Below, in pieces: positions 1 to 64,000 of a stretch of 64,000 nt of DNA (position 1 is the first letter of the stretch; each line of letters opens with the position of its first letter). The notes beneath the pieces were generated by a model, which did not search any database, had not been told where the DNA came from, and saw only the letters and a list, made by a program, of their open reading frames with translations. Where the stretch lies: the NCBI GenBank assembly GCA_012845835.1, contig JABAKD010000028.1:13858648-13922647 (forward strand), given 5' to 3'. The DNA is from Undaria pinnatifida (lineage: Eukaryota; Sar; Phaeophyceae; Laminariales; Alariaceae). The position numbers were made by a program, and so were the translations under genes.

Positions 1-262
1 TAGGTCAGTTTCGTGAGTTCGAGTCCCCCCGAGTGCATACCTGATACTCGGTGTAAATTCGCGGGGACTTTTTCTTGCGCACAAATAGACTTGCGGAAAG
101 CGCGAGAGCGTGGGTTAGCAACACTCCCTGAAAAATCGACGACAAGCGGGATTGCTGAACCCTATGCGCGACAAAAATTGAAGGCAAGAACCGGGGGGGG
201 AAAGGGACGACACCTGTGACCACGGCTTGTCCAGAAGCTGGAAAGTAGAAGTGTGTGCAAAA
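1..262 (+). repeat. SINE A2, 5'-truncated by the window edge
   Basis: The first bases hold a pol III B-box-like sequence (GAGTTCGAGTCCCCCC), as in the T-arm of a tRNA. The unrelated body that follows (rich in GGGG and ending near a short A run) is repeated at 7207-7540 on the same strand and at 3738-4050 on the opposite strand. tRNA-like promoter plus fixed body is the usual plan of a tRNA-derived SINE. The A-box half lies outside the window. Confidence 0.6.
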
Positions 263-424
263 AAAAGGGTGGGGCAAACATGTCTGGAGACGGCACATCA
301 GCCCATGACGGACAGCAATTTCCCAATAATTTTTAACCTTGACTGACGGCAAACTTCTACCAGGCATGTTTGAGTGCGGAACGATCGGTGTCACACCCTT
401 GACTGACCGCTGGACGTGTTTCCC

Positions 425-680
425 TACACTGGACGTCTCCCGACATATTTGACGGTAGTACCGGATAGGAATAGGCCACTTGTGTTCGTTGTGGTCGGCA
501 TTGCATGGCCAAACCACCTTGATGTATTCGCAGTGTGTAACTCTGTCTTCTGGTTTGCGACCACAGAGCTCGTCTCTCTAGGGGTCCTGAGGCATCATCG
601 GCACGGACACAGGTACACTGGTTGTGCTGGATGTAGATGGGTATGCATATGTTAGGAAATACCGGTTTAATGTGAAGGAC
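425..680 (-). repeat. Dispersed repeat K
   Basis: This ~250 bp stretch reappears inverted at 4100-4335 and in shorter form at 6857-7000 and 2722-2900. Shared landmarks are ACATCCAGCACA, a CAGCTCTGTGGTCACA-like block and ATGCAATGCCAACC. No coding sense is seen. Class unknown; a SINE body or MITE are both possible. Confidence 0.5.
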
Positions 681-1184
681 ACACACAAGCTACAGCGCAA
701 ACGCCCCAGCAACTCGCTCAAAAAGGAGAGCGTATCAAATATTTCGATGGCGGCGCATATCGCAAATAAAAAAAAAGCAAAAAAATCGACGCAGTTTAAG
801 ACTTGCACACGAAGCGGCAGACGCTGGCGCGAGAGACCCTGAGCCGCAATAATAACACTTCTCCCCCGTCGCGCTCAACAATGGTCACATTAGGGACGTT
901 GCATGACCACATCACCTCGCTTGCTGTATTTTGCAATATGTATCTCTGCCTTACAATTAGCGACCTCAGAGCCCCACGTCGGCACGGAAAAAATCATGGT
1001 AACTGCATGGTTGCACCTATCGATTAAAATGTTCTATCTTGCGATTCATGTACAAAAACGCAAGACGAAGCTGTAACACATTGTATACCGCACCTAAAAA
1101 TGTTTTGTATACCACAGCACAGCTATTAATAACATCAAATATGTTAGAATAATAACAATAGCAGGCAGGTCATATAAACATATA
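681..1184. other. Unassigned, no gene seen
   Basis: AT-rich stretch with homopolymer A runs near 768-785. I see no recognisable gene, tRNA or repeat partner. Confidence 0.4.
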
Positions 1185-2095
1185 AACTGCTCATGCATTC
1201 CTTCTACAACCGTCAGATTTGTCCCCTTGAAGGATTTATAGTTTCCGCGCAGATATTGAGTTGTCCCGCCCGTCCCCCCCGATCCCTCTTGTTCAAGCGC
1301 CCCACCTAAAATAAAAATCTGCCAGAGTAATAAACACTACTCAGGCAGTTGATATCACCTCACTATCTTTCTAGCCATCCGTGCCGTAGTTCCAATTCAC
1401 CCCCCCCCCCCCCCACCCCCCCCCCGACGCCCCCTTCTTCCCCACCACCCGCACTATCGCCTAGACCTAGAACCACGCGTATAGCAAGCCCCTACATCTG
1501 TGCGACATGAAGCTGTTGGACCCCGCCCCCCCCCACCCCCTCGAACACTCCGTCCTCGCCTCACTGGATGTACGACTGGATGTACGACTTACAGGATATA
1601 TATATGATAAACTGATGAATTCCTTCCACAACCGTAACATTTGTCCCCTTAAATGATTTGTAGTTTCTGCACACAAATTGAGTTCCCCCCCCCCCCCCCC
1701 CCCCCGCCCCCCCCCCCTCCCCGCGCTCCCTCTTGTTCATACCCAGGCACCCACGCCCTTAAAAACTTCGCCCTCCCCTCACCCGCAATACGACTTACAG
1801 GATACGCTTGATAAACTGATGCATTTGCTTCCACAGCTGTCAGATTTTGTCCCCCTCAGAAACGTTTTTTTTTTTATAGTTTCCGCGCACAGACTGCCTA
1901 ACATAACCCTGTTGACCCTGATAGCTACACTGTATTTGCAAGGGGAGTCGCCGACCTATATCCTTGATGAGGACACACAACCCGTAATACGCGCGATCGG
2001 AGTATCACACACAGCTTGCAAAGATGAGTTTCGACAAAATCTTCGATCTCACAGCTCGAGTGTATTTTTATTTTTATGTTTATAATATAGACATG
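1185..2095 (+). repeat. Repeat B, composite copy with C tracts
   Basis: Contains the recurrent landmarks of repeat B: TCAGATTTTGTCCCC, TTTCCGCGCACAGACTG, GTTGACCCTGATAGCTACAC, GATCGGAGTATCACACACAG and, near the 3' end, CTCACAGCT followed by GTGTATTTTTATTTTT. Long C runs lie at about 1400-1426 and 1685-1725. Two overlapping 5' portions (starting near 1185 and 1600) suggest a tandem or nested pair. Other copies: 7575, 13275, 14100, 18310, 23475, 37985-40135 and 58352-59034. No protein frame is shared among copies, so this is non-coding repeat DNA of unknown class. Confidence 0.7.
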
Positions 2096-2721
2096 GTCCA
2101 AAACCGACTATTAATAGTGAAGTGACTAGTAACCTGTAGCCTTTGTCCGGAATGAAATAACCAAAGGCAAAACTTTTCAGGACCGGTGTCATACTATTCC
2201 GAGTTAAAGGCTCGTCTCGGTAAAATCGACCTCACGTAAAAACGGGAATTAGAGTACGTAGCATGGCGGTGCACGTATCATACCAAGCAGCGCCAAGCGC
2301 CAAGTGGTCGGTTACTCGATAGTCGACTAGTTGGACGAAACGTCGAAAATTTGAAGGGTAATCGAGTATCCCACTTTCACGGTGCAGTTGGTGTCTTCGT
2401 GTCAGTTTCAAAACAAGGGGGGCTTTTCGCGATAACGGGATATCAATATCACGGGACATTTCGTGAAAGCTTGTTGTGCGGTACTTGGAACGAAAAACAT
2501 ACGGTTTTCCGCATTACTTTTTGAGCAATCATGGTATGATACCGACACGACAAAACCGCGGGTTTTGACCCTCAATCCGCGGTTGTCGAATCGCACGGCA
2601 GCGTAGTACACCAATGGTTAACACGCACAAGGCGACCAATCGTTCATCGTATTCGTCGTTCACTTGTTTTTCCGCATTAAACAATTTATTTCTACCCAAC
2701 GCCACAACTAGTTGTGAAAAG
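2096..2721. other. Unassigned, no gene seen
   Basis: Balanced-composition DNA with only short chance reading frames and no landmark shared with other parts of the window. Confidence 0.35.
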
Positions 2722-2905
2722 AACACCCAGTGTCTGTCCCCTGGTTCTTCGTCCTAGAGACACACTAGGTACAAACTATGTGGTCACAGCCTGTAAACAG
2801 AGAAAGAAAAACATTCGAAACCTGTAACCAGAGAAAAAAAAACATTCGAAAAAAACAGAGAATAGAGGAAAAGCAACGGAAAGGTCAGCGTACCGGGTAC
2901 GAATA
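2722..2905 (+). repeat. Fragment of repeat K
   Basis: Shares the blocks AACACCCAGTGTC and ATGTGGTCACAGCCTGT with the copies at 6857-7000 and 4100-4335. Contains an imperfect internal duplication of CTGTAA-CAGAGAAA followed by A-rich DNA. Confidence 0.4.
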
Positions 2906-2950
2906 ACACAGCAACAACAGCCATGCAATTATAGTCCTGCCATTGCGATT

Positions 2951-3305
2951 TTAAGCCGGTCGCCCCCGTGGTTTAGTGGTTACCCTCGAATATTACTAGC
3001 GTTGGTCCTTTGAGTTCGGTTCCCACCGCCGTCGTGAGATTTTGACTTTATTTGCAAAAATGCACAAAAAGAATCAACTGCTAGAACGCCTAGCAGCGTG
3101 GGTAGGTACAATTCGACGCGAGTCGACGAGGAAAGAAAATGCCGAATTCTTCTCGCGACATAGATGAAGGCACGTACCGTAGTGGGGAGGGGCGAGGAGG
3201 GCCCGCTATGTGACCCCGGATCTGAGTTACTACTGGGAGAGAGGGCGAGAGTAGTCCGAGGATAATAGATGGAACGGGGAAGAAAAAAAGAAAATGCTCC
3301 TCGTA
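2951..3305 (+). repeat. SINE A1, near full-length copy
   Basis: Starts with a tRNA-like head: A-box-like GTGGTTTAGTGGTTACC at about 2969 and B-box-like GAGTTCGGTTCCCACC at about 3013. The body then runs through TTATTTGCAAAAATGCA, a GTCGACGAGGAAAGAAAATG block and GTGACCCCGGATCTGAGTTA to a run of A-rich sequence. The same head and body occur inverted at 15010-15372 and 41206-41553, body only at 9688-9896, and head only at 40268-40400. Head sequence GCCGGTCGCCCC is shared with SINE A2, so the two families differ in body only. Confidence 0.75.
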
Positions 3306-3384
3306 TACTTGTATATGTATGTATGATACGTACGCAGGCACGGCGGAGGCGGATAAAACTCGACTTATGAAAAACTTGCTGTTG

Positions 3385-3407
3385 AATGATTGATTGATTG
3401 ATTGATG
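3385..3407. repeat. (ATTG)n microsatellite
   Basis: Four to five perfect ATTG units at the SINE A1 3' flank, possibly its simple-repeat tail. Confidence 0.6.
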
Positions 3408-3436
3408 TTGACTGAGCTTGCCCATGTCAAGCTGGG

Positions 3437-3522
3437 CACCCTTCAGAGCCCCCGAACCCCTCCCCATACTAAATCCAAGTAATTTTGTCCCCAAGAACGG
3501 CTTCCGGTTGTAAAGGGGTTAA
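3437..3522. mobile_element. piggyBac-like MITE, degenerate left end
   Basis: Same core as the perfect copy at 8559-8648: CAGAGCCCCCGAACCCCTCC, ACTAAATCCAAGTAATTTTG and a right end TAAAGGGG-TTAA. The left inverted repeat is decayed (GCACCCTTCA instead of TTAACCCCTTTA). Non-autonomous and too short to code. Confidence 0.6.
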
Positions 3523-3737
3523 CATTCGTCGCGCCTGTGATATATGACGGCAAATCGGAATTTGCACGGGTGCTGTTTACCCGTTGGAAGACTATATGCC
3601 GGGTATTCTACAACGGTAGATCGATATTCGCCCTCCGTCATATCTCGACAATCATCGAATATCGTGGTGTTGGTGCCGCGCTTCCAATAGCAAATAATTG
3701 CACCACCGGCATTGTTATGGTATTGACAGCATGTGCC

Positions 3738-4050
3738 CTTCATTTTTTTTTGGTCTTTTAATCGTCACTTTTACTCTGCAGCTCAAGTCGCAACACGTTA
3801 TCTTCACCCTCAGCGACCTTCGGGACAAGCCGTGGCTACAGGTGTCTCCTCTTCTCCTCCCCCGGTACTTGTCTACATTTCTATCGCAGATAGGGTTCAA
3901 CACCCCCCCTTTTAAGCTTTTTATGCTCGTCTACTTTCATCGAATTTTGCTACCTCACGTTTTAGTTCTTTCTGCTGGACAAATGTTGCGCAGAGAAAAG
4001 TCCCTATGTACGACCACGAGCTGAGACTCGAACCCGCGAGTGTACGTTAG
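3738..4050 (-). repeat. SINE A2, inverted copy
   Basis: Reverse complement of the A2 body (blocks GGGTTCAAC, GACAAGCCGTGGCTACAGGT), ending in a B-box complement GACTCGAACCCGCGAG at about 4024. A T run at the low-coordinate end corresponds to the A tail. About 70-80 percent similar by eye to the copies at 1-262 and 7207-7540. Confidence 0.6.
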
Positions 4051-4099
4051 TAGGAACGATATTGACTTGCTACTACTCGTACTCCATCGGGGACGACGA

Positions 4100-4335
4100 T
4101 CATTCAACGGATCTTTCTATCCATCTACATCCAGCACAACCAGCGTCCGCGTCGATGCCTCCTATGATGGAGAGACGAGCTCTGCTACTGCTACTGCTGT
4201 GGTCACAGGCTATGAGACAGAGAAAAGAAGAAAAAAAAATACAGCAAGGTGATTTGGTCATGCAATGCCAACCGCAAGGAACACGCGGGGGAAAAAACAT
4301 GCAAGCAAGCACACCAGACTAAGTGCAACCAAAAA
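4100..4335 (+). repeat. Dispersed repeat K
   Basis: Longest forward copy of repeat K; runs from CATCCAGCACAACCAG through GAGCTCTGC, GTGGTCACAGGCTA and ATGCAATGCCAACCGCAAGG. Inverted homologue at 425-680. Confidence 0.5.
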
Positions 4336-4347
4336 AGGCGTAAAAAG

Positions 4348-4393
4348 TTAATAAGATAGAAATAAGATAAAATAAGATAGAAATAAGATATTA
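4348..4393. repeat. A-rich minisatellite, ~11 bp unit
   Basis: Four imperfect copies of AGATAGAAATA / AAATAAGAT. Simple-sequence tail next to repeat K. Confidence 0.5.
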
Positions 4394-4912
4394 GGAAAAA
4401 ACAAGAAAAGGAAAACGCACTTGGAGAATAAACAGGGGCACAGGACGGCACGAGAAAAAGAGAAAAACAAACCACAACAGACAGCCAGCAACTACTGCTG
4501 TAGCAACAAGCAGATGACGACGACGCCATCCAACCGACGTCGCGGGCAGCAGCCATATAGGGTTTCGAATAATAGTGTATCATACTTGCTAGTCTCTACG
4601 AATAGCACCAGGTTTCGTTTGTACACACAAAACACCTGGTAATAATAACACTGCTTCAAGTGTACGGCAGTAGTACACATCGCCGTTAAATGACAGCAGT
4701 AGCTTACAACAACAGCCACGTGGACATGTTGCTTCGCGCCCTACGCTCTATTATAGCTTGGGCGACTGGTCTCCATTGTCGATCCTCCGGTCGCTCGGTA
4801 CTCACGGCGTCTGGCGGATGGGCGCCGTTGTCGGTCGCGCCTACAGCTGCCGGTCGCTAGCGCGTGGTCGTCGATCTCCCTGTCGCTCTGTAATTTGTCG
4901 GTGGCCTGAAGT
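4394..4912. other. Unassigned, no gene seen
   Basis: Contains short tri-nucleotide CAG/ACG-rich patches but no repeat partner or coding signal I can support. Confidence 0.35.
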
Positions 4913-4985
4913 GCCCAGCCCTAGCCCTAGCCGTAACCGTAACCCCAAGGGTAACCCCAAGGGTAACCCCAAGGGTAGTAACCGT
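4913..4985. repeat. Hexamer and 12-mer minisatellite
   Basis: Two CCCTAG hexamers, then two CCGTAA hexamers, then three copies of the 12-mer AACCCCAAGGGT. The series drifts by hexamer steps; it then continues as CCAAGG repeats to about 5012. Confidence 0.65.
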
Positions 4986-5012
4986 AATCCAGGCCAAGGC
5001 CAAGGCTCGACC

Positions 5013-5624
5013 CAAGCGAGGCTTCGCCGCTCGTTTTGGAGAACCCGAAGAAACTGTGCGGCCCATAGCAAGAAATCGTGCCAGGTACGGTTTTGGGTAC
5101 TTGACCTAGTAAGCTCCGTGCGTCCAGAACACACTTGAAGGCTCCTGAGTGGCCTTGGACCGCTTTCATCTGTCAAGCGCCGTCGAAAGGCCAATCGACC
5201 TCGTTGCTCTTAAACAGGAGCAACTTCAAATAGACGCTACCTGCTACACCAGCACGTAATGCGAACTATTGCAGCCTTGACTACTAAACGAACAAGAGGT
5301 TTCCCGACACACAACATGTTGCTAGACCTACAAGAAATGCACTTTTTCGGAGAACCGCGCATGACATGATCACATCATACCCAGAAACTTGCGCTTTAGA
5401 ACGAACGGTTCGCGAACCAACAGCGGCAACACGCATCCTTGAGCGCCTAAACGCAGCGTGGCGCTTTGCCCGCATTGGTGCAGCCAAAAAAATAATACTC
5501 ATTCCTACCGAGGGCGCCCGTTTTTTTTTTTTTTCCGGCACCTCACGTCATTTTTTTCAACTTCGAGCCTCCCGACAGGGGGGGGTGGGGCGTACCTGAC
5601 TCTGTCCCCTCCCTGGAACGCCGT
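5013..5624. other. Unassigned, no gene seen
   Basis: Homopolymer T run near 5521-5534 and G run near 5578-5585. Reading frames here are short, unlike known families to my eye, and differ in all frames. Confidence 0.35.
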
Positions 5625-5840
5625 ACTAAATCCTATATAAACCGAACGCATATACTAAATTCTATGTAAACATAAAACCGAGCACAGGGGACGGTAGATA
5701 GCTGTCCCCCCCTCCCTGCTATTAAATATTAACAGATGCAACGACTTCCATATTGCTAAAACGCCATACACATTAAATCCTATATGAAACCGAACACGGG
5801 GGACAGCAGAGAGCTATCCCCCCCACCCTGCTAGATACAA
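5625..5840. repeat. Two-unit direct repeat
   Basis: AAATCCTATATAAACCGAACGC...GACGGTAGATAGCTGTCCCCCC at 5630-5715 is followed by a diverged second unit at about 5772-5835 with AAATCCTATATGAAACCGAA and GACAGCAGAGAGCTATCCCC. Confidence 0.5.
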
Positions 5841-6504
5841 GGCCTTTCATATAGCGACTTACAAGCCACGGCTGCGTAGTGACAGCGACATCAGCCGTAG
5901 TGAGGGGTACAGAGTAGCTATGAGCTCGCTCCTGTAACAGGTGGAGCAGGAGGGAGGCCCCGAAGGGCCGTGGGATCGGCAGGTTTCATCTCGCGGTGCG
6001 CGGACAAAAACTGTTTCCTGTAGCTGTGGTACAGCCTTGACACCATATATACCACCAGGTATCTACGGTACCTGGTATCCGTAATCAAACTCGTACCTGT
6101 GGTACCTGTGAAGTACCATGAGGTACCACGAGGGTACCACCACAGCAAATTTTTTGCCTTGCCTTGCGGCCGACTTGCAGCACAATCCTTGCTCGCACAG
6201 GCGAATCTTGGCACTACAGCAGCAGTAACGCTGCCCGCACCTACAGCAGTCGAACACTGCGAGCCGTTCGTTGCTTTGTGTGTGTTAACGTTGCCGTTGG
6301 GGGGACTTGTGTGCCCTGTTTTGACGAGGCACCTATTATTCATGGTTAGAGCCCCTCCCTGTCAACTGCGGTGGTACTGCTGTACAGCACCGGTACACTA
6401 AATCGGGTTGTAACGAAGACCACTGATAGGGACAGCTTACGCTATAATACCTACAATGGGACCCGAAGGGTGCGCCAGCTAGCGTGGGGCTGCGAAAGCA
6501 ACTG
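5841..6504. other. Unassigned; GGTACC / ACCTGGTA-rich patch
   Basis: No gene recognised. Positions 6040-6145 hold many overlapping copies of TACCTGG, GGTACC and CCAGGTA, able to fold locally. Confidence 0.35.
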
Positions 6505-6509
6505 AGTTA

Positions 6510-6610
6510 AATCGACACACGACGCGTATGAAAATACGTGGAAGTGTGGTGAGCTACGTAAAGCTTTATTTTTCCCCATCCGCCGGAGGATTAAAAAAAG
6601 AAAAAAAAAA
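6510..6610 (+). repeat. Short dispersed repeat L
   Basis: ACACGACGCGTATGAAAATA, GTGGAAGTGTGGTGA and TTTTTCCCCATCCGCCGGAG, then an A run. The same order is found at 8197-8275, and the last block alone within repeat B at 14098-14120. Confidence 0.55.
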
Positions 6611-6856
6611 ACAAAATCGGTAGCATTTGCCTAATTGCCTAATTCTGAGGACCAACTCCATATAAAAGGCGCCTGATGTCATAAACATGACGTCTGCTAC
6701 CTGCATTTTTTTTTTTGTACATGTTATCCTGTACAGCAGTGTGTCGTCACTGCTGTCGAGGAAATATAATACCAGGTACCAGGTACATATTAAATGTATT
6801 ACTATACCTGGTATGTATTCTACATGTATACTTGTATATGTGTGTGTGTTCTTCAC

Positions 6857-7000
6857 ATTAAACCGTTCTTCTACTCGTCGACATCCAGCACACCCAGTGT
6901 CCGTACTGATTCTTCACCCTAGAAAGATCAGCTCTGTGGTCACAAGCTACGACACAGAGATAATGCATCGTAATGCATTCGACAACGCAATGTCATGTAT
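6857..7000 (+). repeat. Fragment of repeat K
   Basis: Blocks CATCCAGCACACCCAGTGTC and AGCTCTGTGGTCACAAGCTA match the copies at 425-680 (inverted) and 4100-4335. Confidence 0.5.
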
Positions 7001-7206
7001 ATACGAGCGAGGGATGCGAGATGTAATATTGCGTTCTTTGCCTTGATGTGAGGAGGGTAAGCTTCTTCGGAACGGTAACGATTGCCGCACTAATCATATA
7101 CAAAGAGAGAAAAGTGTGTATTTTTTTTCATTTTTCGGCCCCTCGGGGGCGGGGGGGGGGGTAGTAAGGTGTATGCTATCCCAGTCCGCGGGCGCCCTCG
7201 CCCCTA

Positions 7207-7540
7207 GCGGTGTATATAAGCCGGTCGCCCCGGTGGCGTATCAGGTTATCCTCGAGCCTGGTATAGGTCAGTTTCGTGATCGCGAGTCCCCCCGAGTACA
7301 TACTCGTATACATTCGTAGGGACCTTTTCTTGTGCACAAGTTGACTTGCAGAAAGCGCGAGAGCGTGAGTTAGCAACACTCGATTAAAACCGACCAGCGG
7401 TGGGATTACTGAACCCTACTGGTATGCGCGATAAAAATTGAAGGCAAGAAGCGGGGGGGAAAGGGACGACACCTGTGATCACGGCTTGTCCAGACGCTGG
7501 AAAGTAGAAAGGTGGGAACAAAAAAAAAGAAGCCATGCAC
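7207..7540 (+). repeat. SINE A2, most complete copy
   Basis: Head GCCGGTCGCCCCGGTGGCGT carries an A-box-like element, followed by a B-box-like CGCGAGTCCCCCCGAG near 7280. The body matches 1-262 (GAAAGCGCGAGAGCGTG, TTGAAGGCAAGA, GGGACGACACCTGTGA) and ends with an A run at about 7521-7529. This copy defines the 5' end of the A2 family. Confidence 0.7.
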
Positions 7541-7574
7541 CCCTGTTTCATATACTCCGTGCGCAGGACGAGGC

Positions 7575-7770
7575 TGAACGTCTTACGAGTCCTGTTGACC
7601 CTGGCATTAGCATGGGAATCACCGACTTGTATCCTTCACGAGGGTATACACACCCCGTAACACTTGCGATCGAAGTATCACACGCAGCTTGCAAAGCTGA
7701 GTTTTGATAAAAAAAAACGTTTTGGTTTATCTCACAGCTGAAGAGTATTTTTTCATTTATATAAATATAT
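7575..7770 (+). repeat. Repeat B, 3' part only
   Basis: Blocks CCTGTTGACCCTGGCATTAG, CGATCGAAGTATCACACGCA and GCTTGCAAAGCTGAGTTTTG match repeat B, followed by T-rich sequence. It directly abuts the SINE A2 at 7207-7540. Confidence 0.6.
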
Positions 7771-8195
7771 ATATTATGAAGAGTAGTAGTATACCCATAT
7801 CGATACACGATACACCTGGTACTAGGTCCCAACCCGACCAGAAGGCGAAGCCCTGACCTGTTACTAGTCAGAAAATCATAGGGGATGGGGATCAGGGTGC
7901 GCACAACACATTTGATTGATTTTATAAAGTGGTGCATGGCTCATGTGAATCGCTAGGTAAGGGTGTAAATATATTTTTAGGCGTAAAGCGCAACCTGGTC
8001 AATGACAACCTTGCACGTCGGCTCAGACCCAAGCCGACCGCAGCCATAACCGCGAACATAACCGCAACCATTATGTACGAACTCTACCACCTCAACCCTG
8101 ACGCCAACCATCCAACCATTGGTGGGGAAGCTCGAGGTCGGCAGGGGTGGTCGCGGGCTCCACCGCGTGTTTCGCTGGCATACATACATGAACAT
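7771..8195. other. Unassigned, no gene seen
   Basis: Includes an AACCGCAACC-like degenerate hexamer patch at 8025-8070; no coding or repeat assignment. Confidence 0.3.
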
Positions 8196-8196
8196 C

Positions 8197-8275
8197 AACA
8201 CACGACGCGTATGAGAATACGTGGAAGTGTGGTGATATTTTTCCCCGTCCGACGGAGGATGAAAAAAAATATATC
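8197..8275 (+). repeat. Short dispersed repeat L
   Basis: Second copy of the block at 6510-6610: ACACGACGCGTATGAGAATA, GTGGAAGTGTGGTGA and TTTTTCCCCGTCCGACGGAG, then an A run. Confidence 0.55.
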
Positions 8276-8558
8276 AAAATAGATCCATAGCCGGCCGAAA
8301 GGCTAGCCTCGACGATCAGATCGTTGCGTTGCACAAATGCGGGTGAAGCGCCGGGATGCACATGGGGACTCCCCACGCAGGACCACTTAGTACAATGGTA
8401 ACAGCAGTGGAGCTGAAGACTACAGCAGCAGTCTACAAACGGCAGGTACAGCAACGAGGAATTATGGTACTGCTTGTTGATGGACTATGAGGCGGTACGA
8501 ACATACTCAGAGCAATTAGACTATGTCATGCTATCGGTGTGACGACTGACGAGTGACC

Positions 8559-8648
8559 TTAACCCCTTTAGAGCCCCCGAACCCCTCCCTATACTAAATC
8601 CAAGTAATTTTGTCCCCAAATACGGGTTTCCAGTTGTAAAGGGGTTAA
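8559..8648. mobile_element. piggyBac-like MITE with TTAA flanks
   Basis: An 82 bp element bounded by TTAA at 8559-8562 and 8645-8648. The terminal inverted repeats read CCCCTTTA and TAAAGGGG. TTAA target duplication with CCC...GGG ends is the hallmark of piggyBac-superfamily insertions. Non-coding, so it would depend on a transposase supplied elsewhere. A second, decayed copy lies at 3437-3522. Confidence 0.75.
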
Positions 8649-9687
8649 CTGCAATATGATTCGGAGAAGCATCCGTAAGTTGGTCACTACAACAGCAGCA
8701 CCACACACCACATCCCATTACACCCTCTGGTATTTCAGTTGAAGTGGTGGCGACCTTCTTTCAACATTCGGCCGATGAGGGAGTGAGCATCATAGGCCAA
8801 AACGCATGACGGGAAAGAAGGGCAGAGCACGGCACGCGACACCTCTCTCTCTGCCTCGTGTCGACACGAGCAGCGGCAGCGCGAGCGCTAGGCGAAGCGA
8901 AACATACGGAAAGTAGTACCTGGTACGATTTTTCCCCCATCTCATGGCAGCGCGAGTACAGCAGTAGACGAGTGCTCGTTACGAGTATTTCACTTCATGC
9001 GAAGTGTTTTGTGATACAGTATACGACGTTAGTTTTGGCACTCACAGCATTAGCAGCAATGTCGCCGATGATGAGGTTGCCCCCCTTCGGCGGCCTCTCG
9101 AACTGCGTGCGGCGAGTGGCAGCAACGGCAGCAACGGCGAGGTGGGTGGGGAGGCGAATTAACAAATCTAAGAATAGTAGGAACCAGGTAATACTGAAAA
9201 AAAACATGTACCGAACCTCTATTCACAGACTAGTCTAAGTCCCACGCATAGCGACCAAACAAACGACCGATCGCGGCACCATCAAGCGTCTAATACAGTA
9301 ACGTGCGTGCAGTACTATTAATACAGCAGTATTGATACTGATGTACTATTATTAACAATACTACCGAGTACTGGAATACTAATACCATGCGGCTCGCGTG
9401 TGGCAGTCATGTACCAGGTACATTGTAATTTGGACACACCCCCCCGCCGGCGGGCCGAGGTGCTTCATCTGGCCAATGCTGCGATCGTGATATCATGCTG
9501 ATGAAGATATGCGGTAGTGGTCCCTCTATAGCGCCGGTGGAGTAGTGCCGGTTGCTCGCTATAGTGCCTGTGAAAGCGTTTGGTACTTATTAATCGTACA
9601 GATGGGGACAACCAGCGGTGACCGTACAAGGAGTACGTATAGCACCGGTTGAAGGCTACATACAAGTATTAATAGTATATTTTTTAC
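8649..9687. other. Unassigned, no gene seen
   Basis: No repeat partner. A 126-codon plus-strand frame starts at 8858 but has no recognisable domain and ordinary composition, so I do not call it. Several TACAGCAGTA-type words occur. Confidence 0.35.
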
Positions 9688-9896
9688 TCGCCACTTTTAC
9701 CAATATAATCTTCGCACTTCCCTTTCTCTTCCTCCCTCCCTATTTAATAGACGTAATTCAGATCCAGCGTCACGAAGCAGGCTCTTCTCCCCCCTCCCCG
9801 CTACGTTGTGTGCCTCCATTTCTACCGCGAAAATACTTGAGCCCTTTCTACCCTCGTCGACTCGCATCGAAATGGCGCTCTCGCAGTCGATAACAG
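9688..9896 (-). repeat. SINE A1 body, 5'-truncated
   Basis: Reverse-complement match to the A1 body: GTAATTCAGATCCAGCGTCA, TTTCTACCGCGAAAATACTT and CCCTCGTCGACTCGCATCGA. The tRNA-like head expected beyond 9896 is missing, as with 5'-truncated SINE insertions. Confidence 0.6.
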
Positions 9897-11616
9897 CACA
9901 CCGGCGATATAGAAGGACCGCTATTTCCAGAGAGGTTACTACAGCAGTAGCCAAACTAGAGCAGCTTGTGCCTGCTGTGTGACGGCCGAAGACCTCGCAC
10001 AAAGAAGAGCAATCGTGTAATCCATTTTCGTCATCGTGTACAAACGACGACCGGAGCACTCAGCGCAACGCAGAGGACAAGACAGTCTATCGTGGGACAT
10101 CCGTGACACACTGCTGCAGCACACCTGGTACATGGAGCAAGGCCGGCGACCTTTTGCGAACTGCTCTGAAAACAACCTGAATATAGAATAGGACCACCGC
10201 GTACATGTACTTTGTGTAACCTGCTCGTGACAAGGAGGCATATTGCCGGACCGCATATAATTATGGAGATGCTACCGGCCCTAAGCTTCAGGTTTTGGGA
10301 AGAGGAACCAACAACTGCACCACCAGCAGCCAGCAGCAGCAACACACAGAAGCAGCTTGCAGCAGAAGGCAGGGAAGAGCGCAGCGCAGCCACTCCGACG
10401 CCTACACAACTAATGTACTGCAGGGCTACACAGCAGCAGCACACTATAATTATAATACATTTTTTAATAGCAGACGCACCTCAAGGCGGCGAAACCTCAT
10501 GTGCGGTGAGTCTGCCTTTCACGCTGCACACGAACTCACGACTCCTTGCCAAACTTTCCAGCACATGAGAGCCATGCAAGATACTCCACCCTGGCCGACT
10601 TACCGAGGTGCTTCTCTACGGGGCTCGTTGGTTGTCGAAGAGAGAATACAAGGTACACGTGCAAGCACCTCGCGGAGCACTACGCAGCACGTAGCACCTG
10701 ATACAATCCGACATTCGAGAGAGCAACTTCGAAAACTCAAAAAACGTGATGCATTCTCACTCCCCACTCACCCTTCGAAGGATCTCTTTCTTGATTTCAA
10801 GGCGGGCATTTTTGCCCCCAGTGCCAGCTTGCAACATGCTTGCGCTGTTCTCTCAGCTCCAGAGTGATGGCAGCAGCAGCAGTGTGCTTAGATAAACTCT
10901 ACAACCGGAGTGTAAAACAAAAGGTGGAGATGGAGCGATGGTGGGAAAATGGTTTTCTCTTCCAGAAATTAGCGTTTTTACGTGGTGGCGGAAAAAACAG
11001 CACATATGCGGGGATTCTTCCGGGAATTTTTCTCTTGATGAAAATGTCTACGGGGCTGTTCGGAATTTTAAATATCGTACAAATTTTAACAATGAGATAA
11101 AACGGCTATTATATTTCAGGATATATAACGGTGCGCGAGGTACGAAAAGGCGAAAAACGAAAAGTCTTGAAAAGTTGTGAAAAACACAAAAAAAGAACTG
11201 AAGTATTTGTCCCTTTGGCCCGTAAAGGGTACAGGGTATACTGACAAAGGGTACAGGGGGTACTGGCACAGGGTACAGGGTACACTCGTACCGACGAAAC
11301 TGATGGAAATTGGAAATTTAAGCTCACAGCTCCTCGGACAGATGCCGATCTATTATTGCCGATAATCTATTACTATTCTATTATTGATATTATTAGACCC
11401 TACAACCAGGTTCCCCTTCGGAGGCAGGGTGACGCAAGAGGCGGATGCTTTTTTTGCATTTTGCACCCCCGTGCGCGTTCGCACGCATCCTTACGGCAGA
11501 TAGATAGAGCATGCAGCTATACTGCTGCAATGCAATTGGTCCGGGTGTAGTATCGGAAATAAGGAAGGTACAAATAATAAATGTTTTTTGTAAAAAAAAA
11601 TCAAGGACGTCAGCTA
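9897..11616. other. Unassigned, no supported gene
   Basis: A 190-codon plus-strand frame (10295-10867) is Gln/Ser/Thr-rich at its start and shows no domain I recognise. A 140-bp stretch near 11215-11290 repeats GGGTACAGGGTACA-type words. I cannot support a gene here. Confidence 0.3.
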
Positions 11617-11689
11617 GCTGTGAGTTCGACGATTTTTAGGTCAATACTCATCTTTGCAAGCTGCGTTGTCGGTACTTGTAATGTATACT

Positions 11690-12405
11690 ATTGTTAAGTT
11701 ATTTAGTGGGGTATTAGTAGTCCGTTTGACCACTTGCAAAAGGTTAACCAATAGCTTGCCCAAACTAAGCCTTATAACACCCTCCCCCCCTGAAACGGCG
11801 GGATAGCAGGTCGGCCGGATATATATACGGGCGGACCTGTCATTTATCCAAGAAAAAAGCCGTTTCATCTCCTGGGGATACCAGGGAGAGTATTTTCAAG
11901 TTCGACATGCCATTATGGGGAAAATTTGAACTGTTTATTGTTGCGGATGGTGGGGATCGAACCCACGACCGACCCCAAAACCCATGGTCTGTCGACGACG
12001 CCATTTGTTAAGGAATTAGTGGCGGGTGGTATTAGTCCGTTTGACCACTTACTTGCAACAGGTTAACCAATAGCTTACCCAAACTAAGCCTTATAACACT
12101 CTCCCCTCCTGAAACGGCGGGATAGCAGGTCGGCCGGATATACGGGCGGACCTGTCAAGTATCCAAGCCGTTTCATTCCCTGGGGTACCAGGGAGAGTAT
12201 TTTTCAAGTTCGACATGGGGAAAATCTGAAAAGTTTATTACTCCTTTATTGTGGATGGTGGGGATCGAACCCACGACCCAAAAACCCATGGTCTGTCGAC
12301 GACGCCATTTGTTAAGGTATTTAGTGGGGTATTAGTCCGTTTGACCACTTGCAACAGGTTAACCAATAGCTTGCCCAAACTAAGCCTTATAACACTATAC
12401 GGCAG
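11690..12405 (-). repeat. Repeat C tandem array (two units plus partial)
   Basis: About 305-315 bp units in tandem. Read on the minus strand, each has TGGTTAACC, GTCAAACGGACTAATACC, a tRNA-like T-arm (GTGGG-TTCGATC-CCCAC, perfect 5 bp stem), and a GC-rich hairpin based on CAGGTC...GACCTG. The same unit is arrayed at 26239-27084 and, in the other orientation, at 45178-45616. The T-arm fits a tRNA-derived element, but the acceptor and anticodon arms do not pair, so this is not a tRNA gene. Confidence 0.7.
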
Positions 12406-12540
12406 ATAGTAGATGGTTTTCGAAGAGTAGAGGAGGGAGCCGAGTTGTTCATGCGGAATTGGCATGAAATGGAGAGACGCGAAGCTGCAGAGCGACGCGC
12501 AAAGGCTGCGGCAGCGCCATCCACCGTTGGCATATCTAAG

Positions 12541-12655
12541 CGGCCGGGGGGAGGGGGAAGGGGGGGGGGCGGGGAGGGGACTGGGGGAGGGGGCGGGGGG
12601 GGGGGTGGGGGGTGGGAGGGGGAAAGGGAGGAAGGGGGGAGGGGGGAAAGGGCGA
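12541..12655. repeat. G-rich low-complexity tract
   Basis: About 115 bp of G runs broken by A and single C/T, with strong G-over-C strand skew. Potential G-quadruplex former. Not obviously attached to repeat B. Confidence 0.7.
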
Positions 12656-12869
12656 GCGTCATGCCCAAGAGACTGAAATCTGTGGTTGGCCACCATCGTA
12701 TTGAAAGTTGTGGGCCTCCTAATGGCCGTCACAAGATAGCGTAAGACCGCCCTGACTTCTTCGCCATGTATGTTGCGTTCTCTCCCAGGTGCCATCATTG
12801 GTGATGGACGTGATACCCTCTGTTAGCCCAATGCCTGCCATCCTTAGCCAGTTCCTAGGGTCTGCTAGT

Positions 12870-13075
12870 ATGACATTTTTCTTTTCTTTTCTTTTTCTTT
12901 TTTTTTTCTTTTTTTCTCTTCTTTTTTTTTCCTTGCTTTCTTGTCTTCTTGTCTTTTCTTGCTTTTCTTGTCTTTTTCTTCTCTTTGCTTGCCTTTTTCG
13001 TTTTTTTGTTTCGTTTTTCTTTTCTTTTCTTTCCTTTCCTTTATCTTCTTTTCGTTTCTTTGTTTCTTTTTCTCC
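12870..13075. repeat. Polypyrimidine tract (TTTTCTTTT-type)
   Basis: About 200 bp nearly free of A and almost free of G on the plus strand, made of TTTCT and CTTG variants. It gives overlapping Lys/Arg/Glu-rich minus-strand frames that are artefacts of composition. Confidence 0.8.
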
Positions 13076-13274
13076 AATAATTGACTTACTACGCCTGTTG
13101 TCGTGCGTATGCGTAGTGATAGATACTACGTGTAATATACACGTGGTACTGCTGTATGTAGTCTTCCTTGGGTGGCAATCGGAATATTTGGTTTCTCCAG
13201 GCGTGAGTAGTGAGACGTATGCACCGGCCTGGACCTGGCACATCGTAGACTGACTCCCGATTTCACTTTTTTTT

Positions 13275-13404
13275 TATATGTTTTTGGTGGAGGAATGATT
13301 TTTTTTGTCAGCTGTGATATATGCGTGTAACTGATGTAGTATTTCCAAAAATGTCACATTTTTATCCCCTCAAAATAATGTATAGTTTCCAGGCACATAT
13401 TGAG

Positions 13405-13439
<35 letters not shown>

Positions 13440-13745
13440 CCCCCCTCCAAACCCGCTCGCTTTTGATCAAAACCAGGCCCCCCTTTCCCTTCACAGCCGT
13501 CAGATTTTGTCCCCCTCAGAAACGGGTTTTATAGCTTCCGCGCACAGACTGACTAAAATCATCCTGTTGACCCTGATAGCTACACTGTAGTTGTAAGGGG
13601 AGTCGCCGACCTATATCCTTAATGAGGACACACAACTCGTAATGCGCGCGATCGGAGTATCACACACAGCTTGCAAAGATGAGTTTCGACGAAATCTTCG
13701 ATCTCACAGCTGGAGTGTATTTTAATTTTTTGTAATATGCGTGTA
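13275..13745 (+). repeat. Repeat B with ~34-base C tract
   Basis: Starts in T-rich sequence, passes an uninterrupted C run at about 13410-13438, then carries the standard blocks CAGATTTTGTCCCCCTCAGA, TTCCGCGCACAGACTGAC and GATCGGAGTATCACACACAG to the end TATTTTAATTTTTTG. Flanked on both sides by parts of one F fragment, so it is an insertion. Confidence 0.7.
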
Positions 13746-13855
13746 CCACCTTGGGTTGTGTGTGTATTTTCCCTGGGGTATTCCCTCAGCTCCAGAGTAA
13801 CTGGAGCCTGTCCTGTGACCACGGACTTGATTATGCGAGTTAATGTGAGACCAAG

Positions 13856-14100
13856 AACAATATGGGTGAGTGTTTATTAGGAGGGGTTCTATTTTTTGTT
13901 CACTATAATATAATGGTAAGTAAGTAAGTGTTGTTGGTATTTTTACTTTATTTAGGTGGGGAATTTTGAGCTAGATCTAACATCACGTATCTACTTTATT
14001 TATAAGTTTATTACTTACTACTACTGTATGTAGTAGTTTCCACAATTATACTTCTCTACGATCATATATGAGTTTCGACAAAATATTCGACCTCACATTT
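13856..14100 (+). repeat. Repeat E
   Basis: Blocks TTAGGAGGGGTTCTATTTTT, TTTAGGTGGGGAATTTTGAG and GATCTAACATCAC. Other copies at 33545-33790, and inside the 2.5 kb direct repeats near 27080-27300 and 34020-34240. A 3' piece (TTTAATATCGGGAGGAGTAC) is at 18233-18300 and 33755-33778. Confidence 0.6.
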
Positions 14101-14195
14101 TTCCCCATCCGCCGGAGGATAAAAAAAAAAAAAAAAAAAAAATCGACCTCACAGCTGGAGAGAGTGTATTTTCATTTTCTATAATACAAGGGCTC
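14101..14195 (+). repeat. Repeat B 3' end interrupted by repeat L block
   Basis: TTTCGACAAAATATTCGACC (ending at about 14093) is followed by TTTTTCCCCATCCGCCGGAG and a long A run, then CTCACAGCTGGAGAGAGTGT and TATTTTCATTTT. The repeat B 3' sequence is duplicated around the inserted L block. Confidence 0.5.
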
Positions 14196-14197
14196 CG

Positions 14198-14226
14198 CAT
14201 GGGCGCCGGCATCGCCGGCGCCCATG
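14198..14226. repeat. GC hairpin after ACAAGGGCTC
   Basis: Perfect 13 bp stem (CATGGGCGCCGGC) with an ATC loop, directly after ATAATACAAGGGCTCCG. Related modules at 18421-18450, 24885-24917 and 59038-59084. Confidence 0.7.
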
Positions 14227-15009
14227 CTTCGGGTAGGGCAGGGCAGCACTTCGACAGCTTAAGGTGTAGCTGTCCGATTTGGCATGCATTGAACTTTAAA
14301 GTAATGCCAAGAGTTTAATACGAACATGGGATTATGAAAGTCATGCTTTGACAAAAGAAAAAACGTAATATTATACAACAAAGAAGGCAAGGATAGGCGA
14401 AACAAAGTATGTTGAATGCGCCGTCAACTAAAAGTTGGCGTCTGTCAAACAAAAATACCGAAAAGAGTATTATAATTGAGAACCTGCGTCGCCTCTAGGC
14501 GAAACAAAAGAGGCCTTGGCATTAATGAAGAGACTGCACTGCTGTCCCCGTGGCAATATAATGGAGGTTCGAAGTCGACAGGATGCAACGTCGGTTTGCA
14601 TCAAACGTCGACATGACGACATGTCAGCCGGCGAGGTTTTGGAAGAAGGTTGCTTTGTTTGTTACGTGAAGGCTGTCACATTGATTGGTCTGCGTGGTCG
14701 CGGGCGAGGAGGAAAACGTAGAAGAGGAGGGCGATCTCTCGTTGAGGCGGCGTTGTCTAAGATTGGTGCGGGGATGGCTTTGCTCGTACGGGAGGTTGGC
14801 GTAGCGCTTCTTCTCTGTTTTTTCTCGAGAAGGCGGGATATGTGTGTCTGCTGTCTTTTCTTCGTGGGGGCTTTCACGTTGTCGAAATCGGACGCGTCCC
14901 CTCAATGCATAATATCCGGAGTGTCTCTACCATGACGACTGCTGATAGTGCCGTGCGCATTTCCTAGAGACTGACATATTATTTACTGGTAGTAATAATA
15001 ATTTACCTT

Positions 15010-15372
15010 TGCAACATTTTTTTTTCTTCATCCCATGTATTATCTCCGCACCACTCTCGCGCTCCCTCCCAGTAGTAACTCAGATCCGGGGTCACATAGC
15101 GGGCCCTCCTCCTCCCTCCCCACTTCGGCACGTGCTTTCATTTTTACCGCAAGGAGAATCCAGCATTTTCTTCCCTCGTCGACTTGCGTCGAACCAACCC
15201 ACGCTGCTAGGCGCTCTCAGCAGTTAGGTGATCCCTGTTTTTTTTTTGCATTTTTGCAAATAAAGTCAAATCTCATCGTGGTGGGTGTCGAATTCAAGGA
15301 CAACCAAACCTTGGTAGTATTCGAGTGTAAAACCACTATTATTAATAGACCACCGGGGCGGCCGGCTGACAA
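15010..15372 (-). repeat. SINE A1 nested in repeat F copy 1
   Basis: Full inverted copy: T run, then CAGATCCGGGGTCACATAGC, CTTCCCTCGTCGACTTGCGT, TTGCATTTTTGCAAATAAAG, a B-box complement and the head GGGGCGGCCGGCT. The same insertion is present at the same place in copy 2 (41206-41553), so it predates duplication of F. Confidence 0.7.
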
Positions 15373-16699
15373 TTGAATAAACAAAACAGGATCTTTGCAT
15401 AGAGATTACATCCCCTCCCCCATATTGTATGATATTACGATGGCTGACGCGATATGTATAGAATAAAGCCCCAAATAAATACCTAAACATCAGCGTACGC
15501 GGAGTTTTAGATATCATGAATAACGAACGACCGCGACAGCAGAGCACGGCAAAGCATAGCGCTTCGCTCTGCTGAGCTAGCGAGTGCGCTGCTGAGCTGA
15601 GCCGCAGGGCATCGCAGGGCACTGCACGGCGCTTCGTTGCTGTTAGCTATAGCGCTGCGATGGGGTGCTGGGCGGTGTCGAGCTGATGAGCCAAGCCCAG
15701 ATCTCAGCCGATGAAGCTTCGTCAAGTACAAAACAAATGGTGCGAACCAAAGAAAAGCTAAAGCTGGACCGTTCCGCAACTAATGCACACAGGCGGCAAA
15801 TTAGCGGCAAATGGTAGGAGGTTCAACTTACTAGACAAAAAGGAAGAAAAGCCGCGAAAAGTTTCACAATCGTGTTGGCAGAAAAACCAAATTTGCAGGA
15901 AGCAGCTGAAAGGTAGGTCAAGAAACAGGCAATATTTCCGTTGTTGTTGTTGTCGTTCTCACATTAACTCGCATAATCAAGTCCGTGGTCACAGGACAGG
16001 CTCCAGTCACTCTGGAGCTGAGGAATGTAGTACCCTAGGGGAAAAACACAAACCAAAGGTGGTACACGCATGAATCACAGCTGACCCAATTCATGCCTCC
16101 ACCAGAAACATATAAAAGTGAAATCGGGAGTCACCCTACGATGTGCCAGGTCCATGCTGGTGCATACGTCTCATTACTCGCGCCTGGAAAAACCGACTAT
16201 TACCGCTTGCCATCCAAGAAAGACTACCACGCATATATTACACGTGTTATCTATCACTACGCATACGCACAACAGACGCAAGTCAATTGGCAAAAAGAAA
16301 AAAAGTAGAGAAAGGAAAGGAAAAGGGTGCATGGGGCCAAGAAAAAGAAAAGATAAATAAATTTTGGGGGGTCTACTGGCGAGTCTGCCACCAGAACGAT
16401 GCCACGTGGTTTTTCGACGATCTACAGCAGTACTACGAACGACTTCCGATACACCCACCGAAGCACGGACTACCGGCGAATTACGCGATCGACAGCTGGC
16501 TGTGGTTGTCACGTGTCTCTGTGTTGGGGGCCCCTATGCGCTGCCTCTTGTTGGCTCTTGTTTGGGTAAAACATGCGGTGTGCTCCATGGTCTCACGGCA
16601 GCAACACACCAGGATCAGAACGTCCGCTCGTACGACGTATCATTCTTACAGGAAATGTAATATTTTTTTCTCTTTCAAAAACAACATAAAACGGTTGTT

Positions 16700-17600
16700 A
16701 TATATTGGACAGAGTGATGCGTGTACGACTAAACTTGCCAACGGCACTCGTACTGCACTTTGAGCTATCTGCTGTGGTTCTGGTTGCTACTAGTTGCTGC
16801 AGTATGTGCTAGAAGTTTCGCCCTTCGGCTACTGCTGCTGCACTTGATGTTGTGTGTTTGCCAATGTTGTCAGTTGGCGTTCATGCTCGTCGTACATACT
16901 GCTGTTCTCACCCAGTACGTACGGGCTTCCTCGTACCTCGACGGCACGACGACGAGCTCAAAACAGAAAGGAGGTGACATGAAATGGCATGGACAATGGC
17001 CACATAGAAGCGAGCACAGCGGGATAGTTCGCTGCGAATCAACCACACTCGTTCATGCCTACAGCAGAGGCTGGCTGGAGTGTCAGCGGCCGTGCTAAAG
17101 CCAGGGCCAAGGCCGAAGAGACGGCTCTTCTACCTGCTTGGTTGTGTCCCGAGATTCTGTTATATATATTGGACAGAGTGATTTGTGTACGACGACTAAA
17201 CTTGCCAACTGCACTCGTACTGCACTTTGAGCTATCTGCTGTGGTTCTGGTTGCTACTAGTTGCTGCAGTATGTGCTAGAAGTTTCGCCCTTCGGCTACT
17301 GCTGCTGCACCTGCTGTTGTGTGTTTGCCAATGCCGTCAGTTGGCGTTCATGCTCGTCGTACATACTGCTGTTCTCACCCAGTACGTAAGGGTTTCCTCG
17401 TACCTCGACGGCACGACGACGAGCTCAAAACAGAAGGGAGGTGACATGAAATGGCGTGGACAATGGCCACGTAGAAGCGAGCACAGCGGGAGAGTTCGCT
17501 GCGAATCAACCGCACTCGTTCATGCCTACAGCAGAGGCTGGCTGGAGTGTCAGCGGCCATGCTAAAGCCAGGGCCAAAGGCCTAAGAGACGGCTCTACCT
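16700..17600 (+). repeat. ~467 bp tandem duplication inside repeat F
   Basis: TACTGCACTTTGAGCTATCT starts each unit, at 16751 and 17218. The two units are nearly identical over more than 350 bp. Copy 2 of F has the same duplication with a shorter period (about 392 bp, 42335 and 42727). Each unit holds a 112-codon frame with a hydrophobic start, which I treat as fortuitous. Confidence 0.7.
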
Positions 17601-18232
17601 GCTTGGTTTTGTCTCGAGATTCTGTTACATGAAAATGTCATGATTCCATGGTTTGGGAGTTTTTTTGTCACGAAACGTTTTGCGGTCGGTAATTTGTGTC
17701 GCGAAGTTGTTGGATATCGTCGGTAACTTGTGTCACGTTTTAGGTGAACCCACACTAAAAAATCGAATGTCCAGCTGGCAAAACGAGCAGAAACAAAAGC
17801 AATAAAATGCCGAGCAAGAAACCAAACGAACTAGTAAAAAAGTACAGAAAAGTATCTAACGCTCGAGAGTATACCACCGCAAAATTCCAAACATTATCAC
17901 GTACCGTTTGGAAATGATGCCAATTTTGTAAATCATTCAGGCGTTGCAGCCATTAAGATTCAACATTTTTTCCAAAATTCCTCCTAGACACTTGCTCGTC
18001 TCGCTCGGCACACTCTCGCTCGGCACCCGTCCGCGTTCACGTCGATGTGCGGAACGGACACGGCAGGGCGAGGGGCGTTGGAGCCGCCCCCCGAAGGCGG
18101 CGCTCGAACCAAGCCATATTCGACCGAGAATTCCAGTTCCGCGAATCGCATACTTAGGCCGAGACAAAAAACTCCTGACCAAAGTCCATGACACCAAGGA
18201 ATGACTCGATATTCAAGGAATAATTTTATATA

Positions 18233-18415
18233 TATTTATGTATAGTAGGCGGTTTATTTTGTTTCCCCCCCCCCCCGGCTTTAATATCGGGAGGAGTACT
18301 TTAATACAGAAAGCGCGATCGGAGTATCACACACAGCTTGCAAAGATGAGTTTCGACAAAATATTCGATCTCACAGCTGGAGTGCATTTTCATTTTTCAA
18401 AATAATACAGAATAC
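18233..18415 (+). repeat. Repeat E end joined to repeat B 3' end
   Basis: TAGTAGGCGGTTTATTTTGT, a C run and TTTAATATCGGGAGGAGTAC match 33722-33778. From 18317 the sequence is the standard repeat B end (GATCGGAGTATCACACACAG...CATTTTTC). Confidence 0.55.
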
Positions 18416-18420
18416 CAGGG

Positions 18421-18450
18421 GGGCTTCGCTGCGGCGGGCTGTCGCCCGCC
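18421..18450. repeat. GC hairpin module
   Basis: GGCGGGC / GCCCGCC stem with a TGTC loop, again directly downstream of a repeat B end and a GGGCTTCGC motif. Confidence 0.55.
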
Positions 18451-18599
18451 TGCGGCTCTGCGCATGCCCGTAATGGCAAAGCTAGGTACGATGTTAGGAA
18501 AGCGGAGGTAGCACAATACGAGCGACTGTGATGCCAAGGGGTATAACTTGAAGAGTGAAGCAGTGCGAGCACGGGCGTGATGAAAAAAAATGCGGAGAT

Positions 18600-19115
18600 G
18601 TTAAAGGCGACTTGATTTTTGTATGGGGGTCTGACATCACTTGAATTTGTACGGGCGGTCTCAAATAACTTGATTTTTGTTCAGTTAGTGGGTTGGCAAT
18701 GGCTCGGTTTTTGTATAGTGGGTCTGGAAATGACTCGGTTTTGGTCAGAGGGGTCTGAAATGACTTGAAATTGTATGGGGGGTCTAAAATGACTTGATTT
18801 TTGTACGGTGGGTTTAAAATGTCTTGAAATTGTATCGGGGGTCTAAAATGACTTGGTTTTTGTATTGTGATTCTGAAATGACTTGAAATTGCATGTGACT
18901 TGAAATTGTATGTGACTTGAAATCGTATGGTGGGTCTAAAATGAATTGATTTTTTCATGGCGGTCTGAAATGTCTTGATTCTTGTATATGGGGGTTTGAA
19001 GTGACTTGTTTTTTGGATAGTTGGCTTGAAAAGACTTGAAATTGTGTAGTGAGTCTGAAATTACTTGGTTTTTGTATGGTGGTTCTGACATGACTTGAAT
19101 TTGTATTGGGACGCA
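18600..19115. repeat. ~33 bp minisatellite, about 15 units
   Basis: Degenerate units of the type GGTCTGAAATGACTTG followed by ATTTTTGTATGG or AAATTGTATGG. The period is close to a multiple of three, so a minus-strand frame stays open for 154 codons (18494-18958) with an ~11-residue repeat. I regard the frame as a by-product of the period. Confidence 0.75.
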
Positions 19116-19295
19116 AAAATAACTCCATTTAAATTTTTGTGTACCGTAGTGGGTCTAAAATCGGTCGGCGTCAGCCGCAAACACCTTGTACTCGTACGTA
19201 TTCGATTTGTATTTACAGCAGTACCGCAAGTGTAATGAAAACAATACTACCGGTGTACTATGTGCTCGTACGAATGCTACGGACGGCAACAACAC

Positions 19296-22200
19296 ATAAA
19301 TCTATATATCTTAGTTCGCTTATCACATATGCACATCCTTACGTCTGCGGATATCTCCCGCCTCTGACCGCCTTTCCGCGCAGTTTCTTCGCTGAGGCGT
19401 GCCCCCGCCTCGCCTGCAACCACCGGCTCAGCTGATCCGCCCGCTCGGCGCCGTAGCGCGCGCGCGAGGCCTCGACGTCGAGATCTACGACGAGATCTCC
19501 GAAAAATTGTGCCCTGTGAGGCGTTTGGTGCGTAGTCTGCACACAGGGCTAATGTCTTCGCGCTATCTCTTCGGTACGTGTTCTCTGACCTCCGACACAC
19601 GGGGGGGGTCGATTACCTGGCCGGCGTCGCCATTGTAAAGGCCACTAAGCGAGGTTTGTGCTAGGATCTGGGGAAGAAAAGTTCGTAATCCCCGAGAACA
19701 CATGCCACCCAGGCGTAGTGGAGAACTGCGAACTCTCAATATTTTTGAACCCCCGGTGGTTTACAGCAGCACGTATACATGTACATGATGTACAGCAGTA
19801 GCTGAAGCTATGATGAGCCTGCAGCATCACGAAGCTACAAATGGTATATGCACAGCAGCATGACGAAGCTACAAATGGTATATGCACAGCAGAATCACGA
19901 AGCTACAAATGGTATATGCACAGCAGCAGCTAGGCGTCGTGGAGAACTGCGAACTCTCAATATTTTTGAACCCCCGGTAGTCTACAGCAGCACGTACATG
20001 TACATGATGTACAGCAGTAGCTGAAGCTGTGATGAGCCTGCAGCATGACGAAGCTACAAATGGTATATGCACAGCAGCATCACGAAGCTACAAATGGTAT
20101 ATGCACAGCAGCATCACGAAGCTACAACTGGTATATGCACAGCAGCAGCTGTGGCCGCGCCTTTCTGCGTAGCAACGCAGAGCGTCACCCAGCTGGGTTG
20201 AACCGCCATGCTCTCCCATAATTTCCAGGCTGCCTTCTCGCATTGTTCCGCCGCACACGGGAAATCGGGAAAAAATTGTCGGCATTTTCTTTTCCAGTAT
20301 CTCCCATATAAATATATATATCTTAGTTCGCTTATCACATATGCACATCCTTACGTCTGCGGATATCTCCCGCCTCTGACCGCCTTTCCGCGCAGTTTCT
20401 TCGCTGAGGCGTGCCCCCGCCTCGCCTGCAACCACCGGCTCAGCTGATCCGCCCGCTCGGCGCCGTAGCGCGCGCGCGAGGCCTCGACGTCGAGATCTAC
20501 GACGAGATCTCCGAAAAATCGTGCCCTGTGAGACGTTTGGTGCGTAGTCTGCACACAGGGCTAATGTCTTCGCGTTATTTCTTCGGTACGTGTTCTCTGA
20601 CCTCCGACACACGGGGGGGGGTCGATTACCTGGCCGGCGTCGCCATTGTAAAGGCCACTAAGCGAGGTTTGTGCTAGGATCTGGGGAAGAAAAGTTCGTA
20701 ATCCCCGAGAACACATGCCACCTAGGCGTAGTGGAGAACTGCGAAGTCTACAGCAGCACGTATACATGTACATGATGTACAGCAGTAGCTGAAGCTATGA
20801 TGAGCCTGCAGCATCACGAAGCTACAAATGGTATATGCACAGCAGCATCACGAAGCTACAAATGGTATATGCACAGCAGAATCACGAAGCTACAAATGGT
20901 ATATGCACAGCAGCAGCTAGGCGTCGTGGAGAACTGCGAACTCTCAATATGTTTGAACCCCCGGTAGTCTACAGCAGCACGTATAAATCAGCAGCACGTA
21001 CATGTACATGATGTACAGCAGTAGCTGAAGCTATGATGAGCCTGCAGCATGACGAAGCTACAAATGGTATATGCACAGCAGCATCACGAAGCTACAAATG
21101 GTATATGCACAGCAGGTATATGCACAGCAGCGGCTGTGGCCGCGCCTTTCTGCGTAGCAACGCAAAGCGTCACCCAGCTGGAGTGAACCGCCATGCTCTC
21201 CCATAATTTCCAGGCTGCCTTCTCGCATTGTTCCGCCGCACACGGGAAATCGGGAAAAAAATTCCGGCATTTTCCCTTTCCAGTATCTCCCATATATGCA
21301 TTAACAAACTTCGTCTAACTCTTGGCATTACTTCTTACCCTCTTAATATTTACTATCCTGCGCTGCGACCGGCGGCCGTCCAGGCCGCCGGCGTAGCCCC
21401 TTGTAAATCTATATATCTTAGTTCGCTTATCACATATGCACATCCTTACGTCTGCGGATATCTCCCGCCTCTGACCGCCTTTCCGCGCGGTTTCTTCGCT
21501 GAGGCGTGCCCCCGCCTCGCCTGCAACCACCGGCTCAGCTGATCCGCCCGCTCGGCGCCGTAGCGCGCGCGCGAGGCCTCGACGTCGAGATCTACGACGA
21601 GATCTCCGAAAAATTGTGCCCTGTGAGGCGTTTGGTGCGTAGTCTGCACACAGGACTAATGTCTTCGCGCTATTTCTTCGGTACGTGTTCTCTGACCTCC
21701 GACACACGGGGGGGGGTCGATTACCTGGCCGGCGTCGCCATTGTAAAGGCCACTAAGCGAGGTTTGTGCTAGGATCTGGGGAAGAAAAGTTCGTAATCCC
21801 CGAGAACACATGCCACCCAGGCGTAGTGGAGAACTGCGAACTCTCAATATTTTTGAACCCCCGGTAGTCTACAGCAGCACGTATACATGTACATGATGTA
21901 CAGCAGTAGCTGAAGCTATGATGAGCCTGCAGCATCACGAAGCTACAAATGGTATATGCACAGCAGCAGCTAGGCGTCGTGGAGAACTGCGAACTCTCAA
22001 TATTTTTGAACCCCCGGTAGTCTACAGCAGCACGTACATGTACATGATGTACAGCAGTAGCTGAAGCTATGATGAGCCTGCAGCATGACGAAGCTACAAA
22101 TGGTATATGCACAGCAGCATCACGAAGCTACAAATGGTATATGCACAGCAGGTATATGCACAGCAGCAGCTGTGGCCGCGCCTTTCTGCGTAGCAACGCA

Positions 22201-23465
22201 AAGCGTCACCCAGCTGGAGTGAACCGCCATGCTCTCCCATAATTTCCAGGCTGCCTTCTCGCATTGTTCCGCCGCACACGGGAAATCGGGAAAAAAATTC
22301 CGGCATTTTCCCTTTCCAGTATCTCCCATATATGCATTAACAAACTTCGTCTAACTCTTGGCATTACTTCTTACCCTCTTAATATTTACTATCCTGCGCT
22401 GCGACCGGCGGCCGTCCAGGCCGCCGGCGTAGCCCCTTGTAAATCTATATATCTTAGTTCGCTTATCACATATGCACATCCTTACGTCTGCGGATATCTC
22501 CCGCCTCTGACCGCCTTTCCGCGCGGTTTCTTCGCTGAGGCGTGCCCCCGCCTCGCCTGCAACCACCGGCTCAGCTGATCCGCCCGCTCGGCGCCGTAGC
22601 GCGCGCGCGAGGCCTCGACGTCGAGATCTACGACGAGATCTCCGAAAAATTGTGCCCTGTGAGGCGTTTGGTGCGTAGTCTGCACACAGGACTAATGTCT
22701 TCGCGCTATTTCTTCGGTACGTGTTCTCTGACCTCCGACACACGGGGGGGGGTCGATTACCTGGCCGGCGTCGCCATTGTAAAGGCCACTAAGCGAGGTT
22801 TGTGCTAGGATCTGGGGAAGAAAAGTTCGTAATCCCCGAGAACACATGCCACCCAGGCGTAGTGGAGAACTGCGAACTCTCAAAATTTTTGAACCCCCGG
22901 TAGTCTACAGCAGCACGTATACATGTACATGATGTACAGCAGTAGCTGAAGCTATGATGAGCCTGCAGCATCACGAAGCTACAAATGGTATATGCACAGC
23001 AGCAGCTAGGCGTCGTGGAGAACTGCGAACTCTCAATATTTTTGAACCCCCGGTAGTCTACAGCAGCACGTACATGTACATGATGTACAGCAGTAGCTGA
23101 AGCTATGATGAGCCTGCAGCATGACGAAGCTACAAATGGTATATGCACAGCAGCATCACGAAGCTACAAATGGTATATGCACAGCAGCAGCTGTGGCCGC
23201 GCCTTTCTGCGTAGCAACGCAAAGCGTCACCCAGCTGGGGTGAACCGCCATGCTCTCCCATAATTTCCAGGCTGCCTTCTCGCATTGTTCCGCCGCACAC
23301 GGGAAATCAGGAAAAAATTATCGGCATTTTCCCTTTCCAGTATCTCCCATATATGAATTAACAAACTTCGTCTAACTCTCGGCATTACTTCTTACACTCT
23401 TAATATTTACTATCCTGCGCTGCGACAGGCGGCCGTCCAGGCCGCCGGCGTAGCCCCTTGTATAT
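19296..23465. repeat. Macrosatellite array, four ~1.0-1.1 kb units
   Basis: Identical landmarks (CTTAGTTCGCTTATCACATA) recur at 19310, 20322, 21417 and 22453, giving periods of 1012, 1095 and 1036 bp. Units 3 and 4 are almost identical over about 1 kb, including a junction segment with GGCGGCCGTCCAGGCCGCC. Each unit has a GC-rich part (19330-19670 in unit 1) and an AT-rich part built from ~34 bp sub-repeats. Open frames of 67-174 codons recur on both strands of the GC-rich part but no domain is recognisable. Tandem satellite or tandemly amplified element fragment. Confidence 0.85.
19820..20150. repeat. ~34 bp sub-repeats within the macrosatellite
   Basis: ATCACGAAGCTACAAATGGT-ATATGCACAGCAG units occur three times at 19826-19925 and three times at 20043-20145. 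Each later macrosatellite unit has its own, different number, so these sub-repeats expand and contract within units. Confidence 0.75.
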
Positions 23466-23474
23466 ATCAGTATA

Positions 23475-24060
23475 TTATCAAAATAAAAATACACTCCAGC
23501 TGTGAGATCGAATATTTTGTCGAAACTCACCTTTGCAAGCTGTCTGTGTGTGATACTCCGATCGCGCGTATCACGGGTTGCGTGTCCTCATTAAGGATAT
23601 AGGTCGGCGACTCCCCTTGCAACTACAGTGTAGCTATCAGGGTCAACAGGGTGATGTTAGGCAGTCTGTGCGCGGAAACTATAAAACCCGTTTCTGAGGG
23701 CGACAAAAACTGACAGCTGTGGAAGGAAATGCATCAGTTTATCAAGTGAATCCTGTAAGTCGAATAACCGGTGAGGGGAGGGCGGAGTTTTTAAGGACGT
23801 GGGGGCCTGATTTTGATCAGAAGGGGGGCGGGAGGGGGGGAGGGGGGCGGAGGGGACGGGTGGGGCAGCTCAATTTGTGCGTGGAAACTCTAAATATTTC
23901 TTGTGGGGGAGGGGGGGGGAATGTGGCGGGGGGGGCCGGGGGCGGGGGGGGAGGGCTTTAGGTCGCATAGATGTAGGGGTTTGCTATACGCGTGGTGCTA
24001 GGTCTAGGCGATGGTGCGGGTGGTGGGGCGTTGGGGGCGGGGGGTGGGTGGGAATTGCAG
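23475..24060 (-). repeat. Repeat B, long inverted copy with G tracts
   Basis: Starts with the B 3' end in reverse (AAATACACTCCAGCTGTGAG), then CTGTGTGTGATACTCCGATC, AGTGTAGCTATCAGGGTCAA, AACTGACAGCTGTGGAAGG, GTGAGGGGAGGGCGGAG and several G tracts (23820-24040). Nearly the same sequence is at 37985-38580, defining a ~590 bp unit. Confidence 0.75.
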
Positions 24061-24335
24061 CAGCGCTGATACCACATTTATTTATACGCTGGCTTTCTCT
24101 AGATACATCATACTATGCGACGTGTACGTACGTACATACCACAGATAATATTGATACGGGTACCTACTGCTGCTGTGAATGTACTGCTGCGGTGCTGGTG
24201 CGCCTCGCAAGAAAATGCCTCGACATGCTCCTGGGGAAGACATGCAGTAGTCCGTTTGTAGATTGCAAGCTACATAGCATTTAGCATACGATACGATTCG
24301 TATGATACGAACAGAAACAACACACACCGAACAGA

Positions 24336-24350
24336 AGTAGTAGTAGTACT

Positions 24351-24395
<45 letters not shown>

Positions 24396-24396
24396 T
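24336..24396. repeat. (GTA)n microsatellite
   Basis: About 18-20 near-perfect GTA units with one CTG interruption. Confidence 0.9.
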
Positions 24397-24884
24397 CATA
24401 CCGCTGAATACCACGCACGTGTATGAATGCTAAACAGAGATCATCGTATATGATAATCTGTTACTACTGCTTGCTGTGGTACTCGTATTCGTATAGGTAC
24501 GTGTATGTCAGCCAAGTATCAGCAGTAAAAGGAGCCGGTATACTCGTATAAATCCGGGTTTGTTTGTCGTCTACATGATGAAGACGGAATCTTGAAAAAA
24601 GCGTTTTGCGTGTATCATAGAAACAAAAAACATGTGGCAAAAAGGGCATGGAATCCTGGAAAAATCGAAGCCCCGTGAGAGATGAGTTGGGCACGGCCGA
24701 GGCCGCCCTTGGCGAAGTAGGCAGAGCAGGGGTCTGCGAGCACGATAAGGGAGTTGCGTGCCGTCGGGTGGACTTCATCGCCAGTTATCGCGAAAAGGGC
24801 AAAAATATACGCCTAAGAAAAGCTGAGGAGCTCTCACAGGCAAGCACCAACAACATCGTACAATGTACATGTATTTATTACAAG

Positions 24885-24917
24885 GGCTCTGCTCCGCGGG
24901 CGGCTGACGCCGCCCGC
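24885..24917. repeat. GC hairpin after ACAAGGGCTC
   Basis: TTACAAGGGCTCTGCTCC is followed by a perfect 9 bp stem GCGGGCGGC / GCCGCCCGC with a TGAC loop. Same module as 14198-14226 and 59038-59084, here without an adjoining repeat B. Confidence 0.65.
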
Positions 24918-25325
24918 TACGCTCGCGCAAGGCAGGGAAGAATGCAACTAAAAACATGGACTATGTAAAGGGGGCAGAAAGAAGAGGCCCACGATTTGGT
25001 GCGAACAGCGACTTGATAATGCCAAGAGCTGCTTGTGCAGAGCAAATTGCCCTGTTGTGCTCAGCTGTGCTGTGTGCTTTTCTTACCGGTGTTACGTTCT
25101 GATCGGCAGTACGGGGGTAATTTGCGCGGGGGAAAAAACAGGGGGCCGTGAAAGATCATCAAATACATAGTTGTCTATAGAAAGAGAAAAAAGAGGAAAA
25201 GTAGTACTCCGTACACAAGAACACACGCATTATACCCTGTACTGCTCTATGTTCGAAAGAAAGCACACAGCGCAGCGACACAGCACCGCAGCGAAGGGCA
25301 CGGCACCGCACCGCATGGCTCCGCA

Positions 25326-25615
25326 CGGCTCCGCACGGCGCTACGCTGCGCTGCTGGGCCATATATAGCCGGATTGATCTGAGCTGGGCGTGCATGTGAT
25401 CCAACAGCGTAGTATATGATGGTACGTACAAACCTGGTGTAGTAGTACAGGTATGTACTATTGGCGTTTCGTATATCGAACGGCTCCGCACGGCGCTACG
25501 CTGCGCTGCTGGGCCATATATAGCCGGACTGATCTGAGCTGGGCGTGCATGTGATCCAACAGCGTAGTACCTGATGGTACGTACAAACCTGGTGTAGTAG
25601 TACCGGTATGTACTA
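25326..25615. repeat. 155 bp tandem duplication
   Basis: CGGCTCCGCACGGCGCTACG begins at 25326 and again at 25481, with both units running through GGGCCATATATAGCCGGA and ACAAACCTGGTGTAGTAGTA. The two units differ at only a few positions and so are recent. Confidence 0.8.
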
Positions 25616-26003
25616 TCTCGCCCTCCGAGTTGTAAAGTGGTGGGGAAGCGCTACGGCGACAGGTGGCCAGCGTAGGGAGCTGAAAGTCGGTGCCTACTCG
25701 TAGAACACTAAAAAGCCGGCAGTCAACTTAAACATCTCACGACTTTGCGCCGTAGATGCGTCGTAGAGTCGTAGATCATACGTTGGATAAAGTTACGGAA
25801 TGAAGAAAATATAAAGAGAAACGGGAAAAAAGGAAACGAAGAAAGCGAAGAAAGTAAGGAACGTGAAGGATGCCGGGAAGGTTCTCCGAGAGGGGGGTGT
25901 AGGCAGGCGTATTCCAAGTGGGAGCGCTGAGAGCGGAGCAGGTCCCATTAACCAAGTGAATAAGGTTTAAAATTTTTTCGAGGACAAATGTAATTATATC
26001 TAT
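25616..26003. other. Unassigned, no gene seen
   Basis: Purine-rich on the plus strand around 25800-25870; nothing recognisable. Confidence 0.3.
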
Positions 26004-29000
26004 TGGTTGTCTTATATGTTACTCTTAATACAGCATTCGAGAATGAAAGTCGGCTATACTCCCCCCCCCTGAAAAAAAAATAAGAAAAACTCCGTGGGAC
26101 AACGAACCCACGGTTCCAAATTGATACGGTGTCACTATGCAGGTGTGAGTTCGACGAATTTCGGGCCAGTACTCATATTTTGAAGCTGCTTGCTGGTACT
26201 TGTATTAAACTACGTGGGTAAACTTTTTAATGGGAGGGTGTTAGTGGGGTACTAGTCGTTTGACCACTTACTTGCAAAAGGTTAACCACTAGCTTAACCA
26301 AACTAAGACTTATCTAACACTCTTCCCCCCTGAAACGGCGGGATACCAGGTCGGCCGGATATACGGGCGGACCTGTGAATGATCCAAGCCGTTTCATTTC
26401 CTGGGTATATACCGGGCAGAGTATTTTTCAAGTTCGACATGGGGAAAGCCTGAAAAAGTTTGCTATGGAGGGTGTGGGATTTGAACCCACGACCCAAAAA
26501 AAACATGGTCTGTCGACGACGCCTTTGTTAAGGTATCAGTGGAGTATTAGTCCCATTGACCACTTGCCAAAGGTTAACCCCAATAGCTTACCCAAACGAA
26601 GCCTTATAACAGCACTCTCCCCCCCTGAAACGGCGGGATAGCAGGTCGGCCGGATAGCGGCAGGTACTTGGTTCAAATCCGAGTGGGAGCTCCACCATTT
26701 GTTAAGGTATTAGTGGGATATTAGTCCATTTGACCACTCGCCAAAGGTTAACCAATAACTTATTATACCCAAACTAAGCCTTATAACACTCTTCCCCCCT
26801 GAAACGGCGGGATAGCAGGTCGGCCGGATATACGGGCGGGCCTGTCATTCATCCAAGCCGTTTTATTCCCTGGGATGCCAGGGAAAGTATTTTGCAAGTT
26901 CGACATGGGGAAAGTCTGAAAAAGTTTATTATGGTGGATGTGGGGCTTGAACCCATGACCCAAAAAAACCCATGGTCTTGCCGACGACGCCATTTTATTT
27001 GTTAAGGTATTAGTGGGGTATTAGTCCGTTTGACCACTGGCCAAAGGATTTACCAATAGCTCACCTAAACTAAGCCTTATAACAAGGGGTCCTGCTATTC
27101 TTTTACAAACAAATGTTTTTCTCCACTACTACATACAATGATTGGTGTTGTTGGTGTTTTTACTTTAGGTGGGGAATTTTGAAGTAATCTAACATCATAC
27201 TTCGAAGTATCTATTTTATACATTCATTTCTGTAGTTTCCACTACATTGCTCCATCACATGTATGGTGAATGGTTTGCGGATGCATGGATGACTTGGTCA
27301 GGGTTGTTGGTACTTACTTGTGGTTAAGTGCGTAATTGAGTTTTCTTCATCTGGGGGTGGTTTATATTATGATTATTTTATTTTATTTTTCACTGCAGTG
27401 GCGGGTTTTGGTATATATCGGGAGTATGAAGACAGTAGTAGTAGTGGTCTAATAGATATCATGTTAAAGTCCCACCTTGAAAAAATATTGTAAAAAAAAT
27501 AAAAAAAATGGAAATAAATAATCAATATAAATAAAAAAAAATGAAATAATATACTGTCACCACAACATTTTACATGTAAAAGTCCCACCCTAAAAACAAA
27601 AATCAAAGACAAAAAGCAAACAAAACAAGACAAAAAACACACAAAAGCAAAACAAAAAGAAAGAAACAAAATCGAAAAAAAAAAAAAAAAAAACAACGGG
27701 AGTCGGTGAGCCTCGAACGAACCCACGGTTCTAAATTAAAACGCTGTCACCCTAACATAAAAAATCCCACCCCTAAAAAAGAAAAAAGAAAACGGGAGGC
27801 GGTGAGCCTCGAACCCACGATTCCAAATTAATACGCTGTCACCCTGAACAAACATAAACAATCTCACCCGGGAGTCGGTGAGCCTTCCGTTCTCTCATTA
27901 TTTCTGTATAATAATTCAGATTTTTGTTTACAACACTAGTAGTAGCTGATCGCACTAAATATTATTCTTCACATATATGGTACCATTCCTATTACTGAGT
28001 CATGTCATCATGCAGGAGTTGCAAAGCTGTTTCCCCGCATGGGGAATACATTTCATCACCTGTTAATTACACTGGTTATTGGTACTAGGTTACTGAGTCA
28101 GGTCATATATATGAAGAATCGATGGAATGGAAATACACCTCGTACTCATCATGGTAAATCAACACGTTGTGAGCATGAATTATGAGCTGACGAGTTTTGA
28201 CCATGGCTATTGTAGTGAGCATCATCGGCAAGTTGTGGTATACTCATGGTACTTCCCTTGCATCGGCAGTGCACAGCAGTCGTGTATATCCAGTCCGTCC
28301 CATCCTTTCTGACTTGGTATGATCGCTCCCCATCCTTTCTGACTTGGTATGATCGCTCCCATATGAATGCTTGTATCTCGTCCATGACATGTCATTCTCG
28401 TTTTCCTTGGACCGCACTTTTTGTTAGTTCTATTCACTAGTTTACTAAACTCCTTCATCACCAAATGTTCATCTATATGTTTGCCGCAGATGAAGGAAGT
28501 CTTTCAGTTTTTCAGCACGTGAACAGCTTAGCAATGCACTTGAACAAGTAAGTCCCTAAGGTTTCCTGGTTCCCCTCAGTCACTACCGGACGGTACTGTA
28601 GCAAAAAAGACTGAGCTCAAAGCCTTGATTCCGCACACAACGAAGGTTGAAGCAAGGAACCAATACCGACTGAATGTACAAGTGCATTGCTTATATTTTG
28701 TGTAGCTGTTTTTCCACGATCTTGATTGAAGTACCTGCGTGCGAAACGGAAATACAAAAGATTAGTTAATCCGTTTCACGGCTATATTTCTTGGGTACGT
28801 ACTACCGGTAGACAAAAAGAGGCAAATAATTTGGGACACCAGTCATCATGTTGTTACTGATTGTTGAATTTTGCAAGTGTGAGGTTGGTTGTGTTGGCAA
28901 GCACATACATCTAACAATGTTGATGTTGGTTCTGTTGAGAAACAAATAAGTTAGAGTTTCATCTTAGATATTGGGAATGCATCATTTTGTATCTCGTATC

Positions 29001-29439
29001 CCAATGGTGAGGGACATTTGGGTTTTCAATGTTCCCCCTCACAATCAATTCAGGTAATGTGCACTAATATCCTCAGGAATACTGGTGTATAATACCTTCC
29101 ATGATTGTACTATGCTTTTTTTTGTAAGTTATGCGCTACAAATAGGAGGTAGTTTTAGGAGTTTGATGTATGATATATTCCATCAGTGGATATTGGATGC
29201 ATTTAAGCTCCTGTATTTAAACAGTCGTTTAATATCATTTGTTTCATTATCTTCATTAATCCGTTAACCTTTGGATGAATATACATTTTTCTAAATAACA
29301 ATAACAACCATAATATCACCAGCAGATGTAACCACAGTAACGACAGAACACAGCAATAACAGCAATCGTAACAATATTAACAACAATAACAATAGCAATA
29401 GGTACAAAACAGCAACAAAAGGAACGACAATCACGACCA
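26004..29439. repeat. Long direct repeat R1, left copy (with nested array)
   Basis: Matches 33793-36314 collinearly from TCTTATATGTTACTCTTAAT to GACAATCACGACCA, at more than 90 percent by eye across most of its length. Apart from the 846 bp insertion at 26239-27084 it is ~2.59 kb against 2.52 kb. It contains two tRNA-like segments (T-arm GTGGG-TTCG near 26105 and a second set near 27715-27830), a repeat E piece, and an AAC/AAT-rich end (29290-29420). A 30 bp internal duplication (28302-28361) is unique to this copy. It lies downstream of the minus-strand Penelope-like gene, so it may be that element's terminal repeat. Confidence 0.75.
26239..27084 (-). repeat. Repeat C array nested in direct repeat R1
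   Basis: Three partial-to-full repeat C units separated by GTTAAGGTAT at 26529, 26702 and 27002. Repeat R1's right copy reads straight through AATGGGAGGGGTCCTATTCT, giving the empty site. The flanks here read GGGAGGG before and AAGGGGTCC after, so a 4-5 bp AGGG(G) target duplication is possible. Confidence 0.75.
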
Positions 29440-29692
29440 TACTAACAACCATGAAACCAGAACTTCTTTAACGATGATGACAAAACAGCCACCATCATAA
29501 CAGCAATAACTGCAACAACCATAGCAATGCATAAAGCCATTTGTGTCAACAGTCATACTACCACCGTTGACCGTACCATTGTTCTCAATACAGTAGTTTC
29601 TAAACTCCTCTGTCATCTATCTAGTCTTCTATCCAGTCCCCTCATCTTCCGTGGTCTGCTTGATTCCAAATCTCCTTTTCCACTGTAAACCA

Positions 29693-32140
29693 TTATTTAT
29701 CACGAACTCTAGGGTTTTTTACTCCCCTTACAGTTCTTGTGATAGGTGATCTCTCGAAGAAGGAACTTTTAAAGTTGTGTAATTCATTCCTCAACTTCAC
29801 TCTATTATACCTATTATTAATCATATCCTTCATTAGTTCTGCTGCTGCGTTCTGGAAAAATTTCTGAACATCTAATTGCAAATCTACATAGCTGACAATG
29901 GAGGGTGGCGTACTTACAACTATTCGACAATCTAGTTTCTACATGAGGATATTTTCGTTAATCTACAACGTTCTCATGTGGTCTCGTTTACCATACATTT
30001 TAATTTGCGAAATGCTAGGCGTACTTTGCAAACCTCCATGTCCAGGAAACGTACTGAGCTACCTGCTTGTTCCTTGACAATAGATACAGGGTTTTCTATT
30101 TATTCTCCGTCAACATCGTTAACATCCACCGGGTACATTCCATCATATATGTTCCCGTCTTGTTCAAAAATTTCTTCAAACTTTGGACCATTGCTCTGTG
30201 ATCCTAATAAAACTGTAACAATATCATCAATAGACCTTTTCGTACTGTTTGCATACTACTGTTCTATGAATGTATACGGATGCAGGGGTTCATTACCATT
30301 ATTCTTCGCATGTTCAAGTTCATCTATCACAGCTTTTAAGAATTTGAACCCATGCATAAATGTAAAATCGTTCGCTAAATCCGGTGCAGGAGAAGTTCCC
30401 ATAAATATCCCGGACGATTGTTTATATATATATTAATTCCAAGTTGTACAAAACCTTCATTTAGAACAAAGTTTATCCATTCACACAATGTATATCTTCC
30501 TACATAAAATTCCCGTTTAATTTCGGGATCTTCACATACTTCAACTGGAGGGTGTTCAAACCAATGTACTTCGTTTACTTCAGGTGTCACCTCGTCATTT
30601 TTGTGCCCGAATTTCACGTATATGGATTTATTTCCATAAGTTACTTGTTCATACGTGAATACCAGTTCCAAAAATTCTTTCATAACTCTTTTCAAGCACG
30701 GAACTGGGATATTAGGGTACATTGCTACAAAATCAAACGTTTCAAGCTGGTGAGGAGATTTATTTTCACCAATTGGGGTCATTGAAGCTGCCTTTTAATC
30801 CATATCACGCATAAGTTCAACAATGTCATTTCCTCCAGAGGTAATCCAACATTCCTTCGCTACACTACCAATAAGTAGGCATTCTTTGCGCCATATTGCG
30901 TGTAATACAGGCCTAATGCCCACTAAAATTGCATTAACTATCTTCGCTATTCCTTCAGTGATAGTTCCACAAATGATGTAATGCCCCTAATTGCTGGTTT
31001 TGCTTTATGCAATTTGGGCATAAGATATCTCACGGGTAGTTTAGAAGATTTTTCCAGAATCTTCTCTGACCCATCTAGTGCTACACATACATTTGGAATT
31101 AGCAAGCATTTTTTATTTAAATATTCCTCTTGCCGTTCAATAATGTTGTCCGTTATCGTCTCTAAGTTAACCCCTTCCACTCGTTTATAACCTGGACTAT
31201 CCAAATCCTAAATAACTACCCTTTCGTAGCAAGCTTTACACATGATACATAATAAGCAGTTCACTGCTTTATCAACTTTTATGATAACTATTTTATTTTT
31301 GGCTTGTTTAAAAACTTTCTTAGCTGCAGAAAAATCAATGTTACCCGTTGTAGGGCGTGCTTGTCCTCTTTCTTCTACATATTCCAGACACCTCTTTATT
31401 TCATTTTATAAGGCATTAGTCCAGTCTGTGAGATCAACATAGTTAACTCCTAGTTCTACACAAACACTTGACACAAGTTTATCTATTGTCTCTAGTAAAT
31501 ATTCTAAAAACGATATGTGTTCTATTCCTGGGGCATAATTTGGTCTTCAACTTGCTGGTAGTTTCAATACTGCTTCCGCATCCTTATCTCTCAAACAAGA
31601 TACGTCAGTGGTCAACACACATCTAGATGAATCTTTGAGGCATACAGTATATTCAGACCAGTTGTTGTCATTACAGATACACGTGTGATTTTGTTCAACA
31701 TCACGTCCCACAGCTGTGATGTTTAAGAACGTTCTGTCCAATGTTTCCCCGTACTTGAAACACGCAATTGATTTCGAAATAATCTCTCGAAATTCCTGAC
31801 ATGAGGGCGGAATATGGGCTAGTACATTTTGACGCATAAGTAATCCCCGTAAGGGAAGTACGTTGGCAATCTCACTGGCACACCCTTAAACGATAAGTTT
31901 AGGATTTCTCGTTTTTTCACCTCCGGTGGTGGCAACGACTTTACAAGGTAGATGTTGTCTAAGAATTTTGAAAGCTTCCCTCATGTTTCCAGGAACTCCC
32001 TCTTGTCCTGCAAACTTAATCATGCGTCTTACGCGTTTGGGGGCTAGTTTTGAGATGTGGGACTGTACTAGATGTGGTTTGTGATTAACTAGTTCAGCCA
32101 GATAAAAAACCTTACGTTTCCAGTCCCTAGACAAGAACAT
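29693..32140 (-). pseudogene. Penelope-like element reverse transcriptase, degraded
   Basis: Read 3' to 5' on the minus strand, several frames together spell the reverse transcriptase of a Penelope-like retroelement. Fingers: LPVRYLMPKLHKAKPAIRG at about 31000-31060. Motif A: FDFVAMYPNIP at about 30700-30740 with the catalytic Asp. Motif B: GIFMGTSPAPDLAND at about 30365-30412. Motif C: SIDDIV at about 30218-30235, with both Asp residues. After that come SVRFLDMEV (about 30030) and a thumb-like segment in 29693-29881. In-frame stops lie at 30256-30258, 30100-30102 and 29974-29976, and the frame shifts at about 32140 and just before motif B near an AT-dinucleotide run. It therefore cannot make a full protein as sequenced. 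The enzyme would copy element RNA at a nicked target. Confidence 0.85.
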
Positions 32141-32832
32141 TCTCTTCCTTGAAAACCTCCGTTTACTTTAGAAATGCGTTCTTCATGTCGCGATCGTTTT
32201 ATTGGTCTAATATCAAAACCATGGGATGGTATCTCCGGTGGGTGTGGTTTAACTATTTCTCTACGTGTGTTGTACCCGTTACGACACGAGTTTAACTTGT
32301 GAATCCATGCGTTTTCTTTTTTCTCCAATGCCATGAATTTCTCACATGATCCACTTGGCAAGGGAACAATTTTGGAAGTACTTCCAGAATTAATTTTGGA
32401 GTCATGCGATAACATTGCCTTGCCCAGAGGATCGTCCGTCCTCAAATGTTGCTGAAATCTTACGTACGGATTTTGAATGGTACGTCCAACATATGTTTTC
32501 CCATTTTGAACGTGTACAATCGCATTAATGTAGCAAACATTTTCTTTCGGCAACGGACGGCTTTTTGTTTTATTACCTTCTACACGCCTTTCAGGAATTG
32601 GTTTCCCTGATTTTTGTCTACAAAAAGCTCCCGGGGGGATGTTACCTCCACATTCTTTACCCTTCTCTAACCATGCATCCCTGATTCTCCAAATCCTCCT
32701 CAATTTGGGGTGGTCGCATGTAACTACTTTTCTACTTCTTACGCATGCCTGTCTCATTATTCCCAAGGGGGACCCCTGAACCCATTCTACGAAGTTTGGT
32801 GGTCTACCACGTCCACCCCTACTCTTGGGCAT
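32089..32832 (-). CDS. GIY-YIG endonuclease domain of the Penelope-like element
   Basis: A 247-codon frame starting MPKSRGGRGRPP. Residues ~98-135 hold the GIY-YIG core: CYINAIVHVQNGKTYVGRT, followed by the helix with RFQQHLR. Downstream, LEKKENAWIHKLN supplies a candidate for the conserved Glu, and NGYNTRRE resembles the end of the fold. In classical Penelope elements this nuclease follows the RT; here it precedes it, as described for the domain-permuted Chlamys/Hydra/Naiad clades of Penelope-like elements (family knowledge). Its stop overlaps the next frame (ending 31886) by about 50 bases, so the nuclease and RT were probably one polyprotein separated by a frameshift. Nuclease frame itself appears intact, start at 32832 chosen as the first Met. 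Confidence 0.8.
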   Translation of the reverse strand: MPKSRGGRGRPPNFVEWVQGSPLGIMRQACVRSRKVVTCDHPKLRRIWRIRDAWLEKGKECGGNIPPGAFCRQKSGKPIPERRVEGNKTKSRPLPKENVCYINAIVHVQNGKTYVGRTIQNPYVRFQQHLRTDDPLGKAMLSHDSKINSGSTSKIVPLPSGSCEKFMALEKKENAWIHKLNSCRNGYNTRREIVKPHPPEIPSHGFDIRPIKRSRHEERISKVNGGFQGRECSCLGTGNVRFFIWLN

Positions 32833-32840
32833 GGATGTTC

Positions 32841-33484
32841 TTAGATAATCTTGAACTTCACCCCGTGAAGTTCAAAAAGTCTTGAGATCGTGTTTAGCCC
32901 TTTATTCGTAGAACGAGTAGTCCACATGTATTCCGTAATGGGGTATGTAGTTGAGATGGGAACATGGTGGTCGGTACGTGGGGTGGGCGGGGCGGGGGCG
33001 GGGGGGGGGAAAGGGTATTTCCGTATATACATTTCATAAAATTATTCTGATAAGGTCAGTTTCAATTTGAAACACAGGTTTAATACCAACTTAATGATTT
33101 GCAAATCACGTCCATCGTCAATTTCTAGACGGTTTTCCAAAGATAAATTTTGGAATGGTAGTAATGGGTCTACATGCATATCGTAATATTAATGATATTT
33201 TACGACAATGTTTAAATTATAAGTAAATTGTAACCAAATTTGAACAATATCACAATCCTGTATCAATTCCAACACTGGTAGGTCTCTGCAACTTCAAAAA
33301 TTCCGTAGGGTGTTGTTAAGAAACACCCAAATGGATCGATACTCATAAGAGTCGAATAGCGGCAACGGAATGCACTTACGTGACCATTGCTCTCCATTAA
33401 AATTGGTGGGTCACTTGGGCTACCTCGTGGGGCCGACTCCAAGGGCTTGGATATTTTATAAAAAATATTCCAAGGACGTTAGCC
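32841..33484 (-). other. 5' leader side of the Penelope-like element
   Basis: No coding signal. Holds a G-rich run at 32978-33010 and AT-rich DNA. On the minus strand this lies upstream of the GIY-YIG frame, between it and direct repeat R1 right copy. Confidence 0.4.
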
Positions 33485-33790
33485 GTAAGTTCGACGAATT
33501 TCAGGTTAATAATAATCTTTGCAAGCTACGTTGTCGGTACTTGTAATATACCATAATAAGGGTGAGGTTTTGTTAGGAGGGGTCCTATTTTTTGTTCACT
33601 ATGATGATAAGCATTGGCATTTTTACTTTAGGTGGGGAATTTTGAGCTTGATCTAACATCACATCCATTTTACAATTTCTTTTCTGTAGTTTCCACTATT
33701 ATAGTTCTCTATCATATGTATGGTAGGCGGTATATTTTGTTTTTCTCCCCCCCGGCTTTAATATCGGGAGGAGTACTAATACGGAATGTT
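33485..33790 (+). repeat. Repeat E with upstream shared block
   Basis: AAGTTCGACGAATTTCAGGT and GTTGTCGGTACTTGTAAT match 11617-11690; then TTAGGAGGGGTCCTATTTTT, TTTAGGTGGGGAATTTTGAG and TTTAATATCGGGAGGAGTAC match 13856-14100 and 18233-18300. Confidence 0.6.
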
Positions 33791-33792
33791 AG

Positions 33793-36314
33793 TAGTTATC
33801 TTATATGTTACTCTTAATAAAGCATTCGAGAATGAAAGTCGGCTACTCCCCCCCCCAAATTTTTTTTAATAAAAACTCTGTGGGACACGAACCCACGGTT
33901 CCAAATTGATACGCTGTCAGTCAACAGGTAGGTGTGAGTTCGACGAATTTCGGGTCAGTACTCATATTTTGAAGCTGCTTGCTGGAACTTGACCTCTACT
34001 ATATGGGTAAACTTTTCAATGGGAGGGGTCCTATTCTTTTATTAACAAATGTTTTTCTCCACTACATACAATGATTGGCGTTAGTAGTTTTACTTCATGT
34101 GGGGAATTTTGAAGTAATCTACAAGTAACACCATATCTATTTTATACATTTATTTCTGTAGTTTCCATTATATTGCTCTACCATATGTATGGTGGATGGT
34201 TTGCAGATGGATGGCTTGGTCAGGGTGGTCGGTACTTGTGGTTAAGTGCGTAATTAAATTTTCTTTACTTTGGGGTTGTTTATATTATTATTATTTTGTT
34301 TTATTTTTCACTGCAGTGGCGGGTTTTGGTATATATCGGGAGTATGAAGACAGTAGTAGTGGTCTAATAGATATCATGTTGAAATACCACCTTGAAAAAA
34401 TATTGTAAATAAATAAAAATGGAAATAAATAAATCAATATAAATAAAAAAAAATGAAATAATATACTGTCACCACAACATTTTACATGTAAAAGTCCCAC
34501 CCTAAAAACGAAAATCAAAGACAAAGAGCAAACAAAACAAAGACGAAAAACAAACATAAACAGAACAAACAGAACGCAACAAAATCAAAAACAAAAAAGA
34601 AAATAACAACGGGAGTCGGTGAGCCTCGAACGAACCCACGGTTCTAACTTAAAACGCTGTCACCCTAACACAAAAAATCCCACCCCTAGAAGAAAAAAAA
34701 AAGAAAACGGGAGTCGGTGAGCCTCGAACCCACGATTCTAAATTAATACGCTGTCACCCTAAAAAAACATGAACAATCTCACCCGGGAGTCGGTGAGCCT
34801 TCCGTTCTCTCATCATTTCGGTATAATTCAGATTTTTGTTTACAACAGTTCGCACTAAATACTAATCTTCATATGGTACCATTCATATTACTGAGTCATG
34901 TCATCATGCAAGAGTTGCAAAGCTGTTTCCCCGCATGGGGAATACATTTTATCACCTGTTAATTACACTGGTTATTGGTACTAGGTTACTGAGTCAGGTC
35001 ATATATATGAAGAATCGATGGATTGGAAGTACACCTCGTACTCATCATGGTAAATCAACACGTTGTGAGCATGGATTATGAGCTGACGAGTTTTGACCAT
35101 GGCTATTATAGTGAGCATCATCGGCAAGTTGTGATATACTCATGGTACTTCCCTTGCATCGGGAGTGCACAGCAGTCGTGTATATCCAGTCCGTCCCATC
35201 CTTTCTGACTTGGTATGATCGCTCCCATATGAATGCTTGTATCTCGTCCATGACATGTCATTCTCGTTTTCCTTGGACCGCACTTTTTTTCAGTTCTACT
35301 CACCCGTATACTAAACTCCCTCATCACCAAATGTTTATCTGTATGTTTGCCGCAGATGAAGGAAGTCTTTCAGTTTTTCAGCACGTGAACAGCTTAGCAA
35401 TGCACTTGAACAAGTAAGTCCCTAAGGTTTCCTGGTTCCCCTCAGTCACTACCGGACGGTACTGTAGCAAAAAAGACTGAGCTCAAAGCCTTGATTCCGC
35501 ACACAACGAAGGTTGAAGCAAGGAACCAATACCGACTGAATGTACAAGTGCATTGCTTATATTTTGTGTAGCTGTTTTTCCACGATCTTGATTGAAGTAC
35601 CTGCGTGCGAAACGGAAATACAAAAGATTAGTTAATCCGTTTCACGGCTATGTTTCTTGGGTACGTACTACCGGTAGACAAAAAGAGGCAAATAATTTGG
35701 GACACCAGTCATCATGTTGTTACTGATTGTTGAATTTTGCAAGTGTGAGGTTGGTTGTGTTGGCAAGCACATACATTTAACAATGTTGATGTTGGTTCTG
35801 TTGAGAAACAAATAAGTTAGAGTTTCATCTTAGATATTGGGAATGCATCATTTTGTATCTCGTAGCCCAATGATGCGGGACATTTGGGTTTTCAATGTTC
35901 CCCCTCACAATCAATTCAGGTAATGTGCACTAATATCCTCAGGAATACTGGTGTATAATACCTTCCTTGATTGTACTAAGTTTTGATTTTTTTTTTTTGT
36001 AACTTATGCGCTACAAATAGGAGGTAGTTTTAGAAGTTTGATGTATGATATATTCCATCAGTGGATATTGGATGCATTTAAGCTCCTGTATTTTAACAGC
36101 CGTTTAATATCATTTGTTTCATTATCTTCATTAATCCGTTAACCTTTGGATGAATCTACATTTTTCTAAATAACAATAACAACCATAACATCATCAACAG
36201 ATGTAACCACAGTAACAACAGACCTCAGCAATTACAGCAATCATAACAATAATAACAACAATAACAATAGCAATAGATACAAGACAGCAACAAAAGGAAC
36301 GACAATCACGACCA
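33793..36314. repeat. Long direct repeat R1, right copy (empty site)
   Basis: 2.52 kb partner of 26004-29439. It lacks the repeat C array and preserves the uninterrupted target at about 34018-34035. It carries the tRNA-like T-arm at about 33890-33905 (GTGGG-TTCGTGT-CCCAC read on the minus strand) and related ones near 34630 and 34725. It lies upstream of the minus-strand Penelope gene. A small frame with splice-like borders (CCGCAG at 35355, AAG-GTAAGT-like at 35414) is shared by both copies but I do not call it a gene. Confidence 0.75.
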
Positions 36315-36572
36315 CAGAAACAAACAATGCGAGTTCGCACAACACGTTGCTGCAGCAACGGCGACCTCCGCAGCCAGCACTGGAGCGCCTTCCCCTAAGG
36401 TGCCCAGTCATAGATAGCACTAGTGCCATTATCACAGCCAGCTCCCTCCCTCCCATGCTCCGCACGCATAGGCACTCTGCCATGGAACGAGTATGTAGCA
36501 GGAAGATGGGCTAGGCCATGACCACAGACAGCCGATTTTTTACCTTTGAAAACTTACGCAGTACAGGCACCA

Positions 36573-36580
36573 ACAGCAGT

Positions 36581-36620
<40 letters not shown>

Positions 36621-36655
36621 GCAGCAGCAGCAGCAGCAGCAGCAGCGGCTGCCGC
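36573..36655. repeat. (CAG)n microsatellite
   Basis: About 26 CAG units with CCG and TAG interruptions. It encodes Ser or Gln or Ala runs depending on frame; no surrounding gene is seen. Confidence 0.9.
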
Positions 36656-36827
36656 GGCGGCGCGAGGGTGCTGGCGGTGGCGCTGAAAGCTTTGGCGACA
36701 GCGCTGTGGTATAGCGGTAAAAACTGAAATTACGAAACATAGCTGACGTTTTGACGTTCTGGGACAGCCGTTCGAATGGCTCAGCAGCTGCGGCAGCTGT
36801 TAGAAGGGTCCAGCAGCAGCTGCAGCT

Positions 36828-37969
36828 TTGGAAGTCTGTACAGCCCAAAAGTCCGAAAAACCCAAGTGTGGGGACCTAGATAATGGTAATTACGCTTATA
36901 CTTCGTTGTCGTCATGCGGTATATACTGTGACACTATAAATCAATGCTTTTTGCCTGAACACGACGCCGAAACTATCAGATCCAGCAAAGCGCAGCATAG
37001 ACTGGGTGAACTGGTAAAACGAGTACATTATGAGAGGTACGTTTCTTCGCCGGACCAGGTCCCCGAGACGAGGCCCCAGCGAGACACAAAAGCGAATCTC
37101 AAAGCGAGAAGGATGCAGAGACTTGGCCAAGGCCCGACAACGGAGTCAATCGGGATCATGGGCTACCGCCTTCCTAAGGGCGAGGCCTGTCGAATCAGCT
37201 AGAACCATCCCTGCATCAGAGTTCGTGACTGCGGGGAAGAGATTACTGGGGATAGAGGAATTCCTGGCGGCGAGGTGCTCATGCTGCGGTGAAGCGGAGG
37301 TTAATACGCGGCATGCACGATTGTGTCACCGATCGGGCGCGCAAGTGAACCAGCACCAACTCCTTGTGCACGCGCTCTCCCGCACCTTTAAGAGCATGTC
37401 CATCCGCCACCAGGTGGAAAGCGGAGCCCCGTTCCGCGCAGACAGGGATTTGCGAATGGACATCGTGATTGAGGCGGATGGACTAAGAGATGCTACGGCA
37501 TCGGAGTACCGCGACTCCTCGACGTCACGTATGCGGACCCACACAAGCAGGGGTCCACATGCGGGCAGGAAGCGCGGATCGAAACGGACCAGCGGCTTCC
37601 ACTTCCGAGGCGCGCAAGCGCAACCACTACTCTCGTCCGGGACAGGTGTCTTTCGATGAATGCAGCTACAAACTCGCCACTCTCGCGGTGGAAAGCTTTG
37701 GGCGCCTCGGTAAAGAAGGCAGCGACCTGATAGATAAGGTGGCGGCAAGCATCGTTAGGGGGACGGACGCTCGTCCCTAGCGCGGAAAGGCGTGCGCAAG
37801 GAGCGACTGCTCCAAATCATATCTGTGACCACTCCTCAGGTCGCGATTTCGCGCAGAGTTCATCGATATAGGCTATCTCTGAGGGATCGTCAGGCCGCGA
37901 GGGGAAGGGAGGAGGAATCGACAGGACTACGGCCACTGGCCTGGGGTGGCGATGTTGATGAAGATTAAG
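36828..37969 (+). pseudogene. Non-LTR-type retroelement C-terminal remnant
   Basis: Three successive plus-strand frames read as one protein tail. Frame 1 (to about 37510) has FLAARCSCCG...NTRHARLC, a Cys-Cys-His-Cys cluster at about 37276-37325, followed by GAPFRADRDLRMDIVIE, where the spaced Asp residues resemble a restriction-like endonuclease core. The second frame, ending at 37780, has SYKLATLAVESFGRLG. The third runs from about 37784 to a stop at 37969 (KERLLQIISVT, SLRDRQAARGREEE). Zinc cluster followed by an endonuclease-like segment at the C-terminus is known from several non-LTR retrotransposons; that assignment is inference. The RT part is absent, consistent with 5' truncation. Confidence 0.5.
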
Positions 37970-37984
37970 GTAGACTCTCAGCTA

Positions 37985-40135
37985 AAACATATACTATAAA
38001 AATTCAAATACACCCCAGCTGTGAAATCGAATATTTTGTCGAAACTCATCTTTACAAGCTGTGTGTGATACTCCGATCGCGCGTATTGCGGGTTGCGTGT
38101 CCTCATTAAGGATATATGTCGGCGACTCCCCTTGCAACTACAGTGTAGCTATCAGGGTCAACAGGGTGATGTTAGGCAGTCTGTGCGCGGAAACTATAAA
38201 ACCCGTTTTTGAGGGGGACAAAATCTGACAGCTGTGGAAGGAAATGCATCAGTTTATCAATTGAATCCTGTAAGTCGAATAACCGGTGAGGGGAGGGCGG
38301 AGTTTTCAAGGACGTGGGGGCCTGATTTTGATCAGAAGGGGGGCGGGAGGGGGGGAGGGGGGGGAGGGGACGGGTGGGGCAGCTCAATTTGTGCGTGGAA
38401 ACTGTAAATCCTTCTTGTGGGGGAGGGGGGGGGGATGTGGCGGCGGGGGGGGGGGGAGGGCTTTAGGTCGCAAATAGGTAGGGGTTTGCTATACGCGTGG
38501 TGCTAGGTCTAGGCGATGGTGCGGGTGGTGGAGAAGGAGGGGGCGTTGGGGGCGGGGGGTGGGTGGGAATTGCAGCAGCGGCATGGACGGCTCTAAAAAG
38601 ATATTGAGGCGATATCCAGGGCGTGGAAGTGTTTTTGTACTCTGGCCGATTTCGATATTAGGTCGAGCGTTTGAGCAAGAGAGAGCGAGGAAAAATAAAA
38701 TAAAAAGGGGGGGAGGGGGGGGGGGGGGGGGGAGAAGGGTTTTCAAGAGGTTCAGGTTACATACAGTATAAAAATACACTCCTGCCATGAGATCAAGGAT
38801 TTGGTCGACACTTATCTTCGCAACATTATGTGTGATCCTCCGATCGCGTGTATTATTCATATATGTAGGGGCTTGCTAATCGCGCGGTGTTCGAGTCTAG
38901 GCGATCGTGCGGGGTGTGGGGAGGGAGGGGGCGTTGGAGGGGGGGAAGGGGGATGAATGGAAGCTACGTCATGGGTGGCTAGAAAGATAATGACGTGATA
39001 TCAATTGCTTAGAAGTGTTTATTACTCTGGCCGATTTCGATTGTAAGTGGGGCGTTTGAACGAACTGGGCGGGGAACAAAAGAGGGGGGAGGGGCGGGGA
39101 GGGCGGAGATGAGTTGGAGCTACGGCATCGATGGCTATATATTATAAAAATAAAAATACGCTCCAGCTGTGAGATCGAAGATTTTGTCGAAACTCATCTT
39201 TGCAAGCTGTGTGTGATACTTCGATCGCGCGTATGACGGGTTGTGTGTCCTCATTAAGGATATAAGAGTACGACTCTCCCCTTGCAACTACAGTGTAGCT
39301 ATCAGGGTCAACAGGGTGATGTTAGTCAGTCTGTGCGCGGAAATATATATAGCCCGTTTTTGAGGGGGACAACATCTGTCAGCTGTGGAAGGAAATGCAT
39401 CAGTTTATCAAGTGAATCCTGTCAGTCGAATGACCGGTGAGGGGAGGGCGGAGTTGGACGTGGGGGAGGGGAGGGGGGGGGCGAAAAAATCATGTCGCAT
39501 AGATGTAGAGGTTTGCTATACGTGTGGTACTAGGTCTAGGCGATATTTCGGGTGGTGGGGAAGGAGGGGGCGTTGGGGGGGGGGATTGTAGCAGCGGCAT
39601 ATATAGCTCTACAAAGATAATGAGGCTATATCAAGTGCGTGGAAGCGTTCATTACTCTCTGGCAGATTTCGATGTTAGGTGGGGCGTTTAAGCAAGAGGG
39701 AGCGGGACAAAAAGAAAAAGAAAAAGGGGTGGGGGGGGGTTCGGGTTCGGCGGGGGGGGCGGGGGGGGGGGAGCGTTTTCAACGAGGTTTAGGCCACATA
39801 CTCGTATATGATATAAAATACTCCAGCTGTGAGATCGAAAATTTAGGCGAAACTCATCTTTGCAAGCTTGTGTGCGATACTCCGATCGCGCGTATTACGC
39901 ATATATGTATGGGGCTTGCTATACGCGTGATGTTAGGTCTAGGCGATCGTGCGGGTGGTGGGGATGGAGGGGGCGCTAGGGGGGGGCGGGGGGGCGGGGG
40001 GAACGAATGAAAGCTACGTCATGGATGGCTAGAAAGATAATGACGTGATATCAATTGCGTAGAAGTGTTTATTAATCTGGCCGATTTTGATTGTAGGTGG
40101 TGCGTTTGAACAAGAGGGTGGGGAGAAATAAAATA
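37985..40135 (-). repeat. Cluster of repeat B copies, inverted, tandem
   Basis: At least four head-to-tail inverted copies begin near 37990, 38765, 39140 and 39805, each marked by the B 3' end (CTCCAGCTGTGAGATCGAA or variant), a CTGTGTGTGATACTCCGATC block and G tracts. The second and fourth are shorter and share a distal part (AAAGATAATGACGTGATATC) with each other. G runs occur at 38340-38460, 38705-38735, 39465-39480, 39735-39770 and 39980-40000. Confidence 0.75.
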
Positions 40136-40267
40136 AGGGTATAGTCTATATAGGGAAAGGAAATAGTAGATAAAACGAAAAGATGTGGGGAAAGGAAATG
40201 GGCAAATGCTTGGCGGAAGATACCACTGCACTATGGTGCGATCATTCGACTTTATACTTTAATAGTT

Positions 40268-40400
40268 AGTATCTGGTCGCCCCGGTGGTCTTCTAGTGGT
40301 CACCCTCGAATTTACTAGCGATGGTGCTTGAGTTCGATTCCCACCGCGGTGAGATTTTTAGTTAATTTGCAAAAAAAGTTATAAATAAATGCAAAAAAGA
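40268..40400 (+). repeat. SINE A1 head, 3'-truncated
   Basis: GGTCGCCCCGGTGG, ACTAGCGATGGTGCTTGAG and a B box GAGTTCGATTCCCACCG, then the TTAATTTGCAAAAAAAG start of the body; homology is lost after CAACTGCCAGA, where a CTG microsatellite begins. Confidence 0.65.
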
Positions 40401-40417
40401 AAGGATCAACTGCCAGA

Positions 40418-40444
40418 CTGCTGCTGCTGCTGCTGCTGCTGCTG
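40418..40444. repeat. (CTG)n microsatellite
   Basis: Nine CTG units placed exactly where the SINE A1 body is lost. Confidence 0.85.
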
Positions 40445-41205
40445 AGATCGCGCTTATTTATAGCTGTCCGATTTGGCATGCATTGAACTTTAAAGTAATG
40501 CCAAGAGTTTAATACGAACATGGGATTGTCAAAGTAATGATTTGACAGAAAAAAAACGTAATATTATACAACAAAGAAGGCAAGGATAGGCGAAACACAC
40601 TGTGTTAAATGCGCCGTCGAGTAAAAGTTGGCGTCTATCAAACAAAAATACCGAAAAGAGTATTATTGAGAACCTGCGTCGCCTCTAGGCGAAACGAAAG
40701 AGGCCTTGTCATTAATGAAGAGACTGCACTGCTGTCCCCGTGGCAATGGAGGTTCGAAGTCGACAGGATGCAAAGTCGGTTTGCATCAAACGTCGACATG
40801 GGGCCATGTCAGCCGGCGAGGTTTTGGAAGAAGATTGCTTTGTTAGTTACGTGAAGGCTGTCGCATTGGTTTGTCTGCGTGGTTGCGGGCGAGGAGAAAA
40901 GCGAAGAAGAGGAGGGCGATCTCTCGTTGCGTCGGCGTTGTCTAAGATAGGTGCGGGGGTGGCTTTGCTCGTACGGGAGGTTGGCGTAGCGCTTCTTCTC
41001 TGTTTTTTCTCGAGAAGGCGGGATATGTGTGTCTGCTATATATATTTGCATCGTGGGGGCTTTCACGTTGTCGAAATCGGACGCGTCCCCTCAATACATA
41101 ATATCCGGAGTGTCTCTACCATGACGACTGCTGATGGTGCCGTGCGTATTTCCCAGAGACTGACATACTCAGTATTATTTACTGGTAGAAATAATCATAT
41201 ACCTT

Positions 41206-41553
41206 TCTTTGCAACATTTTTTTTTCTTCATCCCATTTATCATCCCCGCACCATTCTCGCGCTCCCTCCCAGTAGTAACTCAGATCCGGGGTCACATAGC
41301 GGGCCCTCCTCCTCCCTCCCCACTTCGGCACGTGCCTTCATTTTTACCGCGAGGAGAATCGAGCATTTTCTTCCCTCGTCGACTCGCGTCGAATTGTACC
41401 TAGGAGGCGCTCTCAGCAGTTGATCTCTTTTTTTGATTGCATTTTTGCAAATTAGGTCATATTTCATCGTGGTGGGTGTCGAACTCAAGGACAACCAAAC
41501 GTTGGAGGTATTCGAGGGTAAAACCACTAGACCACTGGGGCGGCCGGCTGACA
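41206..41553 (-). repeat. SINE A1 nested in repeat F copy 2
   Basis: Inverted full copy, orthologous in position to 15010-15372; ends at GGGGCGGCCGGCT. Confidence 0.7.
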
Positions 41554-43297
41554 ATTGATTAAAACAAAACAGGATCTTTGCATAGGGTTCAAAATCGTGT
41601 TGGCAGAAAAACCAAATTTGCAGGAAGCAGCTGAAAGGTCAAGAAACAGGCAATATTTCAGTTGTTGTTGTTCTCACATTAACTCGCACAATCCAGTCCG
41701 TGGTCACAGGACTGGTTCCAGTCACTCTGGAGCAGAGGAATACCCTAGGGAAAACACAAACAACCCAAGGTGGTACACGCATAGATCACAGCTGACGCAA
41801 TTCATGCCTCCACCAGAAACATATAAAAGTGAGATCGGGAGTCAGTATACGATGTGCCAGGTCCATACCGGTGCATAGTATATACGTCTCATTACTCGCG
41901 CCTGGGAAAACCGACTATACCGCTTGCCACCCAAGAAAGACTACCACGTATATATCACACGTAGTATCTATCACTACGCATACGCACAACAGACGCAAGT
42001 CAATTGGAAAAAAGAAACAAAGAACAAAGAAGAGAAAGGAAAAGAAATGGGTGCATGGGGCCAAGAAAAAGAAGAGAAAATTAAATTTGGGGGGTCTACT
42101 GGCGAGGTTGCCACCAGAACGGGATGTCACATGTCACGTGGTCTTTCGACGGTCTACAGCAGTAGTACTACGAACAACTTCCGATACACCCACCGAAGCA
42201 CGGACTACCGGCCAATTACGCGGTCGACAGCTGGCCGTGGTCACGTGTCTCTGTGTTGGGGGCCCCTGCCCTGCCTCTTGTCGGCTCTTGAAAGTGATGC
42301 GTGTACGACTAAACTTGCGAACGAACGGCACTCGCACTGCACTTTGAGCTATCTGCTATAGTTCTGGTTGCTACTTGTTGCTGCATTATGTGCTAGACGT
42401 TTCGCTCTTCGGCTACTGCTGCTACACCTGCTGTTGTGTGTTTGTCAATGTCGTCAGTTGGCGTTCATGCTCGTCGTACATACTGCTGTTCTCACCGAGT
42501 ACGTGCGGGTTTCCTCGTACCTCAACCGTACGACGACGAGCTCAAAACAGAAGAGAGGTGACATGAAATGGCATGCACAATGGCCACATAGAAGCGAGCA
42601 CAGCGGGATAGCTCGCTGCGAATCAACCGCACTCGTTCATGCCTACAGCAGAGGCTGGCTGGAGTGTCAGCGGCTGTGCTAAAGCCAGGGCCAAAGGCCG
42701 AAGAGACGGCTCTTCTACCTGCTTGGTACTGCACTTTGAGCTATCTGCTGTAGTTCTGGTTGCTACTAGTTGCTGCATTATGTGCTAGACGTTTCGCCCT
42801 CCGGCTACTGCTGCTACACCTGCTGTTTTGTGCTTGCCAATGTCGTCAATTGGCGTTCATGCTCGTCGTACATACTGCTGTTCTCACCGAGTACGTGCGG
42901 GTTTCCTCGTACCTCAACCGTACGACGACGAGCTCAAAACAAAAGGGAGGTGACATGAAATGGCATGGACAATGGCCACATAGAAGCGAGCACAGCGGGA
43001 TAGCTCGCTGCGAATCAACCGCGCCTACAGCAGCGGCGGCCTGGAGTGTCAGCGGCCGTGCTAAAGCCAGGGCCAAAGGCCTAAGAGACGGCTCTACCTG
43101 CTTGGTTTTGTCTCGAAATTCTGTTACGTGAAAGTATAATGATTTGGGAGTCATTTTGTCACGAAACGTCTTGCCGTCGGTAATTTTTGTCACGAAGTTG
43201 TTGGATATCGTCGGTAAGTTGTGTCACGTTTTAGGTGAACCCGCACTAAAAAATTGAATTTCCAGCTGGCAAAACGAGCAGAAACAAAAGCAATAAA

Positions 43298-43666
43298 ATG
43301 CCGAGCAAGAAACCAAACGAACTAGTAAAAAAGTACAGAAAGTATCTCACGCTCGAGAGTATGCCACCGCAAAATCCTAAACATCATCAAGTACCGTTTG
43401 GAAATGATGCCAATTTTGTAAATCATTCAGGCGTAGCAGCCATTAAGATTCAACATTTTTTCCAAAATTCCTCCTCGACACTCGCTCGTCTCGCTCGGCA
43501 CCCGTCCGCGTTCACGTCGATGTGCGGAGCGGACAAGGCAGGGCGAGGGGCGTTGGAGCCGCCCCCCGAAGGCGGCGCTCGAACCAAGCCATATTCGACC
43601 GAGAATTCCAGTTCCGCGAATCGCATACTTAGGCCGAGGCAAAAAACTCCTGACCAAAGTCCATGA
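43298..43666 (+). CDS. Hypothetical 122-codon frame at the end of repeat F
   Basis: Begins MPSKKPNELVKKYRK and continues with a short hydrophilic protein lacking any domain I recognise. The same DNA in copy 1 (17807-18200) starts identically (ATGCCGAGCAAGAAACC) but a one-base change in the AGTACAGAAA stretch shifts its frame, and a TAG replaces TCG further on. Conservation of the start in two copies suggests it may once have been translated as part of repeat F, but a fortuitous frame is as likely. Confidence 0.25.
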   Translation: MPSKKPNELVKKYRKYLTLESMPPQNPKHHQVPFGNDANFVNHSGVAAIKIQHFFQNSSSTLARLARHPSAFTSMCGADKAGRGALEPPPEGGARTKPYSTENSSSANRILRPRQKTPDQSP

Positions 43667-43718
43667 CACCAAGGAATGACTTGATATTCAAGGAATGATT
43701 ATATATATTTTTATACCT

Positions 43719-45114
43719 CAGTGGATGGGCCTATATAAGGCAGTATAGTGCACCGAGAATTTGACCGCCCTATCTCGAAAGACTGCCCTATTGGAGTTAG
43801 GGCGGTTGGCCGCCCTTTTGGGCTTTTTTTGGTGATATCCCAAAAAGGCGGTAACCGCCCTGTTGAGTGCATACAGCCTTTTAAGGTACAGCACAGAGTG
43901 CCTCTGACCCAGAAGATGACCCAGAGGGCGTCACGAAGAGGGATATCATACGTGTGAGCTCGGAGAAGGAAGGTGCAGCGTTGCAGCAGTACCAGTGCTG
44001 AACCCAGTAAATATGTGTGGTGTCACATACACACCAAAGCGTAGCGGAGCAGACGGGTGCACACACACTTTGCATTTTGTGAAGTATAGCCTACTATTAA
44101 TTGAGCTGCGGGCGACAGAGCCCGTCTAAGATGCACTCCATCCAGAGAAGATAAACACTGTCGTACTGCTGTTAAACAGTTGTACGGAGAGGACCCTTTG
44201 CTTTGCTACACCTTCACAACAGAGCTCCAACCTATTCTACGGCACTGACTGCTGTATTACTGTACTGACTATTAATACTGTACTGCGCTACAGTCCTCCG
44301 CTGTGCCCCCCCCCTTGGCCTTGTTGAGGCTCAAAGATTGCCTCATGTCTGCCTGCTGCACTGGCTTAGAGGCATGCGCTTTGATGAACGACATCGTGGC
44401 CTTCTGCAGATAGAAGGAGGCATCGCCATTCATTGCCGCACGCCTCCGCTGCGCTCTCTCGGTAGAGAAACGAAGTGCGACGAAAGTTCCACGTAGTAGG
44501 CTGGGGGGGGCACCGCCCCCGCGCCCCGTCGTATCATCAACACCGCCCGTGCCTGACGCCTTGCTCTTTCCCACCTGGGGCTTGACCGCCTTGCTCTTGC
44601 CCTTCGAAGATCGCTTATTAATAGCGACAAGGCAATCATGGCAGACGCGCTGCATTGGGTCGTCGCAGTCCGGATTGGCTTCACCACAGAGTCCGCGCAG
44701 GCGACCACCGCATTTTCCGCGACATTCGTGGCCGTCAGGGCGCTCGGGAGTGCGGGCTGGAACCAAACGCAGTTCTCGCCTGTATCGTGCGTATCCCCCC
44801 TGTTCGTTGTGTGCTAGGGGTGTGTGTTCTCGCAGCAGCAACAACGGCAGTAGGAATATGATACTGCTGCCTATACCTCCTCAAAAGCAGCACCAGAGCG
44901 AGGTTTTGTACTGATGTGGAGGCGCAAGTGGGCCGTGGATAGGCGGTAGGCGCCCTGAATAGGCGGCTACCGCCTTATTATGTAGGGTCCGTTGCTATAA
45001 GGGCCGTAGCCGCCCTACTATTCGCATCTTCTGTCGTGTCAAGCAGTTTTCGACCGCTCTATCTCGAATGACCGCCTTATTCAGACCGCCTTATATAGGC
45101 CCGCCCCCTTACTG
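43719..45114. mobile_element. DNA transposon with TIRs and palindromic subterminal repeats
   Basis: Ends are inverted copies of CAGT...GGGCCTATATAAGGC: left at 43719-43741, right at 45088-45114. A second matching pair, GACCGCCCTATCTCGAA left and its complement CGACCGCTCTATCTCGAA-like right (43762-43780 and 45050-45067), also lies close to the ends. Inside the ends are palindromes such as AGGGCGGTTGGCCGCCCT (43799) and GGCGGTAACCGCC (43847) on the left, and GGCGGTAGGCGCC (44943), GGCGGCTACCGCC (44962) and GGGCCGTAGCCGCCC (45001) on the right. No target duplication is clear. Internal 190-codon minus-strand frame. Superfamily not assigned. Confidence 0.65.
44272..44844 (-). CDS. Cys-rich hypothetical protein of the TIR element
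   Basis: 190 codons from MLLLREHTPLAHNEQ to a stop at 44272. Residues ~40-72 hold HECRGKCGGRLRGLCGE...PDCDD...RVCHDC, six Cys arranged in pairs as in a zinc-binding module. The rest is basic and Ser/Gly-rich (GKSKAVKPQVGKSKASG). The only sizeable frame between the inverted repeats. It could be a DNA-binding accessory protein or the C-terminal zinc finger of a lost transposase; no DDE core is seen. Start is the first Met and uncertain. Confidence 0.4.
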   Translation of the reverse strand: MLLLREHTPLAHNEQGGYARYRRELRLVPARTPERPDGHECRGKCGGRLRGLCGEANPDCDDPMQRVCHDCLVAINKRSSKGKSKAVKPQVGKSKASGTGGVDDTTGRGGGAPPSLLRGTFVALRFSTERAQRRRAAMNGDASFYLQKATMSFIKAHASKPVQQADMRQSLSLNKAKGGGTAEDCSAVQY

Positions 45115-45177
45115 TTTTGTTTTTATGATATACCAGGTATACATCTATACACAGCAGTAGAGTGTAGTAAATAATTG

Positions 45178-45616
45178 ACAGGTCCGCCCGTATATCCGGC
45201 CGACCTGCTATCCCGCCGTTTCAGGGGGGGGGAGTGTTATAAGGCTTAGTTTGGGTAAGCTATTGGTTAACCTTTTGCAAGTGGTCAAACGGACTAATAC
45301 CCCACTAAAGTCCTTAACAAATGGCGTCGTCGACAGACCATGGGTTTTTGGGTCGTGGGTTCGATCCCCACCATCCACAATAATAAACTTTTCAGATTTT
45401 CTCCATGTCGAACTTGAAAAACACTCTCCCTGGTATCCCCAGGAGATGAAACGGCTTGGATATTGACAGAGGTCCGCCCTATATCCGGCCGACCTGCTAT
45501 CCCGCCGTTTCAGGGGGGGAGAGTGTTATAAGGCTTAGTTTGGGTAAGCTATCGGTTAACCTTTGCAAGTGGTCAAACGGACTAATACCCCACTAAAGTC
45601 CTTAACAAATGGAAAG
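45178..45616 (+). repeat. Repeat C array, cut by the LTR element
   Basis: Two units in plus orientation, hairpin first (CAGGTCCGCCCGTATATCCG), then GTTATAAGGCTTAGTTTGGG, the tRNA-like T-arm GTGGGTTCGATCCCCAC near 45356-45372. The second unit stops at TCCTTAACAAATGG, where the 5' LTR follows within a few bases. No remaining part of this unit is found after the 3' LTR. Confidence 0.7.
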
Positions 45617-45882
45617 TGTTAAGATACGGCCTCGAAAGGCCTGTAGGTATCCGAATTTAAGATCATTTGGATGGGTTTCGTAAAGGTTGGCGGTTTATAT
45701 TCGGGGAAGTTAGGAATTAGATCGGAGAGACGCGCCTCCGATCTCAGAAGCTATCCCGGGCTCTGGTGGAAACGAATAAAGCTACATCTCTACGAAGGAA
45801 CGAAAGTGAGTACTCTCCGAGGACCTGCTCAATTGGCAGACCTGCAGGGGGCACTCTGTGTCCCCCACCCTTTAATTTCACA
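45617..45882 (+). repeat. 5' LTR
   Basis: 266 bp starting TGTTAAGATACGGCC and ending TTTAATTTCACA, so TG...CA ends. Pairs with 58011-58279. It includes a short inverted repeat GGCCTCGAAAGGCC and a GATCGGAG...CTCCGATC stem. Confidence 0.9.
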
Positions 45883-45884
45883 TA

Positions 45885-45902
45885 TGGCGTCGACGAGCTT
45901 GA
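45885..45902 (+). promoter_or_regulatory. Primer-binding site
   Basis: TGGCGTCGACGAGC starts two bases after the LTR. TGG is the complement of a tRNA 3' CCA end, so reverse transcription would be primed here by a tRNA ending CTCGTCGACGCCA. Which tRNA is not known. Confidence 0.6.
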
Positions 45903-48900
45903 TATGCTATTGTGGCAGCGTTCTTCCGGTCTCTCCGATTTTTTTTTTCGTAGCGATTTTGCTTTTGCTTTCCATCGAGCCCACCACCCCTGTTCCTTCT
46001 CGGGTGGCTTCTCAATGGAGGGAGCGCCCTTCCTCCTACAACGGTGACCACAACAGCAGTGAGATGGCAGGGGCCCCTCCTGTTGGTCGCCGCGCACGTA
46101 CCACACGGACGACACCTTCCAAGTACGTGCGGACGACACTGCTCTGCGGAGCACACTCCTCGTCTCGAATTTTGTTCCCTCCTGTTGGTTGCTGGGCACG
46201 CACCACACAGAGGACACTTTCCGAGTACGGGCGGACGACACTGCTCTTCGGAGCACACCCCTCGTCCCGGCCTTTGGCCGCATCAGTTCACCGCCAGCTG
46301 GTCATAGACCACTCCGCAGTGGAACTGCCCGAGCCCCACCCATCAGACTTGTTTGCTCCGCGCTCTGCCAGCATGTTGCACAGCACATATCCGCGAGTTG
46401 CCAGCACAAGCCCCAAGATCGGCCATCGACTCGTACTTTTTTTTCGCGCTTTGGGGCTCGGAGGCATATGCACGACATGCCACGGACAAGCATACTGGAA
46501 TCAACCCTTCGAATGACATTCGAAGGGGACTTCGCTCGCTGAGAGAGCCCATCGCCCAGCACATCCTTGCTGTCGGTGCCAGACCGTCCTTCGCGGAACC
46601 CCCTTGGACTACGGGCACCGTGCTCTAGGAGCTCATGTCGGGGCTCCTTCCTTGTGATCTACCTGGGAAGAAACAGGCGGTGCTCGTGGAATGTTTGGGC
46701 TTTTTCGTTTGGCGAATTTTCCAGTACACGCGTTATCGTATGGGTTTCAGTACATACGTCGATCATTCTTGTGCGTCGAACAAGCAGCTGCCCCCTTTCT
46801 GCCGAAATTAGTACAAGCTACGAATTTGACGCACCTCGGACCCCTCTCCGATCTTTCTCGATCAACAGCGTTCCACTACTGCTGTCCGTCGCGTAGCTTC
46901 AACCACCATCATTTTTGCAGAGGTGCCAACTACAGTGCAGCACAATGGGCTCGCTGTCAATGCCTGCCATATACCGCCGGATTCTCTGCTGTAGAAGTCA
47001 CTGTACAGCAGCCAAGCCGCCTACTTTGCTCCTGCTTATACACCACATAGCTCGACCCTTCACTGCCCCAGCGTCCACAGTTACAGCACCGCAGCTCTGA
47101 CACCCCCCACTGCTGTGCGAGTGCTCCTTGCAAGTTCGATTCGAGAGTTTTTTTTTTCGTCCTGGCCCCTCCGTGACTAGAACTTGAACCTAGTGAACGC
47201 TGAAACTCTGTGCTGGCTTTTTGGGCAAGGCTGTTGGTGTGTGCGATGCCCTATATTCTCCCATTCATGGGTACGCGGGGACTATAATACCACTTTCTGT
47301 GTATGCACAGCTGTGACCGTGCGGCACTCCGCACTGCTGTCAACGTAACTGTCCCTTTATCGGTGGGAGTGGGTACGGATTGTTTTTTTCAGCTGTCCGG
47401 GCGTTAGGCCGCCTTTCTGCCGGTACATGTGCTGCCCTTCACGATATTGCTAGGGTCTACGCTGGAATTTTTTTTTCTTCTTCTCTGCACATGTTCGGAC
47501 AGCTACTGCCCGTTACAGAGCGCTTACTACACAGTTCGCGGAGATACTGCGCTTCACAGTTTTTATTAGTGCAGTGGAGAACAGCCCGTTTAATGCGGTA
47601 CCTTTGGGGGGTACACAGCCTTTCTATTCGACTGTGGGCGTGCACATTTTTCTACAGCTGGTGTTGGTACTACACTACCCATCTTGGTGCGGTTGAAATT
47701 GCCGTTACCTGTGAACACAGCAGTGATACTGCAGCAATCAGCATTACTGTAGGCGCGACCGTCCCCCTTCAGTGCGGTCGGGGGAAACTACTTTGTTTGG
47801 GGGGGTTATACTGCCCGTTTGTTTTAATATACGGTTGGTGCGCGAACGTATACTGTCCTACCCCCCACTACACTACTGTGGGGGCAGATGCTGCCCATTT
47901 TTATACGGTTGGCTGCGCGATCCTTCACTGTGCTCCCCCCCTACACTGCACCTAGGGTAAATGCTGCCCGTTTTGTTGCGACGAGTGTCAGCGCGTTGGG
48001 TGACCTTTCACTGTGCTCCCCCCCCTACACTACACCTAGGGTACATGCTGCCCGTTTTGGTGCGATGAGTGTCAGCGTGTTGGGCGATCTTACACTGTGC
48101 TTCCACCCCTACACTACACCTAGGTTAAATGCTGCCCGTTTTGGTGCGATGAGTGTCAGCGTGTTGGGCGATCTTACACTGTGCTTCCACCCCTACACTA
48201 CACCTAGGTTAAATGCTGCCTGTTTTGGTGCGACGAGTGTCAGCGTGTTGGGTGACCTTTCACTGTGCTCCCCCCCTACACTACACCTAGGGTAAATGCT
48301 GCCCGTTTTGGTGCGCTGAGTGTCAGCGTGTTGGGCGATCTTACACTGTGCTCCACCCCTACACTACACCTAGGTTAAATGCTGCCTGTTTTGGTGCGAT
48401 GAGCGTCGGCGTGTTAGGCGAACCTTTTTTGTGATAACCCCTACACTACACCTAGGGTAAATGCTGCCTGTTTTGGTCCGATGAGCGTGGGCGTTTTGGG
48501 CGACGCTTTCCTGTGCTACCTCCCCCCGCCTAGGTCGAATGATGCCTGTTTAAGTGCGATGGCTGCAGACGTACCCTTACTGTGTTGCACCCCCTGCACT
48601 ACGGTTAGGGTCAGTGCTGCCCAGTTTTGGCTCCTTGTACTGCGGTTCGTGCGGGCGTTACCCATATACCCTACGGTCAGACTGGGCGCTGCTCTTATGT
48701 TGCGGTCATGATGATTGGTACCTTGTTACTGCTGTACTCCTCTTATACGGCTAGTTGACGTGGCTGCTACCATCACTAAGGCTGGACGGCGTTAAGGCCC
48801 ATATTATTGCTGTTTGCTGAAACACAGATATACCGCTCCTTGGAGCAGGAACACCACAACAATTTATCTGTCTCCATAGCTTCTTCACGCGTCGTTCCTA

Positions 48901-48930
48901 TCCCCCCCCCCTTCACTACACCTAGGCACC
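45903..48930 (+). other. Long leader of the LTR element
   Basis: About 3 kb with no recognised domain. It holds a ~120 bp tandem duplication (46078-46280, units starting CCTCCTGTTGGTCGCC and CCTCCTGTTGGTTGC) and an 84 bp VNTR (47941-48620). Chance frames of 281 codons (45671, starting inside the LTR) and 191 codons (47380) have no domain and cross low-complexity DNA. A tRNA-like complement (AACTTGAACCTAGTGAAC) lies near 47180. Confidence 0.55.
47941..48620. repeat. 84 bp tandem repeat in the leader
   Basis: CTACACTACACCTAGG recurs at 47941, 48025, 48109, 48193, 48276, 48359 and 48441, periods 82-84 bp, then two decayed units. Since 84 is a multiple of three, one frame (47888-48295) stays open through four units. 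Confidence 0.9.
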
Positions 48931-50991
48931 ATGTCCACCAGTGACGATGGGGGCTACTCGGGGCTGGCTGAGGTCATCCACGCACCCCAACCTGGATGCC
49001 CACGAGACAGGGAGAGCTCGCTCGAGATGCCGCGACTCGAGACGGGGGGAACCACCGGTGGCGGGTTCCGGTGACGAGATAGAAGACGGAGCACCATACC
49101 TCCACCCGTTTCCACCAACCAAGCGGGTCGATTCGCTGGTTCGCGCTGAGAAGAAGACGGATCAACCCCCACCGGAATCGGGGGCGTCTCGACGCCAGCT
49201 CTCGCCAGCCCCGGGGGAGCGCCACCAGCTGCCCCCCCCGCGCTCGACAGGGCACCACCGCCGCCACCTGGGCTCTCCGCGCTCGACAGAGCGCCACCCC
49301 CAGAGCTCCCGGGACCGGGGCGCCCATGCCGCCCCCTTGGACTTGGCATACGCGGCGGCGCGGGCCAGCGGGCGCTCGACGACGCCAACCAGACGATAGC
49401 ACGCCGACGTCGGTTTGACGAAGATATCGAGCAGGCGAAGACCGCTTCGCGGGAGTCGTCAGTTGCGTCGGCTGCGGCGGGAGCTACCGCGGCCCCCTTG
49501 CCTTCGTCGCGCCCGCAGGGTGTCGCATCCCAGCGACCACGACCCGGGAACGACGCCTTCTTCAAGGGCATCGTCGCGTGCATGGCGTCTGCACCGCGGG
49601 TAGACTTCTCCTCAGCGTTGGCGACCCGCGGTGGTGGAAACGGCCTACGCCCTCCTCCCGTCAGAGAGGCCGGCGTCGCGGCAAGCGGACGTCCTCAATG
49701 GAAGCGGCCTGGGCTCGCGTGGATTGTACGCCCTATGCTAGACAGACGAGAGCCACCCCGACCCTTGCCCTCGTCAAGGCCCTGCTGATAGCCCACGACG
49801 AGGACCCCGACTCTGTCTTTTGGCCGGACCCCGGAGGAAGAGTTGGCAGAACGAAACCGGGGAAAATGTCGCAAAAGTCGCGACCGCGGGGACCGCAACC
49901 GTGGAGGTGGCGGCAAAAATGGTGGGGGTGGCGACCACCACCACCGCCGCGGGGGTGACAGCGCATCGGGTGCTGGTGTGCCTGAGGGCGCCGCCGAGGG
50001 GGCAACTTTGGTCCAACAACCGGGGCAGTTGGCCGCAGCTCGGGCAAAGGAATGGCGCGAGAGGACGTTCAGCGTGGGACGGCTCGTCAACCTCCTCCCG
50101 CTCGTCTTCGTCCTCGAGCACGGACCACAGCGAGGTGGTCGTGGTAGCAGGCAAAACGTGTCAAGAGCCATGGCAGGAGGAGCATCTTCCTGAGGCTTTC
50201 ACCCTCCTGTTGCGTCTGCTGATCACGCACTTCGACGGGGTCGACACGGAGAAGGGCTACACTAAGTTGCATACTTTTGGAATGTGTAACGGCATGCCTT
50301 TTTCTGATTTCAGTGGAGTTTCGCGTACTTATGCCGACCGCTACGCGGAGTGAGAGTGTTTTGTCTACGGGAACGGATGTGGTGTTGGAGGTGGTTCGGG
50401 TGGCGGCGAATGAGCAATTTCCGGCTCTCCTGCCTGCGTTGTACCCTGGTTCGAAGGCAACAAACCCGCGGCCATACGCGTCGTTGGATGCTATGTGGCG
50501 GTCTTTGAGTGACCAATAAGACACCTGCCGTCAACGGCGAAACATTTTTTTCTCTCCCTGTTTCTTCGACGGGAGCGCGGTCATACGCCCTGTCGGGGCC
50601 CCGGCCCGCAGATCACGGGCGCGGCCAGGGCCGAGTGTCGTCCCAGTCGCTTTCGTGGCAGACGGGATCGAGCCATCATTCAACTGTCATGCCCATCGAT
50701 GATTCATCTGACCCTTGGCTTGACCACACATCGAACTGCTGGCCACTAGAAGAGCATCATTATGCAGAAGGTTTCGCCGTTAAGGCCTCGTTTAAGATAG
50801 GCGACCCTCCCCTTTGGAGCGGCCTCCTTTCACCTCGGGCTGATGCCCTCCGAGAAAACCGGGGGCTTTGCCTCAACTGCCACGAAGACAGCCATTTCTT
50901 CAAGCATTGTAGGCATCCTTTCATTACTGCGAGTGGCTGCTTGTACCCTGAACTAGGCCAACTTGGCGACGATGACGCACACCGACGTTGA
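48931..50991 (+). pseudogene. Gag-like region with zinc knuckle, frameshifted
   Basis: A start at 48931 (MSTSDDGGYSGLAEV) reads until a stop at about 49073, then the protein-like signal moves between frames: DAFFKGIVACMASAPRVDF (about 49550), RATPTLALVKALLIAHDEDP (about 49750), Arg/Gly-rich DRGDRNRGGGGK (about 49880). The last frame (50509-50991) ends with CLNCHEDSHFFKHC, a CX2CX4HX4C zinc knuckle at about 50869-50911, as in retroviral-type nucleocapsid. Such knuckles bind the element RNA during particle assembly. At least three frame changes mean it is not translatable as one protein as sequenced. Confidence 0.6.
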
Positions 50992-52260
50992 CAAACACGC
51001 ATGGTCTGCCTCCGCCGAGACGACAAATCTTTTCGCCCGAACAACCACACGAAAAATCGTCGCCATCTTTCAGGATCAGGGCCAGGTAAACTGTCACAAC
51101 GATACCACATACACGTCGGATCACCATGTGGGTATCCAGAGCTCGCCCGCCTCTTCTGCCCCCGCTCCTGCTCCTCGAATGCGTTTTGGAGCCGCCCACA
51201 ACCCGGGCGAAAATAAATTTGCGCGCCAACCTGGCACACTCCGTAACGGCAATCGACAGCTCGACGGCGGTACGGCACCGTCGACAACACTGTCGGGGGG
51301 GTACCTATTTCGTTTTCAGAAGATGCTCGTGTTCTGTTGCTAGCCTGTCCAGTAACGCAGCACAGATTGCTTCTGTCAAGAGCCCACGGGCTCCTACGCC
51401 ATCTGCGGACGATTCTCACGGCGTAGTACCGGCGGCGGGAACTAGCGCTTCAAGCGTGGTTTCCTCCAGCCAGGTAATTTTTTTCTTTTCTTTCTTTTTT
51501 GACGGCGAGAGCGCACGCTTTCAGCGACGTTCCCCTCGGTCATGGTCTGAGTTCGGCAACGGGAACCGCGCTTCCGGCGCCGTACCCCTCAGCCGCGGCA
51601 TAAACTCAGCAATGGGGGTACGCGCTCCAAACGCCGCCCCCGTCAACCATGGCACGGGAGCCTGCGCTTTGCGCGCTCCCCCCCCAGGCACGCGCCGCGC
51701 AACAATATAGCTGCGGTGACGGCGCGTCGCCTTTTTACGCGTATGTGTTCATCCCCCCCTCTCCCTGACCAGGCGGTGGCGGTCGGTTTGAGGTGTGGGA
51801 CGGTCGACCCTCGAAACACTTTTTCTGATCACGAGGTGGCGGTCGATTGGAGGTGTGGGAAGGCCAACACTAAAACACCGAGATCTTTTGCGAGGCTCGA
51901 TCCGGTGTTTGCTCGCGATAACAGCGGGCGCTCTGTCCTTTTTTCCATCAAGGAGGAGTCGACAAGATTAGCTACCTTGTCTCCCTTCTTCACGAGACCT
52001 AACGGAAGAGAGCCTCCTCGGGTAAAAATATTATTGCCTTGCCCGAGCCCCGCTCCAGAAGACGCCCACAGGGTTTACGGACCCTGCTTCGTCTTTAAAC
52101 ACGCTAACCCACGTGTTTCAGGCTACGTGTGCCCCAGTGGCACAGGAAAAAGATCCGACACTGCGCGACGGGCCAGTGGTGACTCCACGGCCTCCAGCCT
52201 GATCAGCTGGACGCTATTCCCGTAAATTTACGGAAGAATCGCGCCTCTCGTCAAGCAGAA
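50992..52260 (+). other. Between Gag-like and NADAR regions; no domain seen
   Basis: Pro/Ser/Ala-rich frames with degenerate repeats: GCGCTCC-containing ~60 bp units at 51525-51700 and a duplicated GAGGTGGCGGTCGATTGGAG block at 51772-51860. No aspartic protease DTG/DSG motif and no RT motif found in any forward frame. Confidence 0.5.
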
Positions 52261-52282
52261 ACAGCTCAGAGCCCCTGCCCCT

Positions 52283-52865
52283 TCGGGCGCAGTTAGAGCA
52301 GTTTTCTTGCGATTATACGCCAAAAAGCGAAGAGGCCACGACGCGAGAAACCGTGGGTTCGGACTCGCGTCGTGCTCCCGAGGCCTGGTGTTCCTGAGGG
52401 GGACACTACAGGCCCAAAGAGCCGAGGACTGGTGTTCCCAGAGGGGGACATTGCAGACCCAAATGCCCAACGAGGCTACCGACGGGTTGGCACCGTCGGT
52501 GTTGGACTCTTTTTCGGGTGCAGCGAGGGCGGCTTTTTACGAGTTTCCGCCAGCGAGTGAAGAGGACCCGAGGCGAGAAACCCCAGGTTCGGACTCGCAT
52601 CTTGCTCCTGAGGCCTGGTGCTCCCGCAAGGGGACACTACAGGCCCAAAGAGCCGAGGACAGATGCAGACCCACAAATGTCCAACGAGGCTGCCGACGGG
52701 TTGGCACCGTCGGTTTTGGCCATTTTTCGGGCGCAGTTAGAGCGTATTCTCGCGCTTTTCCGCCAACGAGCGAAAAAAAGACCCGAGGCGAAATACCACG
52801 GGTTCGTATTCGCGTCGTGCTCCCGAGGCCTAATGTTCCTGGACGGGGACATTGCAGGCCCAAAT
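52283..52865. repeat. ~220-230 bp tandem repeat, three units
   Basis: Units begin at about 52283, 52509 and 52727 (TTTTTCGGGCGCAGTTAGAG or variant) and include CCCGAGGCCTGGTGTTCC, GGGGACACTACAGGCCCAAA and GACGGGTTGGCACCGTCGG. The third unit runs straight into the NADAR frame, so its N-terminal extension is repeat-derived. Confidence 0.8.
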
Positions 52866-53372
52866 TTCAACACGGACTTTGACCCTTCTCTCGAATACTC
52901 CACAGCCAAAGTGGTGTTATTCTGGCAGCCCCCATCCTATTTCCCACCGTGGTCTCCTTCGTCGTTTGCCGTGGACGAAGTACCATATTCTTGCGCGGAG
53001 CAGTACATGATGGCCGAAAAGACCAAGTTTTTGCAAGACCATCGAGCAGTGGGGCTCATTATGTCGTCGCCTCGTCCAAGCACACGCAAACGCATCGGTC
53101 GAGGCGTGCGGAACTTTGACTCCGCTGTTGGGGACAGGGAGAAGCAAAACGCCGTGTCACCTGGCACCTACGCCAAATTCACGCAGAATCCAGCCATAAA
53201 AATATCACCTTTTGAGCTCTGACAACAAGCTTCTGGCTGTATCCAGCCCTCTGAACCCATTGTGGGGCATTGGCCTCCGGGCGGATGGTCCCAGGGCCAA
53301 CAACCCATGCCAGGGGAGAGGAAACACTTGCTCGGTGAGGCACTTTCTGCCGTTCGCGCAGCTATTTGCGAC
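52518..53372 (+). pseudogene. NADAR (YbiA/DUF1768-like) domain, two frameshifts
   Basis: The frame 52518-53222 has, from about 52911, VVLFWQPPSYFPPW, then FAVDEVPYSCAEQYMMAEK (with the conserved Glu), RKRIGRGVRNFD and TYAKFTQNP. These match the NADAR fold in order. The C-terminal half continues in two other frames: DNKLLAVSSPLNPLWGIGLR (53218-53277) and, after a second shift near 53320, LLGEALSAVRAAI. NADAR proteins are N-glycosidase-type enzymes tied to ADP-ribose, NAD-derivative and riboflavin-intermediate chemistry (family knowledge). Both conserved ends are present, so the domain was complete before the shifts. Position inside an LTR element, between Gag-like and integrase regions, is unusual. 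Whether it is encoded as a Gag-Pol fusion or separately cannot be told. Confidence 0.8.
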
Positions 53373-54659
53373 AATGAGACCGGGTCGGCGCATCCGGCCT
53401 CCCCTAGTCGGTTCCGCACCTGCACTGCGAGTGCAAGAACCAAGAAATCTCGTCCGCGCCGCAACCGGACCGTTCAGAGCGGCCAGCGCTCGCAAAGCTC
53501 CCCCTTCGGCGTTTCCGACCTATTTCTCGGGCGCGTTGGCCAATGAAAAGCCGTGAAGTTGTGGAGATAGCTCCTAGCGTCGACCCTGACCTTGCGATGT
53601 CAGAACACTGCCCCTGTTTCGTCGAGGGTACCGTGACGCTGGACGACGTTTTGTTCACTATGAAAATCGCGTATATCAGTCGAGCACGACTCGGAGAGGC
53701 ACTGGACTCCTATAGATTTGGGGACCGGCAGCATTGCTTGGGTTCCCAAACGCCTCCGAGGATACTGAGGGGAACAAAGTTCCGCATATCCTCCGGCCAC
53801 AAGACATAGGAGAGCATTGGCAAAGTGGGGACCCTCAATGCACGAGTCCAGCGGTAGCTTGAGTTCGTCACCGCGTTCGATTGTACATTCGAGTACCGCA
53901 AAGGCAGCGCCAAGGGCATCGCCGATTTTTCCGGCCCGTTTTCCAGAGCCCGCTACGGAGTACGACCGCAGTGGCTTGAAAAAAATTCAACCTCGTGGGG
54001 TTGACAAGCCCCAACCCCGTTGGAGATAGCGGTATCTACCTCCTACGGACCCGCGGGCTGCGCGCTCCCTCCTCGCCGATCCCAGGAGTCGGTTCGGGTG
54101 GACTCGCGCCCCTCGCCAAAAGGACGGCCTTGGGTGGGCTCGTGCCCCACACCGAAAGCATTGCTTTGGGTGGACTCGAATCCCTCGCCGAAAGCACTGT
54201 CTTGGGTGGGCTCGTGCCCCGACTGAACATGCTGCCTTGGGTGGGCTCCCTCTCACCTCTACCGCGTTTCACGATTTTCGCACACACGAGCCACGTATAA
54301 GGATTGACGGCCTTTCTGTTTCCCCGGGGAGATTCGTCGCTCGTGTTTCTGCCTCCGTCGCCACTACCGAAGGCTGTACCGGCCGCGGGTCGATTTCACC
54401 TGCCGCCGACACTGTTTTCGCTTCGGTTTTTGCCATCCCCATCGAGGGCGGCACGGGCTCCGCAGAAGCCCTGGCTGCAGCGACGCCCATCGCACAGCCG
54501 ACTTATCTATCCCGGAGTTCTTTACAGGAGACAGCCCTCGCCGCGACCACCGGTTCGACTGTGTCCGTCTCCGCCATGCTTGGCACTCCAGCCCCTCCGT
54601 TGTCGACGACGCGCCGACGAACAGCGACAACAACGGGTAATGCACCCCCGCTGTAGATT
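53373..54659 (+). other. NADAR-integrase interval; no RT or RNase H
   Basis: About 1.29 kb in which all forward frames were read. No F/YxDD box, no RNase H motif and no protease motif. A 42 bp tandem repeat at 54120-54245 gives LGGLVPHTESIA-type units. This is where RT and RNase H would normally sit in a Ty3/gypsy pol gene. Confidence 0.6.
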
Positions 54660-57152
54660 ATGGATTCGGGCCCGGCGGGGCTCCTCGGCCATCTTGCGGA
54701 CGAAATACAACCCCGTCGCGAGTTCCACGGCCGCAGCCGACCCCGTCGCCGCCGCGACCCCTGTTCTTGTCGACTCGCCGGCCCGCACGGTGCCACTACC
54801 GTCCGACCGCGACCACGCAGAGCCTATATGGGAACTCCTCTCTTACGGCTTACGCCTTCTCCTGGTGGCACGCCGACCGCATATACAAGGTCGGACGCCC
54901 TTCGCAACGCTGCTGAATTGCGTTTCGCTGATTTCGTCGCGCGTTATTCACATGGCGATTGGAAGCGAGAGCAGCACGCTGAGCCGACATGCCACGCCAT
55001 GATGCGTTACGTTTCTATCGGCCGGCCATCGACTCCCCTGCCACCGGACTTCTTGGCATGCTACCCCTCGCCCAAGCGTCCCTCTCTCTCAGACATCCAG
55101 GAACTGGCGGATAAGGGTCGACTACATACAACCGACGACGACTTTGTCCTGCTCGTCCGTAAACCGACACTCCCGCACACAAGCTCTGACAAACCGAACT
55201 CTGTGGGGCGAGCTGCTTGCTTGCTAAACAACGAGCCAGTTCGCATCTACGTTCCCCTGCTCATGCGCCCTTGGATCATGCAAGCTTGCCACTCGACGGC
55301 CTCCTGCCACCTTGGCACCACGCGCACGTTGCGCATGCTGGAGCGTTTTTATTGGTGGATTGGCATGAACGTGTGTACCCGGTGGTGGCTTCGCCACTGC
55401 TTGAAGTGCCAAGCGCGAAAAACCTCACGGCTGACTGTCCGCTGGCCCATCATCACAATGCCTCTGCCGGAAGGTCCAGGTATCGCCGTCAGTGTTGACT
55501 ACTTCGGCCTCCTTCCGGTCACACCGCGAGGCAACACCTACATCCTGCTGTTCACCGATCGCTTCAGTCGTCGGGCCGACATGTTCCCCGTCACTGCCGC
55601 TGAGTTCACCGCGGAAGGTACAGCCAATATCCTGGTGAACCAATACATCCCCTTGTGGGGGTGCCCGCGCACCATACTCTCGGAAAACGGACTGCAGTTC
55701 TGCTCCAAGCTTTCACAAGCTGTATATCAGCTGTTAGGTGTACACAAGCTTGCTACAAGCTCCTACCATCCCAACTGTAACGGGGGCATTGAGCGGGTAA
55801 ATCACACTATGGCACAAATGCTGGCTATGGTCGTCAACGAGCGACAAGACGACTGGGACTTGCATCTGCCCCACGTCGAATTCGCTTACAACAACTCTGT
55901 CAGCGCGGCGACGGGTTTGGCGCCCAACGAGGTCCACATGGGCAGACTCCCACGGCTCCCCCTGACGATTTTCGACCGCAAAGGTGTCGTGGGACACCAG
56001 AGTCTGGCCCGTGACCACCTGGCCTATTGCGATTTGGCCACCGACCGGCAAAAGCGCGCGAACGACATTGTCCGCGCACACCACGCCCTCACCGTTTCCC
56101 GTGTTAACCGCAGAAACTCCGCCCTCGCCGACGCGCTGCGTCCAGCACCTAACTTCACTGTGGGTGGTTGGGCATGGGTATACAATTCTGCCTCTACCAT
56201 CCGCCAGGGTGTGACAGCGAATACCGACGCCAAGGTACTCAAGGCCAAACTCGCGCTTAACTGGACGGGCCCATACAAGGTCCTGGCCGTCGGTCCCTGC
56301 TCCGCCGCCGAGACCCCGGACGGCTCGCCGCTCGGGAGCAACCTCCTTTATTTGGATCTCCCTTCCGACCTGCCTGGTTCGGACGCTCGTCGGCGTGTGG
56401 CTATCGAGCGCTGCAAACCCTGTGCCAACCCCCACGACAGTGGGGACATGCCCAAATACCTACCGGCGGGGCTGACACAGTATGTGCTCAACAATTTTTC
56501 CAAGAAGTCCCCGCTGTACCACGTCACTCAAGACGACGTTTCGACTCCCCTCCAACGGCTGGAGGTGGAGCAGATCACTGGTCATCAGTCGGTACGGGGG
56601 CGAGGTGGCGTCATCGCGGTGCTATACAAGACGCATTGGGCGGGACTCTCCGAACCGTCCTGGGAGCGGGAAATGGACGTTCACCTCTCCCGCTCCCACA
56701 TCTTGCGTTATTGGGTCGGAACCCCGGACCAGCACCGCCAAACCAACCGCCTTTACCGCCGAATGCGGATCGGGGCGGCACAGCGTGAGCTCTCCCGCAA
56801 GAACGGGGAACGTTTCCTAGCGCCGGGCTACGCCTGTGTTTCCCGCACCGATTGGCTCCGTCGCTACCACGACACCGTACTTCCCAAGGGAGCCCACTTT
56901 TGGTACAAGGGAGACGATGGTTTATGGTGGCTAGGAAAAATCAGCGCGAGCACTACCGAGGACAAGGTATACCTGGTCCGCTTTCTGGACGACCCGGGGC
57001 CGATTAAACTCCCTCTTCCCCCGGCGCGCTACACGACTTCAACGGGAGCCGTACGAGGCTCTTGGTGCTTGCAAGTTCACATCGCCAGTGCGTTTCCTCG
57101 GGGAATCCAACGTAACGTAGACGAATCTCGAGGCGCGGCCTTGGCCAGTTGA
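54660..57152 (+). CDS. Ty3/gypsy integrase with chromodomain and Tudor-like tail
   Basis: An uninterrupted 830-codon frame. Residues 211-250 form the H2C2 zinc finger (His211, His217, Cys247, Cys250). The core has Asp280 (SVDYFG), Glu342 in ILSENGLQF where family members have Asp, and Glu378 (GGIERVNH), spaced DD35E. Residues 534-540 give the GPY module (NWTGPYK), residues ~634-687 a chromodomain (LEVEQITGHQS...LYKTHWAGL...SWERE...ILRYW), and ~746-794 a Tudor-like segment (HFWYKGDDGLWWLGKI, VYLVRFLDDPGP). Integrase inserts element DNA; chromodomains direct it to marked chromatin. The first ~150 residues are Arg/Pro-rich and may be out-of-frame Pol, so the true start is unclear. Second catalytic Asp replaced by Glu may impair catalysis. 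Confidence 0.9.
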   Translation: MDSGPAGLLGHLADEIQPRREFHGRSRPRRRRDPCSCRLAGPHGATTVRPRPRRAYMGTPLLRLTPSPGGTPTAYTRSDALRNAAELRFADFVARYSHGDWKREQHAEPTCHAMMRYVSIGRPSTPLPPDFLACYPSPKRPSLSDIQELADKGRLHTTDDDFVLLVRKPTLPHTSSDKPNSVGRAACLLNNEPVRIYVPLLMRPWIMQACHSTASCHLGTTRTLRMLERFYWWIGMNVCTRWWLRHCLKCQARKTSRLTVRWPIITMPLPEGPGIAVSVDYFGLLPVTPRGNTYILLFTDRFSRRADMFPVTAAEFTAEGTANILVNQYIPLWGCPRTILSENGLQFCSKLSQAVYQLLGVHKLATSSYHPNCNGGIERVNHTMAQMLAMVVNERQDDWDLHLPHVEFAYNNSVSAATGLAPNEVHMGRLPRLPLTIFDRKGVVGHQSLARDHLAYCDLATDRQKRANDIVRAHHALTVSRVNRRNSALADALRPAPNFTVGGWAWVYNSASTIRQGVTANTDAKVLKAKLALNWTGPYKVLAVGPCSAAETPDGSPLGSNLLYLDLPSDLPGSDARRRVAIERCKPCANPHDSGDMPKYLPAGLTQYVLNNFSKKSPLYHVTQDDVSTPLQRLEVEQITGHQSVRGRGGVIAVLYKTHWAGLSEPSWEREMDVHLSRSHILRYWVGTPDQHRQTNRLYRRMRIGAAQRELSRKNGERFLAPGYACVSRTDWLRRYHDTVLPKGAHFWYKGDDGLWWLGKISASTTEDKVYLVRFLDDPGPIKLPLPPARYTTSTGAVRGSWCLQVHIASAFPRGIQRNVDESRGAALAS

Positions 57153-58010
57153 CTTCCAAGCCACCACCCCTTCTCGATAGTTCTTCATTTTTTTGAGGTA
57201 TGAGTTTTGCGTCTTTGTCTTTGGGTCGTTCGTAGTGTCCTGAGGGTCTTCATCGAGTTTTGGGGCGGTTCTTTCCATTTTTTTTTCTGTCCTGCCGAAC
57301 CCCCTGCTCAGTGCCGGGTCAGGGTTCGGGTAAAACGCCGCTATCTGAGGCGCAGGGTCGCCGTCTTTTTGTCATAGTTCAAATTCGCCCTGCCGACGCC
57401 CTCCTCAGCCCAGAGCCGGGGGGCGACCAGTGTACGGGTCTGTGTGTCTTCTTTTATGTTTTGTGTGTTGTATTTGTTCTGCTTTGTTTTTTTTTTCCGT
57501 CTAAACACTTCCTCCCCTAGCGGGGCTGTAGGTGTTGACACCTTCCATCCCGGGTATTCGTCGCTTCCTCGTCTAACCCCCCCGCCTTGCCGATGGCCCG
57601 CGGGAGGTTTTTCGCATGACTTCTCCCTTGTGTTAGCGCCTGTGTCCCCCTCTATATCGACGAGGGCTCGCCTCGCCATAGTACCTTTTCTGTGGTTGGT
57701 TTACCGTAGAGCCTTTCCTACCCCCCCCCGCCACACCGGCGGCATGCGGCATGTTCTAGAGCCTTTTCTGCCCCCCCGCCACGCCGGCGGCATGCGGCAG
57801 GTTTTTGATGGGTGACTATTGCCTTGCTGTAGGGTCTGCTTTTCTTTCTACTGCTTTTCTTCGCGTGTTCCTGGCTCCGTAGCCAGACGGTTAGAGGTGT
57901 GGGAGTGGGTTTTGAGGAGCCGCATCTTCGACTCATGGTCTAGTTCGTCGAACCGGAGTTTCCCCGAATCTCTCATATTTCTGCATATGCGACTCATCAG
58001 GGTGGGCTAG
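57153..58010 (+). other. 3' untranslated part of the LTR element
   Basis: T-rich and pyrimidine-rich with a tandem CGCCACACCGGCGGCATGCG / CGCCACGCCGGCGGCATGCG pair at 57729 and 57778. No gene seen. The putative polypurine tract (CAGGGTGGGCTAG) is at 57998-58010. Confidence 0.5.
57998..58010 (+). promoter_or_regulatory. Putative polypurine tract
   Basis: GGGTGGG next to the 3' LTR start; short and imperfect. Would prime plus-strand DNA synthesis. Confidence 0.4.
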
Positions 58011-58279
58011 TGTTAAGATACGGCCTCGAAAGGCCTGTAGGTATCCGAATTTAAGATCATTTGGATGGGTTTCGTATGATAAGGTTGGCGGTTTATATTC
58101 GGGGAAGTTAGGAATTAGATCGGAGGCACGCGCCTCCGATCTCAGAAGCTATCCCGGGCTCTGGTGGAAACGAATAAAGCTACATCTCTACGAAGGAATG
58201 AAAGTGAGTACTCTCCGAGGACCTGCTGAATTGGCAGACCTGCAGGGGGCACTCTGTGTCCCCCACCTTTAATTTCACA
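58011..58279 (+). repeat. 3' LTR
   Basis: 269 bp, TGTTAAGATACGG...TTTAATTTCACA. Differs from the 5' LTR by a 4 bp TGAT insertion after TTTCGTA, about four substitutions and one base in the C-run before TTTAATTT. Confidence 0.9.
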
Positions 58280-58351
58280 TAGTACACAGAGAGGTAGGGG
58301 GGTGGATCTGATGTGCCAAACGTCATGAAGCCAACGCAATAATAATAACAA

Positions 58352-58786
58352 TTATATCCCCCCCCCGCCCCCCCCCCGCCCCCCCCCCCCCCCTTTTCAA
58401 CCCCCCGCCCCCCCCGCCCCCCCGCCCCCGGCCCCCACGCCCATAAAACTCCGCCCTCCCCTCACCCGTTATACGACCTACTACAGAATATACTTGATAA
58501 TAAACTGAATCATGATGCATTTCCTCTCACCACCAGTCAACGCTGTCAGATTTTGTCCCCCTCAAAAACGTTTTTTTTTACAGTTTCCGCGCACAGATTG
58601 GTTAGTATCACCCTGTTGACCGTGGTACAAGCTACACTGTAGTTCTAAGGGGAGTCGCCGACCTATATCCTTGATGAGGACACACGCCCAGTAATACGCG
58701 CGATCGGAGGATCACACACAGCTTGCAAATATGAGTTTCGACAAAATCTTCGATCTTACTTGTCCTGGAGGAGGGCATTTTTATTT
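58352..58786 (+). repeat. Repeat B, plus copy of an inverted pair
   Basis: C tracts at 58355-58430, then TCAGATTTTGTCCCCCTCAA, TTTCCGCGCACAGATTGG and GATCGGAGGATCACACACAG to GGCATTTTTATTTTCG. It abuts the inverted copy 58787-59034 end to end. Confidence 0.7.
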
Positions 58787-59034
58787 TCGAAGATTTCGTC
58801 GAAACTCATCTTTTTGCAAGCTGTGTGTGATACTCCGATCGCGCGTATTACGGGGTGTGTGTCCTCATTAATGATATAGGTCGGCGACTCCCCTTACAAC
58901 TACAGTGTAGCTATCAGGGTCAACAGGGTGATGTTAGTCAATCTGTGCGCGAAAACTATAAAACCCGTTTTTGAGGGGGACAAAATCTGACGACTGACTG
59001 CTGTGGAATGCACCAGTTTACTATTATAGTGTGT
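58787..59034 (-). repeat. Repeat B, minus copy of an inverted pair
   Basis: GAAGATTTCGTCGAAACTCA, CTGTGTGTGATACTCCGATC, TGTAGCTATCAGGGTCAACA and GGGGGACAAAATCTGACGA. Mirror image of 58560-58786, joined at the AT-rich 3' ends, giving a near-palindrome of about 470 bp. Confidence 0.75.
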
Positions 59035-59037
59035 ACA

Positions 59038-59103
59038 AGGGCTCCGCATGGGTGCGGTCCGCATGGCTACGCCGGCACCCATGCATACATACATACATAC
59101 ATA
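59038..59103. repeat. GC hairpin after ACAAGGGCTC plus (CATA)n
   Basis: ACAAGGGCTCC followed by a 10 bp stem GCATGGGTGC / GCACCCATGC, then five CATA units. Same module as at 14186-14226 and 24880-24917. Confidence 0.65.
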
Positions 59104-59222
59104 TTTCCAAAGAGTCTTCTCGGGGAAAAAGACACCAAACAATATGCGATACGGGGACGAATGCATGTCACCACTGGTTTGTTCCGTGGATACGGTCGAC
59201 TTACTACCACCTTCGAGTGGCG

Positions 59223-59499
59223 TGTTCGTTAGCTCCAAGTGGGGTAGGTTTCAAGTCATTGTATTACGTCTCCCAACCACAGGGTAGAGGCAAGTCGAGC
59301 AGAGAACTCATGCGTGAACCTCTCAGAAGAGAACTCGTGCGTAAGACCTCCGAGAAGAGTGAGCTTCCGAGTGAGAGCGCACAGCAGTCTACCATCAAGA
59401 ACGCCAACCGGGTACTACTAGGGCACCCAATAATAGTCCAGAAGCCCGAACCGGCACGAAACTGATACGTAACTGTCATACTGTATATACCAAATCGAC
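59223..59499 (+). repeat. 5' LTR of the copia-like element
   Basis: Starts TGTTCGTTAGCTCC and ends AAATCGACA. Compared with the 3' LTR it has a ~20 bp extra block (an internal duplication of the AGAGAACTCRTGCGTRA motif at 59307-59345). Confidence 0.85.
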
Positions 59500-62354
59500 A
59501 CCCTCCCGGATTCTTCATAAGACAGTGACGAATCAACAATTGACTCAATTCCACAACCTAAAACAACAAAAAATGGCAAGAGAAAACTCATCCCCATGAG
59601 CGAAAGCCTCTCCCATACTCCCACTTACAACCTTTGTAATCACAAGAAGAGATTACAACAGCCGCGCCATCAAGGCAAAAACTAATGTGACAGATAAAAT
59701 GCCAGCGATCGCAAGGTTACCCAGCCAAAGGTCTCCCGTTGACCCCACCCTACTACCGCCATAGATACACAGGTCATATCGGTAAAACAGTATAGCATAA
59801 ATTCTTGTCCGCAAAAACACAGAATGTATCTGACGCGAAAATTAGCCTACGCCCTCCCCGATACAAAGAGTATCTGACCATCCACAAGCCACCCCGTTTT
59901 CCATTGCAAAACAAATGCTAAACAACTTGCTTGCGAAATAAATCAAATTATCAAAATATGTCACCCTTCGAATTCCCAAACAAGATTGCAACCACCCATC
60001 AAGTTCGGAAAATCAACATCGGTAACCCAATAACTAATCGTGACTTTGCATCCCCTCTCTCATTTGAGACCAGTATGTCCTGCACTCTACAAACACAAGG
60101 ATGCCCCATCCCATGTCATCAATACACGCAGGCAACCACAAACAAGAGATACCAGCAAGACCTATTATCCAATGTATCCAATCCTCTCCAACAAGCGTAA
60201 TTACCCAAAATATTGGTCATTCGCAAACCATCTTAAAACCGAAAGCACTTTCTTTTTTGCTTTTGTTTGCTACATCTCAAATAATCGAATAAAGAAACAA
60301 TTAAAATGCCGCCACTACTGTCGATCCGAACAGCTCAAGCCCTCTTAGCTACACAAAGTATTCGACCATCGCAAAAACATTTCGTGTTTCACTCCTCCTT
60401 TGCGAACAAGCATTCCATGATACTGTTGGTAAAACAACCAATCAATTATGAATATGCCCACTTCTATTTTGCAATCAGGCAGAAGACTACTGTCAAAACA
60501 AAAGATGCCCGAAAAATTCAATACAATCAGTGCCACCATCAATACCATACATCAGCGGCACACCTCTCCATTTGGTGCACCTACGTACCCTTTTTTCCAA
60601 ATCGTTATTGTCTGTATATCAGCTCCAACAGTTCCCTTCCGATACTGTCCACACCATGCGAACACTACAAGTTTTTCAGATTTACAAAGACTGTTTGATT
60701 TGAACATGAAAACACACTTCAAAACTACCAGGTGAAAAAGGCTACGTATACCACCCAGAACGAATCTTAGATGGTACTATCTGTGGGTCTCCACTCTAAC
60801 CGCAAATAAACCGCCTATTATTTAACGGGTCTTCGCTCTTGCCGTAAATAAATAAACGTCATATTCGACCAAAAACAATGCTTCGATCGAGAAGTGAATC
60901 CATCTTGAAAATAATTTCACCACTTTGACCAGAGCTGTACCCCCCCCCACGCCGCGATGTTGCCGAACCATAAAGCTCCGGCTGCCGAAATAATCAACCG
61001 ATCTTCTCCCTCCATGACCTCTCCTGCTGCTGCTGTTGTTGCTGCATATCATGGAGTGCGTGCGGCCATGCCGCTCGACTTGTCACCAGGACGAAACCAC
61101 ATCGTTATTTGGTACTGCTGCAGCCAGCCTACGATTACCCCACGTCCTTTCCCGCCACTGTTACCAGCAGCAGGAAGCACGCAGCTATTATGCCGCGCGA
61201 CTTCGCCCTGCCAAATCACTCACCATGGGAGGGTGCACACGGCTGGCGGCCATGCGACTTCTTGCGGAAATAGCAGATAATCCCATACCTGCTGCCTCCA
61301 CAACCAACCTTCTGAAGTAGAGAGCGCACGGCAAATATATAACAAAATATATGCCGCGCGGCTCAACTCCCCCCGCTCGTAACACGCGGCGAGGGTGTCT
61401 ACGGCTGTACTTCCGCCATAGGGCTTTTAGCTGCTGCTGTAAACCCCCCTGTCCGCGGTATACGGTGAGGGTGTCCTAGGTTACGCTATCACCATGGACG
61501 TAAGCTGCCGCTACGCTCTGCCTACGGTCATGCTCCACCGTAGGGTGTTGAGAGTATGAACCTTGGATTCAAATCTGAGTTAATGCGGAGTCTATTCGAG
61601 CAGTCTATTCGCACGAATAAGATATGCACTTGAATATTACGTTAAATCTTCGGTGGAACTTAGATGTGAACGTAGATTTGAGCATGTTAAGGTTGCCCCG
61701 TTGTCCCGGTATTCTACCGGTCTACGGGCATTGTTCCGTGATGATCAAGTGGTGACGCAACCCACCATTCTCACTCTCCCTACTCTCCCTACTTTCCCTT
61801 CTCTTCTTCTTCTTCCTCTTCTTCTTCTTCTTCATCTCTCTTTGGTCTCAAGCGCCCTTTCCAAACTATCGCTTTTCTTTCTGATCACAAGTGATCTTAA
61901 CAGACACTTCGGTGCCACCTCTGCATCTATTCGCATAGAAGATAGAGCCTCCACACAATCATTGTGTTCACAGGCTATTCACAGGTTATGAGCCTCGACC
62001 TTCGATGTGAACATCGATCGGCACCAAGCGACATCTCATTGAAGTTTGTCGCATCTTACCGGGAAGTTCGAGAGAAACCTTCAATAAGTCGGCTACAGCA
62101 TCAGCATCAGCATCAGCATCAGCTACAGCATCAGCATCAGCACCAGCGATCAGGATCAGCATCAGCATCAGAATCATCGACCAGCATCAGCATCAGGATA
62201 AGCATCACCATGGAAGAGTCCACGAAAGCGGATGATGCGGTAGATAAGCTAAAATATAGCTGCTGTAGTCGCAGCCGCAGTAGTGGATGGAGCATGTATC
62301 CCTGGGACGTCGGGAGCTGCGGCCAGCTTTCTTCTACAATAGAATATCCTGAAG
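59500..62354 (+). other. Internal non-coding part of the copia-like element
   Basis: 59500-60790 is AT-rich and G-poor on the plus strand; frames are short and Asn/Thr/Ser-rich. 60790-62000 is ordinary in composition with a TCT-rich run at 61785-61835. No domain recognised, and no primer-binding-site TGG directly after the 5' LTR (next bases CCCTCCCGG). Confidence 0.45.
62097..62210. repeat. (ATCAGC)n minisatellite
   Basis: About 18 hexamer units of CAGCAT with several variants, inside the copia-like element. It codes for HQ/SA or DAD repeats depending on frame. Confidence 0.85.
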
Positions 62355-62753
62355 ATGATGGTAGCAGATGCGCCGTGTCCACGGGAGTACTCCCTGCGTC
62401 CGGCTGTACATTTTCTGCTGTTTCAGCCGGGGGTGTTTCCCCGGACTGAGTGTCCGTTTCGTCAGCCGCCTGGCTGCGGCAAAGACAGCCACTGCTCTTC
62501 TCTGCAGCATCTCGACCTCACCACTGGTGCTACCAGCGGAACACCTGATTCAGCGTTTCCGACCATTTCCGGCAGCAATTTTGAACCGGAAACCGTCCTG
62601 GCTGTTCATGCTTCAACTGCTACTGAAGCAACTTCCCTGCCTACACCCGTTTCAGCTAGCATCGGGCATAGGAGGTTGGGTCATCCTAATGTGCAGGTGA
62701 TGACCAATGTGAAAAGTATCCCAGAGTGTGGGATAAGTTTTTCAGACACTTAA
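62355..62753 (+). pseudogene. GAG-pre-integrase remnant (Ty1/copia)
   Basis: A 132-codon frame whose last ~30 residues contain SIGHRRLGHPNVQVMTNV, typical of the His-containing pre-integrase zinc segment of copia polyproteins, then IPECGISFSD and a stop at 62753, where the domain would continue into the Cys pair. The upstream ~95 residues are Ser/Thr-rich with no domain. Truncated; not functional alone. Confidence 0.6.
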
Positions 62754-63132
62754 TCGCTTTGGCTACAACTGCTGTAGTACATAGTCTACAGCAGCAGTGG
62801 CTTCTTCCTGAAAGCGACCTCTCCACAAAAACACCATCTCTGGGTCCGAAGACAACTCGCCTATCAATCTGCCCTCCCTCTTCCACCATCGAAGAATTCC
62901 GACGATGGCAGTACAGCATCTCTCCCTGCCATACCAGCGGTGGCTCTCTCCCTCTCCCTACCGGACTCCTCCTTGCGCTTTGCTGCTCGTCTCCGCTGAT
63001 GTAGAAAACGGTTGGCTCCACCAACATGGCCCTTCCTTCCCCACCAAGCTTCGATCAAAGCACGGCCCTGTTCCAATACTTACTGACCCGTAGACCCCTC
63101 ATGAGGCTAGACCGAATTGGTTTGCTCTAGAG

Positions 63133-63382
63133 TGTTCGTTAGCTTCAAGCGGGGTAGGTTTCAAGTCATTGTATTACGTCTCCCAACCACAGGGTAGAGG
63201 CAAGTCGAGCAGAGAACTCGTGTGTAAAACCTCAGAGAATATTGAGCTCCCGAGTGAGAGCGCACAGCAGTCTACCATCAAGAACACCAACCAGGTACTA
63301 CTAGGCACCCAATAATAGTCCAGAAGCCCGAACTGGCGCGAAACTGATACGAAACTGTCATACTGAAAATCCCAAATCAACA
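63133..63382 (+). repeat. 3' LTR of the copia-like element
   Basis: 250 bp, TGTTCGTTAGCTTC...AAATCAACA, followed at once by the target duplication TGGCG. It shares TCAAGTCATTGTATTACGTC, GAGTGAGAGCGCACAGCAGT and CCAATAATAGTCCAGAAGCC with the 5' LTR; roughly 88-90 percent similar by eye, so older than the gypsy-type LTR pair. Confidence 0.85.
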
Positions 63383-63387
63383 TGGCG

Positions 63388-63800
63388 CAGCTTAACAACA
63401 GGAGGAACTTGTATAATACAACCAGCGAGGCCCCAGGGACGCATCCACTCGCAATGCTGCTGTGCAGCTTTTCCTGGCGCAGTAGTCGTAATCACTACTA
63501 CCTCCTCCTCGTTTAGTCATGCGTGCGCTTGCCACGTCTATATCCATGTATGTATGTACACGTCGTGTACCTGCCGAAATTCAATAAACAAATGCACTAC
63601 TACTATAATCCCTGCCGCAGTACCATGGGAATTTTTATACAGTAATATTATTATTTGTTTTGGGACAAAACATGACGCCAAGTTGGAAATATTATATTGT
63701 CTCGCCAAGTTTTATTTTTATCAACCTCTCCATACATCCAAGATCCGAAGAATAACTAACTGGAGAGTACCGTTCAAATATTTTTTTTTACGCGCTTCCC
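63388..63800. other. Unassigned flank, no gene seen
   Basis: AT-rich, no repeat partner in the window. Confidence 0.3.
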
Positions 63801-63805
63801 GCTTG

Positions 63806-63935
63806 GACGGCGGCCTTCGATTTGACCGAGAAATGCTACAGCACTGCCCACTGAGCTATCTTTAATCACTTGACTCAGAAGCTCAGTGGGTAGTGCCACT
63901 ACTTCTACGAGAATATGTTAAACTACCAAAATAAC
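63806..63935. repeat. Two head-to-head tRNA-like 5' halves
   Basis: GCACTGCCCACTGAGC (63843-63858) and GCTCAGTGGGTAGTGC (63881-63896) form a 16-position inverted repeat with one mismatch. Each reads as a tRNA D-arm/A box (AGCTCAGTGGG) followed by an anticodon-arm-like segment, one on each strand. Neither continues into a convincing T-arm and acceptor, so I call tRNA-derived repeats, not tRNA genes. Confidence 0.45.
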
Positions 63936-63975
63936 CGTCCATAGTGTCGTCAGCGCGCACGCTTGAAAAAGACAA

Positions 63976-64000
63976 AATATGAAGTCGGTGAGAATCGAAC
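63976..64000 (-). repeat. tRNA-like T-arm at the window end
   Basis: GTCGGTGAGAATCGAAC read on the minus strand gives GTTCGATTCTCACC, a B box with T-stem. The other arms lie outside the window; either a tRNA gene or another SINE. Confidence 0.4.

Follow-up and report, generated by a model that had tools for sequence, protein, structure and literature searches.

LARD, TRIM and BARE-2 type elements are non-autonomous LTR retrotransposons that arose by internal loss. The element described here, located in the window (the whole stretch of DNA analysed, 64,000 nucleotides long) and probably of brown-algal origin, is like them in that its LTRs are kept, genes for copying are missing, the loss is common to many copies and helpers would be needed; it differs in that a long integrase frame survives and a NADAR domain can still be recognised. 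Such a domain has been reported in one Ectocarpus Gypsy lineage, with Gypsy-12_Ec32 as the example (PMC12477816, Genome Biol 2025). The accessible part of that paper describes no Gypsy derivative lacking RT and names a Tudor domain for another lineage only. It also reports that Tx1 LINEs of Crassostrea gigas carry NADAR domains in their ORF1; likened by description, these are NADAR-bearing retroelements too but belong to an unrelated class. What we add to the literature found is a shared RT-less joint, a tree that includes stand-alone NADARs, and a possible Tudor-like domain.

Relatives include Ectocarpus proteins such as P0138. P0138 is a Pol protein with matches to NADAR (E=1.9e-40) and RVT_1 (E=1.5e-25) as well as RNase H and integrase, and the order in relatives is NADAR, protease, RT, RNase H. 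In the Gypsy-12_Ec32 type the NADAR lies upstream of RT in Pol (order taken from P0138), and in the window it likewise lies upstream of the deletion. Compared with the Ectocarpus NADAR-Gypsy, however, the window copy has a deletion that takes in RT along with the protease active site and part of RNase H, and its NADAR and RNase H frames are broken.

The element itself is real, and its anatomy can be read directly from the window (Table 1). Self-comparison gives a direct pair of LTRs that are 96.7% identical, and the Gag-like frame contains a CX2CX4HX4C zinc knuckle at 50869-50910 by motif scan, with no Pfam match for that frame. The LTRs, zinc knuckle, NADAR (Pfam E=1.8e-18) and integrase frame (831 codons) that an earlier note on this DNA had listed are all present. 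No tRNA matching the TGG stretch after the 5' LTR was found in the window, and sequence comparison of the two flanks, which differ, revealed no target-site duplication. We base descent from Ty3/Gypsy on the matches to integrase and RNase H; the order PR-RT-RH-INT is incomplete, with a PR stub, an RH remnant and INT in their expected sequence and RT not found.

Table 1. Features of the element, in positions of the window.
Feature	Position	Strand	Basis
5' LTR	45617..45884	+	268 bp; 96.7% identity to 3' LTR
Candidate primer binding site (TGG...), adjoining 5' LTR	45885..45898	+	read from sequence
Tandem array (unit length ~83-84 bp), long 5' leader	47828..48630	+	direct repeats D1, self-comparison
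Gag-like reading frame	50509..50991	+	ORF list
Three diverged direct repeat units, just 5' of NADAR	52330..52841	+	direct repeats D5
NADAR, N-terminal two thirds, within frame 52398-53222	52854..53201	+	Pfam PF08719, E=1.8e-18
NADAR continuation, second reading frame	53200..53321	+	tblastn of P0138, frame translation
NADAR last helix, first reading frame again	53322..53384	+	frame compared by eye with NADAR alignment
Protease-region stub, N-terminal end, without DTG part	53603..53671	+	tblastn of P0052
Deletion joint, protease start to middle of RNase H, no RT between	53666..53692	+	tblastn; common to 33/59 database matches
RNase H remnant, broken, several frames	53688..54060	+	tblastn of P0284 and P0138
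Repeats in RNase H-integrase spacer	54093..54248	+	direct repeats D6
Integrase frame, 831 codons	54657..57152	+	ORF list, Pfam, motif scan
Probable chromodomain	56550..56729	+	
Possible Tudor-like domain, 3' of chromodomain	56895..57014	+	Foldseek; range inferred from strands
3' LTR	58011..58281	+	271 bp; self-comparison

No RT was found anywhere in the window: neither tblastn with fragments of RT nor a profile run over stop-to-stop stretches of at least 25 residues gave one, and on these searches we reject an RT placed elsewhere within it. What lies downstream of the NADAR is a short protease stub (P0052 matches it with 65% identity over 23 residues, E=2e-6) joined to an RNase H remnant (P0284, E=1.9e-21 and 2.1e-14), followed by a spacer across which the relatives P0138 and P0127 align. 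Since relatives place protease and RT between NADAR and RNase H, RT appears to have been lost by one deletion; as judged from these alignments, the loss begins where the protease starts, ends within RNase H and is separate from the NADAR. The earlier note had reported neither RT nor RNase H in the 3.7 kb between zinc knuckle and integrase, and had named a significant match to either inside 50992-54659 as evidence against its reading. The absence of RT stands; that of RNase H does not, given the remnant (E=2e-21). Its proposal of an element without RT, reliant on another element for reverse transcription, gains support from the failure to find RT.

The same note had also suggested that the NADAR replaced or displaced RT-RNase H. 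Such a replacement, in which a functional element without RT would replicate in a new way with the NADAR taking part, would fit a recognisable NADAR beside an RT that was not found. The missing block, however, is downstream of the NADAR; NADAR and RT occur together in P0138; and in the window the NADAR is frameshifted and substituted at conserved positions. On the strength of P0138-type proteins we reject this reading, to which we give almost no credence, and attribute the loss to a separate deletion.

Is the deletion peculiar to this copy? The several broken frames and the one changed catalytic residue of the integrase would suit an ordinary autonomous NADAR-Gypsy whose RT was removed in a private deletion once it had inserted. 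Against this, the joint and the frameshift downstream of it are identical in 33 of the 59 matching database proteins, the query P0100 included, and these 33 represent separate 90%-identity clusters (the database proteins come mostly from ENA records, perhaps from more than one species). The shifted tail is present in six others that start at or after the joint (P0269, P0270, P0273, P0274, P0276 and P0277), and no two of these 39 proteins have longest contigs of the same size. A dead single copy is therefore very improbable, and we reject a private deletion because the joint is common to many copies. The sharing makes an amplified non-autonomous family likely, and since other copies have the deletion and the RNase H shift as well, although the LTRs are 96.7% identical, both would predate the insertion in the window. 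We consider it highly probable that the window copy belongs to a non-autonomous Ty3/Gypsy family made by internal deletion; having lost RT, it probably depends on complete relatives for its movement. That no target-site duplication was found counts against this reading. The protease is retained in some relatives, with DTGS in P0052 and P0059 and with its start in P0042, P0093 and P0116.

Matches to the NADAR were found in 158 database proteins, many of them 75-90% identical among the 120 listed, and P0030 and P0100 carry NADAR and joint in one frame; a private nested insertion of the NADAR is therefore unlikely. Three NADAR/joint pairs have longest contigs of equal size (8203, 34817 and 4111 bases).

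The NADAR of the window copy is broken. Its Pfam match spans profile positions 2-108 of 163, and P0138 matches it at 52854-53189 and, in a second frame, at 53206-53322, so that two frameshifts lead out of the frame and back again. Two substitutions fall at conserved positions, one at a nearby Asp and one at the last-strand Glu, which is nearly invariant in 20 aligned NADARs and is Val here. The window frame does have a Glu and, seven residues from it, a Lys, which in the same alignment are nearly invariant and invariant respectively; we equate them with the published catalytic residues by spacing and description, a mapping of our own. For the YbiA family the Glu is named as the catalytic residue (PMC11125620), yet loss of the last-strand Glu need not abolish activity, since in the E. 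coli C7 NADAR the matching Glu is reported to be dispensable, with a nearby Asp doing the work (PMC11543638). The likeness to NADAR/YbiA ADP-ribosylhydrolases (PDB 8bau, 2b3w) consists in the Pfam match of the window copy, which differs from those enzymes in its two frameshifts and missing last-strand Glu. Against PDB sequences the window frame gave a single weak match (8bau, E=0.018). The predicted fold of the related P0052, a model with a mean pLDDT of 51 that is good only over about residues 41-110, matched 8bau best (E=1.5e-5) and 2b3w next (E=3e-3). Taken on its sequence, the NADAR of the window copy is most likely inactive.

The breaks could in principle be programmed frameshifts through which the family still makes a NADAR-containing protein, as the shifted NADAR tail recurs in 18 among the 120 matches listed and the shifted frame of P0100 stays open into the protease stub. 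But the shift falls inside the NADAR fold, RNase H is shifted too, and 28 among the 120 matches listed read the same NADAR part in frame, seven of them non-element proteins (P0091, P0094, P0095, P0096, P0098, P0099 and P0111). We regard programmed shifting as extremely improbable.

We propose the following history for the deletion family. A NADAR-carrying Gypsy lineage of the kind known from Ectocarpus would have been the starting point. A single deletion, which may have arisen through template jumping in the course of reverse transcription, would have removed RT together with the protease active site before it and the beginning of RNase H after it. This shorter form would then have been copied many times in trans with proteins from intact relatives, while its own NADAR and RNase H frames subsequently decayed. 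In those relatives the NADAR may be an ADP-ribosylhydrolase that would free guanines in the element's RNA or cDNA of ADP-ribose and so protect the copying intermediate.

That choice of substrate is a tentative one, argued by analogy: NADARs are reported to reverse guanine ADP-ribosylation in DNA and RNA (PMC11543638, PMC11833690), while eukaryotic NADARs are said to have unclear roles (PMC11125620) and we found no assay of an element NADAR in the literature. It is quite conceivable, if short of an even chance, that the intact-element NADAR instead acts on riboflavin intermediates, as E. coli YbiA does, on other RNA processing or on an NAD-linked chromatin step. YbiA is reported to cleave riboflavin intermediates (PMC11543638) and processing of RNA intermediates has been suggested (PMC12477816), whereas the NADAR representatives tested on guanosine-ADP-ribosylated RNA reversed the modification (PMC11833690). 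This alternative concerns the role of the NADAR only and does not compete with descent by deletion. More doubtful still is the idea that a brown-algal Gypsy captured a host NADAR as a shield against an ADP-ribosyltransferase defence of the host or of another element; the RT-less family would then be a parasite of shielded elements, tolerating a dead NADAR as the particles bring an active one. If so, phage NADARs would have a counterpart in eukaryotic retroelements. With its NADAR inside Pol, such a Gypsy lineage lets one ask, in a natural eukaryotic context, whether ADP-ribosylation limits retroelements, and RT-less copies spreading with a dead NADAR would be expected to depend on a helper, making an effect on an element's own RNA separable from one shared through particles.

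In a first tree of 74 NADAR rows the element NADARs formed one group in 1% of bootstrap trees and had no clear relation to stand-alone genes, and the element rows P0211 and P0180 had very long branches. Only in a second, midpoint-rooted tree of 70 rows, from which four long-branch rows (P0211, P0180, L065 and L095) had been dropped, did they join stand-alone brown-algal NADAR proteins. The bacterial and viral rows are only the odd-numbered loci with a domain longer than 125 residues, picked up by patterns derived from P0091, a stand-alone protein, and the sampling therefore leans towards that protein; P0098 was entered as a host row by our own label, and P0100 was omitted as too short. A scan of viral contigs with P0138 gave three pattern matches, none encoding a relative.

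The integrase carries a zinc finger at about 55254-55424 (Pfam E=1.4e-12) and a core at about 55476-55772 (E=7.8e-6, under the cutoff), in which the second catalytic Asp is Glu, giving D-E-E instead of D-D-E. The stretch 3' of the probable chromodomain resembles the PHF1/PHF19 Tudor domains in Foldseek (probability ~1.0, E ~0.03, 30-32% identity over 43-44 columns). As all Foldseek matches have E > 0.001 and the VIA-align rows are TraI of the F plasmid relaxosome, this modelled likeness is only suggestive of a Tudor-like domain. The integrase frame is wholly open in the window copy, a point against the deletion-family reading, as passive decay need not leave a frame open.

The earlier note had proposed a gypsy-type element with neither an RT nor an RNase H motif between its zinc knuckle and its integrase. 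RT is indeed missing from this interval, but RNase H is not: a broken remnant lies at 53688-54060, matched in three frames by the RNase H of a relative (tblastn, E=1.9e-21 and 2.1e-14), and the window match of P0138, an Ectocarpus protein carrying NADAR, RT, RNase H and integrase in one chain, concurs. Directly upstream of the remnant, 53603-53671 aligns with the opening 23 residues of a fragment of relative P0052 that extends into the P0052 protease (tblastn, E=2e-6). These adjoining matches therefore give the order NADAR, protease stub, joint (53666-53692), RNase H remnant, spacer, integrase. Missing from the element are the protease active site, the RT and the beginning of RNase H.

Judged from protein sequences, the form in which all relatives were compared, loss of RT is a feature of a family and not of one copy. 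The stretch around the joint in relative P0100, used as query, matched 59 proteins including P0100 itself; by a consensus probe composed from the matches themselves and cutoffs of our own setting, 33 of them (P0100 included) run across this joint, and each of the 33 carries the downstream frameshift that the window copy also has. In seven further proteins the tail is shifted but the side upstream of the joint is missing. Six of these start no earlier than the joint; the other, P0280, belongs to the RNase H proteins of RT-containing type and has a shift of its own. The joint is absent from the remaining 19 matches, which are RNase H proteins. NADAR and joint lie within one frame in P0030 and P0100, and for three NADAR matches the longest contig equals in length that of a joint match, which suggests, without proving, that the two share contigs in three pairs. 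The protease DTGS motif is kept in relatives P0052 and P0059, and the protease start in P0042, P0093 and P0116. Because other copies share the deletion while the LTRs of this copy have diverged little, the element was copied after it lost RT; we infer that the enzymes were supplied in trans.

The NADAR of the window copy is spread over two reading frames: it leaves the first and later returns to it. The domain retains a Glu and, at a distance of seven residues, a Lys, which in our mapping would be the published active-site pair, and the last-strand Glu and a nearby Asp are both substituted relative to an alignment of 20 NADARs. Given the split and these substitutions, the domain is very unlikely to be active. 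In the E. coli C7 NADAR, the Glu equivalent to the last-strand one was reported dispensable (PMC11543638). Among 120 listed NADAR matches of 158, classed by a simple pattern and score cutoffs, 28 keep the domain end in frame (7 of these being proteins that do not belong to elements), 18 have it shifted as in the window copy, and a further 74 stop earlier or fit neither class; 15 of the 120 end at the first break, as the window copy does.

On DNA, NADARs undo the ADP-ribosylation of guanine (PMC11543638); they are the only hydrolase family found to reverse that of RNA guanosine (PMC11833690), and in phages have been suggested to shield phage DNA from host transferases (PMC11125620). The NADAR of an intact element would, we propose by analogy, clean the element's own RNA or cDNA, and an RT-less copy would travel in helper particles. 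A NADAR within a Gypsy element is already in print (PMC12477816, on Ectocarpus); the available portion of that paper describes no RT-less derivative with a shared joint, and a literature search, judged by the titles listed, made no other paper on NADAR in LTR elements evident.

Stand-alone NADAR proteins were found in the brown algae Ectocarpus, Pylaiella and Scytosiphon (P0091, P0096, P0094, P0099), and P0098 groups with them. P0091, P0094 and P0099 and, in part, P0096 start with a motif rich in Cys and His that may bind zinc. After four rows were dropped (midpoint root), the 12 element NADARs cluster together (support 96/75), and this cluster joins these five proteins and P0108 (99/88). A tree that keeps the four rows does not resolve how element and stand-alone NADARs group, and an alternative that unites the 17 element and stand-alone rows to the exclusion of P0108 withstands the AU test (p-AU 0.41). 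On average, element NADARs are 52.6% identical to stand-alone proteins versus 46.5% to bacterial rows, for which a stand-alone protein served as query and roughly half of those retrieved were used; for P0138 the best values are nearly equal (57.2% stand-alone versus 56.6% for a single Capnocytophaga row, L005). With bacteria sampled in this way, tree and identities tilt the balance to exchange with a host gene rather than a recent transfer from bacteria.

The integrase frame is open in the window copy, with Glu in place of the second catalytic Asp. Among 120 listed integrase relatives of 184 matched, 88 read D-D-E, none has Glu at the second position, and the nearest named ones are from Ectocarpus. 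Since some of the closest relatives (P0121, P0131, P0165) appear frameshifted, as judged by eye, the integrase may be decaying in the family too. Downstream of the probable chromodomain, 56895-57014 seems to encode another fold of chromatin-reader type, most similar to the Tudor domains of PHF1 and PHF19 (Foldseek probability ~1.0, E ~0.03); in the portion of the Ectocarpus paper available, Tudor is named only in a different Gypsy lineage (PMC12477816).

Other repeats and elements in the window
Feature	Coordinates	Detail	Reading
~85 bp repeat, two copies	45237-45612	G-rich tract before each	resembles a miniature, TRIM-type LTR element
Two direct repeats of ~2.4 kb	27085-36326	91% identical, flanking an AT-richer stretch	possibly a Penelope-like element
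GIY-YIG frame	32089-32871	Pfam E=3e-5; in the AT-richer stretch, within the same possible element	
Long inverted repeat	58545-58991	arm pairs 94%, 85% and 94% complementary	looks like a MITE family
Nested tandem duplication	19293-23465	~1 kb units, 89-99% identical	

Self-comparison places related copies of the inverted repeat at several window sites, and the ~85 bp repeat has seven further minus-strand matches at 11.7-12.4 and 26.2-27.1 kb. After the first copy of this repeat, and after the gypsy 5' LTR alike, stands TGGCGTCG.
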